Both the position numbers and the translations under genes were made by a program. 64,000 nucleotides of DNA from Hyaloperonospora brassicae. Taxonomy: Eukaryota > Oomycota > Peronosporomycetes > Peronosporales > Peronosporaceae. The notes below the pieces were generated by a model. That model was not told the DNA's origin and made no database searches. It saw only the letters and a list, made by a program, of their open reading frames with translations. Position 1 is the stretch's first letter; each line of letters begins with the position of its first letter. Below are positions 1-64,000 of this stretch, in pieces. The stretch spans positions 1 through 64,000 of the forward strand of contig CANTFL010001193.1 of NCBI GenBank assembly GCA_947650285.1. The letters run 5' to 3'.

Positions 1-1560
1 AACGTAGAACACGGGGTGCGTGCGCAGTTTGCGCGGAAGGTTGAGCGTATACGCAAGTCCCTTCTTGGCGACGACCGTGAATGGTTCGATGAAGCGCGGA
101 CGCAACTTTGTCTTGAAGACGGCAGACACTACATTTGTAGGTAGGTTTTTAGCACTGAGTAGAACTTGGTCTCCGACCTTATAACTTTCAATACAACCTC
201 TGCCTTTAGCATCTTCTTGTTCCTTCTATTTATCTTGGCTATCAGCCAGTGCATCACGCACGGGTCGTAACACATTCAATCGCGTTGCGAGAAACTCGCT
301 TACCTGTTTTTGAACAGTAGCAGGGCTGATATCAGCAAGCCGGTCGGCAACTCCTCCCCCACCAAGCCCTGAACCACGCAGTGGTAGCGTTAACGGAACG
401 CGAGGGTGTGTGAGACCGTTCACGTAAAACGGAGTAAAGCCTGTAGAGGCATGCACGGCGTTGTTCAACGCAAACCCAACAACAGGGAGCATCGAGCTCC
501 AACGCTAAGGCGTTTCAGCGCAAACACTGCGCAAGATGTCACCGATGACGCGATTCACGCGCTCGGTTTGACCATCGGTCTGCGGATGATCCGCTGTGGA
601 CATGTCCAAACGTGTGCCAAGCACCTTGAAGATGGAATTCCAAATATTCCCAGTGAAGCGAGGATATCTATCAGAGATAATTGCCAGTGGCAAACCATGT
701 TGTCGAAACACCCGATCAATAAACAGCGTAGCTGCACCTTCACCATCAATGGTATCTGGCACCGCCGCTAAATGAGCCATCTTGATCAAACGGTCAACAA
801 AGACCACAATACGCGTATTTCCATACCAATCCTTCGGTAGACCGAACAGGAAGTCCATGCTGATGGACTCCCAACACCCTTTGGGTACAGGCAAACTAGC
901 CAGCGGCGTTGCCGCGTGTAGTGAGGGTTTTACCCGTTGACACGTTTCACACGTACGCACATATGTGCTCACCCATTTGTATAGTTTGGGCCACCAATGG
1001 CATTGGCTAACTGAGCCGTAGGTCTTTTCACGACCCAGATGACCACTCAACGCAGTACCATGTGCCTCATAGAGGATCCGATACTTCAACTCCTCATCAT
1101 GAGGGACAACGATGCGAGGAATATCCTCCACATCCGTGCTATAGCACAACAGGCCCTGATCGATAGAATATCGATGTAACCTCGCACGTAACCGTGCCGA
1201 CAATTCGATGTCCGAGTCCTTAAACTCCTCGCTCCCTAAAGCACGTAGAAGAGCTACACAATGTTCATCCTTGGCATATGCCGTACGGATTAGGTCATTG
1301 ACCGACGAAGACAGAGTCGTAACATGAGCAAGCTCATAGTCAGGCCTGCGGGACAACGCATCAGCCAAAGCATTCTGCTTGTCTCGGCTTATACTTCACC
1401 TCGAAGTTGTATTCGGCAAAGAAGGAAAGCCAACGAGCCATTCTCTGAGAGAGGTGAGGCAACTGGGTCGCAGTGCGTAATGACGCATGATCTGTATAGA
1501 TCAAAAACGGCTTAGATCCAAGCAGATGAGCTCTGAATTTGACGAGAGCATACTTCATTG
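1..1560 (-). pseudogene. A1 RNase H C-terminus and integrase
   Basis: The segment encodes the end of RNase H (YTDHASLRT near 1500), the integrase zinc-binding domain (H-x-H then C-x2-C, CETCQRV near 930-960), and the catalytic core with conserved D residues and the HPQTDGQTERVNR motif near 560-600. Breaks are a frame loss near 1365-1380, a TAG after the core at 505-507 and a TAG at 226-228. Positions 1-150 encode the start of the integrase C-terminal domain (LRPRF, GLAYTLNLPRKLRTHP). The two TAGs are shared with A2 and A3, so this integrase is unlikely to be functional. Confidence 0.88.
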
Positions 1561-2035
1561 CAAGTAGCTCTTTGTCATGAACTTGGTAGTTCTTTTCTGC
1601 AGCCTTCAGCTACCGGTAATCAAACACAATGACGCGTTCCCGTCCATCAGAATCTGTCTGTAACAGAGCGCTGCCTATGGCAAAGTCAGATGCGTCACAG
1701 ACGACACTGAAAGATCGATCAGGATCAGGCAAATCCAAGACTGGCGCATGAAGGAGACTCTCCTTAACTGCTTGAAAAGAACCATGCTCGGTGCTGGTTC
1801 AGCATTATTCCACATCATTTTTTAGAAGATTGGATAATGGTCGAGCCATATCTGCATAGTTCGCACTATGCTTGTGTGAGTAATTGACAAGGCCAAGCCA
1901 CTTACGTAAGTCCTTCTGGTTCTTAGGAACCGGCCAATCGACTATGGCTTTTACCTTAGCGGGATCCGCTCGAAGGCCTCTCGTACCAATAAAGCACCTT
2001 AAAAGGGGATCTCTATTGTACCAAAGATGCACTAA
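1561..2035 (-). pseudogene. A1 RT connection/RNase H N-terminus, frame-broken
   Basis: Fragments such as KAIVDWPVP and LGLVNYSHKHSANYADM are the gypsy RT thumb/connection. VVCDASDFAIG near 1690-1710 is the start of RNase H. The frame is interrupted by a frameshift near 2030, a stop near 1803 and a TAG near 1612, where family B has glutamine. The same breaks occur in A2 and A3. Confidence 0.82.
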
Positions 2036-3305
2036 GACGCGTTGGCTTCAACCTATTCGTGCGCATGCACTCGAGCACCGCTCGTAAATGGTCAATGTGA
2101 TTGTCCACATCCGACCGACCGCTCATAGCACGACTATGGACAAAGATGTCATCAAAGTATGTATGTGCATAACCTCTGTGAGGTCTGAGCATTTGTGTCA
2201 CAAGACGGTTGAATGCAGCCGGGGCATTTGATAACCCTTGCGGCATAACAAGCCACTCCCAGAGCATACCGATTGGAGTGCTGACCGCTGTCAGCGGAAT
2301 ATCGCTTTCTCGCATGAGAAATTGGTAATAACCATCGACTAAGTCGAGCGCACTGTACATTGTACATCCCAGAATATTGTTCTGAAGAACATTTTTCCTC
2401 GGAATTGGTGTCTGGGCCGGAATGTTGGCTGCATTAAGCTTATTGTAAGCATGAACAATGCGCCACTTCCCATTGGGCTTTTTGACACAATAGGTCGGTG
2501 TGGAATGGGGAGATTTGCTCTCACGTACCATTCCTGCCGCGTGCTTTGCACGAAAGAAGTCGTCAATGACGTCACACTGTTCCTTCGTTAAGGGCCACTG
2601 CCGTGTTACGCAGTATTTAGTCCCAGGAACCAAGTCAATTTCATGACGTACACCTCTATCGGGAGGTAAGACGGACGGTGGGTTGTGACACACCACGTCC
2701 TGAAACTCCTTTACCAAAGGATAGAACGGATCAAGAGGATTCTCAAGGATCGACGATCCACTACGGGCATCCAATGCCTCCTTTGTATCCTCAAGGACAT
2801 ACTCGTCCAATAACGAGGATGATTTCAACTCAATATCCGGCCGAATGACCACTAACTCGGATAATTCTTCTGCCTGTAAGGCTTGACTAAATTCGCCGTC
2901 AGACATTTCGTCTAGTTCAAAGAGAGTATCCAAGGATGGAAGAGTCTCAAGACTAATATTGCCATCGATCTGGCCAGTAGACCCATTGACAAGTGCATAT
3001 AGTGTATTATTACAATTATCACTTCTTGACTTCTTAGACGTTGGGCGCTTCACAGTGGCCACACTACGCTGGGATTGTTTCCTCAAAGAAACCTTACGAC
3101 TCCTAGAGGCCGGGATAGTAGGGTCCCCGTGGTTGCTATTCATCTTAGCACGCTCTATACGAGAGCTCATGTCTTGAACGACATCTGGTGAAGTGTTACG
3201 TAACTCGAACACTTCACCCAGTGGATTTACACGTACCACTTCACGTACAGCATCTAGGTCTAGCCCTGAACACTCTGGCTTCTCGCCATCGATCATTACC
3301 GACAT
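2013..3305 (-). pseudogene. A1 reverse transcriptase
   Basis: A 430-codon ORF. It has a long acidic linker, then RT with PPDRGVRHEIDL, the fingers motif KKPNGKWRIVHAYNKLN, the palm motif SALDLVDGYYQ, MPQGLSNAPAAF and the catalytic box YFDDIFVH. It ends early at a frameshift just after the palm (LKPTRLSASLVQ), before the thumb. It sits in a +1 frame relative to protease because of a 2-bp deletion in the linker repeat. All three A copies share both defects. Confidence 0.88.
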
Positions 3306-4191
3306 TCAGTGAGGTGCCACCTCGGCCGCCCTCACTCGGTGGAATTTCACGTGCCACTTCACGTACAGCATTCGGGCCTAGCCCTGAACACTCTGGCTTC
3401 TTGCCATCAATGTCATTACCGACATTCAGTGGGGTGCCACCTCGGCCGCCCTCACTCGGTGAAATTTCACGTGCCACCCCACTTACATCAGAGGAATTAC
3501 ATTCTTGATGTCTCGGGCCTAGGCCAACCATGCCTGCAGCATGCAGTGACTCAGTATCACAACGAGTATCACTCAACGGAGTATAACTCCCTTCACATAC
3601 GGTGAAAGAGCTCCGCTCAATATGGATGTCATTGACATTGGAGTTAATTAACTCTGACATACCAATGTCCAGCACATTGACATCTTCCGTCAATGGCTCG
3701 CGCCAATAGCGCTTTTGTTGCCTAGCAAAGGTGGGTTCATGACTCTCCAAATCTTCGCTAGAAACATTGCGCGTGGCGCCTAAGGTCTTAGACCTCCAAT
3801 CAATCCATGGCTCATGGCGTTCAAGCCAAGCCATACCCAGGATGAGATTGTATCTCGAATCCAAATCGAGTACAAGACAGCGTTCAATGCTGTCAAAGTC
3901 CAAAAACTTCACACCTAAGTTCAACGGAACTTTAGGCATCGTGACGCGACTACCAGTCGCTAAACGAACGGTGATTGAATCACCCTCATGCGCTTTGAGC
4001 GCTTCAGCGTATCGCTGACTTCCCTCAAGGGAAAGACGTCGATCATAATTGCATGATGCTCCGGAGTCGATTAGGATCGACCAATGCTTCTCAAAGCCTT
4101 TAATCCTCGCCTCGGTGACTAACAAGCCAGGCTTGTATCCACGCTCTGTGCTGGTGGGTACATAGATCGTTGGGGATAAGCCCTGCTTCAC
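3241..4191 (-). pseudogene. A1 retropepsin-like protease and linker
   Basis: A retropepsin domain with the active-site motif LIDSGASCNY near residues 40-50 and the flap/C-terminal region LDLDSRYNLILGMAWLERH. A hydrophilic linker follows, with tandem copies of a roughly 40-residue unit (REIPPSEGGRGGT). Retropepsins cleave the Gag-Pol polyprotein in retroelements. The ORF starts 57 bp after the gag stop, so protease and gag were probably once continuous or joined by readthrough. Confidence 0.87.
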
Positions 4192-4247
4192 TCTACCTCG
4201 TAGAGAAGCAACAGAACTCAGTTCTACCCCAGTAGGGCTCCTCGCGC

Positions 4248-4664
4248 CTACTGGGTGTCGACGTTTCCCCGTGCCATACCAGGTTTCTGGTTGTGGCTGG
4301 GGTTTCGACCCATAGGATTCGGTTGTTGCTTACGCAAAGGACAAGTGTGACGCAAGTGTTTAGTGCTTCCGCACATATAACAGAGTTTCATTTCCTGTCG
4401 TTGCTCTGCAACATAAAGCTCCGCTTCACCTTCATCTTCAGCATGGCTGAGATCCATCGGTTCTGGCTTACAGTAAGCCGAGGTGTTCGCAGAGGTTGCC
4501 CTCGCAAAGCTTGGGTTGTACCCATTCCAACCAAGTCTGGCCGACTTGAAGTTGTGCTCAGCATTTTGAGCGATGCTAACAGCCTCCTCAAAAGTAGAGG
4601 GATGGACCCGATACACCTCGGTCCTGGCAACGCCATTACGAATACCTTCCATGAATACAGCCAG
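4248..4664 (-). pseudogene. A1 gag C-terminus with zinc knuckle
   Basis: The C-terminal half of Gag (VFMEGIRNGVARTEVYRVH, then CYMCGSTKHLRHTC, a CCHC zinc knuckle that binds nucleic acid). It is separated from the N-terminal half by the tandem-array insertion at 4665-5219. The array contributes a spurious N-terminal extension to the open frame. Confidence 0.88.
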
Positions 4665-5219
4665 GTGTCCGCTGCTCGAGTGATACGCTACAGCACAGTA
4701 GCGTGGTGCATAGCAAGGCAATGCAACATCGGTTGGCAACCAGCCACTCGAGACCATCATTTACGTAGCTCGCATCCACACTTCGCGCAGTTTTCGCACC
4801 AATGGAAATACGCGCACGGATTTGCAAGATACCTTAACGTCGTTTGCGGACCACCACAGTGCCAGCGTGTACTCGATAGTAGCTCATGCTAGAGAAGTAG
4901 TGGCCGCAGCTCTCTCAGGCGGAAGGCGACAGTCACACGGCGATGAAGAGTCTTCTTGTTTGCTACGCCACCGGAATGGAAGGCAGATTATGCGCTTGAA
5001 AGTTTCCACCACTTCTTTTTCCAACACGTACACAAACAGATCTCCTCCGTCATGGCTTCGCGGATGCGTTCAATGACTTGGTGTCCGCTGCTCGAGTGAT
5101 ACGCTACAGCACAGTAGCGTGGTGCATAGCAAGGCAATGCAACGGCGATTGGCAACCAGCCACTCGAGACCATCATTTATGTAGCTGGCATCCTCACTTC
5201 GCGCAGTTTTCGCACCAAG
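4665..5219 (-). repeat. ~415-bp tandem array in A1 gag (about 1.3 units)
   Basis: One complete unit of about 417 bp plus a 138-bp partial unit, in the same orientation and with the same end points as the larger array in A2. It replaces about 110 bp of gag that is intact in A3. I recognise no known family in the unit. Confidence 0.88.
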
Positions 5220-5727
5220 AGCGCACGCGATAGGCCTGATTAGGCGGCGAGAAAACTCGCAATAGGTCCAACTTGAGCGAATCCCATGTGGGAAACGCCA
5301 AGTTGACCGACGTGCCACACGTCAAAGCCCACTCTCTCGCTCTACAATCGAGCTTAGAGATAGCCAACGAGACCCGCTGGTTCTCAAGTGAGATGAGACC
5401 AGAGTCCATGGCCACCTCAATCTCACGGATCCAGAGGGTCAGGTATTCCCCCTCCTTACCGGAGTAATGTTTAACGTCCACCCTAAGGGGACGAGGCTTA
5501 GCCTCTTCATTTGGCATCGCCACGTAGCATGTTGGCATAGCCGACGCTACTTGGTTTTGAACCTGCCCTAAAAGGGCATTTTCATACTGCATGAAGGCCT
5601 CGACTCGTGCATTGAGCACATCAGAACCTTGTGCAGCTAGAAACTCCACATACTCAGGGCCTACGGCCGCGGTCAGCTTCTCAAGCGCGACCTTTTGAGC
5701 CTCAGAAAGGGGTGTGGATTGCTCCAT
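5220..5727 (-). pseudogene. A1 gag N-terminus
   Basis: Starts at ATG (MEQSTPLSEAQKVALEKL). It contains the retrotransposon Gag core (YSGKEGEYLTLWIREIEVAM, SKLDCRAREWAL) and is cut after VFSPPNQAYRVRS by the tandem array. It matches the full-length Gag of A3 residue for residue apart from a few changes. Confidence 0.88.
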
Positions 5728-5772
5728 CCTCACAGAGGATCAGTCGTTACCGACTCAGGTGTAGGTTGACTA

Positions 5773-5784
5773 CGAGTGCTACCA
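5773..5784 (-). promoter_or_regulatory. A1 primer binding site (initiator tRNA-Met type)
   Basis: Immediately inside the 5' LTR the element strand reads TGGTAGCACTCG. TGG followed by AGC-rich sequence is what the 3' end of a eukaryotic initiator methionine tRNA (ending GCUACCA) would pair with. The same motif follows the LTRs of A2, A3, B1 and B2. Confidence 0.7.
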
Positions 5785-5786
5785 AG

Positions 5787-6320
5787 TGTTGCGGAGCTAC
5801 ACATCTCCTAAAGTCAGAGGAAGACTTAACGCTCTTACGAGCAACTTTGGTTCTACGAACCCGACTCAAAGAGTCAACAGCTCCGAGGGCTAAGAGTTGG
5901 TTCAAAGAACCCGACTCAAAGAGTCAACAAGCTCCGATAGCGTACGGTCCCTGTTCCAGGCGGACCAAACGATTCAAAGAATCAAACGCACTAAGTGCAC
6001 AAGGAGTAGCTGCCTTAACAAGGCGTTGCTACTTCCTTACGATCGCAAGACGCCTCAGAGAGGCACGTGTCTTTTGTTGATCAAAATGGGAACTGAATTT
6101 TGTTTCTTCTTTCAACCTAAAAGAACACCGTAGAACAAAGTAAATAACCTACTCGCTTATGTCCTAAATAAACCTATTAAAAGATCTCGTAATCAATGGT
6201 TGACAGACATCAGTCTTCAACAATAGATACTTGTGTTCTAATATTACCTTAAAGGGGATCCCATCCCTTGTGTGTACCACACCTATTGTCGACTACCAGT
6301 CGACGTGTAACCCCGTTACA
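5787..6320 (-). repeat. A1 5' LTR (family A)
   Basis: 534 bp, beginning TGTAACGGGGTTACA and ending in CA in element orientation. It is the mirror of 7842-8374. It contains the string of mini-hairpins described for A2, including a duplicated segment of about 52 bp. Confidence 0.9.
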
Positions 6321-6578
6321 CGACGAGTCACACGGGTTGTCACGTCCCTGCGAAAACAGGAAGTTTATGTAGCATGGATGGCAACGTCACCAGCTAAGGG
6401 GAGTGTGAAGCGGTAAATGGAGACCGGGTACAATCAGTTGTCTAACGAATAGCTGTGGGGGTATGTCAAATGTTGCAATCGCGCTTTGCATCGTCTCCGG
6501 CGCTACAAAGGCGTCATATCTTCATGCTTCGCTCTCTGTATTTGCATACAATGTGACGAGACTATTGATCCCGAAGAG
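6321..6578. other. Pre-insertion flank, mirrored at 7584-7841
   Basis: 258 bp between the family-A LTR and the family-C LTR. It has a 61-codon reading frame on + but nothing I recognise. It is part of the palindrome arm and probably older than the A insertion. Confidence 0.5.
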
Positions 6579-7018
6579 TGTGACGGGACACTGTTGACTA
6601 CGTACTGGTTGACCAGTACGGAGTATACTTCCACTGACAATAGTGATCGACAGTGCCCTGCTAGGTGTTGAAGGAACAGAGAGGAAGGAAAGGAGACTAA
6701 GTAGTCAGACTAGTCTCTGGCAAAAGTAAAACTGTATTAATATAATTAAGTCCTATAACTCCTTGAATCTCTCTGTTGTCCTGACTTAATTGTACTAATG
6801 TAACTAAATGTATTATGACGTCTACTCACCACCCATTGCGCGCGTCTAGCAGCGATTGGTGGGTTGATATCATCACGATATCAACCAATGAGTAAACCCT
6901 TCGGTCATCTCAACAATATCACCATGTCTGTGATATTGTTAGAAGAATATTCGAAGTAATATTCGTTATTGTCAGATTGTTTTAGTGACAACCTCATGTA
7001 ACGGGCTACTCCTTTACA
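6579..7018 (-). repeat. Family-C LTR, left of palindrome centre
   Basis: 440 bp. The + strand reads TGTGACGGGACAC at one end and ends CCTTTACA. It is about 95% or more alike to the solo LTR at 21105-21545 and related to family-B LTRs, so orientation is assigned by analogy with B. No internal family-C sequence is present. It has perfect hairpins at 6863-6885 (9-bp stem) and 6912-6940 (11-bp stem). Confidence 0.88.
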
Positions 7019-7143
7019 AAGTGGGTATAAGATGATGCTTTTGCAAAGCGCAGGTTGTAACGTGGTAGCTTAATGAAAATTTCATGTAACGGGCTACTCC
7101 GTTACAAAGAGAGTATAAGACGATGCTTTTGCAATGCGCAGGT
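7019..7143. repeat. Palindrome spacer: 37-bp direct repeats around a 51-bp LTR-end hairpin
   Basis: 7019-7055 and 7107-7143 are direct repeats (about 33 of 37 bases alike). Between them, 7056-7106 begins TGTAAC and ends GTTACA, with GTAGC/GCTAC pairing inside, like two LTR termini fused head to head. Confidence 0.75.
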
Positions 7144-7583
7144 TGTCACGGGGTAGCCCGTTACATGAGGTTGTCACTAAAACAATCTGACAATAAATAA
7201 TATTACTTCAAATATTCTTCTAACAATATTACAGACATGGTGATATTGTTGAGATGACCGAAGGGTTTACTCATTGGTTGATATCGTGATGATATCAACC
7301 CACCAATCGCTGCTAGACGCGCGCAATGGGTGGTGAGTAGACGTCATAATACATTTAGTTACATTAGTACAATTAAGTCAGGACAACAGAGAGATTCAAG
7401 GAGTTATAGGACTTAATTATATTAATACAGTTTTACCTTTACCAGAGACTAGTCTGACTACTTAGTCTCCTTTCCTTCCTCTCTGTTCCTTCAACACCTA
7501 GCAGGGCACTGTCGATCACTGTTGTCAGTGGAAGTATACTCCGTACTGGTCAACCAGTACGTAGTCAACAGTGTCCCGTCACA
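7144..7583 (+). repeat. Family-C LTR, right of palindrome centre
   Basis: Exact mirror partner of 6579-7018 (coordinates sum to 14162). It starts TGTCACGGGGTAGCCCG and ends GTGTCCCGTCACA. One stem that is perfect in the left copy carries a mismatch here. Confidence 0.88.
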
Positions 7584-7841
7584 CTCTTCGGGATCAATAG
7601 TCTCGTCACATTGTATGCAAATACAGAGAGCGAAGCATGAAGATATGACGCCTTTGTAGCGCCGGAGACGATGCAAAGCGCGATTGCAACATTTGACATA
7701 CCCCCACAGCTATTCGTTAGACAACTGATTGTACCCGGTCTCCATTTACCGCTTCACACTCCCCTTAGCTGGTGACGTTGCCATCCATGCTACATAAACT
7801 TCCTGTTTTCGCAGGGACGTGACAACCCGTGTGACTCGTCG
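7584..7841. other. Pre-insertion flank (mirror of 6321-6578)
   Basis: 258 bp between the family-C LTR and the 5' LTR of A2. I see no recognisable gene. Confidence 0.5.
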
Positions 7842-8374
7842 TGTAACGGGGTTACACGTCGACTGGTAGTCGACAATAGGTGTGGTACACACAAGGGATG
7901 GGATCCCCTTTAAGGTAATATTAGAACACAAGTATCTATTGTTGAAGACTGATGTCTGTCAACCATTGATTACGAGATCTTTTAATAGGTTTATTTAGGA
8001 CATAAGTGAGTAGGTTATTTACTTTGTTCTACGGTGTTCTTTTAGGTTGAAAGAAGAAACAAAATTCAGTTCCCATTTTGATCAACAAAAGACACGTGCC
8101 TCTCTGAGGCGTCTTGCGATCGTAAGGAAGTAGCAACGCCTTGTTAAGGCAGCTACTCCTTGTGCACTTAGTGCGTTTGATTCTTTGAATCGTTTGGTCC
8201 GCCTGGAACAGGGACCGTACGCTATCGGAGCTGTTGACTCTTTGAGTCGGGTTCTTTGAACCAACTCTTAGCCCTCGGAGCTGTTGACTCTTTGAGTCGG
8301 GTTCGTAGAACCAAAGTTGCTCGTAAGAGCGTTAAGTCTTCCTCTGACTTTAGGAGATGTGTAGCTCCGCAACA
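7842..8374 (+). repeat. A2 5' LTR with mini-hairpin string
   Basis: 533 bp, starting TGTAACGGGGTTACA. From 8099 to 8330 it holds about ten perfect small hairpins: CCTC/GAGG at 8099, GCCTT/AAGGC at 8138, GCAC/GTGC at 8164, GATTC/GAATC at 8179, GACTC/GAGTC at 8236 and 8286, GGTTC/GAACC at 8250 and 8300, and GCTC/GAGC at 8319. Loops are mostly 3 nt. 8228-8329 is a tandem duplication of about 52 bp. Confidence 0.92.
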
Positions 8375-8376
8375 CT

Positions 8377-8388
8377 TGGTAGCACTCG
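8377..8388 (+). promoter_or_regulatory. A2 primer binding site
   Basis: TGGTAGCACTCG lies two bases after the LTR end, complementary to the 3' end expected for initiator tRNA-Met (...GUGCUACCA). Confidence 0.7.
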
Positions 8389-8433
8389 TAGTCAACCTAC
8401 ACCTGAGTCGGTAACGACTGATCCTCTGTGAGG

Positions 8434-8942
8434 ATGGAGCAATCCACACCCCTTTCTGAGGCTCAAAAGGTCGCGCTTGAGAAGCTGACCGCGGCCGTAG
8501 GCCCTGAGTATGTGGAGTTTCTAGCTGCACAAGGTTCTGATGTGCTCAATGCACGAGTCGAGGCCTTCATGCAGTATGAAAATGCCCTTTTAGGGCAGGT
8601 TCAAAACCAAGTAGCGTCGGCTATGCCAACATGCTACGTGGCGATGCCAAATGAAGAGGCTAAGCCTCGTCCCCTTAGGGTGGACGTTAAACATTACTCC
8701 GGTAAGGAGGGGGAATACCTGACCCTCTGAATCCGTGAGATTGAGGTGGCCATGGACTCTGGTCTCATCTCACTTGAGAACCAGCGGGTCTCGTTGGCTA
8801 TCTCTAAGCTCGATTGTAGAGCGAGAGAGTGGGCTTTGACGTGTGGCACGTCGGTCAACTTGGCGTTTCCCACATGGGATTCGCTCAAGTTGGACCTATT
8901 GCGAGTTTTCTCGCCGCCTAATCAGGCCTATCGCGTGCGCTC
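8434..8942 (+). pseudogene. A2 gag N-terminus with internal TGA
   Basis: Starts ATGGAGCAATCC. It carries the same Gag core as A3 but has TGA at 8728-8730 in place of TGG (Trp of TLWIREIE). The frame continues to VFSPPNQAYRVRS and is then cut by the tandem array. The TGA is unique to A2, as A1 and A3 keep Trp. Confidence 0.88.
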
Positions 8943-10740
8943 TTGGTGCGAAAACTGCGCGAAGTGTGTATGCCAGCTACATAAATGATGGTCTCGAGTG
9001 GCTGGTTGCCAATCGCCGTTGCATTGCCTTGCTATTCACCACGCTACTGTGCTGTAGCGTATCACTCGAGCAGCGGACACCAAGTCATTGAACGCATCCG
9101 TGAAGCCATGACGGAGGAGATCTGTTTGTGTACGTGTTGGAAAAAGAAGTGGTGGAAACTTTCAAGCGCATAATCTGCCTTCCATTCCGGTGGCGTAGCA
9201 AACAAGAAGACTCTTCATCGCCGTGTGACTGTCGCCTTCCGCCTGAGAGAGCTGCGGCCACTACTTCTCTAGCATGAGCTACTATCGAGTACACGCTGGC
9301 ACTGTGGTGGTCCGCAAACGACGTTGAAGTATCTTGCAAAGCCGTGCGCGTATTTCTCTTGGTGCGAAAACTGCGCGAAGTGTGGATGCGAGCTACGTAA
9401 ATGATGGTCTCGAGTGGCTGGTTGCCAACCGATGTTGCATTGCCTTGCTATGCACCACGCTACTGTGCTGTAGCGTATCACTCGAGCAGCGGACACCAAG
9501 TCATTAAGAGCACCCGCGAAGCCATGACGGAGGAGATCTGTTTGTGTACGTGTTGGAAAAAGAAGTGGTGGAAACTTTCAAGCGCATAATCTGCCTTCCA
9601 TTCCGGGGCGTAGCAAACAAGAAGACTCTTCATCGCCATGTGATATCGCCTTCCGCCTGAGAGAGCTGCGGACACTACTTCTCTAGCATGAGCTACTATC
9701 GAGTACACGCTGGCACTGTGGTGGTCCGCAAACGACGTTGAAGTATCTTGCAAAGCCGTGCGCGTATTTCCTTGGTGCGAAAACTGCGCGAAGTGAGGAT
9801 GCGAGCTAGTAAATGATGGTCTCGAGTGGCTGGTTGCCAATCGCGTTGCATTGCCTTGCTATGCACCACGCTACTGTGTGTAGCGTATCACTCGAGCAGC
9901 GGACACCAAGTCATTAAAGCACCCGCGAAGCCATGACGGAGGAGATCTGTTTGTGTACGTGTTGGAAAAAGAAGTGGTGGAAACTTTCAAGCGCATAATC
10001 TGCCTTTCATTCCGGGGGCGTTGCAAGCAAGTAGACTCTTCATCGGCATGATTGATTCATCGCCTTCCGCTTGAGAGAGCTGAGGCCACTACTTCTCTAG
10101 CATGCGCTGGTATCCTGTACACGCTGGCACTGTGGTGGTCCGCAAACGACATTGAAGTATCTTGCAAAGCCGTGCGCGTATTTCTCTCGGTGCGAAAACT
10201 GCGCGAAGTGTGGATGCCAGCTACGTAAATGATGGTCTCGAGTGGCTGGTTGCCAATCGCCGTTGCATTGCCTTGCTATGCACCACGCTACTGTGCTGTA
10301 GCGTATCACTCGAGCAGCGGACACCAAGTCATTGAACGCATCCGTGAAGCCATGACGGAGGAGATCTGTTTGTGTACGTGTTGGAAAAAGAAGTGGTGGA
10401 AACTTTCAAGCGCATAATCTGCCTTTCATTCCGGTGGCGTAGCAAACAAGAAGACTCTTCATCGCCGTGTGACTGTCGCCTTCCGCCTGAGAGAGCTGCG
10501 GCCACTACTTCTCTAGCATGAGCTACTATCGAGTACACGCTGGCACTGTGGTGGTCCGCAAACGACGTTAAGGTATCTTGCAAATCCGTGCGCGTATTTC
10601 CATTGGTGCGAAAACTGCGCGAAGTGTGGATGCGAGCTACGTAAATGATGGTCTCGAGTGGCTGGTTGCCAACCGATGTTGCATTGCCTTGCTATGCACC
10701 ACGCTACTGTGCTGTAGCGTATCACTCGAGCAGCGGACAC
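8943..10740 (+). repeat. ~415-bp tandem array, 4.3 units, inside A2 gag
   Basis: Units start at 8943, 9359, 9772, 10187 and 10603 (lengths 416, 413, 415, 416, then a 138-bp partial). Each begins near TTGGTGCGAAAACTGCGCG, passes through CTCGAG sites and ends near GCCGTGCGCGTATTT. A 62-codon frame (MMVSSGWLP...) recurs but looks incidental. The units differ by a few substitutions and small indels. The array replaces about 110 bp of gag present in A3. Confidence 0.93.
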
Positions 10741-11157
10741 CTGGCTGTATTCATGGAAGGTATTCGTAATGGCGTTGCCAGGACCGAGGTGTATCGGGTC
10801 CATCCCTCTACTTTTGAGGAGGCTGTTAGCATCGCTCAAAATGCTGAGCACAACTTCAAGTCGGCCAGACTTGGTTGGAATGGGTACAACCCAAGCTTTG
10901 CGAGGGCAACCTCTGCGAACACCTCGGCTTACTGTAAGCCAGAACCGATGGATCTCAGCCATGCTGAAGATGAAGGTGAAGCGGAGCTTTATGTTGCAGA
11001 GCAACGACAGGAAATGAAACTCTGTTATATGTGCGGAAGCACTAAACACTTGCGTCACACTTGTCCTTTGCGTAAGCAACAACCGAATCCTATGGGTCGA
11101 AACCCCAGCCACAACCAGAAACCTGGTATGGCACGGGGAAACGTCGACACCCAGTAG
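10741..11157 (+). pseudogene. A2 gag C-terminus with CCHC knuckle
   Basis: Gag resumes at LAVFMEGIRNGVARTE and contains the zinc knuckle CYMCGSTKHLRHTC before a stop at 11155. It is cut off from its own N-terminus by the array. Confidence 0.88.
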
Positions 11158-11213
11158 GCGCGAGGAGCCCTACTGGGGTAGAACTGAGTTCTGTTGCTTC
11201 TCTACGAGGTAGA

Positions 11214-12164
11214 GTGAAGCAGGGCTTATCCCCAACGATCTATGTACCCACCAGCACAGAGCGTGGATACAAGCCTGGCTTGTTAGTCACCGAGGCGAGG
11301 ATTAAAGGCTTTGAGAAGCATTGGTCGATCCTAATCGACTCCGGAGCATCATGCAATTATGATCGACGTCTTTCCCTTGAGGGAAGTCAGCGATACGCTG
11401 AAGCGCTCAAAGCGCATGAGGGTGATTCAATCACCGTTCGTTTAGCGACTGGTAGTCGCGTCACGATGCCTAAAGTTCCGTTGAACTTAGGTGTGAAGTT
11501 TTTGGACTTTGACAGCATTGAACGCTGTCTTGTACTCGATTTGGATTCGAGATACAATCTCATCCTGGGTATGGCTTGGCTTGAACGCCATGAGCCATGG
11601 ATTGATTGGAGGTCTAAGACCTTAGGCGCCACGCGCAATGTTTCTAGCGAAGATTTGGAGAGTCATGAACCCACCTTTGCTAGGCAACAAAAGCGCTATT
11701 GGCGCGAGCCATTGACGGAAGATGTCAATGTGCTGGACATTGGTATGTCAGAGTTAATTAACTCCAATGTCAATGACATCCATATTGAGCGGAGCTCTTT
11801 CACCGTATGTGAAGGGAGTTATACTCCGTTGAGTGATACTCGTTGTGATACTGAGTCACTGCATGCTGCAGGCATGGTTGGCCTAGGCCCGAGACATCAA
11901 GAATGTAATTCCTCTGATGTAAGTGGGGTGGCACGTGAAATTTCACCGAGTGAGGGCGGCCGAGGTGGCACCCCACTGAATGTCGGTAATGACATTGATG
12001 GCAAGAAGCCAGAGTGTTCAGGGCTAGGCCCGAATGCTGTACGTGAAGTGGCACGTGAAATTCCACCGAGTGAGGGCGGCCGAGGTGGCACCTCACTGAA
12101 TGTCGGTAATGATCGATGGCGAGAAGCCAGAGTGTTCAGGGCTAGACCCGGATGCTGTACGTGA
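11214..12164 (+). pseudogene. A2 retropepsin-like protease and linker
   Basis: Active-site motif LIDSGAS near residue 40, and LGMAWLERHEPWIDW near residue 120. The C-terminal linker has tandem 40-residue repeats (see 11929-12165). A 2-bp deletion in the last repeat throws the downstream RT into the +1 frame, so protease and RT overlap in different frames at 12100-12164. Confidence 0.88.
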
Positions 12165-12165
12165 A
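11929..12165 (+). repeat. ~120-bp minisatellite in the protease-RT linker
   Basis: Near-identical units begin at about 11929 and 12049, with a decayed remnant after 12150 (GTGGCACGTGAAATT...GTCGGTAATGA). A1 has the same number. A3 has one unit fewer (its PR ORF is 40 residues shorter). The last unit carries the frame-shifting 2-bp deletion. Confidence 0.85.
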
Positions 12166-13392
12166 GTGGTACGTGTAAATCCACTGGGTGAAGTGTTCGA
12201 GTTACGTAACACTTCACCAGATGTCGTTCAAGACATGAGCTCTCGTATAGAGCGTGCTAAGATGAATAGCAACCACGGGGACCCTACTATCCCGGCCTCT
12301 AGGAGTCGTAAGGTTTCTTTGAGGAAACAATCCCAGCGTAGTGTGGCCACTGTGAAGCGCCCAACGTCTAAGAAGTCAAGAAGTGATAATTGTAATAATA
12401 CACTATATGCACTTGTCAATGGGTCTACTGGCCAGATCGATGGCAATATTAGTCTTGAGACTCTTCCATCCTTGGATACTCTCTTTGAACTAGACGAAAT
12501 GTCTGACGGCGAATTTAGTCAAGCCTTACAGGCAGAAGAATTATCCGAGTTAGTGGTCATTCGGCCGGATATTGAGTTGAAATCATCCTCGTTATTGGAC
12601 GAGTATGTCCTTGAGGATACAAAGGAGGCATTGGATGCCCGTAGTGGATCGTCGATCCTTGAGAATCCTCTTGATCCGTTCTATCCTTTGGTAAAGGAGT
12701 TTCAGGACGTGGTGTGTCACAACCCACCGTCCGTCTTACCTCCCGATAGAGGTGTACGTCATGAAATTGACTTGGTTCCTGGGACTAAATACTGCGTAAC
12801 ACGGCAGTGGCCCTTAACGAAGGAACAGTGTGACGTCATTGACGACTTCTTTCGTGCAAAGCACGCGGCAGGAATGGTACGTGAGAGCAAATCTCCCCAT
12901 TCCACACCGACCTATTGTGTCAAAAAGCCCAATGGGAAGTGGCGCATTGTTCATGCTTACAATAAGCTTAATGCAGCCAACATTCCGGCCCAGACACCAA
13001 TTCCGAGGAAAAATGTTCTTCAGAACAATATTCTGGGATGTACAATGTACAGTGCGCTCGACTTAGTCGATGGTTATTACCAATTTCTCATGCGAGAAAG
13101 CGATATTCCGCTGACAGCGGTCAGCACTCCAATCGGTATGCTCTGGGAGTGGCTTGTTATGCCGCAAGGGTTATCAAATGCCCCGGCTGCATTCAACCGT
13201 CTTGTGACACAAATGCTCAGACCTCACAGAGGTTATGCACATACATACTTTGATGACATCTTTGTCCATAGTCGTGCTATGAGCGGTCGGTCGGATGTGG
13301 ACAATCACATTGACCATTTACGAGCGGTGCTCGAGTGCATGCGCACGAATAGGTTGAAGCCAACGCGTCTTAGTGCATCTTTGGTACAATAG
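12100..13392 (+). pseudogene. A2 reverse transcriptase
   Basis: 430-codon ORF. It has an acidic linker, then RT motifs KKPNGKWRIVHAYNKLN, SALDLVDGYYQF, MPQGLSNAPAAFNR and YFDDIFVHS (catalytic DD). It ends at a TAG created by a frameshift after MRTNRL, so thumb and RNase H are out of frame. Confidence 0.88.
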
Positions 13393-13847
13393 AGATCCCC
13401 TTTTTAAGGTGCTTTATTGGTACGAGAGGCCTTCGAGCGGATCCCGCTAAGGTAAAAGCCATAGTCGATTGGCCGGTTCCTAAGAACCAGAAGGACTTAC
13501 GTAAGTGGCTTGGCCTTGTCAATTACTCACACAAGCATAGTGCGAACTATGCAGATATGGCTCGACCATTATCCAATCTTCTAAAAAATGATGTGGAATA
13601 ATGCTGAACCAGCACCGAGCATGGTTCTTTTCAAGCAGTTAAGGAGAGTCTCCTTCATGCGCCAGTCTTGGATTTGCCTGATCCTGATCGATCTTTCAGT
13701 GTCGTCTGTGACGCATCTGACTTTGCCATAGGCAGCGCTCTGTTACAGACAGATTCTGATGGACGGGAACGCGTCATTGTGTTTGATTACCGGTAGCTGA
13801 AGGCTGCAGAAAAGAACTACCAAGTTCATGACAAAGAGCTACTTGCA
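13393..13847 (+). pseudogene. A2 RT thumb/RNase H N-terminus, frame-broken
   Basis: Encodes GLRADPAKVKAIVDWPVP and WLGLVNYSHKHSANYADM (thumb/connection) and VVCDASDFAIGSALLQ (RNase H first Asp region). Breaks are a stop at about 13600 and TAG at 13794-13796, where family B has Gln in SRQLQAAE. Confidence 0.82.
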
Positions 13848-15179
13848 ATGAAGTATGCTCTCGTCAAATTCAGAGCTCATCTGCTTGGATCTAAGCCGTT
13901 TTTGATCTATACAGATCATGCGTCATTACGCACTGCGACTCAGTTGCCTCACCTCTCTCAGAGAATGGCTCGTTGGCTTTCCTTCTTTGCCGAATACAAC
14001 TTCGAGGTGAAGTATAAGCCGAACAAGCAGAATGCTTTGGCTGATGCGTTGTCCCGCAGGCCTGACTATGAGCTTGCTCATGTTACGACTCTGTCTTCGT
14101 CGGTCAATGACCTAATCCGTACGGCATATGCCAAGGATGAACATTGTGTAGCTCTTCTACGTGCTTTAGGGAGCGAGGAGTTTAAGGACTCGGACATCGA
14201 ATTGTCGGCACGGTTACGTGCGAGGTTACATCGATATTCTATCGATCAGGGCCTGTTGTGCTATAGCACGGATGTGGAGGATATTCCTCGCATCGTTGTC
14301 CCTCATGATGAGGAGTTGAAGTATCGGATCCTCTATGAGGCACATGGTACTGCGTTGAGTGGTCATCTGGGTCGTGAAAAGACCTATGGCTTAGTTAGCC
14401 AATGCCATTGGGGGCCCAAACTATACAAATGGGTGAGCACATATGTGCGTACGTGTGAAACGTGTCAACGGGTAAAACCCTCACTACACGCGGCAACGCC
14501 GCTGGCTAGTTTGCCTGTACCCAAAGGGTGTTGGGAGTCCGTCAGCATGGACTTCCTGTTCGGATTACCGAAGGATTCGTATGGAAATACGCGTATTGTG
14601 GTCTTTGTTGACCGTTTGATCAAGATGGCTCATTTAGCGGCGGTGCCAGATACCATTGATGGTGAAGGTGCAGCTACGCTGTTTATTGATCGGGTGTTTC
14701 GACAACATGGTTTGCCACTGGCAATTATCTCTGATAGAGATCCTCGCTTCACTGGGAATATTTGGAATTCCATCTTCAAGGTGCTTGGCACACGTTTGGA
14801 CATGTCCACAGCGGATCATCCGCAGACCGATGGTCAAACCGAGCGCGTGAATCGCGTCATCGGTGACATCTTGCGCAGTGTTTGCGCTGAAACGCCTTAG
14901 CGTTGGAGCTCGATGCTCCCTGTTGTTGGGTTTGCGTTGAACAACGCCGTGCATGCCTCTACAGGCTTTACTCCGTTTTACGTGAACGGTCTCACACACC
15001 CTCGCGTTCCGTTAACGCTACCACTGCGTGGTTCAGGGCTTGGTGGGGGAGGAGTTGCCGACCGGCTTGCTGATATCAGCCCTGCTACTGTTCAAAAACA
15101 GGTAAGCGAGTTTCTCGCAACGCGATTGAATGTGTTACGACCCGTGCGTGATGCACTGGCTGATAGCCAAGATAAATAG
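13848..15179 (+). pseudogene. A2 RNase H C-terminus and integrase core
   Basis: Begins MKYALVKFRAHLLG, then YTDHASLRT and ADALSRRPDYE (end of RNase H). The integrase zinc-binding domain is HGTALSGHLGREKTYG to CETCQRVKP. The catalytic core runs from MDFLFGLP through ISDRDPRFTG to HPQTDGQTERVNR. An in-frame TAG at 14898 precedes RWSSMLPVVGFALN, and a second TAG stands at 15177. Everything from 13797 to 15893 is one frame apart from these two stops, and A1 and A3 carry both. Confidence 0.88.
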
Positions 15180-15893
15180 AAGGAACAAGAAGATGCTAAA
15201 GGCAGAGGTTGTATTGAAAGTTATAAGGTCGGAGACCAAGTTCTACTCAGTGCTAAAAACCTACCTACGAATGTAGTGTCTGCCGTCTTCAAGACAAAGT
15301 TGCGTCCGCGCTTCATCGAACCATTCACGGTCGTCTCCAAGAAGGGACTTGCGTATACGCTCAACCTTCCGCGCAAACTGCGCACACACCCTGTGTTCTA
15401 CGTTGGTTTGCTTAAGCCGTATCGGGACCCGTCCCACGTGAACTTGGAGGCGCTTTCGCCGGGTAGGTTGTCCTTGCCATCGGTTGCTGAATCCGTATCA
15501 GGAGGTCAAGCTGAGCCTGCATCCGGGCTTGGCCCAACTCCAACGCCTGGACACGGGCTCGCAACGCGTCAAACGCACTCTGGGTCTTACCCAATGTCTC
15601 ACGGAGACCACTCATCTCGAGAAGAATCTTCTCATGCTCCTCCTTCGATATACCGACCACCTCCGACGCTGCTCGATGAGCAAGGGAACCGCCAGTTCCA
15701 TGTGGAGCGACTCCTGAAACGACGTCGTCGTCAGAATCAATACCAGTATCTGGTGAAGTGGAGAGGGTACCCGGAGTCGGAGAACTCGTGGGAGTTTGAG
15801 TCACCCTTTCGGCAGGACTGCGCATACGCCGTTGATGTTTTTGAACATCGTGGCAGGGGTCATCCCTCGACCGAGAGCGCTTCTCACCAATAG
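15180..15893 (+). pseudogene. A2 integrase C-terminal domain and chromodomain
   Basis: The GPY/F-like region (KLRPRFIEPFTVV, YTLNLPRKLRTHPVFYVGLLKPY) is followed by a Ser/Pro-rich linker and a C-terminal chromodomain (RQFHVERLLKRR, QYLVKWRGYPESENSWEFE). Chromodomains on gypsy integrases are thought to steer insertion to marked chromatin. The last 480 bp overlap an antisense ORF. Confidence 0.88.
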
Positions 15894-16714
15894 TGGTGGA
15901 GGCAGGTGGGTAGTTGGGTCCCGCTTGATCAACACCCACGCCAGTCGGCACAGCCGGAGCATAGCGTGTGCGAGTTCGCAACTGGCTTCTGGCCTTAAGC
16001 TTGGCGTAATCATACCGAAGCTTTCGTTCTAGACGAACGTCTGCCACATCGGCACTTGCTCTGAGAGCTAACACGCTGCTGAGTTGTCGTTTACGATGCA
16101 CCCAGCAAACAAAAGCGTTATCTTCTTCCTCCTGAGATTCGCATGCTAATAAAAGGATGGGTATACCCTTCATCGGTGGAACCGGTTCACCCCGTGCTTG
16201 CGTGTCAAGTCGCAACTTGTATTGACTTTGAGTCGTCAAGTGGGGTTGCAGGTACCTCTCGCAAAGTACTTGGCGACTCGCAATCTCATCAGAGGATGAT
16301 TGCTCAGCGCCGATGGCCCACGTTGCCAGAGAACGACCTGTCGTTTGGCGTATACGCTCTTCCAAACCGAGTGGAGTGACCAGATGGCCACGACGTCCTT
16401 CAAGGGTTGCAGCAAGCTACATACGGCGCTGAGCGCTCTCCTCGTGGTGGAGTACTAGTTGTTGTTGCTCATCGAGCGGATTGGTGATGATGGCATCGCC
16501 CACGATAAGTGTTTGATGCGGCGCCGATGGCGAGTTGGCTTCGCCATGCTCGGCAAATGGGTTTGGTGCAGTATGTGGCCGTGCCTCTTGCACTGGTGAG
16601 TCGAACATTGTCCTCTAGTCATAATGGATATCGGTATCGCTACCATAATCCACATCCACATCGATGTCCGAGGTAAGACGAGAGAGTCGAGGACTCATGG
16701 GGTGGCGATGCCAT
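15412..16714 (-). pseudogene. A2 antisense ORF (asORF-A), several lesions
   Basis: Runs opposite to pol from near the 3' LTR. The open part (15412-16365, 317 codons) contains RKRQLSSVLALRASADVADV, a basic stretch GEKRSRSRDD..KHQRRMRSP, and a heptad-like C-terminal segment (EEHEKILLEMSGLRETL to MQAQLDLLIRIQQ). Compared with A3, the first ATG is ACG, a 1-bp insertion lies near 16690, and TAGs stand near 16616 and 16417 (CAG in A3). It overlaps the chromodomain and linker of pol in antisense. I recognise no known domain beyond the coiled coil. Confidence 0.6.
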
Positions 16715-16810
16715 GGTGTTTTGTGTTTTGCCAACCGTAAGATTGGAGCGCACACACACCGTCCTCTTCGAGGAACGACTTCGATTGACGTTTTGGGGTA
16801 ACGTCAGTCT

Positions 16811-16822
16811 GGTGAGGGAGGG
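16811..16822 (+). promoter_or_regulatory. A2 polypurine tract
   Basis: A purine-rich run (GGTGAGGGAGGG) directly abuts the 3' LTR, as needed for plus-strand priming in LTR retrotransposons. Confidence 0.75.
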
Positions 16823-17352
16823 TGTAACGGGGTTACACGTCGGCTGGTAGTCGACAATAGGTGTGGTACACACAAGGGATGGGATCCCTTTTTAGTAATA
16901 TTAGAACACAGTATTAATTGTTGAAGACTGATGTCTGTCAACCATTGATTACGAGATCGTTTGAGCGGTTTTAATTAGGACATTAGCGAGTAGATTAATA
17001 ACATTGTTCTAAGGTGTTCTTTAAGGTTATAAGAGGAAACAAAATTTAGTTCCCTATTTAGTCTGAAAGACACAATCCTCTCTGAGGCGTCTTGTGGTCG
17101 TGAAGGAGACTAGCAACGCCTTACTAAGGTAGCTACTCCTCTTGCACATTGTGCATTGAATCTCTGAACCGTTAGGCTCTCCTGGAACAGGAACCGTTAG
17201 CTCTCAAAGCTGTTGACTCTCTGAGTCGGGTTCTTTGAACTAAACTTTAGCTCTCTGAGCTGTTGACTCTCTGAGTCAGATAATTTGAACCAAACTTGCT
17301 CGTGGACCGTTAAGTCTTCCTCTGACCTAAGGAGCTGTGTAGCACCGCTACA
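16823..17352 (+). repeat. A2 3' LTR
   Basis: 530 bp, TGTAACGGGGTTACA to CCGCTACA. It is clearly diverged from the 5' LTR at 7842-8374 (many substitutions and small indels), so this is not a very recent insertion, or its two ends have different histories. Confidence 0.9.
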
Positions 17353-17400
17353 CTTTGGGTGAATATGACCAGTAAGGTCGAATAAGAACGTAAATGTGTT

Positions 17401-18380
17401 ATGAACCAATGGGCTGCAATAGCATTCATGCGATTTACTCCAGCCATCTCGGATGACACAGTCCTGGCTCGAAAACATTACCAGCAGTATAGGTTCAGCG
17501 TAGGAAAGTACGCGGCGGTTACCGTAGCTCGACTCCGCTCACTGTGTGAAGCGCAGAAAACGCGCTACACGAGAATTAGACTTCGGGATAGAACGGATGA
17601 GGAATGGGAAATAATTTAGGGACTGGCGGAGGGTCACACCGTGAGCCGTTCGTGCTCACCCTGTATAAAGAAGGTTTTACATGCAAAAGATCGATTGCGA
17701 CTCCAGACAACCATTCAGATACAAGTCGAAGGAGAGATATCCTTTCCATTGGCTGGGAAAGGAACAATTCCATCCAGTCGACATCATCCCAGGCACTGAA
17801 GGAAAAAAAGCTGCTGGCGGCCGAAGACTTGAAGGTGACTCTACAGGCATTGCACACCATGCTCAGTCAGGAGAATACAATCTGGTACAACACGGTTCAG
17901 AACCCAACAAACATTCACTTTTTTCAGCGAGCTACGGCGAAGAAATGTTAGCACACACTCGTACCGTTCCGGCGGAGGATCTACCTCCTACACAATTGGC
18001 ATGACACTACTTCTAGTTCAGTGTGGGATCGCCAAGTCAGAGCCGATGGTACACACCTCACGATGCATATGTAGTATGTTATTCAACTCTACAATGTTAC
18101 GCGCTACCTGAATATTGGCCGCTTTACAGCATTCGTGACGGTCCACATTAGTCCTGAATTTGATTGGGAACCTTTGGATACATGTACACCGGAATCAAAG
18201 AAATTGACAATGTGGCGACTGACGATTCAATTAGTGCGCTGCCCCTATTTCCCACGTGATGTGGTGCGCCTTCTTTGGTTTGAAACTGTTGTTGTTTTAA
18301 AACACCCTCAAATGGAAAAGCGGCTGCAATGATTGTGGTGCGGGAACATCGGCCATACTATGGCGAGGTGTGGATTTTTA
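17401..18380 (+). pseudogene. LINE ORF1-like region with CCHC zinc knuckle
   Basis: Broken frames. 18135-18332 encodes a segment ending KHPQMEKRLQ. At about 18326-18372, CNDCG in one frame is followed by GNIGHTMARC in another, giving C-x2-C-x4-H-x4-C once a small indel is allowed for. A CCHC knuckle is usual in LINE ORF1 nucleic-acid-binding proteins. Confidence 0.65.
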
Positions 18381-18711
18381 ACGGAGCAGCTGCGCGGTCC
18401 AGGAAATATTGTGGCTTCCAAGGAGTAGGTGTCGCAGCAAGAGGATCTAGCTGTTTCTTTCCGTAGCGTTGCCGAGATGCGCGAAATAGAGGCCCAGCGT
18501 ATACGCCTTCAAGATCAAGCAGAAAGGGTTTCTGCACAGGCAGTCCAACCTCTTTTATTGATGAGCCCACGCTTGCCGTGGACCGGGTCCATTCTGACGG
18601 TCGAGCTGGTCGTAACGTGGCCGCGTCGGGAGATGATGGTCTTTGAACCGCCCACCCTGCACATACTAGACAAACACCACTTACGCAGCCTACAACTAAG
18701 CCTAAGACACA

Positions 18712-20040
18712 ATGGGTGACAGTCTCTGCAGTATGGGGGTTGGAAGGCAAATTGCAAAGAAGATATTATGTAGCCGGCGTGCGATTTTGTCATCGCGGTA
18801 TGCCGTGCTTGCCAAACCAAATGAGGCCGACGACGAAGAAGACGAGGCGGGTGTTTCTGCACCTTTATCTGCACTCGATGAATCATCTACGAGCCTTTCA
18901 GGAGCGTTCGCGGCCGAACGCCACTCTGAAACGGTCACTGACTTTGCGGTCCAGCTTCGGCTGATAAAGAAAATGCCACCGAAGCTCCCGCTGATGCCTC
19001 AATTGGTGGCGCTTAAACCGAAGAAACGGACCGAGCTTCTGAAGAGTATTAGCCAAGTAGAAGATTACTGTGGTTCTCGTGTATTGCCGAGGCTGCCAGA
19101 TGAAGTTAATCTGGGGCCCGAACTGTACGATATTATCCAACAGCAGTTGGATATTCTGCCTTTTAAGACGCCGGCGAACGGTAATTGTATGACCAGGGCA
19201 TTGGCCCAGGCTCTACTAAAATAGAGCTGCGACACAGAGATGAGGTCCTTTTCCCGGCTCCATCTAGCTTAAAACAGGGCATCCTTGTAACGGGGTTTAC
19301 CCGTTACATAAAAATTGGTACGAAGTATCAATTATTGAATATTATCTTATTTTAATAATATTTAAATAACATCACTCGAAATAAGTGATGTTGCCGGAAT
19401 ATTACCTGTAAAGGTAAAATCGTGGAGGGGTCCACTTCATGGTTGATGTACCGTCTACATCAACCAACTTTACCACTAATCGCTGCTGGACGCGCGCAAC
19501 GGGTGGTGAGCAAGGGACCCACATAAGAGAAGGAAGTTTTATATAGTTAGAGTAAGTCAAAGATGAATTATTAACGTAATAACTATATTAAATAAACAGT
19601 TCTACTTTCCCCTCAAGACAGAGCTTTCGGGTTCTGTTATGTCTATCACTTCCTCAGTTGCCCTGTGTACGCCTGACGGGCACACGTCACCCTTGCGTTA
19701 AGTCCTCGCAAGGGGTGTGCCCCGTTACAATCAAATACACGGGACTGATACACATGATGGATCAATGCAGCCACGAGACCCAGGAGACCGCTTTAATGAA
19801 GGTTAACAGAAGATGGATGTAAATGCCGAGCAGCAAATCCACCAAACAAATTTCAATGGCATCTCGGAAAATACGCGTCCCGTACCAAGGACCTGACTAC
19901 AAAGGTGGAACAATACTATTGGGGCGGCAGTGAGACGCTGACAATGGCAGCGAACTTCCTTCAGCAAAACATCTAAGTTTTTTGTCTCACGACTGATGGG
20001 TCCCAGCGTTGGCACTGTGTGTTGTATCGGACAAGTTTTA
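18712..20040 (+). pseudogene. OTU-like cysteine protease domain in the LINE, split by a solo LTR
   Basis: The ORF at 18712-19224 ends in PANGNCMTRALAQALL, resembling the OTU catalytic motif (D-G-N-C-x-x-R-A-x). After the solo LTR (19286-19729), 19915-20030 encodes YWGGSETLTMAANFLQQ and then RWHCVLY, which resemble the OTU WGG segment and catalytic His region. OTU proteases remove ubiquitin-like proteins, and some retroelements carry them. Order and spacing fit one domain cut by the LTR. Stops and frameshifts make it inactive. Confidence 0.6.
19286..19729 (+). repeat. Solo LTR, family D
   Basis: 444 bp, TGTAACGGGGTTTACCCG to GTGTGCCCCGTTACA. No internal region. The flanks ATCCT/ATCAA share only three bases. 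It contains four serial hairpins at 19286-19308, 19314-19332, 19368-19392 and 19442-19464, and an AATAAA-like signal (TTAAATAAAC) near 19600. Orientation is by similarity to family B. Confidence 0.88.
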
Positions 20041-20301
20041 TGACCAAGGCAAGTTGGGTAATTGATACGGGATAGCAGCCTATTCTCACCGTTTAAGAGT
20101 GTGTTAAGAAGATAAGGGAAGACAAAGGTGGTAGGTCAAGCCCACCACCTTTGACCACTTAAGTACGAGGATGGCCACTACTCCGCCTTTGTCCACCGGC
20201 TGCTTACTATGGATAAGGCTACGGGGGATGAGCGCAACGTCAGACGTGGTGGTCAACTCGGTGTAGACGTGAGTGATAGATCCAGTGAATGAGATGGGGG
20301 A

Positions 20302-20949
20302 ATGAAGGAAGCAGCGGCGCCGTTTAAGAAGACTGGCCAATATAAAGTATTAGAACGTGATGGGGGCGTTCAAACCACGATTTTCGCCCCTCAGTCACCA
20401 CTTCAGCAGTCGCTTGTAAAAAATACCTCAGCCAGCTCTGACCCGGCGGCTGGTAGGTGTGTTATCGGGGGTTCCACAGATATAGCGCTGCGGAAGTTTC
20501 CACGAGCATTTCGGTCGAGCGTTGCTACAAAGAGGTCTCACGTCATGACACCAGATGAGCGAGAAAAGAAGGGCGTGATTGTTTGGAGCAAACACGATGT
20601 TCTGGTGTTAAAAATAGGCAGAAGCAACAACGACAGGTTGCTACTCGAGGCAGGTATGGGTACGGTATTGCAACTCGAGAGCATCAAGCAGTGGCAGCAT
20701 TTGTGGCTAGATTTAGCATCGGAATGGCCAAAGACGTCAAAAATTGATTTTCCCACAGTATACAGTTCGCCTGTGCAGTGGGTTCAAGCGGTGAAAGTGG
20801 AAGAGAGGCTCCTTCTCCGGTTGATTCAGCCTTTCCCGCATAAAAGTGCATTGTTGAAGATCTTGAGTGATGAAACCCATTATGACATGGACCGAGCCCT
20901 GGCGACAAGAATGTATGTACTTCTGTTTAATGGCATACCGCGGCCGTAA
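20302..20949 (+). pseudogene. Unrecognised 215-codon ORF within the LINE
   Basis: The longest open frame in the decayed LINE. It includes RSHVMTPDEREKKGVIVWSK and SSPVQWVQAVKVEERLLLRL. I recognise no domain. From its place between the OTU-like and endonuclease regions it is probably part of the LINE polyprotein. Confidence 0.4.
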
Positions 20950-21104
20950 AAAGATCGGGGTATTAGGATCAAGCTTGAAGACTGGAAAGGGCGGACGTCA
21001 CGACACTCAGCGGGTTCCGTGCTGTCTCCTTTCATTGAAAGTAGCGATGACTGGTACCGTTTACGAGACAGAGTTATGCTAGCGATGAATTATTACGCCG
21101 TTGC

Positions 21105-21545
21105 TGTAACGGGGCACTGTTGACTACGTACTGGTTGACCAGTACGGAGTATACTTTCACTGACAATAGTGATCGACAGTGCCCTGCTAGGTGTTGAAGG
21201 AACAGAGAGGAAGGAAAGGAGACTAAGTAGTCAGACTAGTCTCTGGCAAAAGTAAAACTGTATTAATATAATTAAGTCCTATAACTCCTTGAATCTCTCT
21301 GTTGTCCTGACTTAATTGTACTAATGTAACTAAATGTATGTATGACGTCTACTCACCACCCATTGCACGCGTCTAGCAGCGATTGGTGGGTTGATATCAT
21401 CACGATATCAACCAATGAGTAGACCCTTCGGTCATCTCAACAATATCACCATGTCTGTGATATTGTTAGAAGAATATTCGAAGTAATATTATTTATTGTC
21501 AGATTGTTTTAGTGACAACCTCATGTAACGGGCTACTCCGTTACA
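21105..21545 (-). repeat. Solo LTR, family C
   Basis: 441 bp, very similar to 6579-7018. It is flanked by GTTGC and ATTGC, a likely 5-bp target duplication with one mismatch. Orientation is minus by analogy with family B. It is the product of LTR-LTR recombination inside the LINE. Confidence 0.9.
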
Positions 21546-22299
21546 ATTGCGATATGAATCACAAGATGCAGTTAGCGCGTCACATTTATTGCGTGTTGAT
21601 CTACCACGACGAAAATAAAGCACTAACAGGCAGCGAAGAGGAGCCCGATAATGGAGTCACGACTCGGTCGTGACGGTATTTTGCTTGGCTGAAGAGTACT
21701 AATACGTATCGGGCGGCATGCGCAGCCATGGCCGCCTCAGCAGACTAGACGATATTAGAAACGTTTTATGAGCAAGCAATCACCCAGATCGTCCTCAGCG
21801 GACTCTACGCTACGAAGAGCAGCCAGCACCGTCGGTGCCAGGCTAACCGGTAGATACTGCTCGCTAGTCTCCCATCGGGCGTTGATGAAATGGCACAAAC
21901 TATCGCCTAAAACGCTGTAATATGATTTAAAAGGTCACACATGACGTAATTTGTAGAAGTAAGCGGGTGGTATTTGTCGACACACAGATTTTCCGCGGTT
22001 TTAAAGACCAGACTTGTGACCGGTGGATGTAGGCATGGAAAAGAGGCCCTACCAACAGTATATCCATTGTGCTCTGCTTATAAGAAACACCTGTTGTAAT
22101 CGTATACTTGAGGAAAAGATCCGATATGATTGGAGGCGGCGGTGGGGGTACACCTCAAGTTTTTACGAGACCTCTCTTTCGTTCTGGAGTGTAGGACAAG
22201 GAAAAACCGGAGGGGTATCTTCCTTACTAGATCCTAGTCGTGCTTCAGGTGCAACTCCTTGGCATTCAGAACTATGGACAGAATGCGTCGCTGTTTTGA

Positions 22300-22860
22300 T
22301 GATAGCTGGGGTCTTCTGAGTTAATATCTATGCCCCTAATACCCCCCGTAAGCATGAATTTTTCTCTCATGACTGATGCACTAGCTCTGGCCGTCATGCA
22401 GAGTAACCCTGACGGGCGACTTTAATTCTGTTCAAAGTCCTGTATAGGATCGGACCGGAGGTCGCAGGTCGGGGCGCTCGGAAAGTGCAGCACTTGCTGA
22501 CCTCATCACCAGGTTGGGATTCGCCGATGCGCGCATTCTAGCGGCACCGCTTGATGGCGAGGAAACCCCCGAACTAAACGAATATTTTACTTACTGGACA
22601 AAGTCCACAGCAAGCAAAATTGATTGGTTTTACGTACCGCAACAGTGGACATCGGGGGTGCAATGAGTTGAACTTTCAGCCCCACCAGTTAAATCTGATC
22701 ATCATTAGGTTTCGCTCCTATTCACGAAAAATTTGTGGAATATTGCTATCACTACAAGAGACGCGTGGTTACTTATCCCATCAGATCTTTTTAAGCGACG
22801 AGGGTCAAGGCGGATATATTGGCGCCGATGATCAATCAGGCAGTGGGACGATCAGTCACA
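22300..22860 (+). pseudogene. LINE APE-type endonuclease remnant
   Basis: Conserved endonuclease pieces in shifting frames: VNIYAPNTPRKHEFF near 22320, GDFNS near 22410, ASKIDWFYVPQQW near 22610 and SDHH near 22690. These match the order N-Y-AP, GDFN, IDxxY and SDH seen in LINE endonucleases, which nick target DNA. Confidence 0.75.
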
Positions 22861-24480
22861 GCGAGTACCTGGTATCGTAATATAACCAAGTGCGTTGCGG
22901 CAACTCAGACCATCAGGAAGCAACATAAACAGCGTAGTACACGGTATGCTAAAACATTACAAGCTCAAGCGCGTGCCGGTCTCCATTTTAGGAAGCAGCT
23001 TATACAATCTAATCAGGACTCATTACGAGCTAAATATATAATTGCGGCGAAGAATCGATTGTTCGGACGACTGACCGACTGCGGTGGAATTTTAAGCGGG
23101 TCTCCGACTGAGAAGCGGATTAAACGGTAACGGGCATATGAAATTTTCATAGGGTACCATTTTCCCGTCAGGTCTGTACTGCTGACCGCTTTGCTACGGA
23201 ATGGAAGCCTATACTTGGGTGCAGTCATAACACAATCCCAACGAGCTCACTGGACCACGCATTTACGGCGTTTGTAACGATATCAACGGATCGACACATG
23301 ACTCAATCGGACAATTATCACCTGGTCAAACCAATTTAATTACCTGGGATGATCGCTGCTTTTAATGGTCTTAGCAGACACAAAGCGGCGGGGCCGGATG
23401 GGCCTAATAATGATCTGCACATCGAACTCCAAGCTCTGTTAGCACCAAGCATGGTAACGATTGGTAACGAACTTCTGGCGGGTAAAGATCCACCCGTTTG
23501 ATTTTTGGATGGACTTATTATCCCAATTCGTAAGAAAGGTGACTTCACCGATGCCATGGACTACCGGCCGATATCGTCGCTACAAACAGGGTATAATCTC
23601 TTTTAAAGCCTTGGCAACACGACTGCAACGCGCTCTGACGAAATCGATAGGCGATACACAGAAAGGATTCGTGCATGACCGCCACATGATGAAAACAGTG
23701 ATGATGATGTTGGCAGTCTTAGCTACTGCTTAAAATGAACAAGATATCACCGCGCAGAATAGCCGTGTCATTTTATTATAGGATTTCCGAAAGGCTTACG
23801 ACACGGTCGCTCGCAATTTTCTATTTCTCGTTCTGGACCGCTTTGAGTTCTCGACGGCCTTCGTTTCGATGATCCGCAAACTTCGTGACAAAACGACAGC
23901 ACGATACCTTGCAATGGTCAATTATATGAGCCCATGGAAGTCAACACGGGAATTCGTCAGGGCTTCCCTCTCGCGCCATTATTATTTATATTATCTATAG
24001 ACGTGTTGGCGCTAGCGATTACAGATGATATCGGCCTTTTGGGAGTAATGGTGTCCGGGTCGACTGCAGGGTGTCATACGTTTCAGCGTTTGTGGATGAT
24101 TCGACGGTCTTCCTACAGGAAGTCCGACATCTTCCACGAGTGCTTGACCTCGTGGCTACTTTTGGAAAGTTGTCAGGTGTTAGAGTGCAGTCATCAAAAG
24201 TCAAGTGATTTTCTTGAATACGACTATGTCAGTGACCAGCTACAAAGGTTTACCTGTTTTACAATCGGGCGCCACAACACGATACCTCGATCACCAAGTC
24301 GGGATGGGGATCTGGCAGACGCCGATTGGGCTGTCAAGATACGAACGGTGAAGAGGCGGCTTGCTATGGCAACCCGTCTAGCGACTATCGATGCGTTCCG
24401 AATGCAGATTGTGAAAGGCATTTTGTTGCCTGGAATTCTTTTCACTGCAGCAGTGTTTAAAAAGCCCGCTTGAACGACCG
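22820..24480 (+). pseudogene. LINE reverse transcriptase remnant
   Basis: Pieces in order: AAGPDG near 23386, PIRKKGDFTDAMDYRPIS near 23515, QKGFVHDRHMMKTV near 23660, FRKAYDTV near 23785, [17 protein letters not shown] near 23943 and the catalytic FVDDS near 24090. This is the standard L1-clade RT order, broken by stops and frameshifts. Confidence 0.85.
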
Positions 24481-25241
24481 AGAGCTCCAAAATCTCCAAA
24501 AATCAGATTTCTCTGGCGTTACTCGTTATTAATAAAAACAAGTCGGCGAAACGTTAATCCGGGGCTATTATATATGCCGCGATCAGCAGGCGGCATTGTA
24601 TTAATATCAATTTCAGTGGCGGTGAAAGCGCAACGCATTGTACATGCACTTTTGTGGCTGATACAGCGGTCCGATCGGTACGCGTTGGCCTAAAAATATT
24701 GGACTTTCGAGGATCTCTCTCGCAAGGTGAGCCAATCATTACACTGAGAGACCCGGTGTCTTCGTAAGCACGAAACATCATATCCATTGGGCAGCATAAA
24801 GGGTCGAGTCAGGGACATGGCTTCGCCCTCATCCCATAGGACTTTTGGGTCTAATGGAACGACATGCCACACAAATGCCATTCCTCATCGCTCAGACGTT
24901 AGGCTGGCGAGACGGGGATCGGCTGACAATTTCTTTGAATGCTCCATTGCCTCTACCACCCTGGACATATCCAGTCGAAACACGACGTTTTTGGTCCACC
25001 GTTCATTAGGCGGACAACCCCTGGATACCGGATGGTGCCGGAAACAAACTGACACAGCGCAAATATGATCGAATTCGGTCATGTGCACTGGCCGACTTGG
25101 AGATTGAGCGGAAGGCGCCTGACATGTACTCGTTTCGAGTCCCTTTATCTTCCGGGGCGGTGGCTAATCACTCGGATCGTAAACGATTGCGTTGGGCGCT
25201 CGCGATTTTATTCGGTAGTCCTGCGTTACGCATAGCTGAGG
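24481..25241 (+). pseudogene. LINE ORF2 C-terminal part, left of B1
   Basis: Low-quality coding remnant downstream of RT, continuing across the B1 insertion to 33095. No clear motifs remain here. Confidence 0.5.
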
Positions 25242-25656
25242 TGTAACGGGGCACACCCTTGCGTGAACTTAACGCAAGGGTAACGTGCGCCCGACGTGAT
25301 GTTCACGTGCGCGGAAGCGCAGGTAAGTAGAGAAAGTCAAAGACTTACACTGATGAGAAACTACAACTGTTTTATTAATATAATTAAGTCTATAACTCTT
25401 GTATCTCTTACTTGTTCTGACTTAATTATACTAATGTAACTGAATGTATGATGACGTCTACTCACTACCCATTGCGCGCGTCTTGCAGCGATTGGTGGGT
25501 TGATATCATCACGATATCAACCAATGAGTAGACTCTTTGGCCGTCCCAACAATATCACCACGATGGGTGATATTATTTACAGATTATTCAACATAATATT
25601 CTTTATTGTCATTATATTCTTAATGACAATTCCATGTAACGGGCTACCATGTTACA
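25242..25656 (-). repeat. B1 3' LTR
   Basis: 415 bp. In + orientation it runs TGTAACGGGGCACAC to CCATGTTACA. It contains serial hairpins, including CCCTTGCGT/ACGCAAGGG at 25256-25280. It differs noticeably from the 5' LTR of the same element. Confidence 0.93.
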
Positions 25657-25670
25657 TCACCCCTACCTTA
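25657..25670 (-). promoter_or_regulatory. B1 polypurine tract
   Basis: On the element strand a purine-rich run (AAGGTAGGGGTGA) abuts the 3' LTR. It is identical in B2. Confidence 0.7.
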
Positions 25671-25770
25671 TCTGATAGTCACACAGTGACTATCTGAAAC
25701 ATGATGGCCACCAGTTGGAAACTAATGGGACAGGGAGCAGTTGTTGGGTCACTTCCATTCACTACTGACT

Positions 25771-27393
25771 ATGCCTCGCAAAATTAACATGTCTATGCGA
25801 GGTGATTGAAAGCCCACACAGTCCGCTGCTGTGCCAGCCTCTGCGGCAGACGATCCGTCGTCTGATGCTGGTTTTCCGCATGCGGAAAAAGGTGCTGCAG
25901 GCGCACGTGGTATTGCACCGCGTGCACATGATAACCCCGACCTCGAGGTCATCTACCCTGGCGAGTCAGACGTGTCTGACTCGGGAAATGTTGCAGAGGC
26001 ATCCCGATCACCGGCGGTGCCTCATTGTTCACCAAGGACACTGCCGAACGTACGGACTCGCGACATGCGTCACAGTCTGTTCGGCAGTGATGAGGAATAT
26101 GGTGATGAGTATGTATGCTCATCACCGCGATCAACTCGTGCTCCTTCGCACGAGCGACTTGACGATGGTGCGAGCCGTCGTCATACTGATAACCGTGGTA
26201 TCGTCAGAGGTACCACTTCGAAGCGTGATGAGCTGAAGCCGTGGCGTTTGCCTGAACGGCTCATCAATAGCTTGTATCACGATACAATCCAACACCATCG
26301 AATACCTTTATTCGATACGAGTCAGCTTCATGGCTTAAGTTCCAGCGCGAGCAACTTCCGCGCTGAAGAAGACGTTTATCTCGATGCCTTCCTTCGGCAT
26401 CGATGGTATAACGGCAACCAAAAGCGTGATAAGAATTCGCTTTTGGCAGCGTGGAACGCCTTCGTCCAAAATGTCAAGAATTTTGGACGAGAAAGATGGC
26501 TGCAAAAACTTGAAGGGGTACGAATCAAGTTTGAAAAGCGAACGCCAACCGGTGCTAGGTACCGGTTGCATCGTTTGTCGAGTGAGGCAGATATTCCTTG
26601 CCTCACTTGGGGAGATCCGTGAGCGAGTTACGTTGACAACTCGCAACGTTCACATAGGGACGTGTATTCCCCAAGTTTGCCCTGGGGAAGGGCACACATC
26701 TCGGCTGAGATGCGGGATGCGATTGCAAACTTGCAATCCGTATACAAACGCCGAAAGCGTGTGTTTACCGATGGTCCCTCGGACCAATCGGATGAGTCTC
26801 GTCATATTGGTGAACGAGACCGGGCACATCCATCATCAGCTGGGAGCGGGATCCCCAACTGTTCCAAGAGGGTGGATACCCCCGCCACTGGACGAGGTAG
26901 CTCGTCCTTGATCCTGAATCGTCACGGTGGTTCAAGAAACGGTCCAGTAGAAAGCGTTGACCACCGTTTGAGTCCACCAAAGGATGTGGCGGAGGAGGAA
27001 AGACCTCCTCCGGAACGTTCTGCTCACCATCTCGATCCTTACGAGATGGATCGCGCAATCGTTGAATTGCGCGATAATTTGGAGCACGATAGGGACAGGC
27101 GTTACGCTCTGACCGATACCGTGCGGAAGCGCCGACAGGATCACGAGGCGGACTGTGCGAAGGACCGCGCTGAGTATGCGGTCGCACAGCTGCAGGTCGA
27201 GCGCGACGTCCGCTCTTTCTTTGGCGAGCCGGCGACGTCTCGCGGGGAGATATCTCGGTTGAGTTCCGAGGTCTCTTATCTACGCGACCAGACGGATCGT
27301 CTGGAGCGCGAACGCAAGAACTTGATGGATGTTCTTGAACGTGGGGGCTATCTTCATCGGAAGAAGAAGGCTCGTACTGACAGTACGGCCTGA
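25771..27393 (+). pseudogene. B1 antisense ORF (asORF-B), two in-frame TGA
   Basis: 541 codons from ATG at 25771 to the stop at 27391, in one frame except TGA at 25807 and 26620 (both also in B2). The N-terminal half has an acidic stretch GSDEEYGDEY and Ser/Arg-rich segments. The middle contains EEDVYLDAFLRHRWYNG. The C-terminal half has basic YKRRKR and a long charged heptad-like region (RKRRQDHEADCAKDRAEY to LRDQTDRLERERKNL). Positions 26765-27393 overlap the pol chromodomain and linker in antisense. It starts 115 bp from the 3' LTR, so antisense LTR transcription could reach it. Protein family unknown. Confidence 0.6.
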
Positions 27394-27993
27394 GCCTCCC
27401 TACGTAAAACGTAGGATGCGTGCGCATCTTACGTGGCAATTCGATCGTGTATGCATTGCCCTTGCGGTGCAACACTCGAAATGGGCCAATGTATTTCGGC
27501 AGTAGTAAACTACTGCCGACACTAGTGACTACGTGTCCCGGTAGGTTTACCGTAGACAGTAGTACTAGGTCGTTAACTTTAAATGAAAGAACATTTGCTC
27601 TTCCATTCTCGTCTGCGTTCCGTTTCTGAAGGTCCACCGCATTTGCGATGTATTCCTGAACGAAACGGACTACCGCCTCTCGAGTGAGCAGGAAGTTCTC
27701 TGCCGACTCGTTGTTTTGTCTTTCAGTGCGCTTCGTGCGCACTGCTAAGAGATTGTTCTCTTCTTCAGCGAGGTTGTCTTCTCCCTCGCTGGAATAATCG
27801 TTGACGATGCTGAATATACCAGCATTGTCATAATCATCCGAGTCAATAATAGCGTTGCTGCTATTATTGGGGTGGTGTGCTTCATCGATGTCGACCTGAT
27901 CGACATCGTCATCATACGTGACGACGTTAGCGTCGACACGTGATGGGCAAGAGCCAGAACGATTTTTGCTCGAGCGAGTCGCTCCCCCCTTAT
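26765..27993 (-). pseudogene. B1 integrase C-terminus and chromodomain
   Basis: Open for 410 codons. An acidic linker leads to FKVNDLVLLSTVNLPGHV and KYIGPFRVLHRKGNAYTIEL (GPY/F domain), RTHPTFYVGRLRPY, a disordered Arg/Pro/Ser linker, and a chromodomain (RFLLDRFLNHRDD, SYLVQWRGYPPSWNSWG). The disordered linker is the part lying opposite the coiled coil of asORF-B. Confidence 0.85.
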
Positions 27994-28584
27994 TCAAGAG
28001 TCACACTCTAGAAGGGCGGGCACACGTGGATGGCGTAAGCCATTCACGTAAAACGGTGTGTGCTGGATCGTAGCATTCACCGACTTATTGATGGCGAATT
28101 CAACCATTGGAAGGAATTCGCTCCAACTCGAAAACGAGTGGACATATCCTCGAAGGATCTGTTCGAGGACACGGTTCGCACGTTCTGTCTGACCATCTGT
28201 TTCTGGATGGTCAGATGTGGACATCTTTAACCGTGTTCCGAGTGAAAGGAACACGAAATGCCAAAATTTCGCCGTGAACCGAGGGTCACGATCGGATACG
28301 AGTTCACGGGGTATCCCGTGAAGCCAGAAAATCGTGTCGGTAAAGACACGAGCACAACCGTGTGCTGTGATCGACTTGGGTACAGCGGCAAGATGGACCA
28401 TCTTTCTGAACAGATCCACGAACACAAGAATACCGTTATTCTTGCAAACGTCTTCAGGGAATCCGAAGACGAAGTACATCGAAACGGACTGCCAGCACTC
28501 TGCCGCGACCGATAGAGGCTGTAAAGGTGCACAGGATGAAGGACTGGGCTTCACCCGTTGGCAAACCTCGCAAGCACGTACGTA
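27994..28584 (-). pseudogene. B1 integrase catalytic core
   Basis: Contains CQRVKPSPSS upstream, ILVFVDLFRKMVHLAAVP, ELVSDRDPRFTAKFWH and HPETDGQTERANRVLEQ, then the FAINKSVNATIQHTPFYVNG segment. A TAG near 28586 separates it from the zinc-binding domain. It ends at a stop just before the chromodomain ORF, with a frame change. Confidence 0.85.
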
Positions 28585-30015
28585 CTAGCGGGTAAACTGA
28601 TACTGGCGTGACCAGTAAAAGTCACGACTTACCGTGAGGTAAGTCTTTTCTCTTCCACGATGACCACCAGATGGTGCATCGTGAAACTCATACATAATAC
28701 GCAAGCGCAAGTTGTTATGAGCGGGAACGACGATACGAGGCGTGTCGCCGTCAACGGATGTATAATATAGCAGCCCGTTGCGTGTTGCATACCGATCCGA
28801 CGAGGATCGGTACAAAGCCGGTAAATCTTTCATAGCTTTACGGGTTGGATTCACCAGATGATCCATCAATCGTAGAAGATCCTTATCTTCTGCGTATGCC
28901 TTTCGTACGTCGTCAAGTAAACTTGACGATGGAATTCTGACTGTCAGTGTTAAAATAGTGGGCTTATCCTCACCTCTAAACTGCGCGTCCGACTCGAAAT
29001 CGGGCCGGCGCGAAAGCGCATCTGCGACGACGTTCAGTCGTCCTGGCTTGTATTCGACGGAGAAGTTGTACTCCGCGAAGAAGGACAGCCACTTCGCCAT
29101 GCGTTGCGAGAGGTGTGGGCTGTTTACGGCCGTGCGTAATAACGCATGGTCCGTATAGACAGCAAAAGATCTATCTCCGAGGAGATAGACGCGAAACTTA
29201 TCCAGTGCGTACTTCATGGCAAGGAGTTCCTTGTCATGCACTGGGTAATTGCGCTCAGCTGCCTGCAGCTGACGCGACTGATAACAGATGACGCGCTCCG
29301 CGCCATCTGCATCAAATTGCATTAACACACAGCCGATCGCAAAATCGCTGGCGTCACAGACCACGTGAAGTGGTCTGTCTTGATCTGCAATCGCTTGTAT
29401 CGGCGATTGCATCGAACTCTGCTTGATACCTTCAAAGTAACGCTGGCACTCAGCGTTCCATGCCCACTTGACATTTTTCTTGAGTAAACAAGAAAGATGT
29501 ACCGTCATTTCGGCATAGTTGCGCGAGTACTTGTGTGAGTACGCCGCTAGCCCAAGGAACTTACGAAGTCCCTTGACATCGACTGGCACTGTCCAGTCGG
29601 TGATCGCCTTGATCTTTTCGGGATCAGGGCGCACGCCGTGTTTACCCACGATGCACCCAAGAAGCAGTATTTCGCTAGCCGCGAATATACACTTCTTGAG
29701 ATATGCGAACAAATTATGCGTGCGCATAAGTTGAAGGACTTGACGAACGTGAGTTCTGTGAACCTCAACGCCCGTCTTTCCGTCCATAGCCCGGCTATGG
29801 ACGAACACATCGTCGAAATGACTCGATGCAAAGTCTCGCACCGGTCTCAAAAGATTTGTTACACATCTGTTGAATGTTGCAGGGGCGTAACTCAGCCCCT
29901 GTGGCATCACTAGCCACTCCCAAAACATACCGCTGGGGGTGCTCACTACCGTGAACGGGATATCCCGTTCACGCATGAGGATCCGATAGAATCCATCCAT
30001 CAGATCCATGGACAA
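28585..30015 (-). pseudogene. B1 RT palm-thumb, RNase H and integrase N-terminus; RT fingers deleted
   Basis: 476 codons: palm DLMDGFYRILMRE, MPQGLSYAPATFNR, catalytic HFDDVFVHS, thumb/connection IVGKHGVRPDPEKIKAITDW, RNase H VVCDASDFAIG, KELLAMKYAL, YTDHALLRT, ADALSRRPDFES, and the integrase zinc domain start (HDAPSGGHRGREKTY). Compared with family A, about 55 codons including KKPNGKWR and the first part of the palm are missing at the N-terminal junction, with a frame change. B2 shares the deletion, so this RT should be inactive. Confidence 0.88.
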
Positions 30016-30757
30016 GACCCGCTGCTACGCGATCGGCAAAGAACTTGTCGATTGCTATCACTGGTTCACGAGGAAATGTCCACTGCTTCATGACTCAATA
30101 TTTCGAGCCCTGTTTGAGCTCGATCTCGTGTCGAGTGCCTTTATCCTTAGGCAACTCTCAAGGTACGGATTCATAAAATACATTCTTGAATTCGATCAAA
30201 TCCTTATACAAAGGATTTGCCTGAAGTGTCTCCCAGGATTGAGACGTGTATTGCTCAATCCGAGTCTTCTCATCGAGGACACTTTCGTCCATCGATGAGC
30301 TGCTGAGAATCCGTTCGTTCTCAGCAAATACTGTCGCCGACCGAATATCGGCCACATACTCATCCTCTGTGACGAGTATGCAGATCTGCTTGACTTTGCC
30401 ACTACGCAGATCACGCAAGAACCGTTTCGGTTCTAGCGTTGGCAACTGAGTTATCTCCGAAGTTAACTTCGGAGGCACAATCAGATCAAGCGTATAAGCG
30501 CCTACGCTTGATCCGTCATTTACCAAGACGTTCAACGTCTCGGTTACTTCCTGGGAACTTCTTTCCACAGGTTGCTGAAGGCCTAATCCTTTAGCAAGTG
30601 ACTCTTGAGGAATTCCTTCCTCAAGTACGTGGGGACTTATCCCCTCTACGTCTTCTGACTGTGGCTGTGCAACCACAGTCAGGGACCGATCCTCTACGGT
30701 CGACTCTCCAGTCGACCTAGGATGACCATGTTGCATCCTGGTGGCAACAGGTTTCTT
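30016..30757 (-). pseudogene. B1 protease-RT linker and RT N-terminal stub
   Basis: Acidic linker (ITQLPTLEPKRFLRDLRSGK, YVADIRSATVFAENERIL), then ESVP-stop-ELPKDKGTRHEIEL and KY-stop-VMKQWTFPREP, and IDKFFADRVAAGLV at the deletion edge. Both stops are TGA. In family A the second position is Cys (GTKYCVTRQW). Confidence 0.8.
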
Positions 30758-31340
30758 TTATCTAGGAAGCTGCCCGCTAGGCATGCATCCATGTCCCGGT
30801 CTACTCGACTTATGCAAGTGGTGGACATTCGGCGCTGCCTGTACCTCTCTACAGCCGCCGGGAGCTTGCTCCACAGTGTAGTGATCATCTACACTGGGGT
30901 CCTGTGCAGTCGTGCTAACGACCGTACCGCAAGGAAGGCCATCGCACTCACTCGCAGTACATCCACACGCTTGTGGACGCTCCATGACGTTCATCAGATG
31001 GCCATCTATTAAACAAGCGGAAGGCATCTTTACGGATCGATGCTGCCAGCTCACTCTTGGCTCGTACTTTCTGAGCCAAGATAATCCCAGGATGACATCA
31101 AATTCGTCATCCAAATCTAGTACAATGAAGTCATCATCGTACTGTTCGCCCTCTAGCGTGTAGTGGATTCCCACTATACGTTTCTCAACGGTAATCGATG
31201 CGCCTGTTGCAAGGAGCACCGTCATCCGCGTTAGGGCAATGTCGCGCTCAACGAACTTGACTTACGATCGTCCAGTGACTGGCGACGAATAAAGTTATTC
31301 GACGCCCCACAGTCAACCAGAGCACGAAGTGACATGTCTT
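30758..31340 (-). pseudogene. B1 retropepsin-like protease
   Basis: The active-site segment VDCGASNNFIRRQSL is encoded at about 31280-31325. A frameshift near 31230 moves the remainder (TVLLATGASITVEKR, LDLDDEFDVILGLSWLRKYE) to another frame. DCGAS replaces the usual D-S/T-GA. Broken identically in B2. Confidence 0.8.
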
Positions 31341-31480
31341 TTGTCACTCCAATATTAAGGTGATGAGCGAAACGTCATCACCAGATGCAGAGACACACAA
31401 TGATTGTGTGTCTGGAGCAACTTTCGTCAAGAGATTTGCAATTTCTCTTTAGGTTGCAGGATCAGTAGAGCGCTCCGCCC

Positions 31481-32627
31481 CTACTGACCCCGTCCATTTT
31501 TTGATGGTCCGCTTCGCTGTTGCGGTTTCGCAACAGTGCTGGCCCCACCACTATTGCTCCTTTTGGCAAATGGACGACCATTTCGCTCAGTATTCTTTGG
31601 TACTGGGCGAGGGGTACTACACTCGTATGCGTCGTGTTCTAATTTCTGGCAGCGATTGCACATCAGCAATCTCTTGTTGTTTGAAGAGCGAGGTCTCTCG
31701 CTCTCAACATAACAGAGATCCTTTTGTTCGGGACCTCCGGACTCTTGTCGTCTCGGTGGACGATATGAGCTTGAGCTAGCATGAGCCTGTCTGATGGTAA
31801 AGTCCTCCTGTTCCGCTGCTGAGATCGCTTCTTCAATCGTATTCAGCTCTAGGCGGAACAGGTGGCTCCTGACGGGCCCTTCTGCGAGCCCTTGCATGAA
31901 CACCGTAATCAACGTGTGTTCATGAACTGGGTTAGCAGTTATACTACTCGCAAGGAGTCGTATATGTTGGGCGTAAGCGTGCACATCACGCTTACCCTGC
32001 TTAGTTTCAGGATCTCATATCGAGCCCTGAACTCAGCCCTTGGCGGCTCAGACGTGCGTTTGAGCCGGGTCTTGGAGTCTTCGAGCGACTCAAAAGCATA
32101 TGGGTCGCTCATCTCCAGCCGTAAGGCCCAAGTCTTGGCACGTCCAGCCAAGTGGGATTGATCAAATGTTAATTTCATTTGCTCATCGTCAATACGACGT
32201 GCCTTCATGGATCTGTGTAGTTCGACGAACCATAATAACAGGGAGTCTTCTTCAACTCCTCTGTGCTTGGAAACTTCAACCTTCAAGATTTCGGGACGAC
32301 GTGCATGCGTCGTCCCGCCAACAGCAGCATTAAATTGCAGCTGTCTCAACAGCTCAGTCTGTTGAGCACCGAGTTCTCTCAACTTCTCGGCCTGTTGAGA
32401 GACTTGCTGGTGAAGCAAGGCTACGCTTACCCGTTCAGCGACAAGTTCGTGTTGAATGAACCAGGCAATATCGACATGTTGTTGGTCTCTATCAAGAGAC
32501 TTCAACATGGCGGTAACGCCAATGTCGCCCACGGTAGAGCTCTTCGTCCTACCGCGGCCCATTCGGGGTCACTCAAATGGGCGAAGCCTTCACGTGTTAC
32601 GTGAAAGGTCTCCTCACCATCCAACAT
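31481..32627 (-). pseudogene. B1 gag
   Basis: Starts at ATG 32627 (MLDGEETFHVTREGF). The core includes a Gln/Leu-rich heptad stretch (QQAEKLRELGAQQTELLRQL) and WALRLEMSDPYAFESLED. The C-terminus carries CNRCQKLEHDAYEC, a CCHC-type knuckle. A frameshift near 32560 is B1-specific. Another near 31960 (LSRVSVMC to HAYAQHIRLL) is shared with B2. A perfect 10-bp hairpin (32619-32640) surrounds the start codon in B1 only. Confidence 0.85.
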
Positions 32628-32670
32628 GTTCATGTTGGATGAGATGAGTGGTCGCTGGAAGGACTACAAA

Positions 32671-32679
32671 GTGCTACCA
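32671..32679 (-). promoter_or_regulatory. B1 primer binding site
   Basis: The element strand reads TGGTAGCAC, a few bases inside the 5' LTR, matching an initiator tRNA-Met 3' end. It is the same as in family A. Confidence 0.7.
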
Positions 32680-32681
32680 GG

Positions 32682-33094
32682 TGTAACGGGGCACACCTTG
32701 TGTCGAACCGACACAAGGCGAGGTGCACCCGACGTGACGTACACGTGCGAGGAATGGCAGGTAAGTAGAGAAAGTCAAAGACTTACTCTAAGGAAAAAGT
32801 AGAACTATTTTATTAACATAATTGAGTCTATAACTCTTGTATCTCTTACTTGTTCTGACTTAATTATACTAATGTAACTGAATGTATGATGACGTCTATT
32901 CGCCACTCATTGCGCGCGTCTTGCAGCGATTGGTGGGTTGATATCATTACGATATCAACCAATGAGTAGACTCTTTGGCCGTCCCAACAATATCACCACG
33001 ATGGGTGATATTATTTAGAGAATATTCAACATAACATTCTTTATCGTCATTATCTTCTTAATGACAATTCCATGTAACGGGCTACCCTGTTACA
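32682..33094 (-). repeat. B1 5' LTR
   Basis: 413 bp. Its 3'-terminal hairpin is CCTTGTGTCG/CGACACAAGG (32696-32718), while the 3' LTR of the same element has CCCTTGCGT/ACGCAAGGG. The pairing is kept although both arms changed. Confidence 0.93.
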
Positions 33095-34200
33095 TGAGAA
33101 ATGCGAGATGCAGAGCGCAGTTACACTCTGGCACCAGCCGGACCTCAGGCTGCCGCATAGCTGGTCTGTGATGGCTGAGGGGGCAGTGCAGGGGTTGGCA
33201 ACCCTGTCAACTGGTCTCACACAGGGGACAATAGTCCTACATCAGCAGATGGACGGCTTCCACTGGACGATAGTTGAGACGGCAGTAACCTACTCGGACG
33301 GTCTATTGGATACGGCGGACCTTCACTAAGCTCAACGGTACCATGGCCTCGTCGTAGCGGCACATACCTCCATCCACAGTCTTCCGAGGGTAGTTCCTGA
33401 AACTATATCGAATCGCCAAGCGCTTCGCCATCCGAAAAAGCAACCCTACCAGCGGATTAATGGGGGCCTTAGAAAGGAGCTCAATGGAGTTCTCCTTCGG
33501 TTACAGCAATCGGCGGAACGAAACGAAAGAAACTCTGCGGCCCTTAATCAGACACCGAAAGAGTTGTGGCGCCACCGCAACGAGATCACCGAGTATCAAG
33601 TGTGGGTTTCCTATCGAATGGCGCTGCATTAGCCCAACTTATACAGCCCTAGTCGAGATCTAAATAACTATTGTCGAAAACTTTTGGTCTGTCGCGGGCA
33701 GAGATACACTTTAGATCACATTTTTTGAGGTTGTTTAGTCGCCCAGGGTTGATGGTAGGCACTCATAACCTACTGGACCGGATGCACGATAACTCCGGGC
33801 AGTTTGCAGCTTTATGCGAATTTTTGCATGTCACAAGAGTCCCCGCCGTTTAATCCGATCATTTCACGGCGGCTGCTGAGCGCGTTTGGATAGTTAATGG
33901 AGGCTTATGTGGGTCAATGGAAGCGGATTTGGTGGATTTTATGTTCCATATGTATCACTACTCTATGGGTTCAGCGCAATCGGGTCGTTCACGAAGGTCT
34001 TTCCGTCACTTTGGTGGGATGTATCCACGAATACATAGTTCAAAGTTTTCGGCACTAGCGATGCTGGAGCGTAGGCAGCAACACACTTAGATGGCTGGAG
34101 CTCGTCTGATGCAATGCAAAAGGCTGCTCACCATGGCCCAATCTAGAGCTTGCATTCAGCGGTGAGTCACGTACAACCACCGGATCATTCGAGACCGGCG
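33095..34200 (+). pseudogene. LINE ORF2 C-terminus, right of B1
   Basis: Continuation of the LINE after B1. Decayed coding pieces include RAEIHFRSHFLRLFSRPGLM and, near 33962-34000, LWVQRNRVVHEG, which resembles the conserved C-terminal stretch of L1-like ORF2. No clean 3' tail is visible; the element fades out by about 34.2 kb. Confidence 0.65.
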
Positions 34201-34267
34201 TTGCTATACTAGCTTAGGTCTTTCCAGACGGCTGGTACACCATAATATAGTATAATAGACATTCTGT

Positions 34268-34298
34268 TCCTTTTTTTCTCTCTCTCTCTCTCTCTCTA
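34268..34298. repeat. (CT)n microsatellite with T-run
   Basis: A T-run followed by about ten CT dinucleotides, just past the LINE remnant. Confidence 0.9.
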
Positions 34299-34299
34299 G

Positions 34300-36140
34300 A
34301 TATGTTCGCAATGATCACTGAGACGCAACTTTGCGAAGTGTTGTCCTGACGTTCTTGGCAATGCCAAACTAACATTACCAAACCATACCCGATATCCTGT
34401 GTTATGTGAAGCAGACGTGCAAGGATGCAGCTGATGCCGCGGCGATACGATTGTATGCGCGATGCGTCGTCACAACTCGATTGAATGAGTCGATGCGCAA
34501 TTGCGGTGTGCTGCAGACTGCACCTGTCGCTGCAGATAGATGTTGCACGGCTGTAGGCTACATACGCCAACGCAAAGCAAAGCCGCCTAGCCATCTTAGA
34601 TAGTTCAGCTGTTCTCACCCTAGCAGCGTTAGCAAAGGATCGATGCAGGAACGGGTTCAGTTTGTCCAGGTGAGAATCATGCAGATGACATTGCGACTGA
34701 TGATTGCTAGGTCCTGCACGCCTTGCAGAGTATACTCGCCAAGAAATCTCGGCACAACAGTTTCCATCACATTGTCCTGTATTGACGCATGTAATGTAAC
34801 AGTTACCTCTCCTTGTCGATCAAAGTTCGTTGAAACTATCGCCATAGTGCAAGTCTTTTCGAACGTGGTCGTGGCTCTCTCTGTACCTAGTACTAAAAGT
34901 CGATCATTAGTGCGAAGAAGAGAGTAGTGCTGTCTTCGAAACAGCAACGAAGGCATCTGCTGGTATCTGCGTAGACGGATTACATAACAAGAGGTTGATT
35001 CGATCAGCCACCGTATTCTGCATGGCTAGACAATGTAAGTTTTGTCGTTAAGCATGAGACAGCGCGACGTTCGCCCAGTGTACTACTACAGTTAACACGT
35101 CGCGTTGTTCGAGCTTTCGCTAGTGTTTCCACCACAGCGCTCGTCACCTTCTTCAGTCATTGTAGTAGAAAAGCTAAATCGTTTAGGACTTGTTGTTCAA
35201 GGCAACGCGTCGTCGTTCTATACGCCGGACACACATCATCCCTTACACACTTGTTCGCTCCTATTGTTGCATCAAGGCAGATGACAGGTTTCACGTGAGC
35301 GTCGTCAAGACCTTAATAACGTTCACTACATGTTATGTTACGACTCAACATGCACTCGCATTCGGCCTACTACCAGCCTCCACGACCATCACGGATGGGA
35401 GCACATGCAGCTCATTCGAAACCTGGCGCAACTTGGACGCTTTCGGTCTTTGCGAGAAAGAGCCAAGCATTGTATACACAGCGCTGGAATTCCTGCGTTT
35501 CATTCATATTCAGTTATCATTCCAGGATCACGCAACGACTACGACTGAACAGAGCTGAAGCAAGCACTGCACGCTATCACTAGCATGCTCTTGGACACCC
35601 AACCGTGAAGAAACGATGCACAACGCTGAAAAGTACGCGTCAGCTACGACACTATCACTGCAAGAACGGTTACTCTGGTGGGAACCAAACCCTTAACCGC
35701 TAACATGCTACGGAAGCTTCACCAACTTTACCACTTCACAACACACACATACGAATCGATGGGCAATCAGATCCATCAAAGGCTTTCGTCGACAATATGT
35801 ACACTTGTGTCCAGTGATGCCTTAACCGCATGGATCCAATTTGGCTCAACTTTTTTTGCGACGGGTCTGTCACTACTGCCTACAAAACCTCTACACAAAG
35901 TTGTTTTCTAAGTCGCTTACGTTCCTTCCGTACTTCGCTTTTGGTGTATACCGTGGAGCCAAACTCGTGCACCTATTTCGACCAATCACCGTGCCACGAT
36001 CTTTTCCGTCCGTCCGTTTCGTTGTGTCGGCGTGTTTATTTTTGTCGTGGTACGATGTACCCTATCAATTTAGAGAACGTCCCTCGCCCGCCGCAAACAA
36101 GTCGGCTCGAAAAAGATTGCCTCCCAATCAAAAATCTGAT
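34300..36140. other. Low-repeat sequence, no gene recognised
   Basis: About 1.8 kb without LTRs, retroelement motifs or persuasive ORFs. The frames present (up to 148 codons) have no recognisable domain and no consistent start context. It may be host intergenic DNA. Confidence 0.5.
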
Positions 36141-36175
36141 ACAAACCGACCGACCTCTCTCATTTTATCACCGGA

Positions 36176-36663
36176 ATGACGCGGACGTCGGAGATGACGT
36201 CGCTGGTGCAGGAGGGCACCACGCGCCGTCGCTCGTTCGTTCTCCGGCCAACAACCCCCCAGTGGCCGAGTGGTAGACCACTGGAGTGGGACGGGGGGGT
36301 ACTTGGTATACCCGGGGGGGGGTTTTTTTAAAGGGGGGGGGAGAAAGAAAAAAAAAAAATGAGAACAACCCCCCAAGGGGGGCCCCCCCCCCCCCCCCCC
36401 CCAAAGGGGGGGGGGGGTTGGGGGGGGGGGGGGGCCCCCCACCAAAAAAAACCACACAAAAAAAGAGGGGGGGGGGCCCGCGGCGAAAAAACAACACCCC
36501 CCACCCCCCCCCCGGGAGGGGGGGGGGGGAAAATCTCCGGCCGAACATCGCGCAATTGTTACTATTTACAGTCGTGGGCCTCACGCTCTTGTTCGCGCTG
36601 GTCGAGCACGAGACGTGGCCGGTATCAAAACGTAGGCGCACGTGCGTAGTAGAAGTAGGATGT
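36176..36663 (+). pseudogene. Possible small membrane-protein gene interrupted by a homopolymer block
   Basis: ATG at 36176 follows an initiator-like TCATTTT by about 20 bp and begins MTRTSEMTSLVQEGTTRR. After the G/C block, 36540-36663 encodes NIAQLLLFTVVGLTLLFALV, a plausible single transmembrane helix, then a basic tail. The two halves are in different frames and joined only by unreliable sequence, so this may be one gene with a corrupted middle, or two chance frames. Confidence 0.3.
36290..36535. other. Homopolymer-run block, probable sequence artefact
   Basis: About 245 bp made almost wholly of G, C and A runs of 5-22 bases. Nothing else in the window looks like this. The pattern fits consensus failure better than a natural satellite, which would have a regular unit. 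Confidence 0.75.
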
Positions 36664-37473
36664 AAAATAAAATGTATCTGGTGTTATATCCCATCGTCAA
36701 TGTGTCTTACCATATGCAGTTGACCAGCAATGCAACTTGACCAAGTCAAGTTGCACCTGGCACACATCCAGCGTGCCCATCACCATGTGCTGATTCTGGT
36801 CCCACATGACGTCCGTACATCGCTTCGCCGTCGTTCGCCTGATGATCCGACATGTCGATCGTATTCTCTCGTCCCAAATGTCAACTTGTCACTTGCTTGT
36901 CCCATCCGTCACGCTCGTGGGCCATCAGATGAAGTCGCCCATAACCGGTAACAGGGGTTGCATTTACGGTCGCAACTTCAAATACCTGTCAAAAGCAATG
37001 CTTTTTAACAGCCGGTGTCAAGTGTGACGAGCTTTAAAGGCACGATCAATTTTGACGAGACGCTCTGCAGCCTCCCAACGTACGAGACGGGGTACATAAA
37101 ACTGACGAATCGAGCGGCCGACCACTATTTCTAGGGGAATCGCAAAAAAAACTCACTGGTGTTTTTCACAATTCCTTGTCTAGCACGCGGCCAACTTCAG
37201 CGTTGCGATTGGTGACTGTAGGATTCAGCGGCATATTGGAGCATATGATTCAAATGAGTACGGAAAGCAGACGAGATGATGAGTAACACTTGCATTACAG
37301 GAAGCTATATTAGTGTCGCCTGGCCCGTTCTCTCGTCTACACGTCCACAAAAGCCTGAAGCTTGGACGTTTTGGAGCAAACGAGTCGCTTCATGAAACAG
37401 GATGGAAACAAGTCCAGCTCCTACGCCGAACCCGCTCACGTGTTCGAACTCGGTCCCATCGATCGTGGGCGAA

Positions 37474-37713
37474 CTAGTAATGGCCGTTTACGTGGTTGTG
37501 CGCATCACTGACTTCGATGCTCTCGGTATGGGTGAGGCTTTCAGGAGGCCCACCACCAGCCCCTGCAAAGAAACTATCGAATCTGCGTCCGACATGACGA
37601 AAAGTACCACTTGCGCTGTCATCATTGTGATGATCATAACGATAATGATGAACTCTTCCGTGCGTGGTTGTAGCTGCGACTGCAGCGAGCACGAGGCAAA
37701 TGAGAAGCTTTAT
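37474..37713 (-). pseudogene. Candidate small secreted protein lacking an ATG
   Basis: 79 codons. They start with a signal-peptide-like stretch KLLICLVLAAVAATTTHG and then a short hydrophilic, His/Asp-rich mature part ending NHVNGHY. The codon at the expected start (37711-37713) is ATA. About 50 bp upstream on the same strand, CCATTTT (37763-37769) fits the oomycete initiator consensus YCAYTYY. No RXLR motif is seen. It could be a pseudogene by start loss, a sequencing error near the bad block, or chance. Confidence 0.35.
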
Positions 37714-37829
37714 CGTAGATGGAAGCTGGTGTGGGGAGAATAGGGAGGTATTGGGAAGATGGAAAATGGTAAAGCAAACCGATGCGCAATTCGAATCGAC
37801 CTCGAGTCGAACGGATCGAACCAAAGCTG

Positions 37830-38340
37830 CTGTCTGGTTGTCCGGGAAAGATGGAGATCTGGACTGAATGAACGTATGCTGCCGACTCTAGATGGCTCGT
37901 TGCGTACGGCCAAGACAGGCGAAACGACGCGACTGTTGCGGACCTGAGATTTTGGTGCAAGCTGCGACGTTTTAGCTTTCGTATCCCAAAGCCAACAACA
38001 TGATGTATGAATGAAACACGCTGACATCGTCTTCTTCATTAGCAAGTGAGTAAGTGCCGCGGATTAGTTTAAGTTAGTTAGCGATGTTGCGGCGACATGT
38101 GCAGGATGTATATTGCAAATTAGCTTAGTAGTATTGTTCTTATACAGGGTTATGATGCCAAATGTTAGCGATATCGACGTATTCACCAATTCGCTCAGAC
38201 GTTTGCGAAGGGGAATTTGACTTGGGTGAGTGCGGGTCCGAGTCCCGCCGTGTGCAAGTGAATTGTGTCTGATACTCACGACCTGGTGTTTGGGGTTCAC
38301 CAGAACTGCGACTCACCCGCGGTTACGTCCCTAACAACCA
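37830..38340. other. No gene recognised
   Basis: Short frames only. A box-B-like GGGTCCGAGTCCC lies at 38235-38247, but no tRNA fold closes around it. Confidence 0.5.
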
Positions 38341-38600
38341 CGCAATCGTTTTCATTCTGCATATGACGAAGCAGAGTTTTTACCTAAGGTATATTACGAG
38401 ACGTAATTACCCAGTGATAGGTAAAACAAAAAGCGGTGGAGACAGGGCACGAAATCGGTGGCTGAGAGTCACCGGCTTCTACCAGCCATTTGTTTTTGGA
38501 GATAAGGACAACATATATGCAACTCACTTTTCGGTTTTCATCCCCGGCCGTAAGCCGTCTTCATCCTAGTGAAAGCTCCATAGCCTAGTTAATGCTTAAC
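38340..38600 (+). repeat. Probable 5' LTR of a Ty1/copia fragment
   Basis: Inferred only because a copia-type half-tRNA primer site and gag follow directly. No second copy is in the window, so the left boundary is a guess. Confidence 0.35.
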
Positions 38601-38601
38601 A

Positions 38602-38617
38602 GGTTATGGTCCCAAGC
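38602..38617 (+). promoter_or_regulatory. Copia-type half-tRNA primer binding site
   Basis: GGTTATGGTCCCAAGC resembles the complement of the anticodon-arm region of initiator tRNA-Met (around CCCAUAACC), the internal priming used by Drosophila copia and Ty5. The gag ATG is inside it. Confidence 0.55.
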
Positions 38618-39025
38618 AACGACTCCGGATTCAAGGTCGAGCCTTTTGACGGCTCGAACTATGAGTTATGGAGATACAAGATGAAGATGTACCTGATGTC
38701 GAAGGCGTTGTGGGGCGCGATCGCGGGAGATGAGACAACAAGTGAGGCCAAGGAACAGCAAGCCCACGCCGCGATCGTGCTAAACCTGAACGACTCGCAG
38801 TTGATGCATATCATCGACGCTGATTCTGCAACGGTCTTCTACCGAGATATGGTCAACTATGACAATGATATCTCCTTTCCTCGATCAGTCATGATTGCCG
38901 ACCGGTCAGCAATACCGTATGCATCCAGCGAGTCGCGTGCGTCTGTCCTTCCTACCGGCCAGTTAGGATCGAAAAGCGAAATCGCTGCGACCGATCGTGT
39001 GCAATCACACAGCTACGAGGGATGA
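38606..39025 (+). pseudogene. Ty1/copia gag fragment
   Basis: 139 codons beginning MVPSNDSGFKVEPFDGSNYE, then LWRYKMKMYLMSKALWGAI and AAIVLNLNDSQLMHIID, typical of copia Gag (UBN2/DUF4219-like N-terminus). The likeness ends after about 95 residues. The element is cut by the decayed copia element that begins near 39050. Confidence 0.75.
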
Positions 39026-39049
39026 ATTAATCAGGGAGAAGTTTGCGAA

Positions 39050-39300
39050 TTATATGACCCGTGGAGGGGAACAATGTACTAAGAAGTAGGTCGAGAAGAC
39101 ATTTTTTATCCAATAAATCTCATAAATTTATATGACTTTAATATTATTATGAGAAGAAACCAACCATGAAGGTCCACATGCTAACCCCTTTCTTTCTGCG
39201 TCCTACGACAGCTGTTTGTATTACGTGCCTATATTTCACTCGAAAGGGTGATTCTCACATCACCATGACGCCTCGTTGTCCGCCTTTTTCATCTTCAACA
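39050..39300 (-). repeat. 3' LTR of decayed copia element
   Basis: About 250 bp that aligns loosely with 51229-51480 (shared AAGGTCC..CATG, CTCGAAAGGGTGA/CACTCAAAGGGTGA and CATCACCATGA/TATCAGCATGA). On the minus strand it begins TGTTGAAGATG after a purine run at 39301-39307. It is strongly diverged, so old. Confidence 0.65.
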
Positions 39301-39462
39301 TCCCACTCGACAAAAAGTATCTAGTGTTCGACATAGCCACGAGGAATTGCATTTATTTTCGAAGTTGCCTTGTTCAGGAAAATAATGAGCCGTAGAATCG
39401 ATTCAATATAGCAAAGCGGGTTAGCCTCATCGCTAGTTGATCCCGAACAATATAAGCGTATA
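39301..39462 (-). pseudogene. Decayed copia RNase H 3' end (left of B2)
   Basis: Continues the minus-strand copia pol that B2 interrupts. Reading across the empty site gives ALAIARKNIAKP, then sequence in the position of the conserved copia KHIDIRYHF region. Confidence 0.5.
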
Positions 39463-39883
39463 TTTAACAAGGTAGCCCGTTTCATGGAAATTGTCATTTG
39501 ATAAGATAATGACAATAAAGAATATTATGTTGAATATTCTCTAAATAATATCACCAAGCGTGGTGATATGGTTGGGACGGCCAAAGAGTCTACTCATTGG
39601 TTGATATCGTAATGATATCAACCCACCAATCGCTGCAAGACGCGCGCATGGGTTGTGAGTAGACGTCATCATACATTCAGTTACATTAGTATAATTAAGT
39701 CAGAACAAGTAAGAGATACAAGAGTTATAGACTCAATTATGTTAATAAAGCGGTTCTATTTTCCCCATAAGACAGATTTTTCGGGTTCTGTTTTACCTGC
39801 CGCTTCCTCGGTTGCCCTGTGTACGCTTTCACGGGCGCACGGTACCCTTGCGTGAACTTAACGCAAAGGTGTGCCCCGTTGCA
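39463..39883 (+). repeat. B2 5' LTR
   Basis: 421 bp, starting TTTTAACAAGGTAGCCCG (terminal motif mutated from TGTAAC) and ending GTGTGCCCCGTTGCA. Carries AATAAA near 39744. Confidence 0.92.
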
Positions 39884-39886
39884 CCT

Positions 39887-39895
39887 GGTAGCACT
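39887..39895 (+). promoter_or_regulatory. B2 primer binding site
   Basis: TGGTAGCAC, three bases after the LTR end, initiator tRNA-Met type. Confidence 0.7.
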
Positions 39896-39939
39896 TTGTT
39901 GTCCTTCCAGAGACCACAACTACATTGTCCATCACGTAC

Positions 39940-41088
39940 ATGTTAGATGGTGAGGAGACCTTTCACGCCACGCGTGAAGGGTTTACCCATTTTAGTGATA
40001 TCGAATGGAGTGCAGTAGAACGCATGAGTTTTACGGTAGACGATATCGTCATTAGCGCCATGTTGGAGTCTCTTGACAGAGACCAACAACATGTCGATAT
40101 TGCCAGGTTCACCCAAAATGAACGTGTCGCCGAAAGGGAGAAAGTACCTTTGCTTCACCATCAAGGCTCTCAACAGGCCGAGAAGTTGAGAGAACTCGGT
40201 GCTCAACAGACTGAGCTGTTGAGACAGCTGCAATTTAATGCTGCTGTTGGCGGGACGACGCATGCACGTCGTCCCGAAATCTTGAAGGTTGAAGTTTCCA
40301 AGCACAGAGGAGTTGAAGAAGACTCCCTGTTATTATGGTTCGTCGAACTACGACAGATGCATAAAGGCACGTCGTATTGACGATGAGCAAATGAAATTAA
40401 CATTTGATCAATCCCACTTGGCTGGACGTGCCAAGACTTGGGCCTTACGGCTGGAGATGAGCGACCCATATGCTTTTGAGTCGCTCGAAGACTCCAAGAC
40501 CCGGCTCAAACGCACGTCTGAGCCGCCAAGGGCTGAGTTCAGGGCTCGATATGAGATCCTGAAACTAAGCAGGGTAAGCGTGATGTGCACGCTTACGCCC
40601 AACATATACGACTCCTTGCGAGTAGTATAACTGCTAACCCAGTTCATGAACACACGTTGATTACGGTGTTCATGCAAGGGCTCGCAGAAGGGCCCGTCAG
40701 GAGCCACCTGTTCCACCTAGAGCTGAATACGATTGAAGAAGCGATCTCAGCAGCGGAACAGGAGGACTTTACCATCAGACAGGCTCATGCTAGCTCAAGC
40801 TCATATCGTCCACCGAGACGACAAGAGTCCGGAGGTCCCGAACAAAAGGATCTCTGTTATGTTGAGAGCGAGAGACCTCGCTCTTCAACCAACAAGAGAT
40901 TGCTGATGTGCAATCGCTGCCAGAAATTAGAACACGACGCATACGAGTGTAGTACCCCTCGCCCAGTACCAAAGAATACTGAGCGAAATGGTCGTCCATT
41001 TGCCAAAAGGAGCAATAGTGGTGGGGCCAGCACTGTTGCGAAACCGCAACAGCGAAGCGGACCATCAAAAAATGGACGGGGTCAGTAG
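39940..41088 (+). pseudogene. B2 gag
   Basis: ATG at 39940 (MLDGEETFHATREGF). The N-terminus is intact, unlike B1. A B2-specific frame loss lies near 40350-40370 (after LWFVEL). The frameshift near 40600 is shared with B1. The C-terminal CCHC-like CNRCQKLEHDAYEC is present. Confidence 0.85.
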
Positions 41089-41233
41089 GGGCGGAGCGCT
41101 CTACTGATCCTGCAACCTAAAGAGAAATTGCAAATCTCTTGACGAAAGTTGCTCCAGACACACAATCATTGTGTGTCTCTGCATCTGGTGATGACGTTTC
41201 GCTCATCACCTTAATATTGGAGTGACAAAAGAC

Positions 41234-41811
41234 ATGTCACTTCGTGCTCTGGTTGACTGTGGGGCGTCGAATAACTTTATTCGTCGCCAGTCACTGGACG
41301 ATCGTAAGTCAAGTTCGTTGAGCGCGACATTGCCCTAACGCGGATGACGGTGCTCCTTGCAACAGGCGCATCGATTACCGTTGAGAAACGTATAGTGGGA
41401 ATCCACTACACGCTAGAGGGCGAACAGTACGATGATGACTTCATTGTACTAGATTTGGATGACGAATTTGATGTCATCCTGGGATTATCTTGGCTCAGAA
41501 AGTACGAGCCAAGAGTGAGCTGGCAGCATCGATCCGTAAAGATGCCTTCCGCTTGTTTAATAGATGGCCATCTGATGAACGTCATGGAGCGTCCACAAGC
41601 GTGTGGATGTACTGCGAGTGAGTGCGATGGCCTTCCTTGCGGTACGGTCGTTAGCACGACTGCACAAGACCCCAGTGTAGATGATCACTACACTGTGGAG
41701 CAAGCTCCCGGCGGCTGTACAGAAGTACAGGCTGCGCCGAAGGTCCACCACTCGAATAAGTCGAGTAGACCGGGACATGGATGCATGCCTAGCGGGCAGC
41801 TTCCTAGATAA
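41234..41811 (+). pseudogene. B2 retropepsin-like protease
   Basis: VDCGASNNFIRRQSL near 41250-41300, then a frameshift and LDLDDEFDVILGLSWLRKYE. Mirrors B1, including the break. Confidence 0.8.
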
Positions 41812-41832
41812 AAGAAACCTGTTGCCACCAGG

Positions 41833-42550
41833 ATGCAACATGGTCATCCTAGGTCGACTGGAGAGTCGACCGTAGAGGATCGGTCCCTGACTGTGGTTGC
41901 ACAGCCACAGTCAGAAGACGTAGAGGGGATAAGTCCCCACGTACTTGAGGAAGGAATTCCTCAAGAGTCACTTGCTAAAGGATTAGGCCTTCAGCAACCT
42001 GTGGAAAGAAGTTCCCAGGAAGTAACCGAGACGTTGAACGTCTTGGTAAATGACGGATCAAGCGTAGGCGCTTATACGCTTGATCTGATTGTGCCTCCGA
42101 AGTTAACTTCGGAGATAACTCAGTTGCCAACGCTAGAACCGAAACGGTTCTTGCGTGATCTGCGTAGTGGCAAAGTCAAGCAGATCTGCATACTCGTCAC
42201 AGAGGATGAGTATGTGGCCGATATTCGGTCGGCGACAGTATTTGCTGAGAACGAACGGATTCTCAGCAGCTCATCGATGGACGAAAGTGTCCTCGATGAG
42301 AAGACTCGGATTGAGCAATACACGTCTCAATCCTGGGAGACACTTCAGGCAAATCCTTTGTATAAGGATTTGATCGAATTCAAGAATGTATTTTATGAAT
42401 CCGTACCTTGAGAGTTGCCTAAGGATAAAGGCACTCGACACGAGATCGAGCTCAAACAGGGCTCGAAATATTGAGTCATGAAGCAGTGGACATTTCCTCG
42501 TGAACCAGTGATAGCAATCGACAAGTTCTTTGCCGATCGCGTAGCAGCGG
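41833..42550 (+). pseudogene. B2 protease-RT linker and RT stub
   Basis: 192-codon open linker ending NVFYESVP at TGA 42409-42411, then ELPKDKGTRHEIEL, a second TGA in KY-stop-VMKQW, and IDKFFADRVAAGLV up to the fingers deletion. Confidence 0.8.
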
Positions 42551-42553
42551 GTC

Positions 42554-43984
42554 TTGTCCATGGATCTGATGGATGGATTCTATCGGATCCTCATGCGTGA
42601 ACGGGATATCCCGTTCACGGTAGTGAGCACCCCCAGCGGTATGTTTTGGGAGTGGCTAGTGATGCCACAGGGGCTGAGTTACGCCCCTGCAACATTCAAC
42701 AGATGTGTAACAAATCTTTTGAGACCGGTGCGAGACTTTGCATCGAGTCATTTCGACGATGTGTTCGTCCATAGCCGGGCTATGGACGGAAAGACGGGCG
42801 TTGAGGTTCACAGAACTCACGTTCGTCAAGTCCTTCAACTTATGCGCACGCATAATTTGTTCGCATATCTCAAGAAGTGTATATTCGCGGCTAGCGAAAT
42901 ACTGCTTCTTGGGTGCATCGTGGGTAAACACGGCGTGCGCCCTGATCCCGAAAAGATCAAGGCGATCACCGACTGGACAGTGCCAGTCGATGTCAAGGGA
43001 CTTCGTAAGTTCCTTGGGCTAGCGGCGTACTCACACAAGTACTCGCGCAACTATGCCGAAATGACGGTACATCTTTCTTGTTTACTCAAGAAAAATGTCA
43101 AGTGGGCATGGAACGCTGAGTGCCAGCGTTACTTTGAAGGTATCAAGCAGAGTTCGATGCAATCGCCGATACAAGCGATTGCAGATCAAGACAGACCACT
43201 TCACGTGGTCTGTGACGCCAGCGATTTTGCGATCGGCTGTGTGTTAATGCAATTTGATGCAGATGGCGCGGAGCGCGTCATCTGTTATCAGTCGCGTCAG
43301 CTGCAGGCAGCTGAGCGCAATTACCCAGTGCATGACAAGGAACTCCTTGCCATGAAGTACGCACTGGATAAGTTTCGCGTCTATCTCCTCGGAGATAGAT
43401 CTTTTGCTGTCTATACGGACCATGCGTTATTACGCACGGCCGTAAACAGCCCACACCTCTCGCAACGCATGGCGAAGTGGCTGTCCTTCTTCGCGGAGTA
43501 CAACTTCTCCGTCGAATACAAGCCAGGACGACTGAACGTCGTCGCAGATGCGCTTTCGCGCCGGCCCGATTTCGAGTCGGACGCGCAGTTTAGAGGTGAG
43601 GATAAGCCCACTATTTTAACACTGACAGTCAGAATTCCATCGTCAAGTTTACTTGACGACGTACGAAAGGCATACGCAGAAGATAAGGATCTTCTACGAT
43701 TGATGGATCATCTGGTGAATCCAACCCGTAAAGCTATGAAAGATTTACCGGCTTTGTACCGATCCTCGTCGGATCGGTATGCAACACGCAACGGGCTGCT
43801 ATATTATACATCCGTTGACGGCGACACGCCTCGTATCGTCGTTCCCGCTCATAACAACTTGCGCTTGCGTATTATGTATGAGTTTCACGATGCACCATCT
43901 GGTGGTCATCGTGGAAGAGAAAAGACTTACCTCACGGTAAGTCGTGACTTTTACTGGTCACGCCAGTATCAGTTTACCCGCTAG
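42554..43984 (+). pseudogene. B2 RT palm-thumb, RNase H, integrase N-terminus; fingers deleted
   Basis: Identical in content to 28585-30015: DLMDGFYRI, HFDDVFVHS, RNase H motifs and the integrase HHCC start. It ends at TAG 43982. The same N-terminal deletion relative to family A. Confidence 0.88.
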
Positions 43985-44576
43985 TACGTACGTGCTTGCG
44001 AGGTTTGCCAACGGGTGAAGCCCAGTCCTTCATCCTGTGCACCTTTACAGCCTCTATCGGTCGCGGCAGAGTGCTGGCAGTCCGTTTCGATGTACTTCGT
44101 CTTCGGATTCCTTGAAGACGTTTGCAAGAATAACGGTATTCTTGTGTTCGTGGATCTGTTCAGAAAGATGGTCCATCTTGCCGCTGTACCCAAGTCGATC
44201 ACAGCACACGGTTGTGCTCGTGTCTTTACCGACACGATTTTCTGGCTTCACGGGATACCCCGTGAACTCGGTATCCGATCGTGACCCTCGGTTCACGGCG
44301 AAATTTTGGCATTTCGTGTTCCTTTCACTCGGAACACGGTTAAAGATGTCCACATCTGACCATCCAGAAACAGATGGTCAGACAGAACATGCGAACCGTG
44401 TCCTCGAACAGATCCTTCGAGGATATGTCCACTCGTTTTCGAGTTGGAGCGAATTCCTTCCAATGGTTGAATTCGCCATCAATAAGTCGGTGAATGCTAC
44501 GATCCAGCCCACACCGTTTTACGTGAATGGCTTACGCCATCCACGTGTGCCCGCCCTTCTAGAGTGTGACTCTTGA
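43985..44576 (+). pseudogene. B2 integrase core, frameshifted
   Basis: ILVFVDLFRKMVHLAAVP in one frame and SDRDPRFTAKFWH, HPETDGQTEHANRV in another. An extra frameshift near 44268 (PRELGIRS) is specific to B2; B1 is continuous here. Confidence 0.83.
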
Positions 44577-45805
44577 ATAAGGGGGGAGCGACTCGCTCGA
44601 GCAAAAATCGTTCTGGCTCTTGCCCATCACGTGTCGACGCTAACGTCGTCACGTATGATGCCGATGTCGATCAGGTCGACATCGATGAAGCACACCACCC
44701 CAATAATAGCAGCAACGCTATTATTGGCTCGGATGATTATGACAATGCTGGTATATTCAGCATCGTCAACGATTATTCCAGCGAGGGAGAAGACAACCTC
44801 GCTGAAGAAGAGAACAATCTCTTAGCAGTGCGCACGAAGCGCACTGAAAGAAAAAACAACGAGTCAGCAGAGAACTTCCTGCTCACTCGAGAGGCGGTAG
44901 TCCGTTTCGTTCAGGAATACATCGCAAATGCGGTGGACCTTCAGAAACGGAACGCAGACGAGAATGGAAGAGCAAATGTTCTTTCATTTAAAGTTAACGA
45001 CCTAGTACTACTGTCTACGGTAAACCTACCGGGACACGTAGTCACTAGTGTCGGCAGTAGTTTACTACTGCCGAAATACATTGGCCCATTTCGAGTGTTG
45101 CACCGCAAGGGCAATGCATACACGATCGAATTGCCACGTAAGATGCGCACGCATCCTACGTTTTACGTAGGGAGGCTCAGGCCGTACTGTCAGTACGAGC
45201 CTTCTTCTTCCGATGAAGATAGCCCCCACGTTCAAGAACATCCATCAAGTTCTTGCGTTCGCGCTCCAGACGATCCGTCTGGTCGCGTAGATAAGAGACC
45301 TCGGAACTCAACCGAGATATCTCCCCGCGAGACGTCGCCGGCTCGCCAAAGAAAGAGCGGACGTCGCGCTCGACCTGCAGCTGTGCGACCGCATACTCAG
45401 CGCGGTCCTTCGCACAGTCCGCCTCGTGATCCTGTCGGCGCTTCCGCACGGTATCGGTCAGAGCGTAACGCCTGTCCCTATCGTGCTCCAAATTATCGCG
45501 CAATTCAACGATTGCGCGATCCATCTCGTAAGGATCGAGATGGTGAGCAGAACGTTCCGGAGGAGGTCTTTCCTCCTCCGCCACATCCTTTGGTGGACTC
45601 AAACGGTGGTCAACGCTTTCTACTGGACCGTTTCTTGAACCACCGTGACGATTCAGGATCAAGGACGAGCTACCTCGTCCAGTGGCGGGGGTATCCACCC
45701 TCTTGGAACAGTTGGGGATCCCGCTCCCAGCTGATGATGGATGTGCCCGGTCTCGTTCACCAATATGACGAGACTCATCCGATTGGTCCGAGGGACCATC
45801 GGTAA
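44573..45805 (+). pseudogene. B2 integrase C-terminus and chromodomain
   Basis: 410 codons matching B1: GPFRVLHRKGNAYTIEL, RTHPTFYVGRLRPY, disordered linker, chromodomain LVQWRGYPPSWNSWG. Overlaps asORF-B in antisense. Confidence 0.85.
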
Positions 45806-46799
45806 ACACACGCTTTCGGCGTTTGTATACGGATTGCAAGTTTGCAATCGCATCCCGCATCTCAGACGAGATGTGTGCCCTTCCCCAGGGCGAACTTGGG
45901 GAATACACGTCCCTATGTGAACGTTGCGAGTTGTCAACGTAACTCGCTCACGGATCTCCCCAAGTGAGGCAAGGAATATCTGCCTCACTCGACAAACGAT
46001 GCAACCGGTACCTAGCACCGGTTGGCGTTCGCTTTTCAAACTTGATTCGTACCCCTTCAAGTTTTTGCAGCCATCTTTCTCGTCCAAAATTCTTGACATT
46101 TTGGACGAAGGCGTTCCACGCTGCCAAAAGCGAATTCTTATCACGCTTTTGGTTGCCGTTATACCATCGATGCCGAAGGAAGGCATCGAGATAAACGTCT
46201 TCTTCAGCGCGGAAGTTGCTCGCGCTGGAACTTAAGCCATGAAGCTGACTCGTATCGAATAAAGGTATTCGATGGTGTTGGATTGTATCGTGATACAAGC
46301 TATTGATGAGCCGTTCAGGCAAACGCCACGGCTTCAGCTCATCACGCTTCGAAGTGGTACCTCTGACGATACCACGGTTATCAGTATGACGACGGCTCGC
46401 ACCATCGTCAAGTCGCTCGTGCGAAGGAGCACGAGTTGATCGCGGTGATGAGCATACATACTCATCACCATATTCCTCATCACTGCCGAACAGACTGTGA
46501 CGCATGTCGCGAGTCCGTACGTTCGGCAGTGTCCTTGGTGAACAATGAGGCACCGCCGGTGATCGGGATGCCTCTGCAACATTTCCCGAGTCAGACACGT
46601 CTGACTCGCCAGGGTAGATGACCTCGAGGTCGGGGTTATCATGTGCACGCGGTGCAATACCACGTGCGCCTGCAGCACCTTTTTCCGCATGCGGAAAACC
46701 AGCATCAGACGACGGATCGTCTGCCGCAGAGGCTGGCACAGCAGCGGACTGTGTGGGCTTTCAATCACCTCGCATAGACATGTTAATTTTGCGAGGCAT
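45177..46799 (-). pseudogene. B2 antisense ORF (asORF-B)
   Basis: Mirror of 25771-27393 with the same start, the same two TGAs and only a few substitutions. It starts 115 bp from the 3' LTR at 46914. Confidence 0.6.
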
Positions 46800-46900
46800 A
46801 GTCAGTAGTGAATGGAAGTGACCCAACAACTGCTCCCTGTCCCATTAGTTTCCAACTGGTGGCCATCATGTTTCAGATAGTCACTGTGTGACTATCAGAT

Positions 46901-46913
46901 AAGGTAGGGGTGA
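46901..46913 (+). promoter_or_regulatory. B2 polypurine tract
   Basis: AAGGTAGGGGTGA abuts the 3' LTR. Confidence 0.7.
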
Positions 46914-47332
46914 TGTAACATGGTAGCCCGTTACATGGAATTGTCATTAAGAATATAATGACAATAAAGAATATTATGTTGAATAATCTGTAAATAATAT
47001 CACCCATCGTGGTGATATTGTTGGGACGGCCAAAGAGTCTACTCATTGGTTGATATCGTGATGATATCAACCCACCAATCGCTGCAAGACGCGCGCAATG
47101 GGTAGTGAGTAGACGTCATCATACATTCAGTTACATTAGTATAATTAAGTCAGAACAAGTAAGAGATACAAGAGTTATAGACTCAATTATGTTAATAAAA
47201 CAGTTCTTTTTTCCCTTAAGACAGATTTTTCGGGTTCTGTTTTACCTGCCGCTTCCTCGGTTGCCCTGTGTACGCTTGTCGGGCACACGTCACCCTTGTG
47301 TTAAGTTCACGCAAGGGGTGTGCCCTGTTACA
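46914..47332 (+). repeat. B2 3' LTR
   Basis: 419 bp, TGTAACATGGTAGCCCG to GTGTGCCCTGTTACA. Hairpins: 46940-46965 (10-bp stem), 46996-47019 (9 bp), 47049-47071 (9 bp) enclosed by GTCTACTCA/TGAGTAGAC (47037-47114), and one at about 47293-47317. AATAAA near 47195. Confidence 0.94.
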
Positions 47333-50300
47333 GTATATCCATGCGCCTGTCACGGCTTTGCTATGTTTTTCCTCGCGATAGCAAGAGCACTATAGCTTTT
47401 GTCGTACACAGTGACTGGACTATTTATCCAGGTCCTCTTTCCCAGAACGATACATAATGTCCCCGTACTTCATAATTGCGAAACGATAGTACCACATATT
47501 CAGCTTCATCGGTGCTGAGCCAAAAAAACATTGCATTCTATATATTAAAATATAATTAGAAGGTCATTGATCATCACCTTCGCTCCTGATGTTGAACGTT
47601 GAGTACCATTGGTACATCCTCGGTCAGCATTACTAAGCACATTTGGTTTTAGTTCACCAGACTTGCTGCAGTAGCAAAAAGTACTGATTGAGTCGACTCC
47701 AGGTAACGTAGTTCATGTATAGCTGCATTCCAGCACTTTTCTCTTGGCTTCGCTATCAGACGACTCAGTCGACACACTGCGAGTGAAATATAGGTATCGT
47801 TGCATTTGAGATGTATAAAATCACCCCCACCGAAGATCGATTTGGGAAACTCGTTATTTTTGGGTCAATCGCTTTGCACTTGACCATGATTTGGTCTTCC
47901 ACATTAGGTTGTGGAACGGTTTTGCAGCGACTTAATTGAAAGCATTCATTCTAGTGATATATGCGCCCTGGATGACCCTGAGTTGCTTTTCATTCATCCC
48001 GTACTCCTCTTCGATACCGAGAAGAATTCGCACTTTACCTAGCATCTTAGGGTTATAATACCTCGACAGTCCCTCTTCGACTTGCTTGATCAATTCAGCC
48101 GAAGAACCACCAATCAGCATTTCGCCAATATAAATCGTACAGTCATGATGGATTATCATCCTGTCAAAACGAATGTGAACGTATCAGAAACGCGCGCCAC
48201 CAAGCTTTAACTCCGAGCAGCACCAAAAATCGTCGTGAATCACGTCGCAGCGCCTTGTTTAAGTATGTACAAGCTTCGATTAAGTATCAAAATTCGATTG
48301 ACTTCATTTTACACCTCGAGTTAGGTTTATAAATTCATCGTACGAAGCTCATTCACGCATGCGCAATCAAAATGTACCAGTGAACTCTATGATATTATGA
48401 TGACATCTAGCTAGCAATATTTGAATCGAATTTGTATTATGAACCAAAGAGTTTGATTTGTGGTCGTCAGCTTCATAGGTTTGTCGATAACTTATAGCCA
48501 CACGTCGAGCCTTTCTACCATTGTATCCGTTTCGCTTATTTAAAAATACCAATTATTCCGATGTACTTTTTTGTTGGGGATTTATTCACTGCTGTCTCAC
48601 TCTTCTTGTTGTTTCGTTCAAATTTGAACTTTAATCGCGTCATACCACATCTATGCTTAAGAAGATGCCATTGCATCTGTTATGTCGATAAAATTTCAAG
48701 CGATGCATTTGCTCGCATACGCTCAATGCGATGTCTTCGACTGAGTCCATTATTCATTACTGTGCGACGTACTAATGCTACCAGATATCTCGATGTGATA
48801 TAGACCTGGCTCTTTCTGGCTAATTGGTACTAGCACAAGCAAGGAATTTTTTCAATATGTTAATAGGATCGCTCCAATCAGTCGTCATTAGGATCTATCA
48901 AGACTTCCACAGGGCAAATTGTCCCAAGTTTTACCCATACCTGATCAGTTTGCTGCATGTTAACATTATCGCTTTCAAAATCAGGATTACTCACAGGCAC
49001 AAATCGTGCGCGGAGTCACCGAGTAAAATTCACTTAAAGGTAACAGGTTTTGATAGGCCTCAGATTAGTATATCACCATCGATATGACGTTGAGCGGATC
49101 GAACTAGTTATCAAAAAACTTTTGCATCATCGATATCAGCGTGACCCAAACGTGCAGAAATAGGCACATCCTCAAGCGCTCGTACATACTTGGTTATTGG
49201 CAGTACTGTACAGTCATAGATCGAATGAGCTTCTGTTTATCAGAAATAATTGTTTAACACGATATCTCTTCATGTCATGGTAGTGGCCCAAAACCATGCA
49301 CCAAAATGCCTCTTTGTCAAATTTGGGACGATTAGTTTTGAATTGTGAGATTAACCCTTGCCCTAATCACGCACATGTGTCACATGTTTGCTTTAGTTCC
49401 GAAACACACCTTGACTATGTCTTGGTCGAGGGAGAAGCACACGGGGTTAACTGGTCACAAATTTTCAGCATCCAACGTATCCATCCCATAAATTTTCCAC
49501 ACTCGAATGGAATCCAGCTGGATCTTACACGCTTCGTCGACGTAAAAGACATTCTTTTCGCCGTTTCATTTGTTGCAATGAGTGCGGAAGTGTCATTTAG
49601 TGCAACATGCGAGCCTATTACCACATTTCCGTTAACCGCTTGTTTTCACACTCGACAACATTGCCATTGGCGAATATCCGTGACATTGGTACTAATTTAG
49701 TTCTCCATATCGACTAGTATTCGGTGAATTAATCTACGACATTCTATTTAATAAAAAATATAGCACGCAAACATAGCATGTAAAATTGTCCAGTAAAGAC
49801 ACAAGGGAATTTGCTTCTCCTTGCGACTTGTTTTTTTTCCAGTGCTCCCATGACGCTGCAGTGGATAACTTAGAGCAGTGACGAGAGATGGACGTCTCTA
49901 TGAACAAAATTCGATAAATTATCGACTGAAAACTTGCCTGTCACTCAACTTTCGCATATATCGTCTTGATCAACATCAGTAGCATACATACGTTGCACCT
50001 TAAAACATTCATCACATATGCCGAAATTTGTTAGCCTCTGATTGCGGTTGTCCCTATCGCACATTTCTTACGCTCGGCCTCACATGTATTTCTCCAAAGA
50101 CAGCCTTTTTTCAGCCACGCTTGCAAACTCCAATGTATCACAATATCAAGATCAATTGTTGTTTTAGATTGCTAAGTCTCTACTTCTTAATCATTTATGA
50201 TCGCATATACTCAATTCGAAGCTTTTACGTGTGCTTCTTTTGCATTTAAACAGGAATGAGCAGGAGACTACGATTCAGATAAAAAATATGCATACACATC

Positions 50301-51228
50301 TTCAATTTGAGCTATGCTGTTTGTTCTTCACGACAACACCTATAATACCAGATTCCATCGGTTTTTGCTTCCTCATTCGCGACTTAAAGTCCAAAAGACC
50401 AACTAAACGGTCGAATCTCCACAAACCCTTCTTGAATCGGATACGTATGACCAGTCGAGCACTGTCGAGTAGCCAATCCTTCGATCCATTTACACCCGCA
50501 GTAAACGCTTCGCAAATAGGTCTTTCTCTTGGATCGATTCTTCCAGCAATTTATTTCTTTGTGCATACTTTAAGCAGATGAAACATATCACAGAGACTCT
50601 TATTCTTGTTTCCTTCGGTCGGATATACATGCCCGTTATGCTTGTATTAGCCATCAACAAGATAGATCTTTTTCCATAGAGAAACGATTGTGTTACGACG
50701 ATAAATATCCTTTGCAAGAAATAAATTAATGTTCCTCGTATTCTCAATAATCTTGACAATTAGATCGGATACATCTGAAAGGATATCAAGAAGAATAACA
50801 AGTCGATTATCGTGCGCAACTTCATCACCGGTGGATTACATTGGCAGGTACACAGCTCTTTATACTTATAAAAATATCATAAATCTCCGTGTTGCATCTT
50901 GAACTTGTGCAGCTGTCGACGCATCTTGACTTAGCAATGAAGTCTTATGCGAAGAAAGAATCTCTACAAAATCGCTTAAAGTACTGCCGTCGTCGCTACG
51001 TTTCGAACGTTTTTATGATTGTACTTGAATATCAAGCCCACCGTTTCGAAGACCTTCACGTCGTCGACGTTCCTTATTAACGCGACTTAAATGTATCGAC
51101 TAGTAACTTCTACGCAACGACGAGCTCGAACAGACCTTTTATTGTGAGCTTTATCCGCGCCTCTAACCTTTTGGCTAACCCCGGTGAAGATATCATTCCT
51201 TCTCATCATGCTTGTGCTCGTAACCTGT
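47333..51228 (-). mobile_element. Decayed Ty1/copia element, main part (right of B2)
   Basis: Minus-strand copia pol with few motifs left. The clearest is 47932-48159 (RT C-terminal region: IYIGEMLIGGSS, GLSRYYNPKMLGKVRILLGI, YITRMNAFN). 47400-47500 encodes YGDIMYRSGKEDL-like RNase H sequence. From 48200 to 51200 I find only short frames. A half-tRNA primer site (GGTTACGAGCACAAGC on -) lies just inside the 5' LTR at about 51210-51225. Confidence 0.7.
47932..48159 (-). pseudogene. Copia reverse transcriptase remnant
   Basis: 75 codons matching the C-terminal part of copia RT (IYIGEMLIGGSSAELIKQVE and LGKVRILLGIEE). It is isolated between stops. Confidence 0.72.
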
Positions 51229-51480
51229 CGATTTTCTGGTAAACGAAGGGATATGATAATCGAGGAAGTAAATTGAAAAGTCTTTTTATCGTTGAAACCC
51301 CCACATTATTAATGAGATTATTAACAAAATCGAATGAACCTAACAATAAAGGTCCCCATACAAACCCTATCTGCACTCTTCCTACAAGGGCTGGTAGTGA
51401 TATGTGCCTGTGAATCACTCAAAGGGTGACGCTCATATCAGCATGATGCTTAGTTTCCCACTTGGCCTCGATATTTAGCA
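51229..51480 (-). repeat. 5' LTR of decayed copia element
   Basis: About 250 bp aligning loosely with 39050-39300, bounded by the half-tRNA primer site. Strong divergence between the pair shows age. Confidence 0.65.
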
Positions 51481-51950
51481 TATAAGTGCTGAACAGTACG
51501 ACTTTGAACATAGTGCAAACAGGCAGTAGATGCTACAGTGGCAAGCCGAGGAGTCTTTGCAAGATAACCCATTGTCAGCACGAAGCAAAGGAGGCTGACA
51601 AAACGTCTGACCCCCGAAGCGACGCCATCTGGCTTGCTTCGTAAGGTAGATAGGCGATGATGATGGTTAGCGAGTCAATTTCGAGTAAGGTCAGGTTACA
51701 CTCCCACTATGCTTCGCTGTCATTAAAAACTCAATACTTCGCGCAACGTTGATGAACGCATGATCCAAGCTTGTCCAAAAAACCGTTGCCGGTAGTACTC
51801 GAATTCTGGAACAACGCGGTTTTGTATGTGTATTGAATGACAATCCTCTCATATAAATTAGTGTCGCACTTGGTACAATATATATACGTTTCGGGTTTTA
51901 CAATAGAAGAGTAAAAATCGTACTTGTAGTTATCAGAAGATGACCTGACC
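51481..51950. other. No feature recognised
   Basis: Between the copia LTR and the A4 LTR remnant. Short frames only. It may be the old target sequence. Confidence 0.45.
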
Positions 51951-52298
51951 CCGCTTTATATTCATTAAATAAACATCAGGTCTCATTTTGATCAGTCATA
52001 GCAACACGTGCGTTCTTAAGGCGTCTTGATAGTTAACGGCGTTTGTAAGTCTTATTAAGGCAATGTCTCTCGCACCTCGGGAAGCGGATTCACAGAATCT
52101 CTGGATCCCCTTGAACCAGGACTTGTAGCTCTATGAGCTCTGTTGACTCGCACAGTCATTGTTCTACGAAATACTTGACACATCCAGTCGTCATTCACTG
52201 CACGAAAAGACTCGTATAGTCTGTTTCCTTGCTCGAAACAAGTTGCTCTCTGCGCCTAACGCATTTTTCTGACTAGCAGCTGCACCGGCTCCGCCGCA
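51950..52298 (+). repeat. A4 LTR remnant
   Basis: Matches the right two-thirds of the family-A LTR (CATTTTGATCA, CACGTGCG, GCGTCTTG, and the end CTCCGCCGCA). Several mini-hairpins are degraded. TGGTAGCCCTTGTAG follows as PBS at 52301. Confidence 0.8.
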
Positions 52299-52355
52299 CT
52301 TGGTAGCCCTTGTAGTCAATATACACCTGAGTACATGAATATTATCCTCTGTGAG

Positions 52356-53260
52356 GATGGAGGAAGCTAAGCACCTCGATAAGACCCAAATGGATGTGCT
52401 TACCATAATGAACGAAGCCCTATGTCCATAGGTGTGGACTTCCTGGTCTCACGAGGCATGAATGTTTAAACACACGTCTCCGAGAATTTTTGAAACACTA
52501 CTTGTCCGTATTGGGACATATATAAGCCCTAACGGCGCCGGCTATGCCAACTCGTTATGCGCTCGTACCTGACGAAGAGGCTTAGCCTCACACGCTCACA
52601 TATAGTATTTCATATAACTTCGACAAGGAGTAAAAAACCTTGCCCTTTCAAAGCGGGAGCTAGCGATGGAAAAGAAGACTCGTTTGCTTTCTCTAGATCA
52701 TCAGCAGGTATGGCTGAATGTATCATGTATCGGTGGTATAGCTAAGTAATGGTTACTTACGTGTAGTACGTCCGTCGATGACGCCTTTACCCCATATAAA
52801 ACATTGGAGCTACATATTACTCATTCGTTTACGCTTCATATGTCGGCATAACGCGTACGATCATGGTCTTATTGACCCGTCAGGGTATAAATGACTTATC
52901 AAAATATGTGGAAGAGTTGACAGCAGTCGTTGCTGCTATGTAGATTGACCCTCTTCTGGAGGTAGTCTGTGTGACGTTGTTTATGTCCTGACCCGCCAGA
53001 ACTGAAGTCTTTCGTGACACCCCACTACCTTAGACGAGGCTGTGGACATAGCGCAAATTGCGGACTACCACTAAACTCTCGCTAATATTGAATAAACGAT
53101 TACGTCCAAACTTTACTCGAGAAGGTCTATTAACACATCATCATTTGTTTTGTCCTGAGCCTATAAACCTTAGCAACACTGAAGGTAAACGTGAAGCCGA
53201 TTTTTGAGTTTCTAAACAACAACGATACATCCGTCCATGATATGCTCAAGCACTACGCTC
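52356..53260 (+). pseudogene. A4 gag remnant
   Basis: ATG at 52356 in the same GTGAGGATGG context as A2. MEEAKHLDKTQMDVL aligns with MEQSTPLSEAQKVAL. Multiple stops follow; no array insertion is visible. Confidence 0.75.
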
Positions 53261-53499
53261 CTGTTTCCTTGATGTAAATTACTGAAACAGCTTCAAAATC
53301 ATATGATTCAAATTTCTGCCATCAATCACAACTCTGGTAAGGCACATAAAGCGTCAATCCCAGTAAATACTTATTGGGGATCAACAAGGTTTTGTAAAAC
53401 ATCAGGGATATGGAGGTGAACTGGCCCCTTACCTCAAGGCTCTGTGCGGCATGACACATAGCGTGTTGCAAGTCAAGATTGATTTTTACATAAGCAACT

Positions 53500-54120
53500 A
53501 ATATTTAATTTGCTAGCCCTTGGACGATTATCATCGATTCCGTAGCATCGAGAAATTATTTTCGACGTTGTTCCCAGGAAGGAAGTTATCCATTTGCTAG
53601 GGCGCTGAAATTGAAAGGTAATGCGCCTATAACCTTTAGTCTGACCACAAGAACTTTCTTACAGTTACCAAGGGTTTGCCAAATGTAGTCGTAAGATTTT
53701 CGGACATTTATAGAGTAAACGCTATTTATTTATTGGCTAAGACACAATATATGATCTCATTTTTGGAATGAGATGGCTGGAATGCCACGAAGTGTGGATT
53801 GATTGGACGTCCAGGGCCAAAGGAGAAATGCGCACGGCTCCTGGCGGATCTTATAGAGTCATGAACTTACCTCCTCGAGAAAATAAAAGCACAAACGGTG
53901 AAGCCACTGCCTGGATTGGCGAGTGTGCTGAAAATTGGTCTTTCACATTTTTTACACCAAATATGTCAAAGAGATAATCTACGAACTAGACACTTTCGAT
54001 GGATTATGGGGGTTGCCAATTTCGTAAAGTGATGTCCATGGTGATTTTAATTTCCATATGATGCAAGCGTAATCAGTCTAGGGACGAGGCATCGCTAGCT
54101 GAGCTCTTTAGGTAAGCGTG
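53500..54120 (+). pseudogene. A4 protease remnant
   Basis: 53768-53977 encodes MRWLECHEVWIDWTSR, matching the LGMAWLERHEPWIDWRSK segment of family-A protease. The active-site region is decayed. Confidence 0.75.
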
Positions 54121-55520
54121 AAGTGTCACGTTTGGACCCACTGATTTAAGCGTCAGAGTTATGTAATTCATCATTGAATGTCAGATCATATATCAGCTCT
54201 CGTATCGATCACGCTGCGGTAAGCGACAAACCTGGTACCTCCATTTTCCGACCTCTAGCAGGTGTAAATTCATATTCAAGAGAAGACAACAAGCCGACGT
54301 AGCAGCCGCCAAGCACATACTATTCGGGCTTTAACCTTGTGATAATAGCAATGACACACTATATACACTGTCAATGAAGGTAATGACCATTTTTATCGTC
54401 ATCTTGGTCTTTAAGCTGCCTCATCTTTTCTCGCTGTTCAATATTGACGAACGTCTGATGCAGAGATCGTCCACGTCTTTAAAGGAGGTATTATCGGAAG
54501 TATTGGTCATATGCCGCGGTCTTGAACGGAAGCATTATTGCTTATGAATGATTTAGTCCTTGAAGACGCGAAGTTAAGACTCAGTGCCCGAAATGGAACT
54601 GCGATCCTGAAAGATCCGGTGAGCCCCATTCACCCTACTAATAAAGATCAATTTGGTTTATCACTTCAAATAAGGGATTTTCAGGACGCGGTGTGTTGTA
54701 ATATACCATCATTATTACCTCCCGACAGAGGTGTTCGTCATTATTTGACCTAGTTCATGTAGCCATGTTCTGTGTTATATGGTATTGACCCTACCCAAAA
54801 ATACAGTATGACATAATTGACGTCTTCTTTCGTGCTAAGAACGCGGCAGGAATGGTGAGTGATAGTATAGATCCTCAATTCCAGTCCCACATTCTATGTC
54901 AAGAAGCAGAACGGAAAGTGTCGCAGGGTTCATGCTGATAATAAGCTCAATGCCACCACCATTTCGGCCCAGACATCAATTTCCAAAAATTACAAACTAC
55001 AAAACGCTATGATAGGATGTACCAGTCTCATTGCACTCGACTTGGTCTATTTTTTCATCATATGCTCGTGCAAAATAGTGATGTTTCTCTCAAAGCGGTA
55101 ATCAATCGAGTAATATGTTCCGGAAGAGCTTTGTAATGCCTTAAGGGTTATCGAATGCCCCGGATACGTTTGAATAACATGTGAGTCAATTGTTCAGACC
55201 ACACCGACGATAAGCATACACGTATTTTATTGGATTTTTGTCCATTGTCGTGCATCGAAGATTCTGTTCGACAGGGACAATCATGTTAATCATGTACGAT
55301 CAGCTCTTGAGTGCATACGCACAAATAAGATTTATGCTACTATATATAGATGCATCTTTGGTGCTGAGTCAATAAATTATTTAATCATATTATTTATTGG
55401 TAAGCGAGACGTACGAGATGAGACCTCGAAAGTCAAAGCCATAGTTGGCCGGTCATTTTCTACAAAACCTAAAAATAATTACCGAAGTGGCTTAGTCTCG
55501 CCGACTACTTACACAAGTAC
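54121..55520 (+). pseudogene. A4 RT remnant
   Basis: 54538-54753 encodes LVLEDAKLRLSARNGTAIL and FQDAVCCNIPSLLPPDRGVRH. Further RT pieces (fingers, palm) follow in broken frames to about 55520. Confidence 0.78.
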
Positions 55521-55524
55521 AGTG

Positions 55525-55764
55525 CTAATTAGGTAGATATGTATCGGCTATTATTTCATCCTTATCCTTGAAAAATATATTTGATGGTTCTGAAATAGCA
55601 AATATGCTTTTAAGAATAGAAAAATAGTCTCCTTTCAAGCCCCGAAACCGGGCCTTCCAGGCACCGATCTTGGCTTTGCCGGAAGTCAAGTTGCCCTTTA
55701 GTGTCGTCGTCACGTTTCTGAAATTATTATTGGATGCATCACGAACGATGACACTTATACTCAT
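55525..55764 (-). CDS. Unidentified 79-codon ORF in DNA foreign to family A
   Basis: Between A4 RT and RNase H, about 240 bp do not match any A copy. They encode an uninterrupted minus-strand frame MSISVIVRDASNNNFRNV...IIADTYLPN. No family recognised. It may be an exon-like capture or filler DNA; coding status is uncertain. Confidence 0.25.
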   Translation of the reverse strand: MSISVIVRDASNNNFRNVTTTLKGNLTSGKAKIGAWKARFRGLKGDYFSILKSIFAISEPSNIFFKDKDEIIADTYLPN

Positions 55765-55776
55765 AAGAGTGTTGAC

Positions 55777-56612
55777 TTGTACAAATCTCGCTGGCTAAAT
55801 TTGCAGAGAAAAGTATCATTTTTACATGAGATATATGCTCGCAATTCAGCATGCTTTCGGCAACAAAAGCATACTATATTGCGAGCATATATTTTATCTG
55901 CTTGGCTCCAAGTATTTTGTTTTTATACTGATCATGCGCCACAACGCACTGCTGCTCAGTCACCTAATTCTCTAATAGATAATGCATCTTCGGCTTTCCC
56001 GCTCTTCCGAAAACAACTTTTAGATACAGTATAAGCCGAGTAAGCAGAAGGATTGGATTGTACGTTATCGTGCAGACCTGAATATGAGCTTGCTCACGTC
56101 TCGACGCTTTTACCATCCATGTTGGCATAACATTCGTGCGTCTATGGCCTTATCGTTCACCGTGTAGCTCTGCTATAGTGATTTAGGAAGCGAAACGTTT
56201 TTCGACTCCGACATAAAATCAAAAGCACGCTTGTGTTAATGGCTACATCGATATTCTACTGATCAAAGTCGATCGTACGACTGCATGGATGTTGAATCGT
56301 CTCCTTGTATCGTGGTTTCACACGATGAGAAATTATAACATCGTAATTCTACGAGACGTATAATATGCGTTGAGCGGTCTTTTTGGCCACAAGAAGACCT
56401 ATAGCTCCTTGAGGCAACAATTTCGGTTGCCAAACTCGAAAAATAGAAATTATGAATGCCTGTAAATGCGAACCGTGTCAGTAGGTCAAGAACCCATTTC
56501 GTTTCGTCGCTCCTCTCGCTAATTTACCTGTATTCATCGGGTGTTGATCTTCCATTTGTATGGATTTTGTGTTGGACCACTCCCTGAAAGATTCGAAATT
56601 CAGCTCAGGCAT
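55777..56612 (+). pseudogene. A4 RNase H and integrase remnant
   Basis: FYTDHAPQRTAAQSPN (RNase H) near 55920-55970, then decayed integrase pieces (CMDFVLDHSLKDS near 56560), ending at the A3 insertion. An inverted repeat (ATATATGCTCGCAAT at about 55829 and its complement at about 55877) has replaced part of RNase H. Confidence 0.75.
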
Positions 56613-57095
56613 TGTAGCGAATCTACACAGCTCCTTAAGCCAGAGGAAGACTTAACGCTCTTACGAGCAACTTTGGTTCTATGAACCCGACTCAAAGAGT
56701 CAACAAGCTTAAAGAGCTTACGGTCCCTATTCCAGGGGGACCAAACGATTCAAAGAATCAAACGCACTAATTGCTCAAGGAGTAGCTGCCTTAACAAGGC
56801 GTTGCTACTTCCTTACGATCGCAAGACGCCTCAGAGAGGCACGTGTCTTTTGTTGATCAAAATGGGAACTGAATTTTGTTTCTTCTTTCAACCTAAAAGA
56901 ACACCGTAGAACAAAGTAAATAACCTACTCACTTATGTCCTAAATAAACCTGTTAAAAGATCTCGTAATCAATGGTTGACAGACATCAGTCTTCACCAAT
57001 TAATACTGTGTTTTAATATTACTTAAAAGGGGATCCCATCTGTTGTGTGCACCACACCTATCGTCGATCACCAGCCGACGTGTAACCCCGTTACA
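56613..57095 (-). repeat. A3 3' LTR
   Basis: 483 bp, element-strand start TGTAACGGGGTTACA. It carries only one of the ~52-bp hairpin-bearing repeats and a different stem AAGCT/AGCTT near 56705. Confidence 0.9.
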
Positions 57096-57110
57096 CCCTC
57101 CTTCACCAGA
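57096..57110 (-). promoter_or_regulatory. A3 polypurine tract
   Basis: The element strand GGTGAAGGAGGG abuts the LTR. Confidence 0.72.
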
Positions 57111-57178
57111 CTGACGTTACCCCAAACGTCAATCGAAGTCTTTCCTCGAAGAGGACGGTGTGTGTGCGCTTCAACCTC

Positions 57179-58504
57179 ATGGTTGGCAAAACACAAAACA
57201 CCATGGCATCGCCACTCCATGAGTCCTCGACTCTCTCGTCTTACCTTGACATCGATGTGGATGTGGATTATGGTAGCGATACGGATATCCATGGTGACGA
57301 GAGTACAATGTCCGACGCACCAGTGCAAGAGGCAGCGCCTCATATTGCACCAAACTTATTTGCCGATCGTGGCGAATCCAACGTGCCATCGGCGCCGCAA
57401 CAAACACTTCTTGTGAACAATTCCATCATCACCAATCCGCTCGATGAGCAACAACAACTAGCACTCCACCACGAGGAGAGCGCTCATCGCCGTATGCAGC
57501 TTGCTGCAACCCTTGAGGGTCGTCGTGGCTATCTGTTCACACCACTCAGTGTGGAAGAGCGTATACGCTCAACGACAGGTCGTTCTTTGGCAGCGTGGGC
57601 CATTGGCGATGAGCCTACATCTTCGGATGAGGTGGCGAGTCGCTAGGCACTTCGGGAGAGGTACCTGCAACCCCACTTGACGACTCAAATTCAATACAAG
57701 TTGCGACTTGACACGCAAGCACGGGGTGCACCGGTTCCACCGATGAATGGTATACCCATCCTCTTATTCGCATGCAAATCTCAGGAGGAAGAATACAACG
57801 CTTTTGTTTGCTGGGTTCACCGGAAACGACAACTCAGCAGCGTGTTAGCTCTCAGAGCAAGTGCCGATGTGGCAGACGTTCGTCTAGAACGAAAGCTTCG
57901 GTATGATTACGCCAAGCTTAAGGCCAGAAGCCAGTTGCGAACTCGCACATGCTATGCTCCGGCTGTGCCGACTGGTGTGGGTGTTGGTCAAGCGGGACCC
58001 AACTACCCACCTGCCTCCACCACTATTGGTGAGAAGCGCTCTCGGTCGAGTGATGATCCCTGCCACGATGTTCAAAAACATCAACGGCGTATGCGCAGTC
58101 CTGCCGAAAGGGTGCCTCAAACTCCCACGAGTTCTCCGACTCCGGGTACCCTCTCCACTTCACCAGATACTGGTATTGATTCTGACGACGACGTCGTTTC
58201 AGGAGTCGCTCCACATGGAACTGGCGGTTCCCTTGCTCATCGAGCAGCGTCGGAGGTGGTCGGTATATCGAAGGAGGAGCATGAGAAGATTCTTCTCGAG
58301 ATGAGTGGTCTCCGTGAGACATTGGGTAAGACCCAGAGTGCGTTTGACGCGACGCGAGCCCGTGTCCAGGCGTTGGAGTTGGGCCAAGCCCGGATGCAGG
58401 CTCAGCTTGACCTCCTGATACGGATTCAGCAACCGATGGCAAGGCCAACCTACCCGGCGCAAGCGCCTCCAAGTTCACGTGGGACGGGTCCCGATAAGGC
58501 TTAA
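57179..58504 (+). pseudogene. A3 antisense ORF (asORF-A), best copy, one TAG
   Basis: 441 codons from ATG 57179 to 58502-58504, open except TAG at 57644-57646 (Gln codon in A2). The N-terminus is acidic (DIDVDVDYGSDTD), then NPLDEQQQLALHHEESAHRR and RSTTGRSLAAWAIGDEP, YKLRLDTQARGAPVPPMNG, EEEYNAFVCWVHRKRQ, basic KRSRS and KHQRR, and a C-terminal coiled coil (EEHEKILLEMSGLRETL to QAQLDLLIRIQQ). It starts 83 bp from the 3' LTR and overlaps pol chromodomain/linker DNA at 58023-58504. Function unknown. Confidence 0.62.
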
Positions 58505-58736
58505 GCAAACCAACGTAGAACACGGGGTGTGTGCGCAGTTTGCGCGGAAGGTTGAGCGTATACACAAGTCCCTTCTTGACGACGACCGTAAATGGTCCAA
58601 TGAAGCGCGGACGCAACTTTGTCTTGAAGACGGCAGACACTACATTTGTTGGTAGGTTTTTAGCATTGAGTAGAACTAGGTCTCCGACCTTATAACTTTC
58701 AATACAACCTCTGCCTTTAGCATCTGCTTGCCCCTT
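58023..58736 (-). pseudogene. A3 integrase C-terminus and chromodomain
   Basis: KLRPRFIGPFTVV (canonical GPF, EPF in A2), RTHPVFYVGLLKPY, linker, chromodomain LVKWRGYPESENSWEFE. Preceded by the family-wide TAG at about 58737. Confidence 0.87.
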
Positions 58737-60067
58737 CTATTTATCTTGGCTATCAGCCAGTGCATCACTCACGGGTCGTAACACATTCAATCGCGTTGCG
58801 AGAAACTCGCTTACCTGTTTTTGAACAGTAGCAGGGCTGATATCAGCAAGCCGGTCGGCAACTCCTCCCCCACCAATCCCTGAACCACGCAGTGGTAGCG
58901 TTAACGGAACGCGAGGGTGTGTGGGACCATTCACATAAAACGGTGTGTAGCCGGTGGAGGCATGCACGGCGTTATTCAACGCAAACTCAACAACAGGGAG
59001 CATCGAGCTCCAACGCTAAGGCGTTTCAGCGCAAACACTGCGCAAGATGTCACCGATGACGCGATTCACGCGCTCGGTTTGACCATCGGTCTTCGGATGA
59101 TTCGCTGTGGACATGTCCAACCTTGTGCCAAGCACCTGGAAGACGAACTTCCAAAACTTCCAAGTGAAGCGAGGATCTCTATCAGAGATAATTGCCAGTG
59201 GCAAACCATGTTGTCGAAACACCCGATCAATAAACAGCGTAGCTGCACCTTCACCATCAATGGTATCTGGCACCGCCGCTAAATGAGCCATCTTGATCAA
59301 ACGGTCAACAAAGACCACAATACGCGTATATCCATACAAACCCTCGGTAAACCGAACAGGAAATCCATTCTGATGGACTACCAACACCCTTTGGGTACAG
59401 ACAAACTAGCCAGCGGCGTTGCCGCGTGTGGTGAGGGTTTCACCCGTTGACACGTTTCACACGTACGCACATATGTGCTCACCCATTTGTATAGTTTGGG
59501 CCACCAATGGCATTGGCTAACTGAGCCGTAGGTCTTTTCACGACCCAGATGACCACTCAACGCAGTACCATGTGCCTCATTGAGGATCCGATACTTCAAC
59601 TCCTCATCATGAGGGACAACGATGCGAGGAATATCCTCCACATCCTTGCTATAGCACAACACGCCCTGATCGATAGAATATCGATGTAACCTCGCACGTA
59701 ACCGTGACGACAATTCGATGTCCGAGTCCTTAAACTCCTCGCTCCCTAAAGCACGTAGAAGAGCTACACAATGTTCATCCTTGGCATATGCCGTACGGAT
59801 TAGGTCATTGACCGACGAAGACAGAGTCGTAACATGAGCAAGCTCATAGTCAGGCCTGCGATACATCGCATCAGCCAAAGCATTCTGCTTGCCTGTCTTA
59901 TACTTCACCTCGAAGTTGTATTCGGCAAAGAAGGAAAGCCAACGAGCCATTCTATGAGAGAGGTGAGGCGACTGGGTCGCAGTGCGTAATGACTCATGAT
60001 CTATATAGATCAAAAACGGCTTGAAGCCAAGCAGATGAGCTCTGAATTTGACGAGAGCATACTTCAT
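58737..60067 (-). pseudogene. A3 RNase H C-terminus and integrase
   Basis: 59378-60067 holds RNase H end and the HHCC domain (CETCQRVKPSPH). A TAG after VPKGCW and a frameshift near 59350-59380 are A3-specific. 59016-59345 holds the catalytic core (ISDRDPRFTWKFWKF, HPKTDGQTERVNR) and ends at the shared TAG. 58737-59003 holds EFALNNAVHASTGYTPFYVNG. Confidence 0.86.
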
Positions 60068-60545
60068 TGCAAGTAGCTCTTTGTCATGAACTGGATAGTT
60101 CTTTTCTGCAGCCTTCAGCTACCGGTAATCAAACACAATGACGCGTTCCCGTCCATCAGAATCTGTCTGTAACAGAGCGCTGCCTATGGCAAAGTCAGAT
60201 GCGCCACAGACGACACTGAAAGATCGATCAGGATCAGGCAAATCCAAGACTGGCGCATGAAGGAGACTCTCCTTAACTGCTTGAAAAGCACCATGCTCGG
60301 TGCTGGTTCAGCATTATTCCACATCATTTTTTAGAAGATTGGATAATGGTCGAGCCATATCTGCATAGTTCGCACTATGCTTGTGTGAGTAATTGACAAG
60401 GCCAAGCCACTTACGTAAGTCCTTCTGGTTCTTAGGAACCGGCCAATCGACTATGGCTTTTACCTTAGCGGGATCCGCTCGAAGGCCTCTCGTACCAATA
60501 AAGCACCTTAAAAAGGGGATCTCTATTGTACCAAAGATGCACTAA
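60068..60545 (-). pseudogene. A3 RT thumb/RNase H N-terminus, frame-broken
   Basis: Same broken arrangement as in A1 and A2, including TAG in YR-stop-LKAAEKN. The catalytic DASDFA region has D-A-to-G-A (GASDFA, GCG CCA change near 60205), an A3-specific loss. Confidence 0.75.
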
Positions 60546-61815
60546 GACGCGTTGGCTTCAACCTATTCGTGCGCATGCACTCGAGCACCGCTCGTAAATG
60601 GTCAATGTGATTGTCCACATCCGACCGACCGCTCATAGCACGACTATGGACAAAGATGTCATCAAAGTATGTATGTGCATAACCTCTGTGAGGTCTGAGC
60701 ATTTGTGTCACAAGACGGTTGAATGCAGCCGGGGCATTTGATAACCCTTGCGGCATAACAAGCCACTCCCAGAGCATACCGATTGGAGTGCTGACCGCTG
60801 TCAGCGGAATATCGCTTTCTCGCATGAGAAATTGGTAATAACCATCGACTAAGTCGAGCGCACTGTACATTGTACATCCCAGAATATTGTTCTGAAGAAC
60901 ATTTTTCCTCGGAATTGGTGTCTGGGCCGGAATGTTGGCTGCATTAAGCTTATTGTAAGCATGAACAATGCGCCACTTCCCATTGGGCTTTTTGACACAA
61001 TAGGTCGGTGTGGAATGGGGAGATTTGCTCTCACGTACCATTCCTGCCGCGTGCTTTGCACGAAAGAAGTCGTCAATGACGTCACACTGTTCCTTCGTTA
61101 AGGGCCACTGCCGTGTTACGCAGTATTTAGTCCCAGGAACCAAGTCAATTTCATGACGTACACCTCTATCGGGAGGTAAGACGGACGGTGGGTTGTGACA
61201 CACCACGTCCTGAAACTCCTTTACCAAAGGATAGAACGGATCAAGAGGATTCTCAAGGATCGACGATCCACTACGGGCATCCAATGCCTCCTTTGTATCC
61301 TCAAGGACATACTCGTCCAATAACGAGGATGATTTCAACTCAATATCCGGCCGAATGACCACTAACTCGGATAATTCTTCTGCCTGTAAGGCTTGACTAA
61401 ATTCGCCGTCAGACATTTCGTCTAGTTCAAAGAGAGTATCCAAGGATGGAAGAGTCTCAAGACTAATATTGCCATCGATCTGGCCAGTAGACCCATTGAC
61501 AAGTGCATATAGTGTATTATTACAATTATCACTTCTTGACTTCTTAGACGTTGGGCGCTTCACAGTTGCCACACTACGCTGGGATTGTTTCCTCAAAGAA
61601 ACCTTACGACTCCTAGAGGCCGGGATAGTAGGGTCCCCGTGGTTGCTATTCATCTTAGCACGCTCTATACGAGAGCTCATGTCTTGAACGACATCTGGTG
61701 AAGTGTTACGTAACTCGAACACTTCACCCAGTGGATTTACACGTACCACTTCACGTACAGCATCCGGGTCTAGCCCTGAACACTCTGGCTTCTCGCCATC
61801 GATCATTACCGACAT
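60523..61815 (-). pseudogene. A3 reverse transcriptase
   Basis: 430 codons, essentially identical to A1/A2 RT, with YFDDIFVH and the same premature end. Confidence 0.88.
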
Positions 61816-62581
61816 TCAGTGAGGTGCCACCTCGGCCGCCCTCACTCGGTGGAATTTCACGTGCCACCCCACTTACATCAGAGGAATTACATTCTTGATG
61901 TCTCGGGCCTAGGCCAACCATGCCTGCAGCATGCAGTGACTCAGTATCACAACGAGTATCACTCAACGGAGTATAACTCCCTTCACATACGGTGAAAGAG
62001 CTCCGCTCAATATGGATGTCATTGACATTGGAGTTAATTAACTCTGACATACCAATGTCCAGCACATTGACATCTTCCGTCAATGGCTCGCGCCAATAGC
62101 GCTTTTGTTGCCTAGCAAAGGTTGGTTCATGACTCTCCAAATCTTCGCTAGAAACATTGCGCGTGGCGCCTAAGGTCTTAGACCTCCAATCAATCCATGG
62201 CTCATGGCGTTCAAGCCAAGCCATACCCAGGATGAGATTGTATCTCGAATCCAAATCGAGTACAAGACAGCGTTCAATGCTGTCAAAGTCCAAAAACTTC
62301 ACACCTAAGTTCAACGGAACTTTAGGCATCGTGACGCGACTACCAGTCGCTAAACGAACGGTGATTGAATCACCCTCATGTGCTTTGAGCGCTTCAGCGT
62401 ATCGCTGACTTCCCTCAAGGGAAAGACGTCGATCATAATTGCATGATGCTCCGGAGTCGATTAGGATCGACCAATGCTTCTCAAAGCCTTTAATCCTCGC
62501 CTCGGTGACTAACAAGCCAGGCTTGTATCCACGCTCTGTGCTGGTGGGTACATAGATCGTTGGGGATAAGCCCTGCTTCAC
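61751..62581 (-). pseudogene. A3 retropepsin-like protease
   Basis: 276 codons. LIDSGASCNY active site and LGMAWLERH. The linker has one ~120-bp repeat unit fewer than A1/A2, but the frame-shifting 2-bp deletion is present. Confidence 0.88.
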
Positions 62582-62637
62582 TCTACCTCGTAGAGAAGCA
62601 ACAGAACTCAGTTCTACCCCAGTAGGGCTCCTCGCGC

Positions 62638-63672
62638 CTACTGGGTGTCGACGTTTCCCCGTGCCATACCAGGTTTCTGGTTGTGGCTGGGGTTTCGACC
62701 CATAGGATTCGGTTGTTGCTTACGCAAAGGACAAGTGTGACGCAAGTGTTTAGTGCTTCCGCACATATAACAGAGTTTCATTTCCTGTCGTTGCTCTGCA
62801 ACATAAAGCTCCGCTTCACCTTCATCTTCAGCATGGCTGAGATCCATCGGTTCTGGCTTACAGTAAGCCGAGGTGTTCGCAGAGGTTGCCCTCGCAAAGC
62901 TTGGGTTGTACCCATTCCAACCAAGTCTGGCCGACTTGAAGTTGTGCTCAGCATTTTGAGCGATGCTAACAGCCTCCTCAAAAGTAGAGGGATGGACCCG
63001 ATACACCTCGGTCCTGGCAACGCCATTACGAATACCTTCCATGAATACAGCCACATAGACTGTCTCAGGGAGAGGGTCAGACTGCATAGCCGCCATCAGA
63101 GCTCTCACTTCTTGGACATAGTCCGTTAGCTCATTCTTACCCTGACGGGTAGACAAGAAGCGTGAGCGCACGCGATAGGCCTGATTAGGCGGCGAGAAAA
63201 CTCGCAATAGGTCCAACTTGAGCGAATCCCATGTGGGAAACGCCAAGTTGACCGACGTGCCACACGTCAAAGCCCACTCTCTCGCTCTACAATCGAGCTT
63301 AGAGATAGCCAACGAGACCCGCTGGTTCTCAAGTGAGATGAGATCAAGGTCCATGGCCACCTCAATCTCACGGATCCAGAGGGTCAGGTATTCCCCCTCC
63401 TTACCGGAATAATGTTTAGCGTCCACCCTAAGGGGACGAGGCTTAGCCTCTTCATTTGGCATCGCCACGTAGCATGTTGGCATAGCCGACGCTACTTGGT
63501 TTTGAACCTGCCCTAAAAGGGCATTTTCATACTTCATGAAGGCCTCGACTCGTGCATTGAGCACATCAGAACCTTGTGCAGCTAGAAACTCCACATACTC
63601 AGGGCCTACGGCCGCGGTCAGCTTCTCAAGCGCGACCTTTTGAGCCTCAGAAAGGGGTGTGGATTGCTCCAT
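62638..63672 (-). CDS. A3 Gag, intact
   Basis: 344 codons from ATG 63672 (MEQSTPLSEAQKVALEKL) with no stop or shift. It is the only undamaged structural gene of family A in the window. Order: N-terminal helical region, Gag core (YSGKEGEYLTLWIREIEVAM, SKLDCRAREWAL, FPTWDSLKLDLLRVF), LSTRQGKNELTDYVQEVRAL (missing in A1/A2), VFMEGIRNGVARTE, and CCHC knuckle CYMCGSTKHLRHTC near residues 298-311. Gag should assemble the cytoplasmic particle and bind element RNA. Confidence 0.9.
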   Translation of the reverse strand: MEQSTPLSEAQKVALEKLTAAVGPEYVEFLAAQGSDVLNARVEAFMKYENALLGQVQNQVASAMPTCYVAMPNEEAKPRPLRVDAKHYSGKEGEYLTLWIREIEVAMDLDLISLENQRVSLAISKLDCRAREWALTCGTSVNLAFPTWDSLKLDLLRVFSPPNQAYRVRSRFLSTRQGKNELTDYVQEVRALMAAMQSDPLPETVYVAVFMEGIRNGVARTEVYRVHPSTFEEAVSIAQNAEHNFKSARLGWNGYNPSFARATSANTSAYCKPEPMDLSHAEDEGEAELYVAEQRQEMKLCYMCGSTKHLRHTCPLRKQQPNPMGRNPSHNQKPGMARGNVDTQ

Positions 63673-63717
63673 CCTCACAGAGGATCAGTCGTTACCGACT
63701 CAGGTGTAGGTTGACTA

Positions 63718-63729
63718 CGAGTGCTACCA
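63718..63729 (-). promoter_or_regulatory. A3 primer binding site
   Basis: Element-strand TGGTAGCACTCG, two bases inside the 5' LTR. Confidence 0.7.
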
Positions 63730-63731
63730 AG

Positions 63732-64000
63732 TGTTGCGGAGCTACACATCTCCTAAAGTCAGAGGAAGACTTAACGCTCTTACGAGCAACTTTGGTTCTA
63801 CGAACCCGACTCAAAGAGTCAACAACTCCGAGAGCTAAGGGTTGGTTCAAAGAACCCGACTCAAAGAGTCAACAAGCTTAAAGAGCTTACGGTCCCTGTT
63901 CCGGGGGGACCAAACGATTCAAAGAATCAAACGCACTAAGTGCACAAGGAGTAGCTGCCTTAACAAGGCGTTGCTACTTCCTTACGATCGTAAGACGCCT
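63732..64000 (-). repeat. A3 5' LTR, partial
   Basis: Begins as in A1 (TGTTGCGGAGCTACACATC on +) and runs off the window. Carries two ~52-bp repeat units and the mini-hairpins. Confidence 0.9.

Follow-up and report, generated by a model that had tools for sequence, protein, structure and literature searches.

Introduction

Some RNA viruses possess genome-scale ordered RNA structure, reflected in strongly negative folding z-scores along the entire genome. The retroelements described here resemble these viruses in that their folding z-scores are strongly negative throughout, but differ in being strand-symmetric and in relying on perfect Watson-Crick pairing within a narrow span. In nematomorph mitochondrial genes, coding palindromes of up to 284 bp occur without an excess of imperfect repeats, and template switching was proposed as their origin, according to the accessible part of the report (Mikhailov 2019, PMC6649704). 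Similarity to these genes consists in perfect inverted repeats within functional coding sequence, a preserved protein and a phase bias. Here, however, the stems are mostly 5–12 bp long and narrow in span, extend over coding and non-coding DNA of a retroelement clade, and are accompanied by an excess of imperfect repeats.

Template switching can homogenise the arms of short inverted repeats, introduce compensatory changes and invert the spacer, as described for hairpins that it generates and maintains (Monttinen and Loytynoja 2022, PMC8794818) and for inverted repeats in yeast (Abraham and Hazkani-Covo 2021, PMC8604942). The present elements share the compensatory changes and the spacer inversions, and may share the homogenisation of arms. 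Whereas those events, as presented there, are scattered and stem from cellular DNA replication, an element-long lattice is found here, in one clade of this sample. The genome of yeast Ty3, likewise a Ty3/gypsy element, is also structured; its genomic RNA forms a mosaic with local functional elements, and a hairpin lattice is not described in the accessible part of that report (PMC11381356). No earlier report of such hairpin tiling was found among the listed open-access papers.

Results

The stretch analysed (64,000 nucleotides; hereafter the window) harbors two inverted, near-identical gypsy elements, B1 and B2, which for this reason are counted as one sample. Features of these elements are:

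25242..33094, minus strand: B1, Ty3/gypsy element tiled with perfect short hairpins (95 stems against 5.43 in shuffled sequence; Pfam matches; LTR alignment)
32682..33094, minus strand: 5' LTR of B1, hairpin-bearing (4 stems of at least 7 bp against 0.38 expected)
25242..25656, minus strand: 3' LTR of B1, hairpin-bearing (4 stems against 0.40)
29950..29973, no strand: perfect palindrome of 24 bp within reverse transcriptase codons
30455..30474, no strand: perfect palindrome of 20 bp
26462..26490, no strand: example of a perfect hairpin, stem 11 bp, loop 7 nt
39465..47332, plus strand: B2, near-identical inverted copy of B1, tiled likewise (93 stems against 5.29; inverted repeats I1 and I3)

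Pfam matches above cut-off identify in B1 a gypsy-type reverse transcriptase with RNase H (PF00078, PF17917, PF17919) and a C-terminal chromodomain (PF00385, 33.7 bits against a cut-off of 25.1). For a putative integrase, the H2C2 match (PF17921) exceeds its cut-off, and the integrase core (PF00665) scores 31.2 bits, slightly below its cut-off of 32.6. The LTRs of B1, with ends taken from the LTR alignment, measure about 413–415 bp and can be aligned with each other; in the younger B copy C246 the pair is identical over 388 bp. Inspection by eye suggested a near target-site duplication flanking B1 (TGAGG/TGAGA, 4 of 5 bases equal) and a candidate duplication with 4 of 5 equal bases flanking C246. 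Position 25771, where the interval originally proposed begins, lies within B1, which extends over 25242–33094 as judged from its LTRs.

The tiling of B1 by hairpins is real, and was understated in the original prediction. All 20 stems listed there are perfect, and the shuffle control that it called for gave 5.43 ± 2.20 perfect stems of at least 7 bp with loops of at most 12 nt (maximum 12 in 200 shuffles) against the 95 observed; the counts for B2 were obtained with the same settings. Within 25840–26650 alone, 15 such stems contrast with a mean of 0.59 and a maximum of 4 in 500 dinucleotide shuffles. The 140 stems of C246, compared with 6.0 in shuffles, start at the first LTR base and end with the element, leaving the flanks free. 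The excess is not accounted for by synonymous-codon shuffles either, the codon-preserving control likewise suggested at the outset. Throughout this clade the hairpins form a dense, almost non-overlapping row across LTRs, coding and non-coding DNA, and tiled copies are present on many contigs. Imperfect inverted repeats are also over-represented (29 against 3.7 expected, in the long gaps between hairpins).

A common sequence among the hairpins is absent, repeated 8-, 10- and 12-mers numbering 530, 41 and 1 against 481, 33 and 1.7 expected, which rejects the idea that the hairpins are copies of one dispersed sequence. Direct, mirror and parallel repeats, counted in copy L030, were rejected as the true signal (3 against 1.5, 5 against 0.7 and 2 against 1.0, respectively). 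The excess of mirror repeats in this copy is small yet non-zero.

For comparison between copies, B1 was aligned with 52 other loci, of which at least three duplicate a genomic copy also in the set (L051, L058 and L060 are genomic copies of L010, L016 and L022). Six A-type loci were removed from the B set, and 37 of the 53 rows were kept for counts after near-identical rows had been dropped. The alignment of family A comprises 10 rows; L052, L053, L055 and L075–L078 were omitted as repeats of copies already included.

Outside these elements, the observation that host and copia DNA lack the pattern was borne out in the pieces tested. The unannotated stretch 47.2–56.6 kb, free of A and B elements and taken as host DNA, has 7 stems against 7.5 in shuffles, and the copia pieces L068–L070 are not tiled. 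In a fourth copia piece, L067, half of the 10 stems lie within a tandem repeat (463–541) or at its edge. Tiling was looked for and is absent in the distant gypsy pieces L081 and L084, comparable tiling is absent in two distant loci from bacterial bins (genome contigs L079 and L080), and a search for oomycete-like relatives among viral contigs found none. Among the elements sampled, tiling is confined to one Ty3/gypsy clade, with the chromodomain shown in B.

Artefacts do occur locally: 28 stems in the 36–37 kb bin result from G/C homopolymer sequence, and the stems at the tandem repeat of L067 point the same way. As explanations of the whole pattern, base composition, codon usage, assembly errors and duplication of copies can practically be disregarded in view of the dinucleotide and synonymous shuffles, the many contigs and the covariation described below.

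Family A was first read as hairpin-free, because a 7-bp cut-off misses stems of 5–6 bp, which prevail in this family. Tiling of B alone is therefore rejected; family A carries a smaller hairpin class, and its LTRs bear larger hairpins:

1..7028, minus strand: A1, family-A gypsy element, body with hairpins of 12–16 nt span, LTR with larger ones (A-class hairpins 102 against 23.1 in 500–6500)
7134..16700, plus strand: A2, family A, small-hairpin tiling save for 416-bp tandem repeats and LTR (A-class 114 against 20.8 in 10640–16370)
56673..64000, minus strand: A3, family A, small-hairpin tiling (A-class 126 against 24.6 in 57200–63700)
21101..21546, minus strand: solitary A-type LTR with B-size hairpins (5 stems against 0.45)

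In A2, A-class hairpins amount to 17 against 5.3 in 7590–8830 and to 3 against 7.0 in 8830–10640. The LTR of A1 (6579–7028) holds 5 B-class hairpins against 0.3, and an LTR-like stretch at 19.1–19.7 kb, outside B1 and B2, has B-size hairpins as well. The earlier proposal that stems occupy other sites in family A and hence turn over does not hold for the LTRs, where several hairpins lie at the same site in A and B; elsewhere the size class of A does differ.

The total span of the hairpins is narrow, with a mode of 23 nt in B and of 13–14 nt in A, a regularity that the original prediction had missed. In B, complementarity is still 0.77 at a half-distance of 11 but reaches chance level at 14. The corresponding drop in A, between half-distances of 6 (0.87) and 7 (0.35), is partly made by the 5-bp cut-off, although stem-and-loop counts against shuffles agree with it. 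Stem and loop trade off in B (standard deviation of the span 3.62 against 4.21 when permuted, p 0.0009). The related families D and E are also tiled, with spans of about 18–24 nt; the value for D is close to 21 nt. At stem cut-offs of 5 and 6, A departs from B in span with p of about 1e-13 or less; D departs from B slightly (p 0.001–0.008), and E is indistinguishable from B. The notion of an own size for every family was cut back accordingly: since D differs little and E not clearly from B, the size difference is firm solely for A versus the rest.

Small RNAs of 21 and 25 nt are reported for Phytophthora in the accessible text of PMC3804510, close to the span in B. A link to host small RNAs, with hairpin-sized units spoiling guide or target function, is nevertheless very improbable: the 13–14 nt span of family A in the same host does not fit such a ruler, and the copia pieces are free of tiling.

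Folding z-scores average −4.76 for the sense strand, with 0.91 of the 65 folding windows below −2, and −4.89 for the antisense strand, so that the pattern is strand-symmetric. This symmetry, together with a span that resembles a footprint and varies from family to family, would suit selection at the double-stranded level. In that case the dyads would form cruciforms or bind a dimeric protein of relaxed sequence preference, for instance the Gag or integrase of the element or a host factor, and the span would follow from the footprint of this protein. Such selection is distinctly unlikely, given that the hairpins have no common sequence, with repeated k-mers near expectation, and that short interrupted dyads of 5 bp, as in family A, are unlikely to extrude as cruciforms.

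The main rival to a copying mechanism is selection on the genomic RNA to fold locally, for packaging, stability or hiding from antisense RNA or nucleases. Such selection would maintain hairpins, built by synonymous changes, at intervals of a few tens of nucleotides. Consistent with it, the protein is kept at conserved sites, where agreement with homologues is found in 103 of 111 stem codons and 280 of 299 others, and the phase in which third codon positions pair with each other is avoided in B (11 of 57). Overall, agreement is slightly lower in stem codons (0.610 against 0.667, p 0.009), which also sit at less conserved sites (0.741 against 0.782). Loops are A-rich in the sense strand of B, in favor of an RNA function, but T-rich in A, which speaks against it. 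Moreover, the antisense strand folds as well as the sense strand, a sense-strand preference with tolerated G-U pairs is absent in B, and RNA folding alone forecasts neither a sharp ceiling of the total span nor different spans in sister families.

Variation among copies bears on the same question. Private variants in B are as common in stems as elsewhere, and shared variants alone are depleted in stems, so that constraint acts on inherited variants. This depletion of shared stem variants is also predicted by selection. Stems are kept by Watson-Crick double changes: 57 were counted in B against 14–20 in slid controls, and 15 of 19 double changes in A are Watson-Crick against 2–6 in controls. 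One compensated change affects the central base pair of the 24-bp palindrome in L030. Compensatory changes are in line with RNA selection as well, but the fate of mismatches is not: stem variants common to several copies and private to one number 28 and 109 for GU, 28 and 112 for AC, and 42 and 166 for other mismatches in B, and mismatches adjoining stems (outer plus inner) comprise 25 GU and 24 AC. G-U is thus tolerated no better than A-C or transversion mismatches, and this equal fate favors a templated over a wobble-tolerant process. With the strictest support, shared mismatches in B are 18 GU and 11 AC; in family A they are 20 and 12. Taken together, selection for RNA structure appears possible but rather unlikely.

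Exact inversion of a spacer is the footprint predicted for a template switch. In a test framed after the first cases had been noticed, which used all 53 B rows and counted distinct spacer variants, 2-nt spacers showed 4 double changes, all of them exact inversions, compared with 26 of 244 adjacent doubles elsewhere. One further exact inversion affects a 3-nt spacer in B. Two of the five cases occur in the single copy L012, and one can be reached by single steps through a palindromic intermediate. Exact inversions are absent from loops of 4 or more nucleotides in B (0 of 64) and from multi-change spacers in family A (0 of 14). The inversions may date from after insertion. Conversion of an imperfect into a perfect arm within a single copy was not caught. 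Singletons that create Watson-Crick pairs are weakly in excess (70 of 172 against a control of 0.33, p 0.04), and part of them may be old states; for shared variants the figure is 49 of 122 (p 0.2).

Discussion

For the mechanism behind this solid pattern, we infer that the elements, while being reverse-transcribed by their own enzyme, undergo template switching through fold-back of the new strand. That the hairpins were made and kept in this way is put forward tentatively, at somewhat less than an even chance. Among the three causes named in the original prediction, template-switch repair in reverse transcription fits best, though unproven, owing to strand symmetry, the equal fate of mismatches in B, spacer inversions, the restriction to one clade and the family-specific size; RNA selection is its main rival, and the small-RNA link is weak. 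In such a process, the growing strand would double back within a short window fixed by the enzyme, copy one arm of a quasi-palindrome that had arisen by chance onto the other, and then return to the template. Over many cycles, local quasi-palindromes would be perfected wherever the protein tolerates it, in keeping with the agreement of stem codons with homologues at conserved sites, and dead copies would afterwards lose their hairpins through ordinary mutation. Several observations weigh against this reading: the small number of spacer inversions, the excess of imperfect stems, the slightly lower overall agreement of stem codons with homologues, the differing loop biases of A and B, and the predominance of GU over AC among shared mismatches in A and, with the strictest support, in B. 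Since A-type LTRs carry B-size hairpins, an enzyme-set window requires an extra assumption, namely capture of an LTR from a B-like element.

A more far-reaching version, which we regard as conceivable but doubtful, holds that the reverse transcriptase of this clade makes its product fold back over a fixed distance and thereby palindromises its own genome. The hairpin span would then be an enzyme-encoded ruler readable from DNA, and coding sequence would have been rewritten, mostly synonymously, so as to match it.

If the hairpins were made by the copying machinery, they would show that copying is able to shape a whole genome. Should the span indeed be such a ruler, a replication enzyme would have marked the structure of a whole genome in such a way that the geometry of the enzyme can be predicted from it, and the elements would provide a natural case of compensatory changes arising from copying, though such changes are usually taken to prove selected RNA structure. 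If selection is the cause, they would represent an extreme case of RNA architecture on the scale of a whole genome, and one that is not the same in sister families sharing a host. In both cases, many copies of different age make it possible to test whether hairpins arise by selection or by copying.

Hairpin tiling of the family-B elements

The original prediction described the family-B Ty3/gypsy elements as tiled with perfect short inverted repeats, and all 20 of the 20 stems listed in it are exact. The gypsy elements considered within the window are:

25242-33094, minus strand, family-B element B1
39465-47332, plus strand, family-B element B2
1-7028, minus strand, family-A element A1
7134-16700, plus strand, family-A element A2
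56673-64000, minus strand, family-A element A3

Counting perfect stems of at least 7 bp with loops of at most 12 nt, B1 holds 95 stems versus 5.43 ± 2.20 expected from 200 dinucleotide shuffles, and B2 holds 93 versus 5.29. The stretch 47.2-56.6 kb, which contains no A or B element and was taken as host DNA, shows the predicted lack of excess (7 versus 7.5 expected). A peak of 28 stems in the 36-37 kb bin was rejected as a homopolymer artefact, incomparable with the remainder; long runs of G and C homopolymer are located at 36.3-36.6 kb and are probably a sequencing or assembly error. Large inverted duplications at 99-100% identity (5930-7028 / 7134-8232, B1 / B2 and A1 / A2) result either from segmental inverted duplication or from assembly.

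Since B1 and B2 are near-identical copies, inverted relative to each other, independent B copies were sought in the genome (100.56 Mb, 898 contigs). Only the best candidates were scored (40 of 1837 in a first search, 150 of 3511 in a second), so that the locus counts are no census. All 30 of 30 loci of the first set, B1 and B2 among them, are B-type, with 46-66 stems per 4 kb; in the second set, at least three loci of which duplicate copies from the first, 24 of 30 are B-type, with 35-57 stems per 3.3 kb versus 1.6-3.5 expected. Among the best 120 of 2318 matches, the closest named proteins belong to Peronospora and Phytophthora.

C246, a younger B copy elsewhere in the genome that was read as three pieces, has two identical LTRs; those of B1 are about 93% alike, and B1 is the older copy, with fewer stems. 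Within its 7976 bp, C246 carries 140 stems versus 5.96 expected, the first of which begins at LTR base 1, and the flanks (276 and 349 bp) contain zero stems. The density is even along the element (14.8-20.5 per kb across seven stretches). The excess also survives a codon-preserving control, with 57 stems in the coding part versus 3.07 ± 1.72 in synonymous-codon shuffles.

The 3' part of B contains an antisense reading frame, which is open across 440 codons in a piece of C246 (L062:1-1320, minus strand) and in B1 comprises two main pieces:

25831-26622, plus strand, antisense frame, first piece
26662-27393, plus strand, antisense frame, second piece

It gave zero Pfam matches, but 22 database proteins match it. 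Hyaloperonospora brassicae is among them at 80% over 57%, and Peronospora matthiolae at 40% over 92%; Hyaloperonospora supplies the nearest named proteins. Together with the Peronospora and Phytophthora matches above, this makes the host a downy-mildew-like oomycete. The frame is possibly a real antisense gene.

Size of the hairpins

The hairpins of C246 combine stems of 7-14 bp with loops of 0-14 nt, and their total span has a mean of 23.4 and a mode of 23. Complementarity about the axis is 0.97-0.99 at half-distances of 6-8, falls to 0.77 at 11 and 0.42 at 13, and equals chance from 14 outward. The loop shortens as the stem lengthens (rho -0.19, p 0.02), and the span varies less than in permuted data (sd 3.62 versus 4.21, p 0.0009). 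In total, the element has 144 hairpins, which take up 42% of its length; neighbours overlap in 6 of 141 cases, by at most 4 nt each, and the long gaps hold weak or imperfect hairpins still above expectation. In sequence, the C246 hairpins are not related to each other.

Smaller hairpins in family A

An initial view of family A as hairpin-free arose from the 7-bp cut-off. The family was re-examined because of its folding-energy z of about -1.5, and the bodies of its elements proved to be tiled with hairpins smaller than those of B. Stems of 4, 5 and 6 bp with short loops are in excess, those of at least 7 bp not clearly so. In the A locus L063, a stem of 5 with a loop of 3 occurs 29 times versus 2.0 expected, and 100 small hairpins compare with 20.9 ± 4.8 in synonymous shuffles. 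The modal span is 13-14, and complementarity, 0.87 at half-distance 6, is down to 0.35 at 7, a drop partly accounted for by the 5-bp cut-off. The span class 12-16 amounts to 102 versus 23.1 expected in A1, 114 versus 20.8 in A2 (10640-16370) and 126 versus 24.6 in A3. A 416-bp tandem repeat is also present in A2 in several copies (8816-10741), and there this class shows no excess (8830-10640; 3 versus 7.0). Among the eight 1-kb bins of 48001-56000, two have 10 and 11 A-class hairpins versus 3.9; pooled, the eight have 43 versus about 34 expected.

The LTRs of A and B are alignable and several hairpin sites coincide. Near the LTR 3' end the hairpins are comparably placed and differ in sequence. 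B-size hairpins are present in A-family LTRs (6579-7028, 7134-7590 and 21101-21546), while the A bodies carry small ones, perhaps reflecting LTR exchange between the families.

Distribution among other elements

Five further gypsy stretches were chosen by eye from one search using a distant gypsy protein. Two of family D (L082 and L085; 98.8% alike, 54% amino acid identity to B) and one of family E (L083; 53% to B, 63% to A over 228 amino acids) are tiled, and the distant L081 (31%) and L084 (29%) are without tiling. Among hairpins with stems of 7 bp or longer, spans average 23.1 for the 133 of B, 21.2 for the 21 of D and 22.4 for the 11 of E; B is distinguishable from D (p 0.001) but not from E (p 0.32). 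Spans of A differ from those of B (p 1e-24 at a 5-bp, 1e-13 at a 6-bp cut-off) and of D (2e-10 and 1e-6).

Copia stretches had been described as lacking tiling. L068-L070 show nothing; a fourth piece, L067, has 10 stems versus 2.3, 5 of them inside or bordering a tandem repeat. Three of four arbitrary genome stretches have 1-5 stems versus about 2.4 expected; the fourth has 16 versus 1.7, 12 of them within two LTR-like stretches resembling A/B LTRs. Two loci with gypsy-like pol (L079, L080), whose contigs were assigned to Erythrobacter and Cyclobacteriaceae bins and are probably eukaryotic contamination there, show nothing comparable. In this sample, tiling is therefore a property of one clade.

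Variation in stems and loops

Across 37 non-redundant rows of B, singleton variants per site are about equal in stems (0.350), loops (0.389) and gaps (0.373), and stems have fewer of the variants found in two or more copies (0.122 versus 0.266 and 0.191; 0.152, 0.247 and 0.186 under an alternative stem definition). One-sided stem changes, shared/single, number 28/109 for GU, 28/112 for AC and 42/166 for others; at the strictest support, shared changes are 18, 11 and 17. Watson-Crick double changes amount to 57 versus 14-20 in slid controls, with 31 other doubles, figures that are counts rather than events since copies are related. In A, 15 of 19 double changes are Watson-Crick (2-6 in slid controls), stem sites show fewer shared variants (0.065 versus 0.119 elsewhere) and singletons (0.079 versus 0.103), and shared stem changes comprise 20 GU and 12 AC. 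Selection for RNA structure, which would maintain the hairpins, accounts for such constraint and compensation as well as a copying process does.

At conserved protein sites, homologue agreement is 103/111 for stem codons and 280/299 for others. Over all sites stem codons are slightly less homologue-like (0.610 versus 0.667, p 0.009), a difference explained in part by the lower conservation of the sites they occupy (0.741 versus 0.782). B avoids the phase pairing third codon positions together (11/57, p 0.02); A shows no such avoidance (37/100).

All four double changes in 2-nt spacers of B are exact inversions, versus 26 of 244 adjacent doubles in the background. Inversion is likewise exact in one 3-nt spacer. 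Two of these five come from a single copy (L012), and for one a route via a palindromic intermediate is conceivable. The test was devised after the first cases were known; limited to spacers of at least 3 nt, it gives 1 versus 0.04 expected. None of 64 multi-change variants in B loops of at least 4, and none of 14 multi-change spacers in A, is inverted. In yeast, such marks are attributed to template switching (PMC8604942). The inversions in B may postdate insertion.

Possible origin of the tiling

Mean folding z in C246 amounts to -4.76 on the sense and -4.89 on the antisense strand; it is -3.68 and -3.64 in B1, and near 0 in host and copia DNA; in L063 it is -1.48 and -1.47 on the two strands, whose sense/antisense labels are provisional. 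Loop sequences on the sense strand favour adenine in B (0.31) and thymine in A (0.32). Selection for RNA structure leaves strand symmetry and span unaccounted for and fits less well.

Among the papers listed by searches of the open PubMed Central library there was none on a retroelement with comparable tiling, and one may exist in print; the closest work listed is that on Nematomorpha (PMC6649704) together with template-switch work (PMC8794818). The tiling pattern itself is beyond doubt. Given its clade limits, the difference in span between A and B, the symmetry of the two strands and, in B, the similar fate of each type of mismatch, a putative copying process encoded by the elements themselves fits best as its cause.
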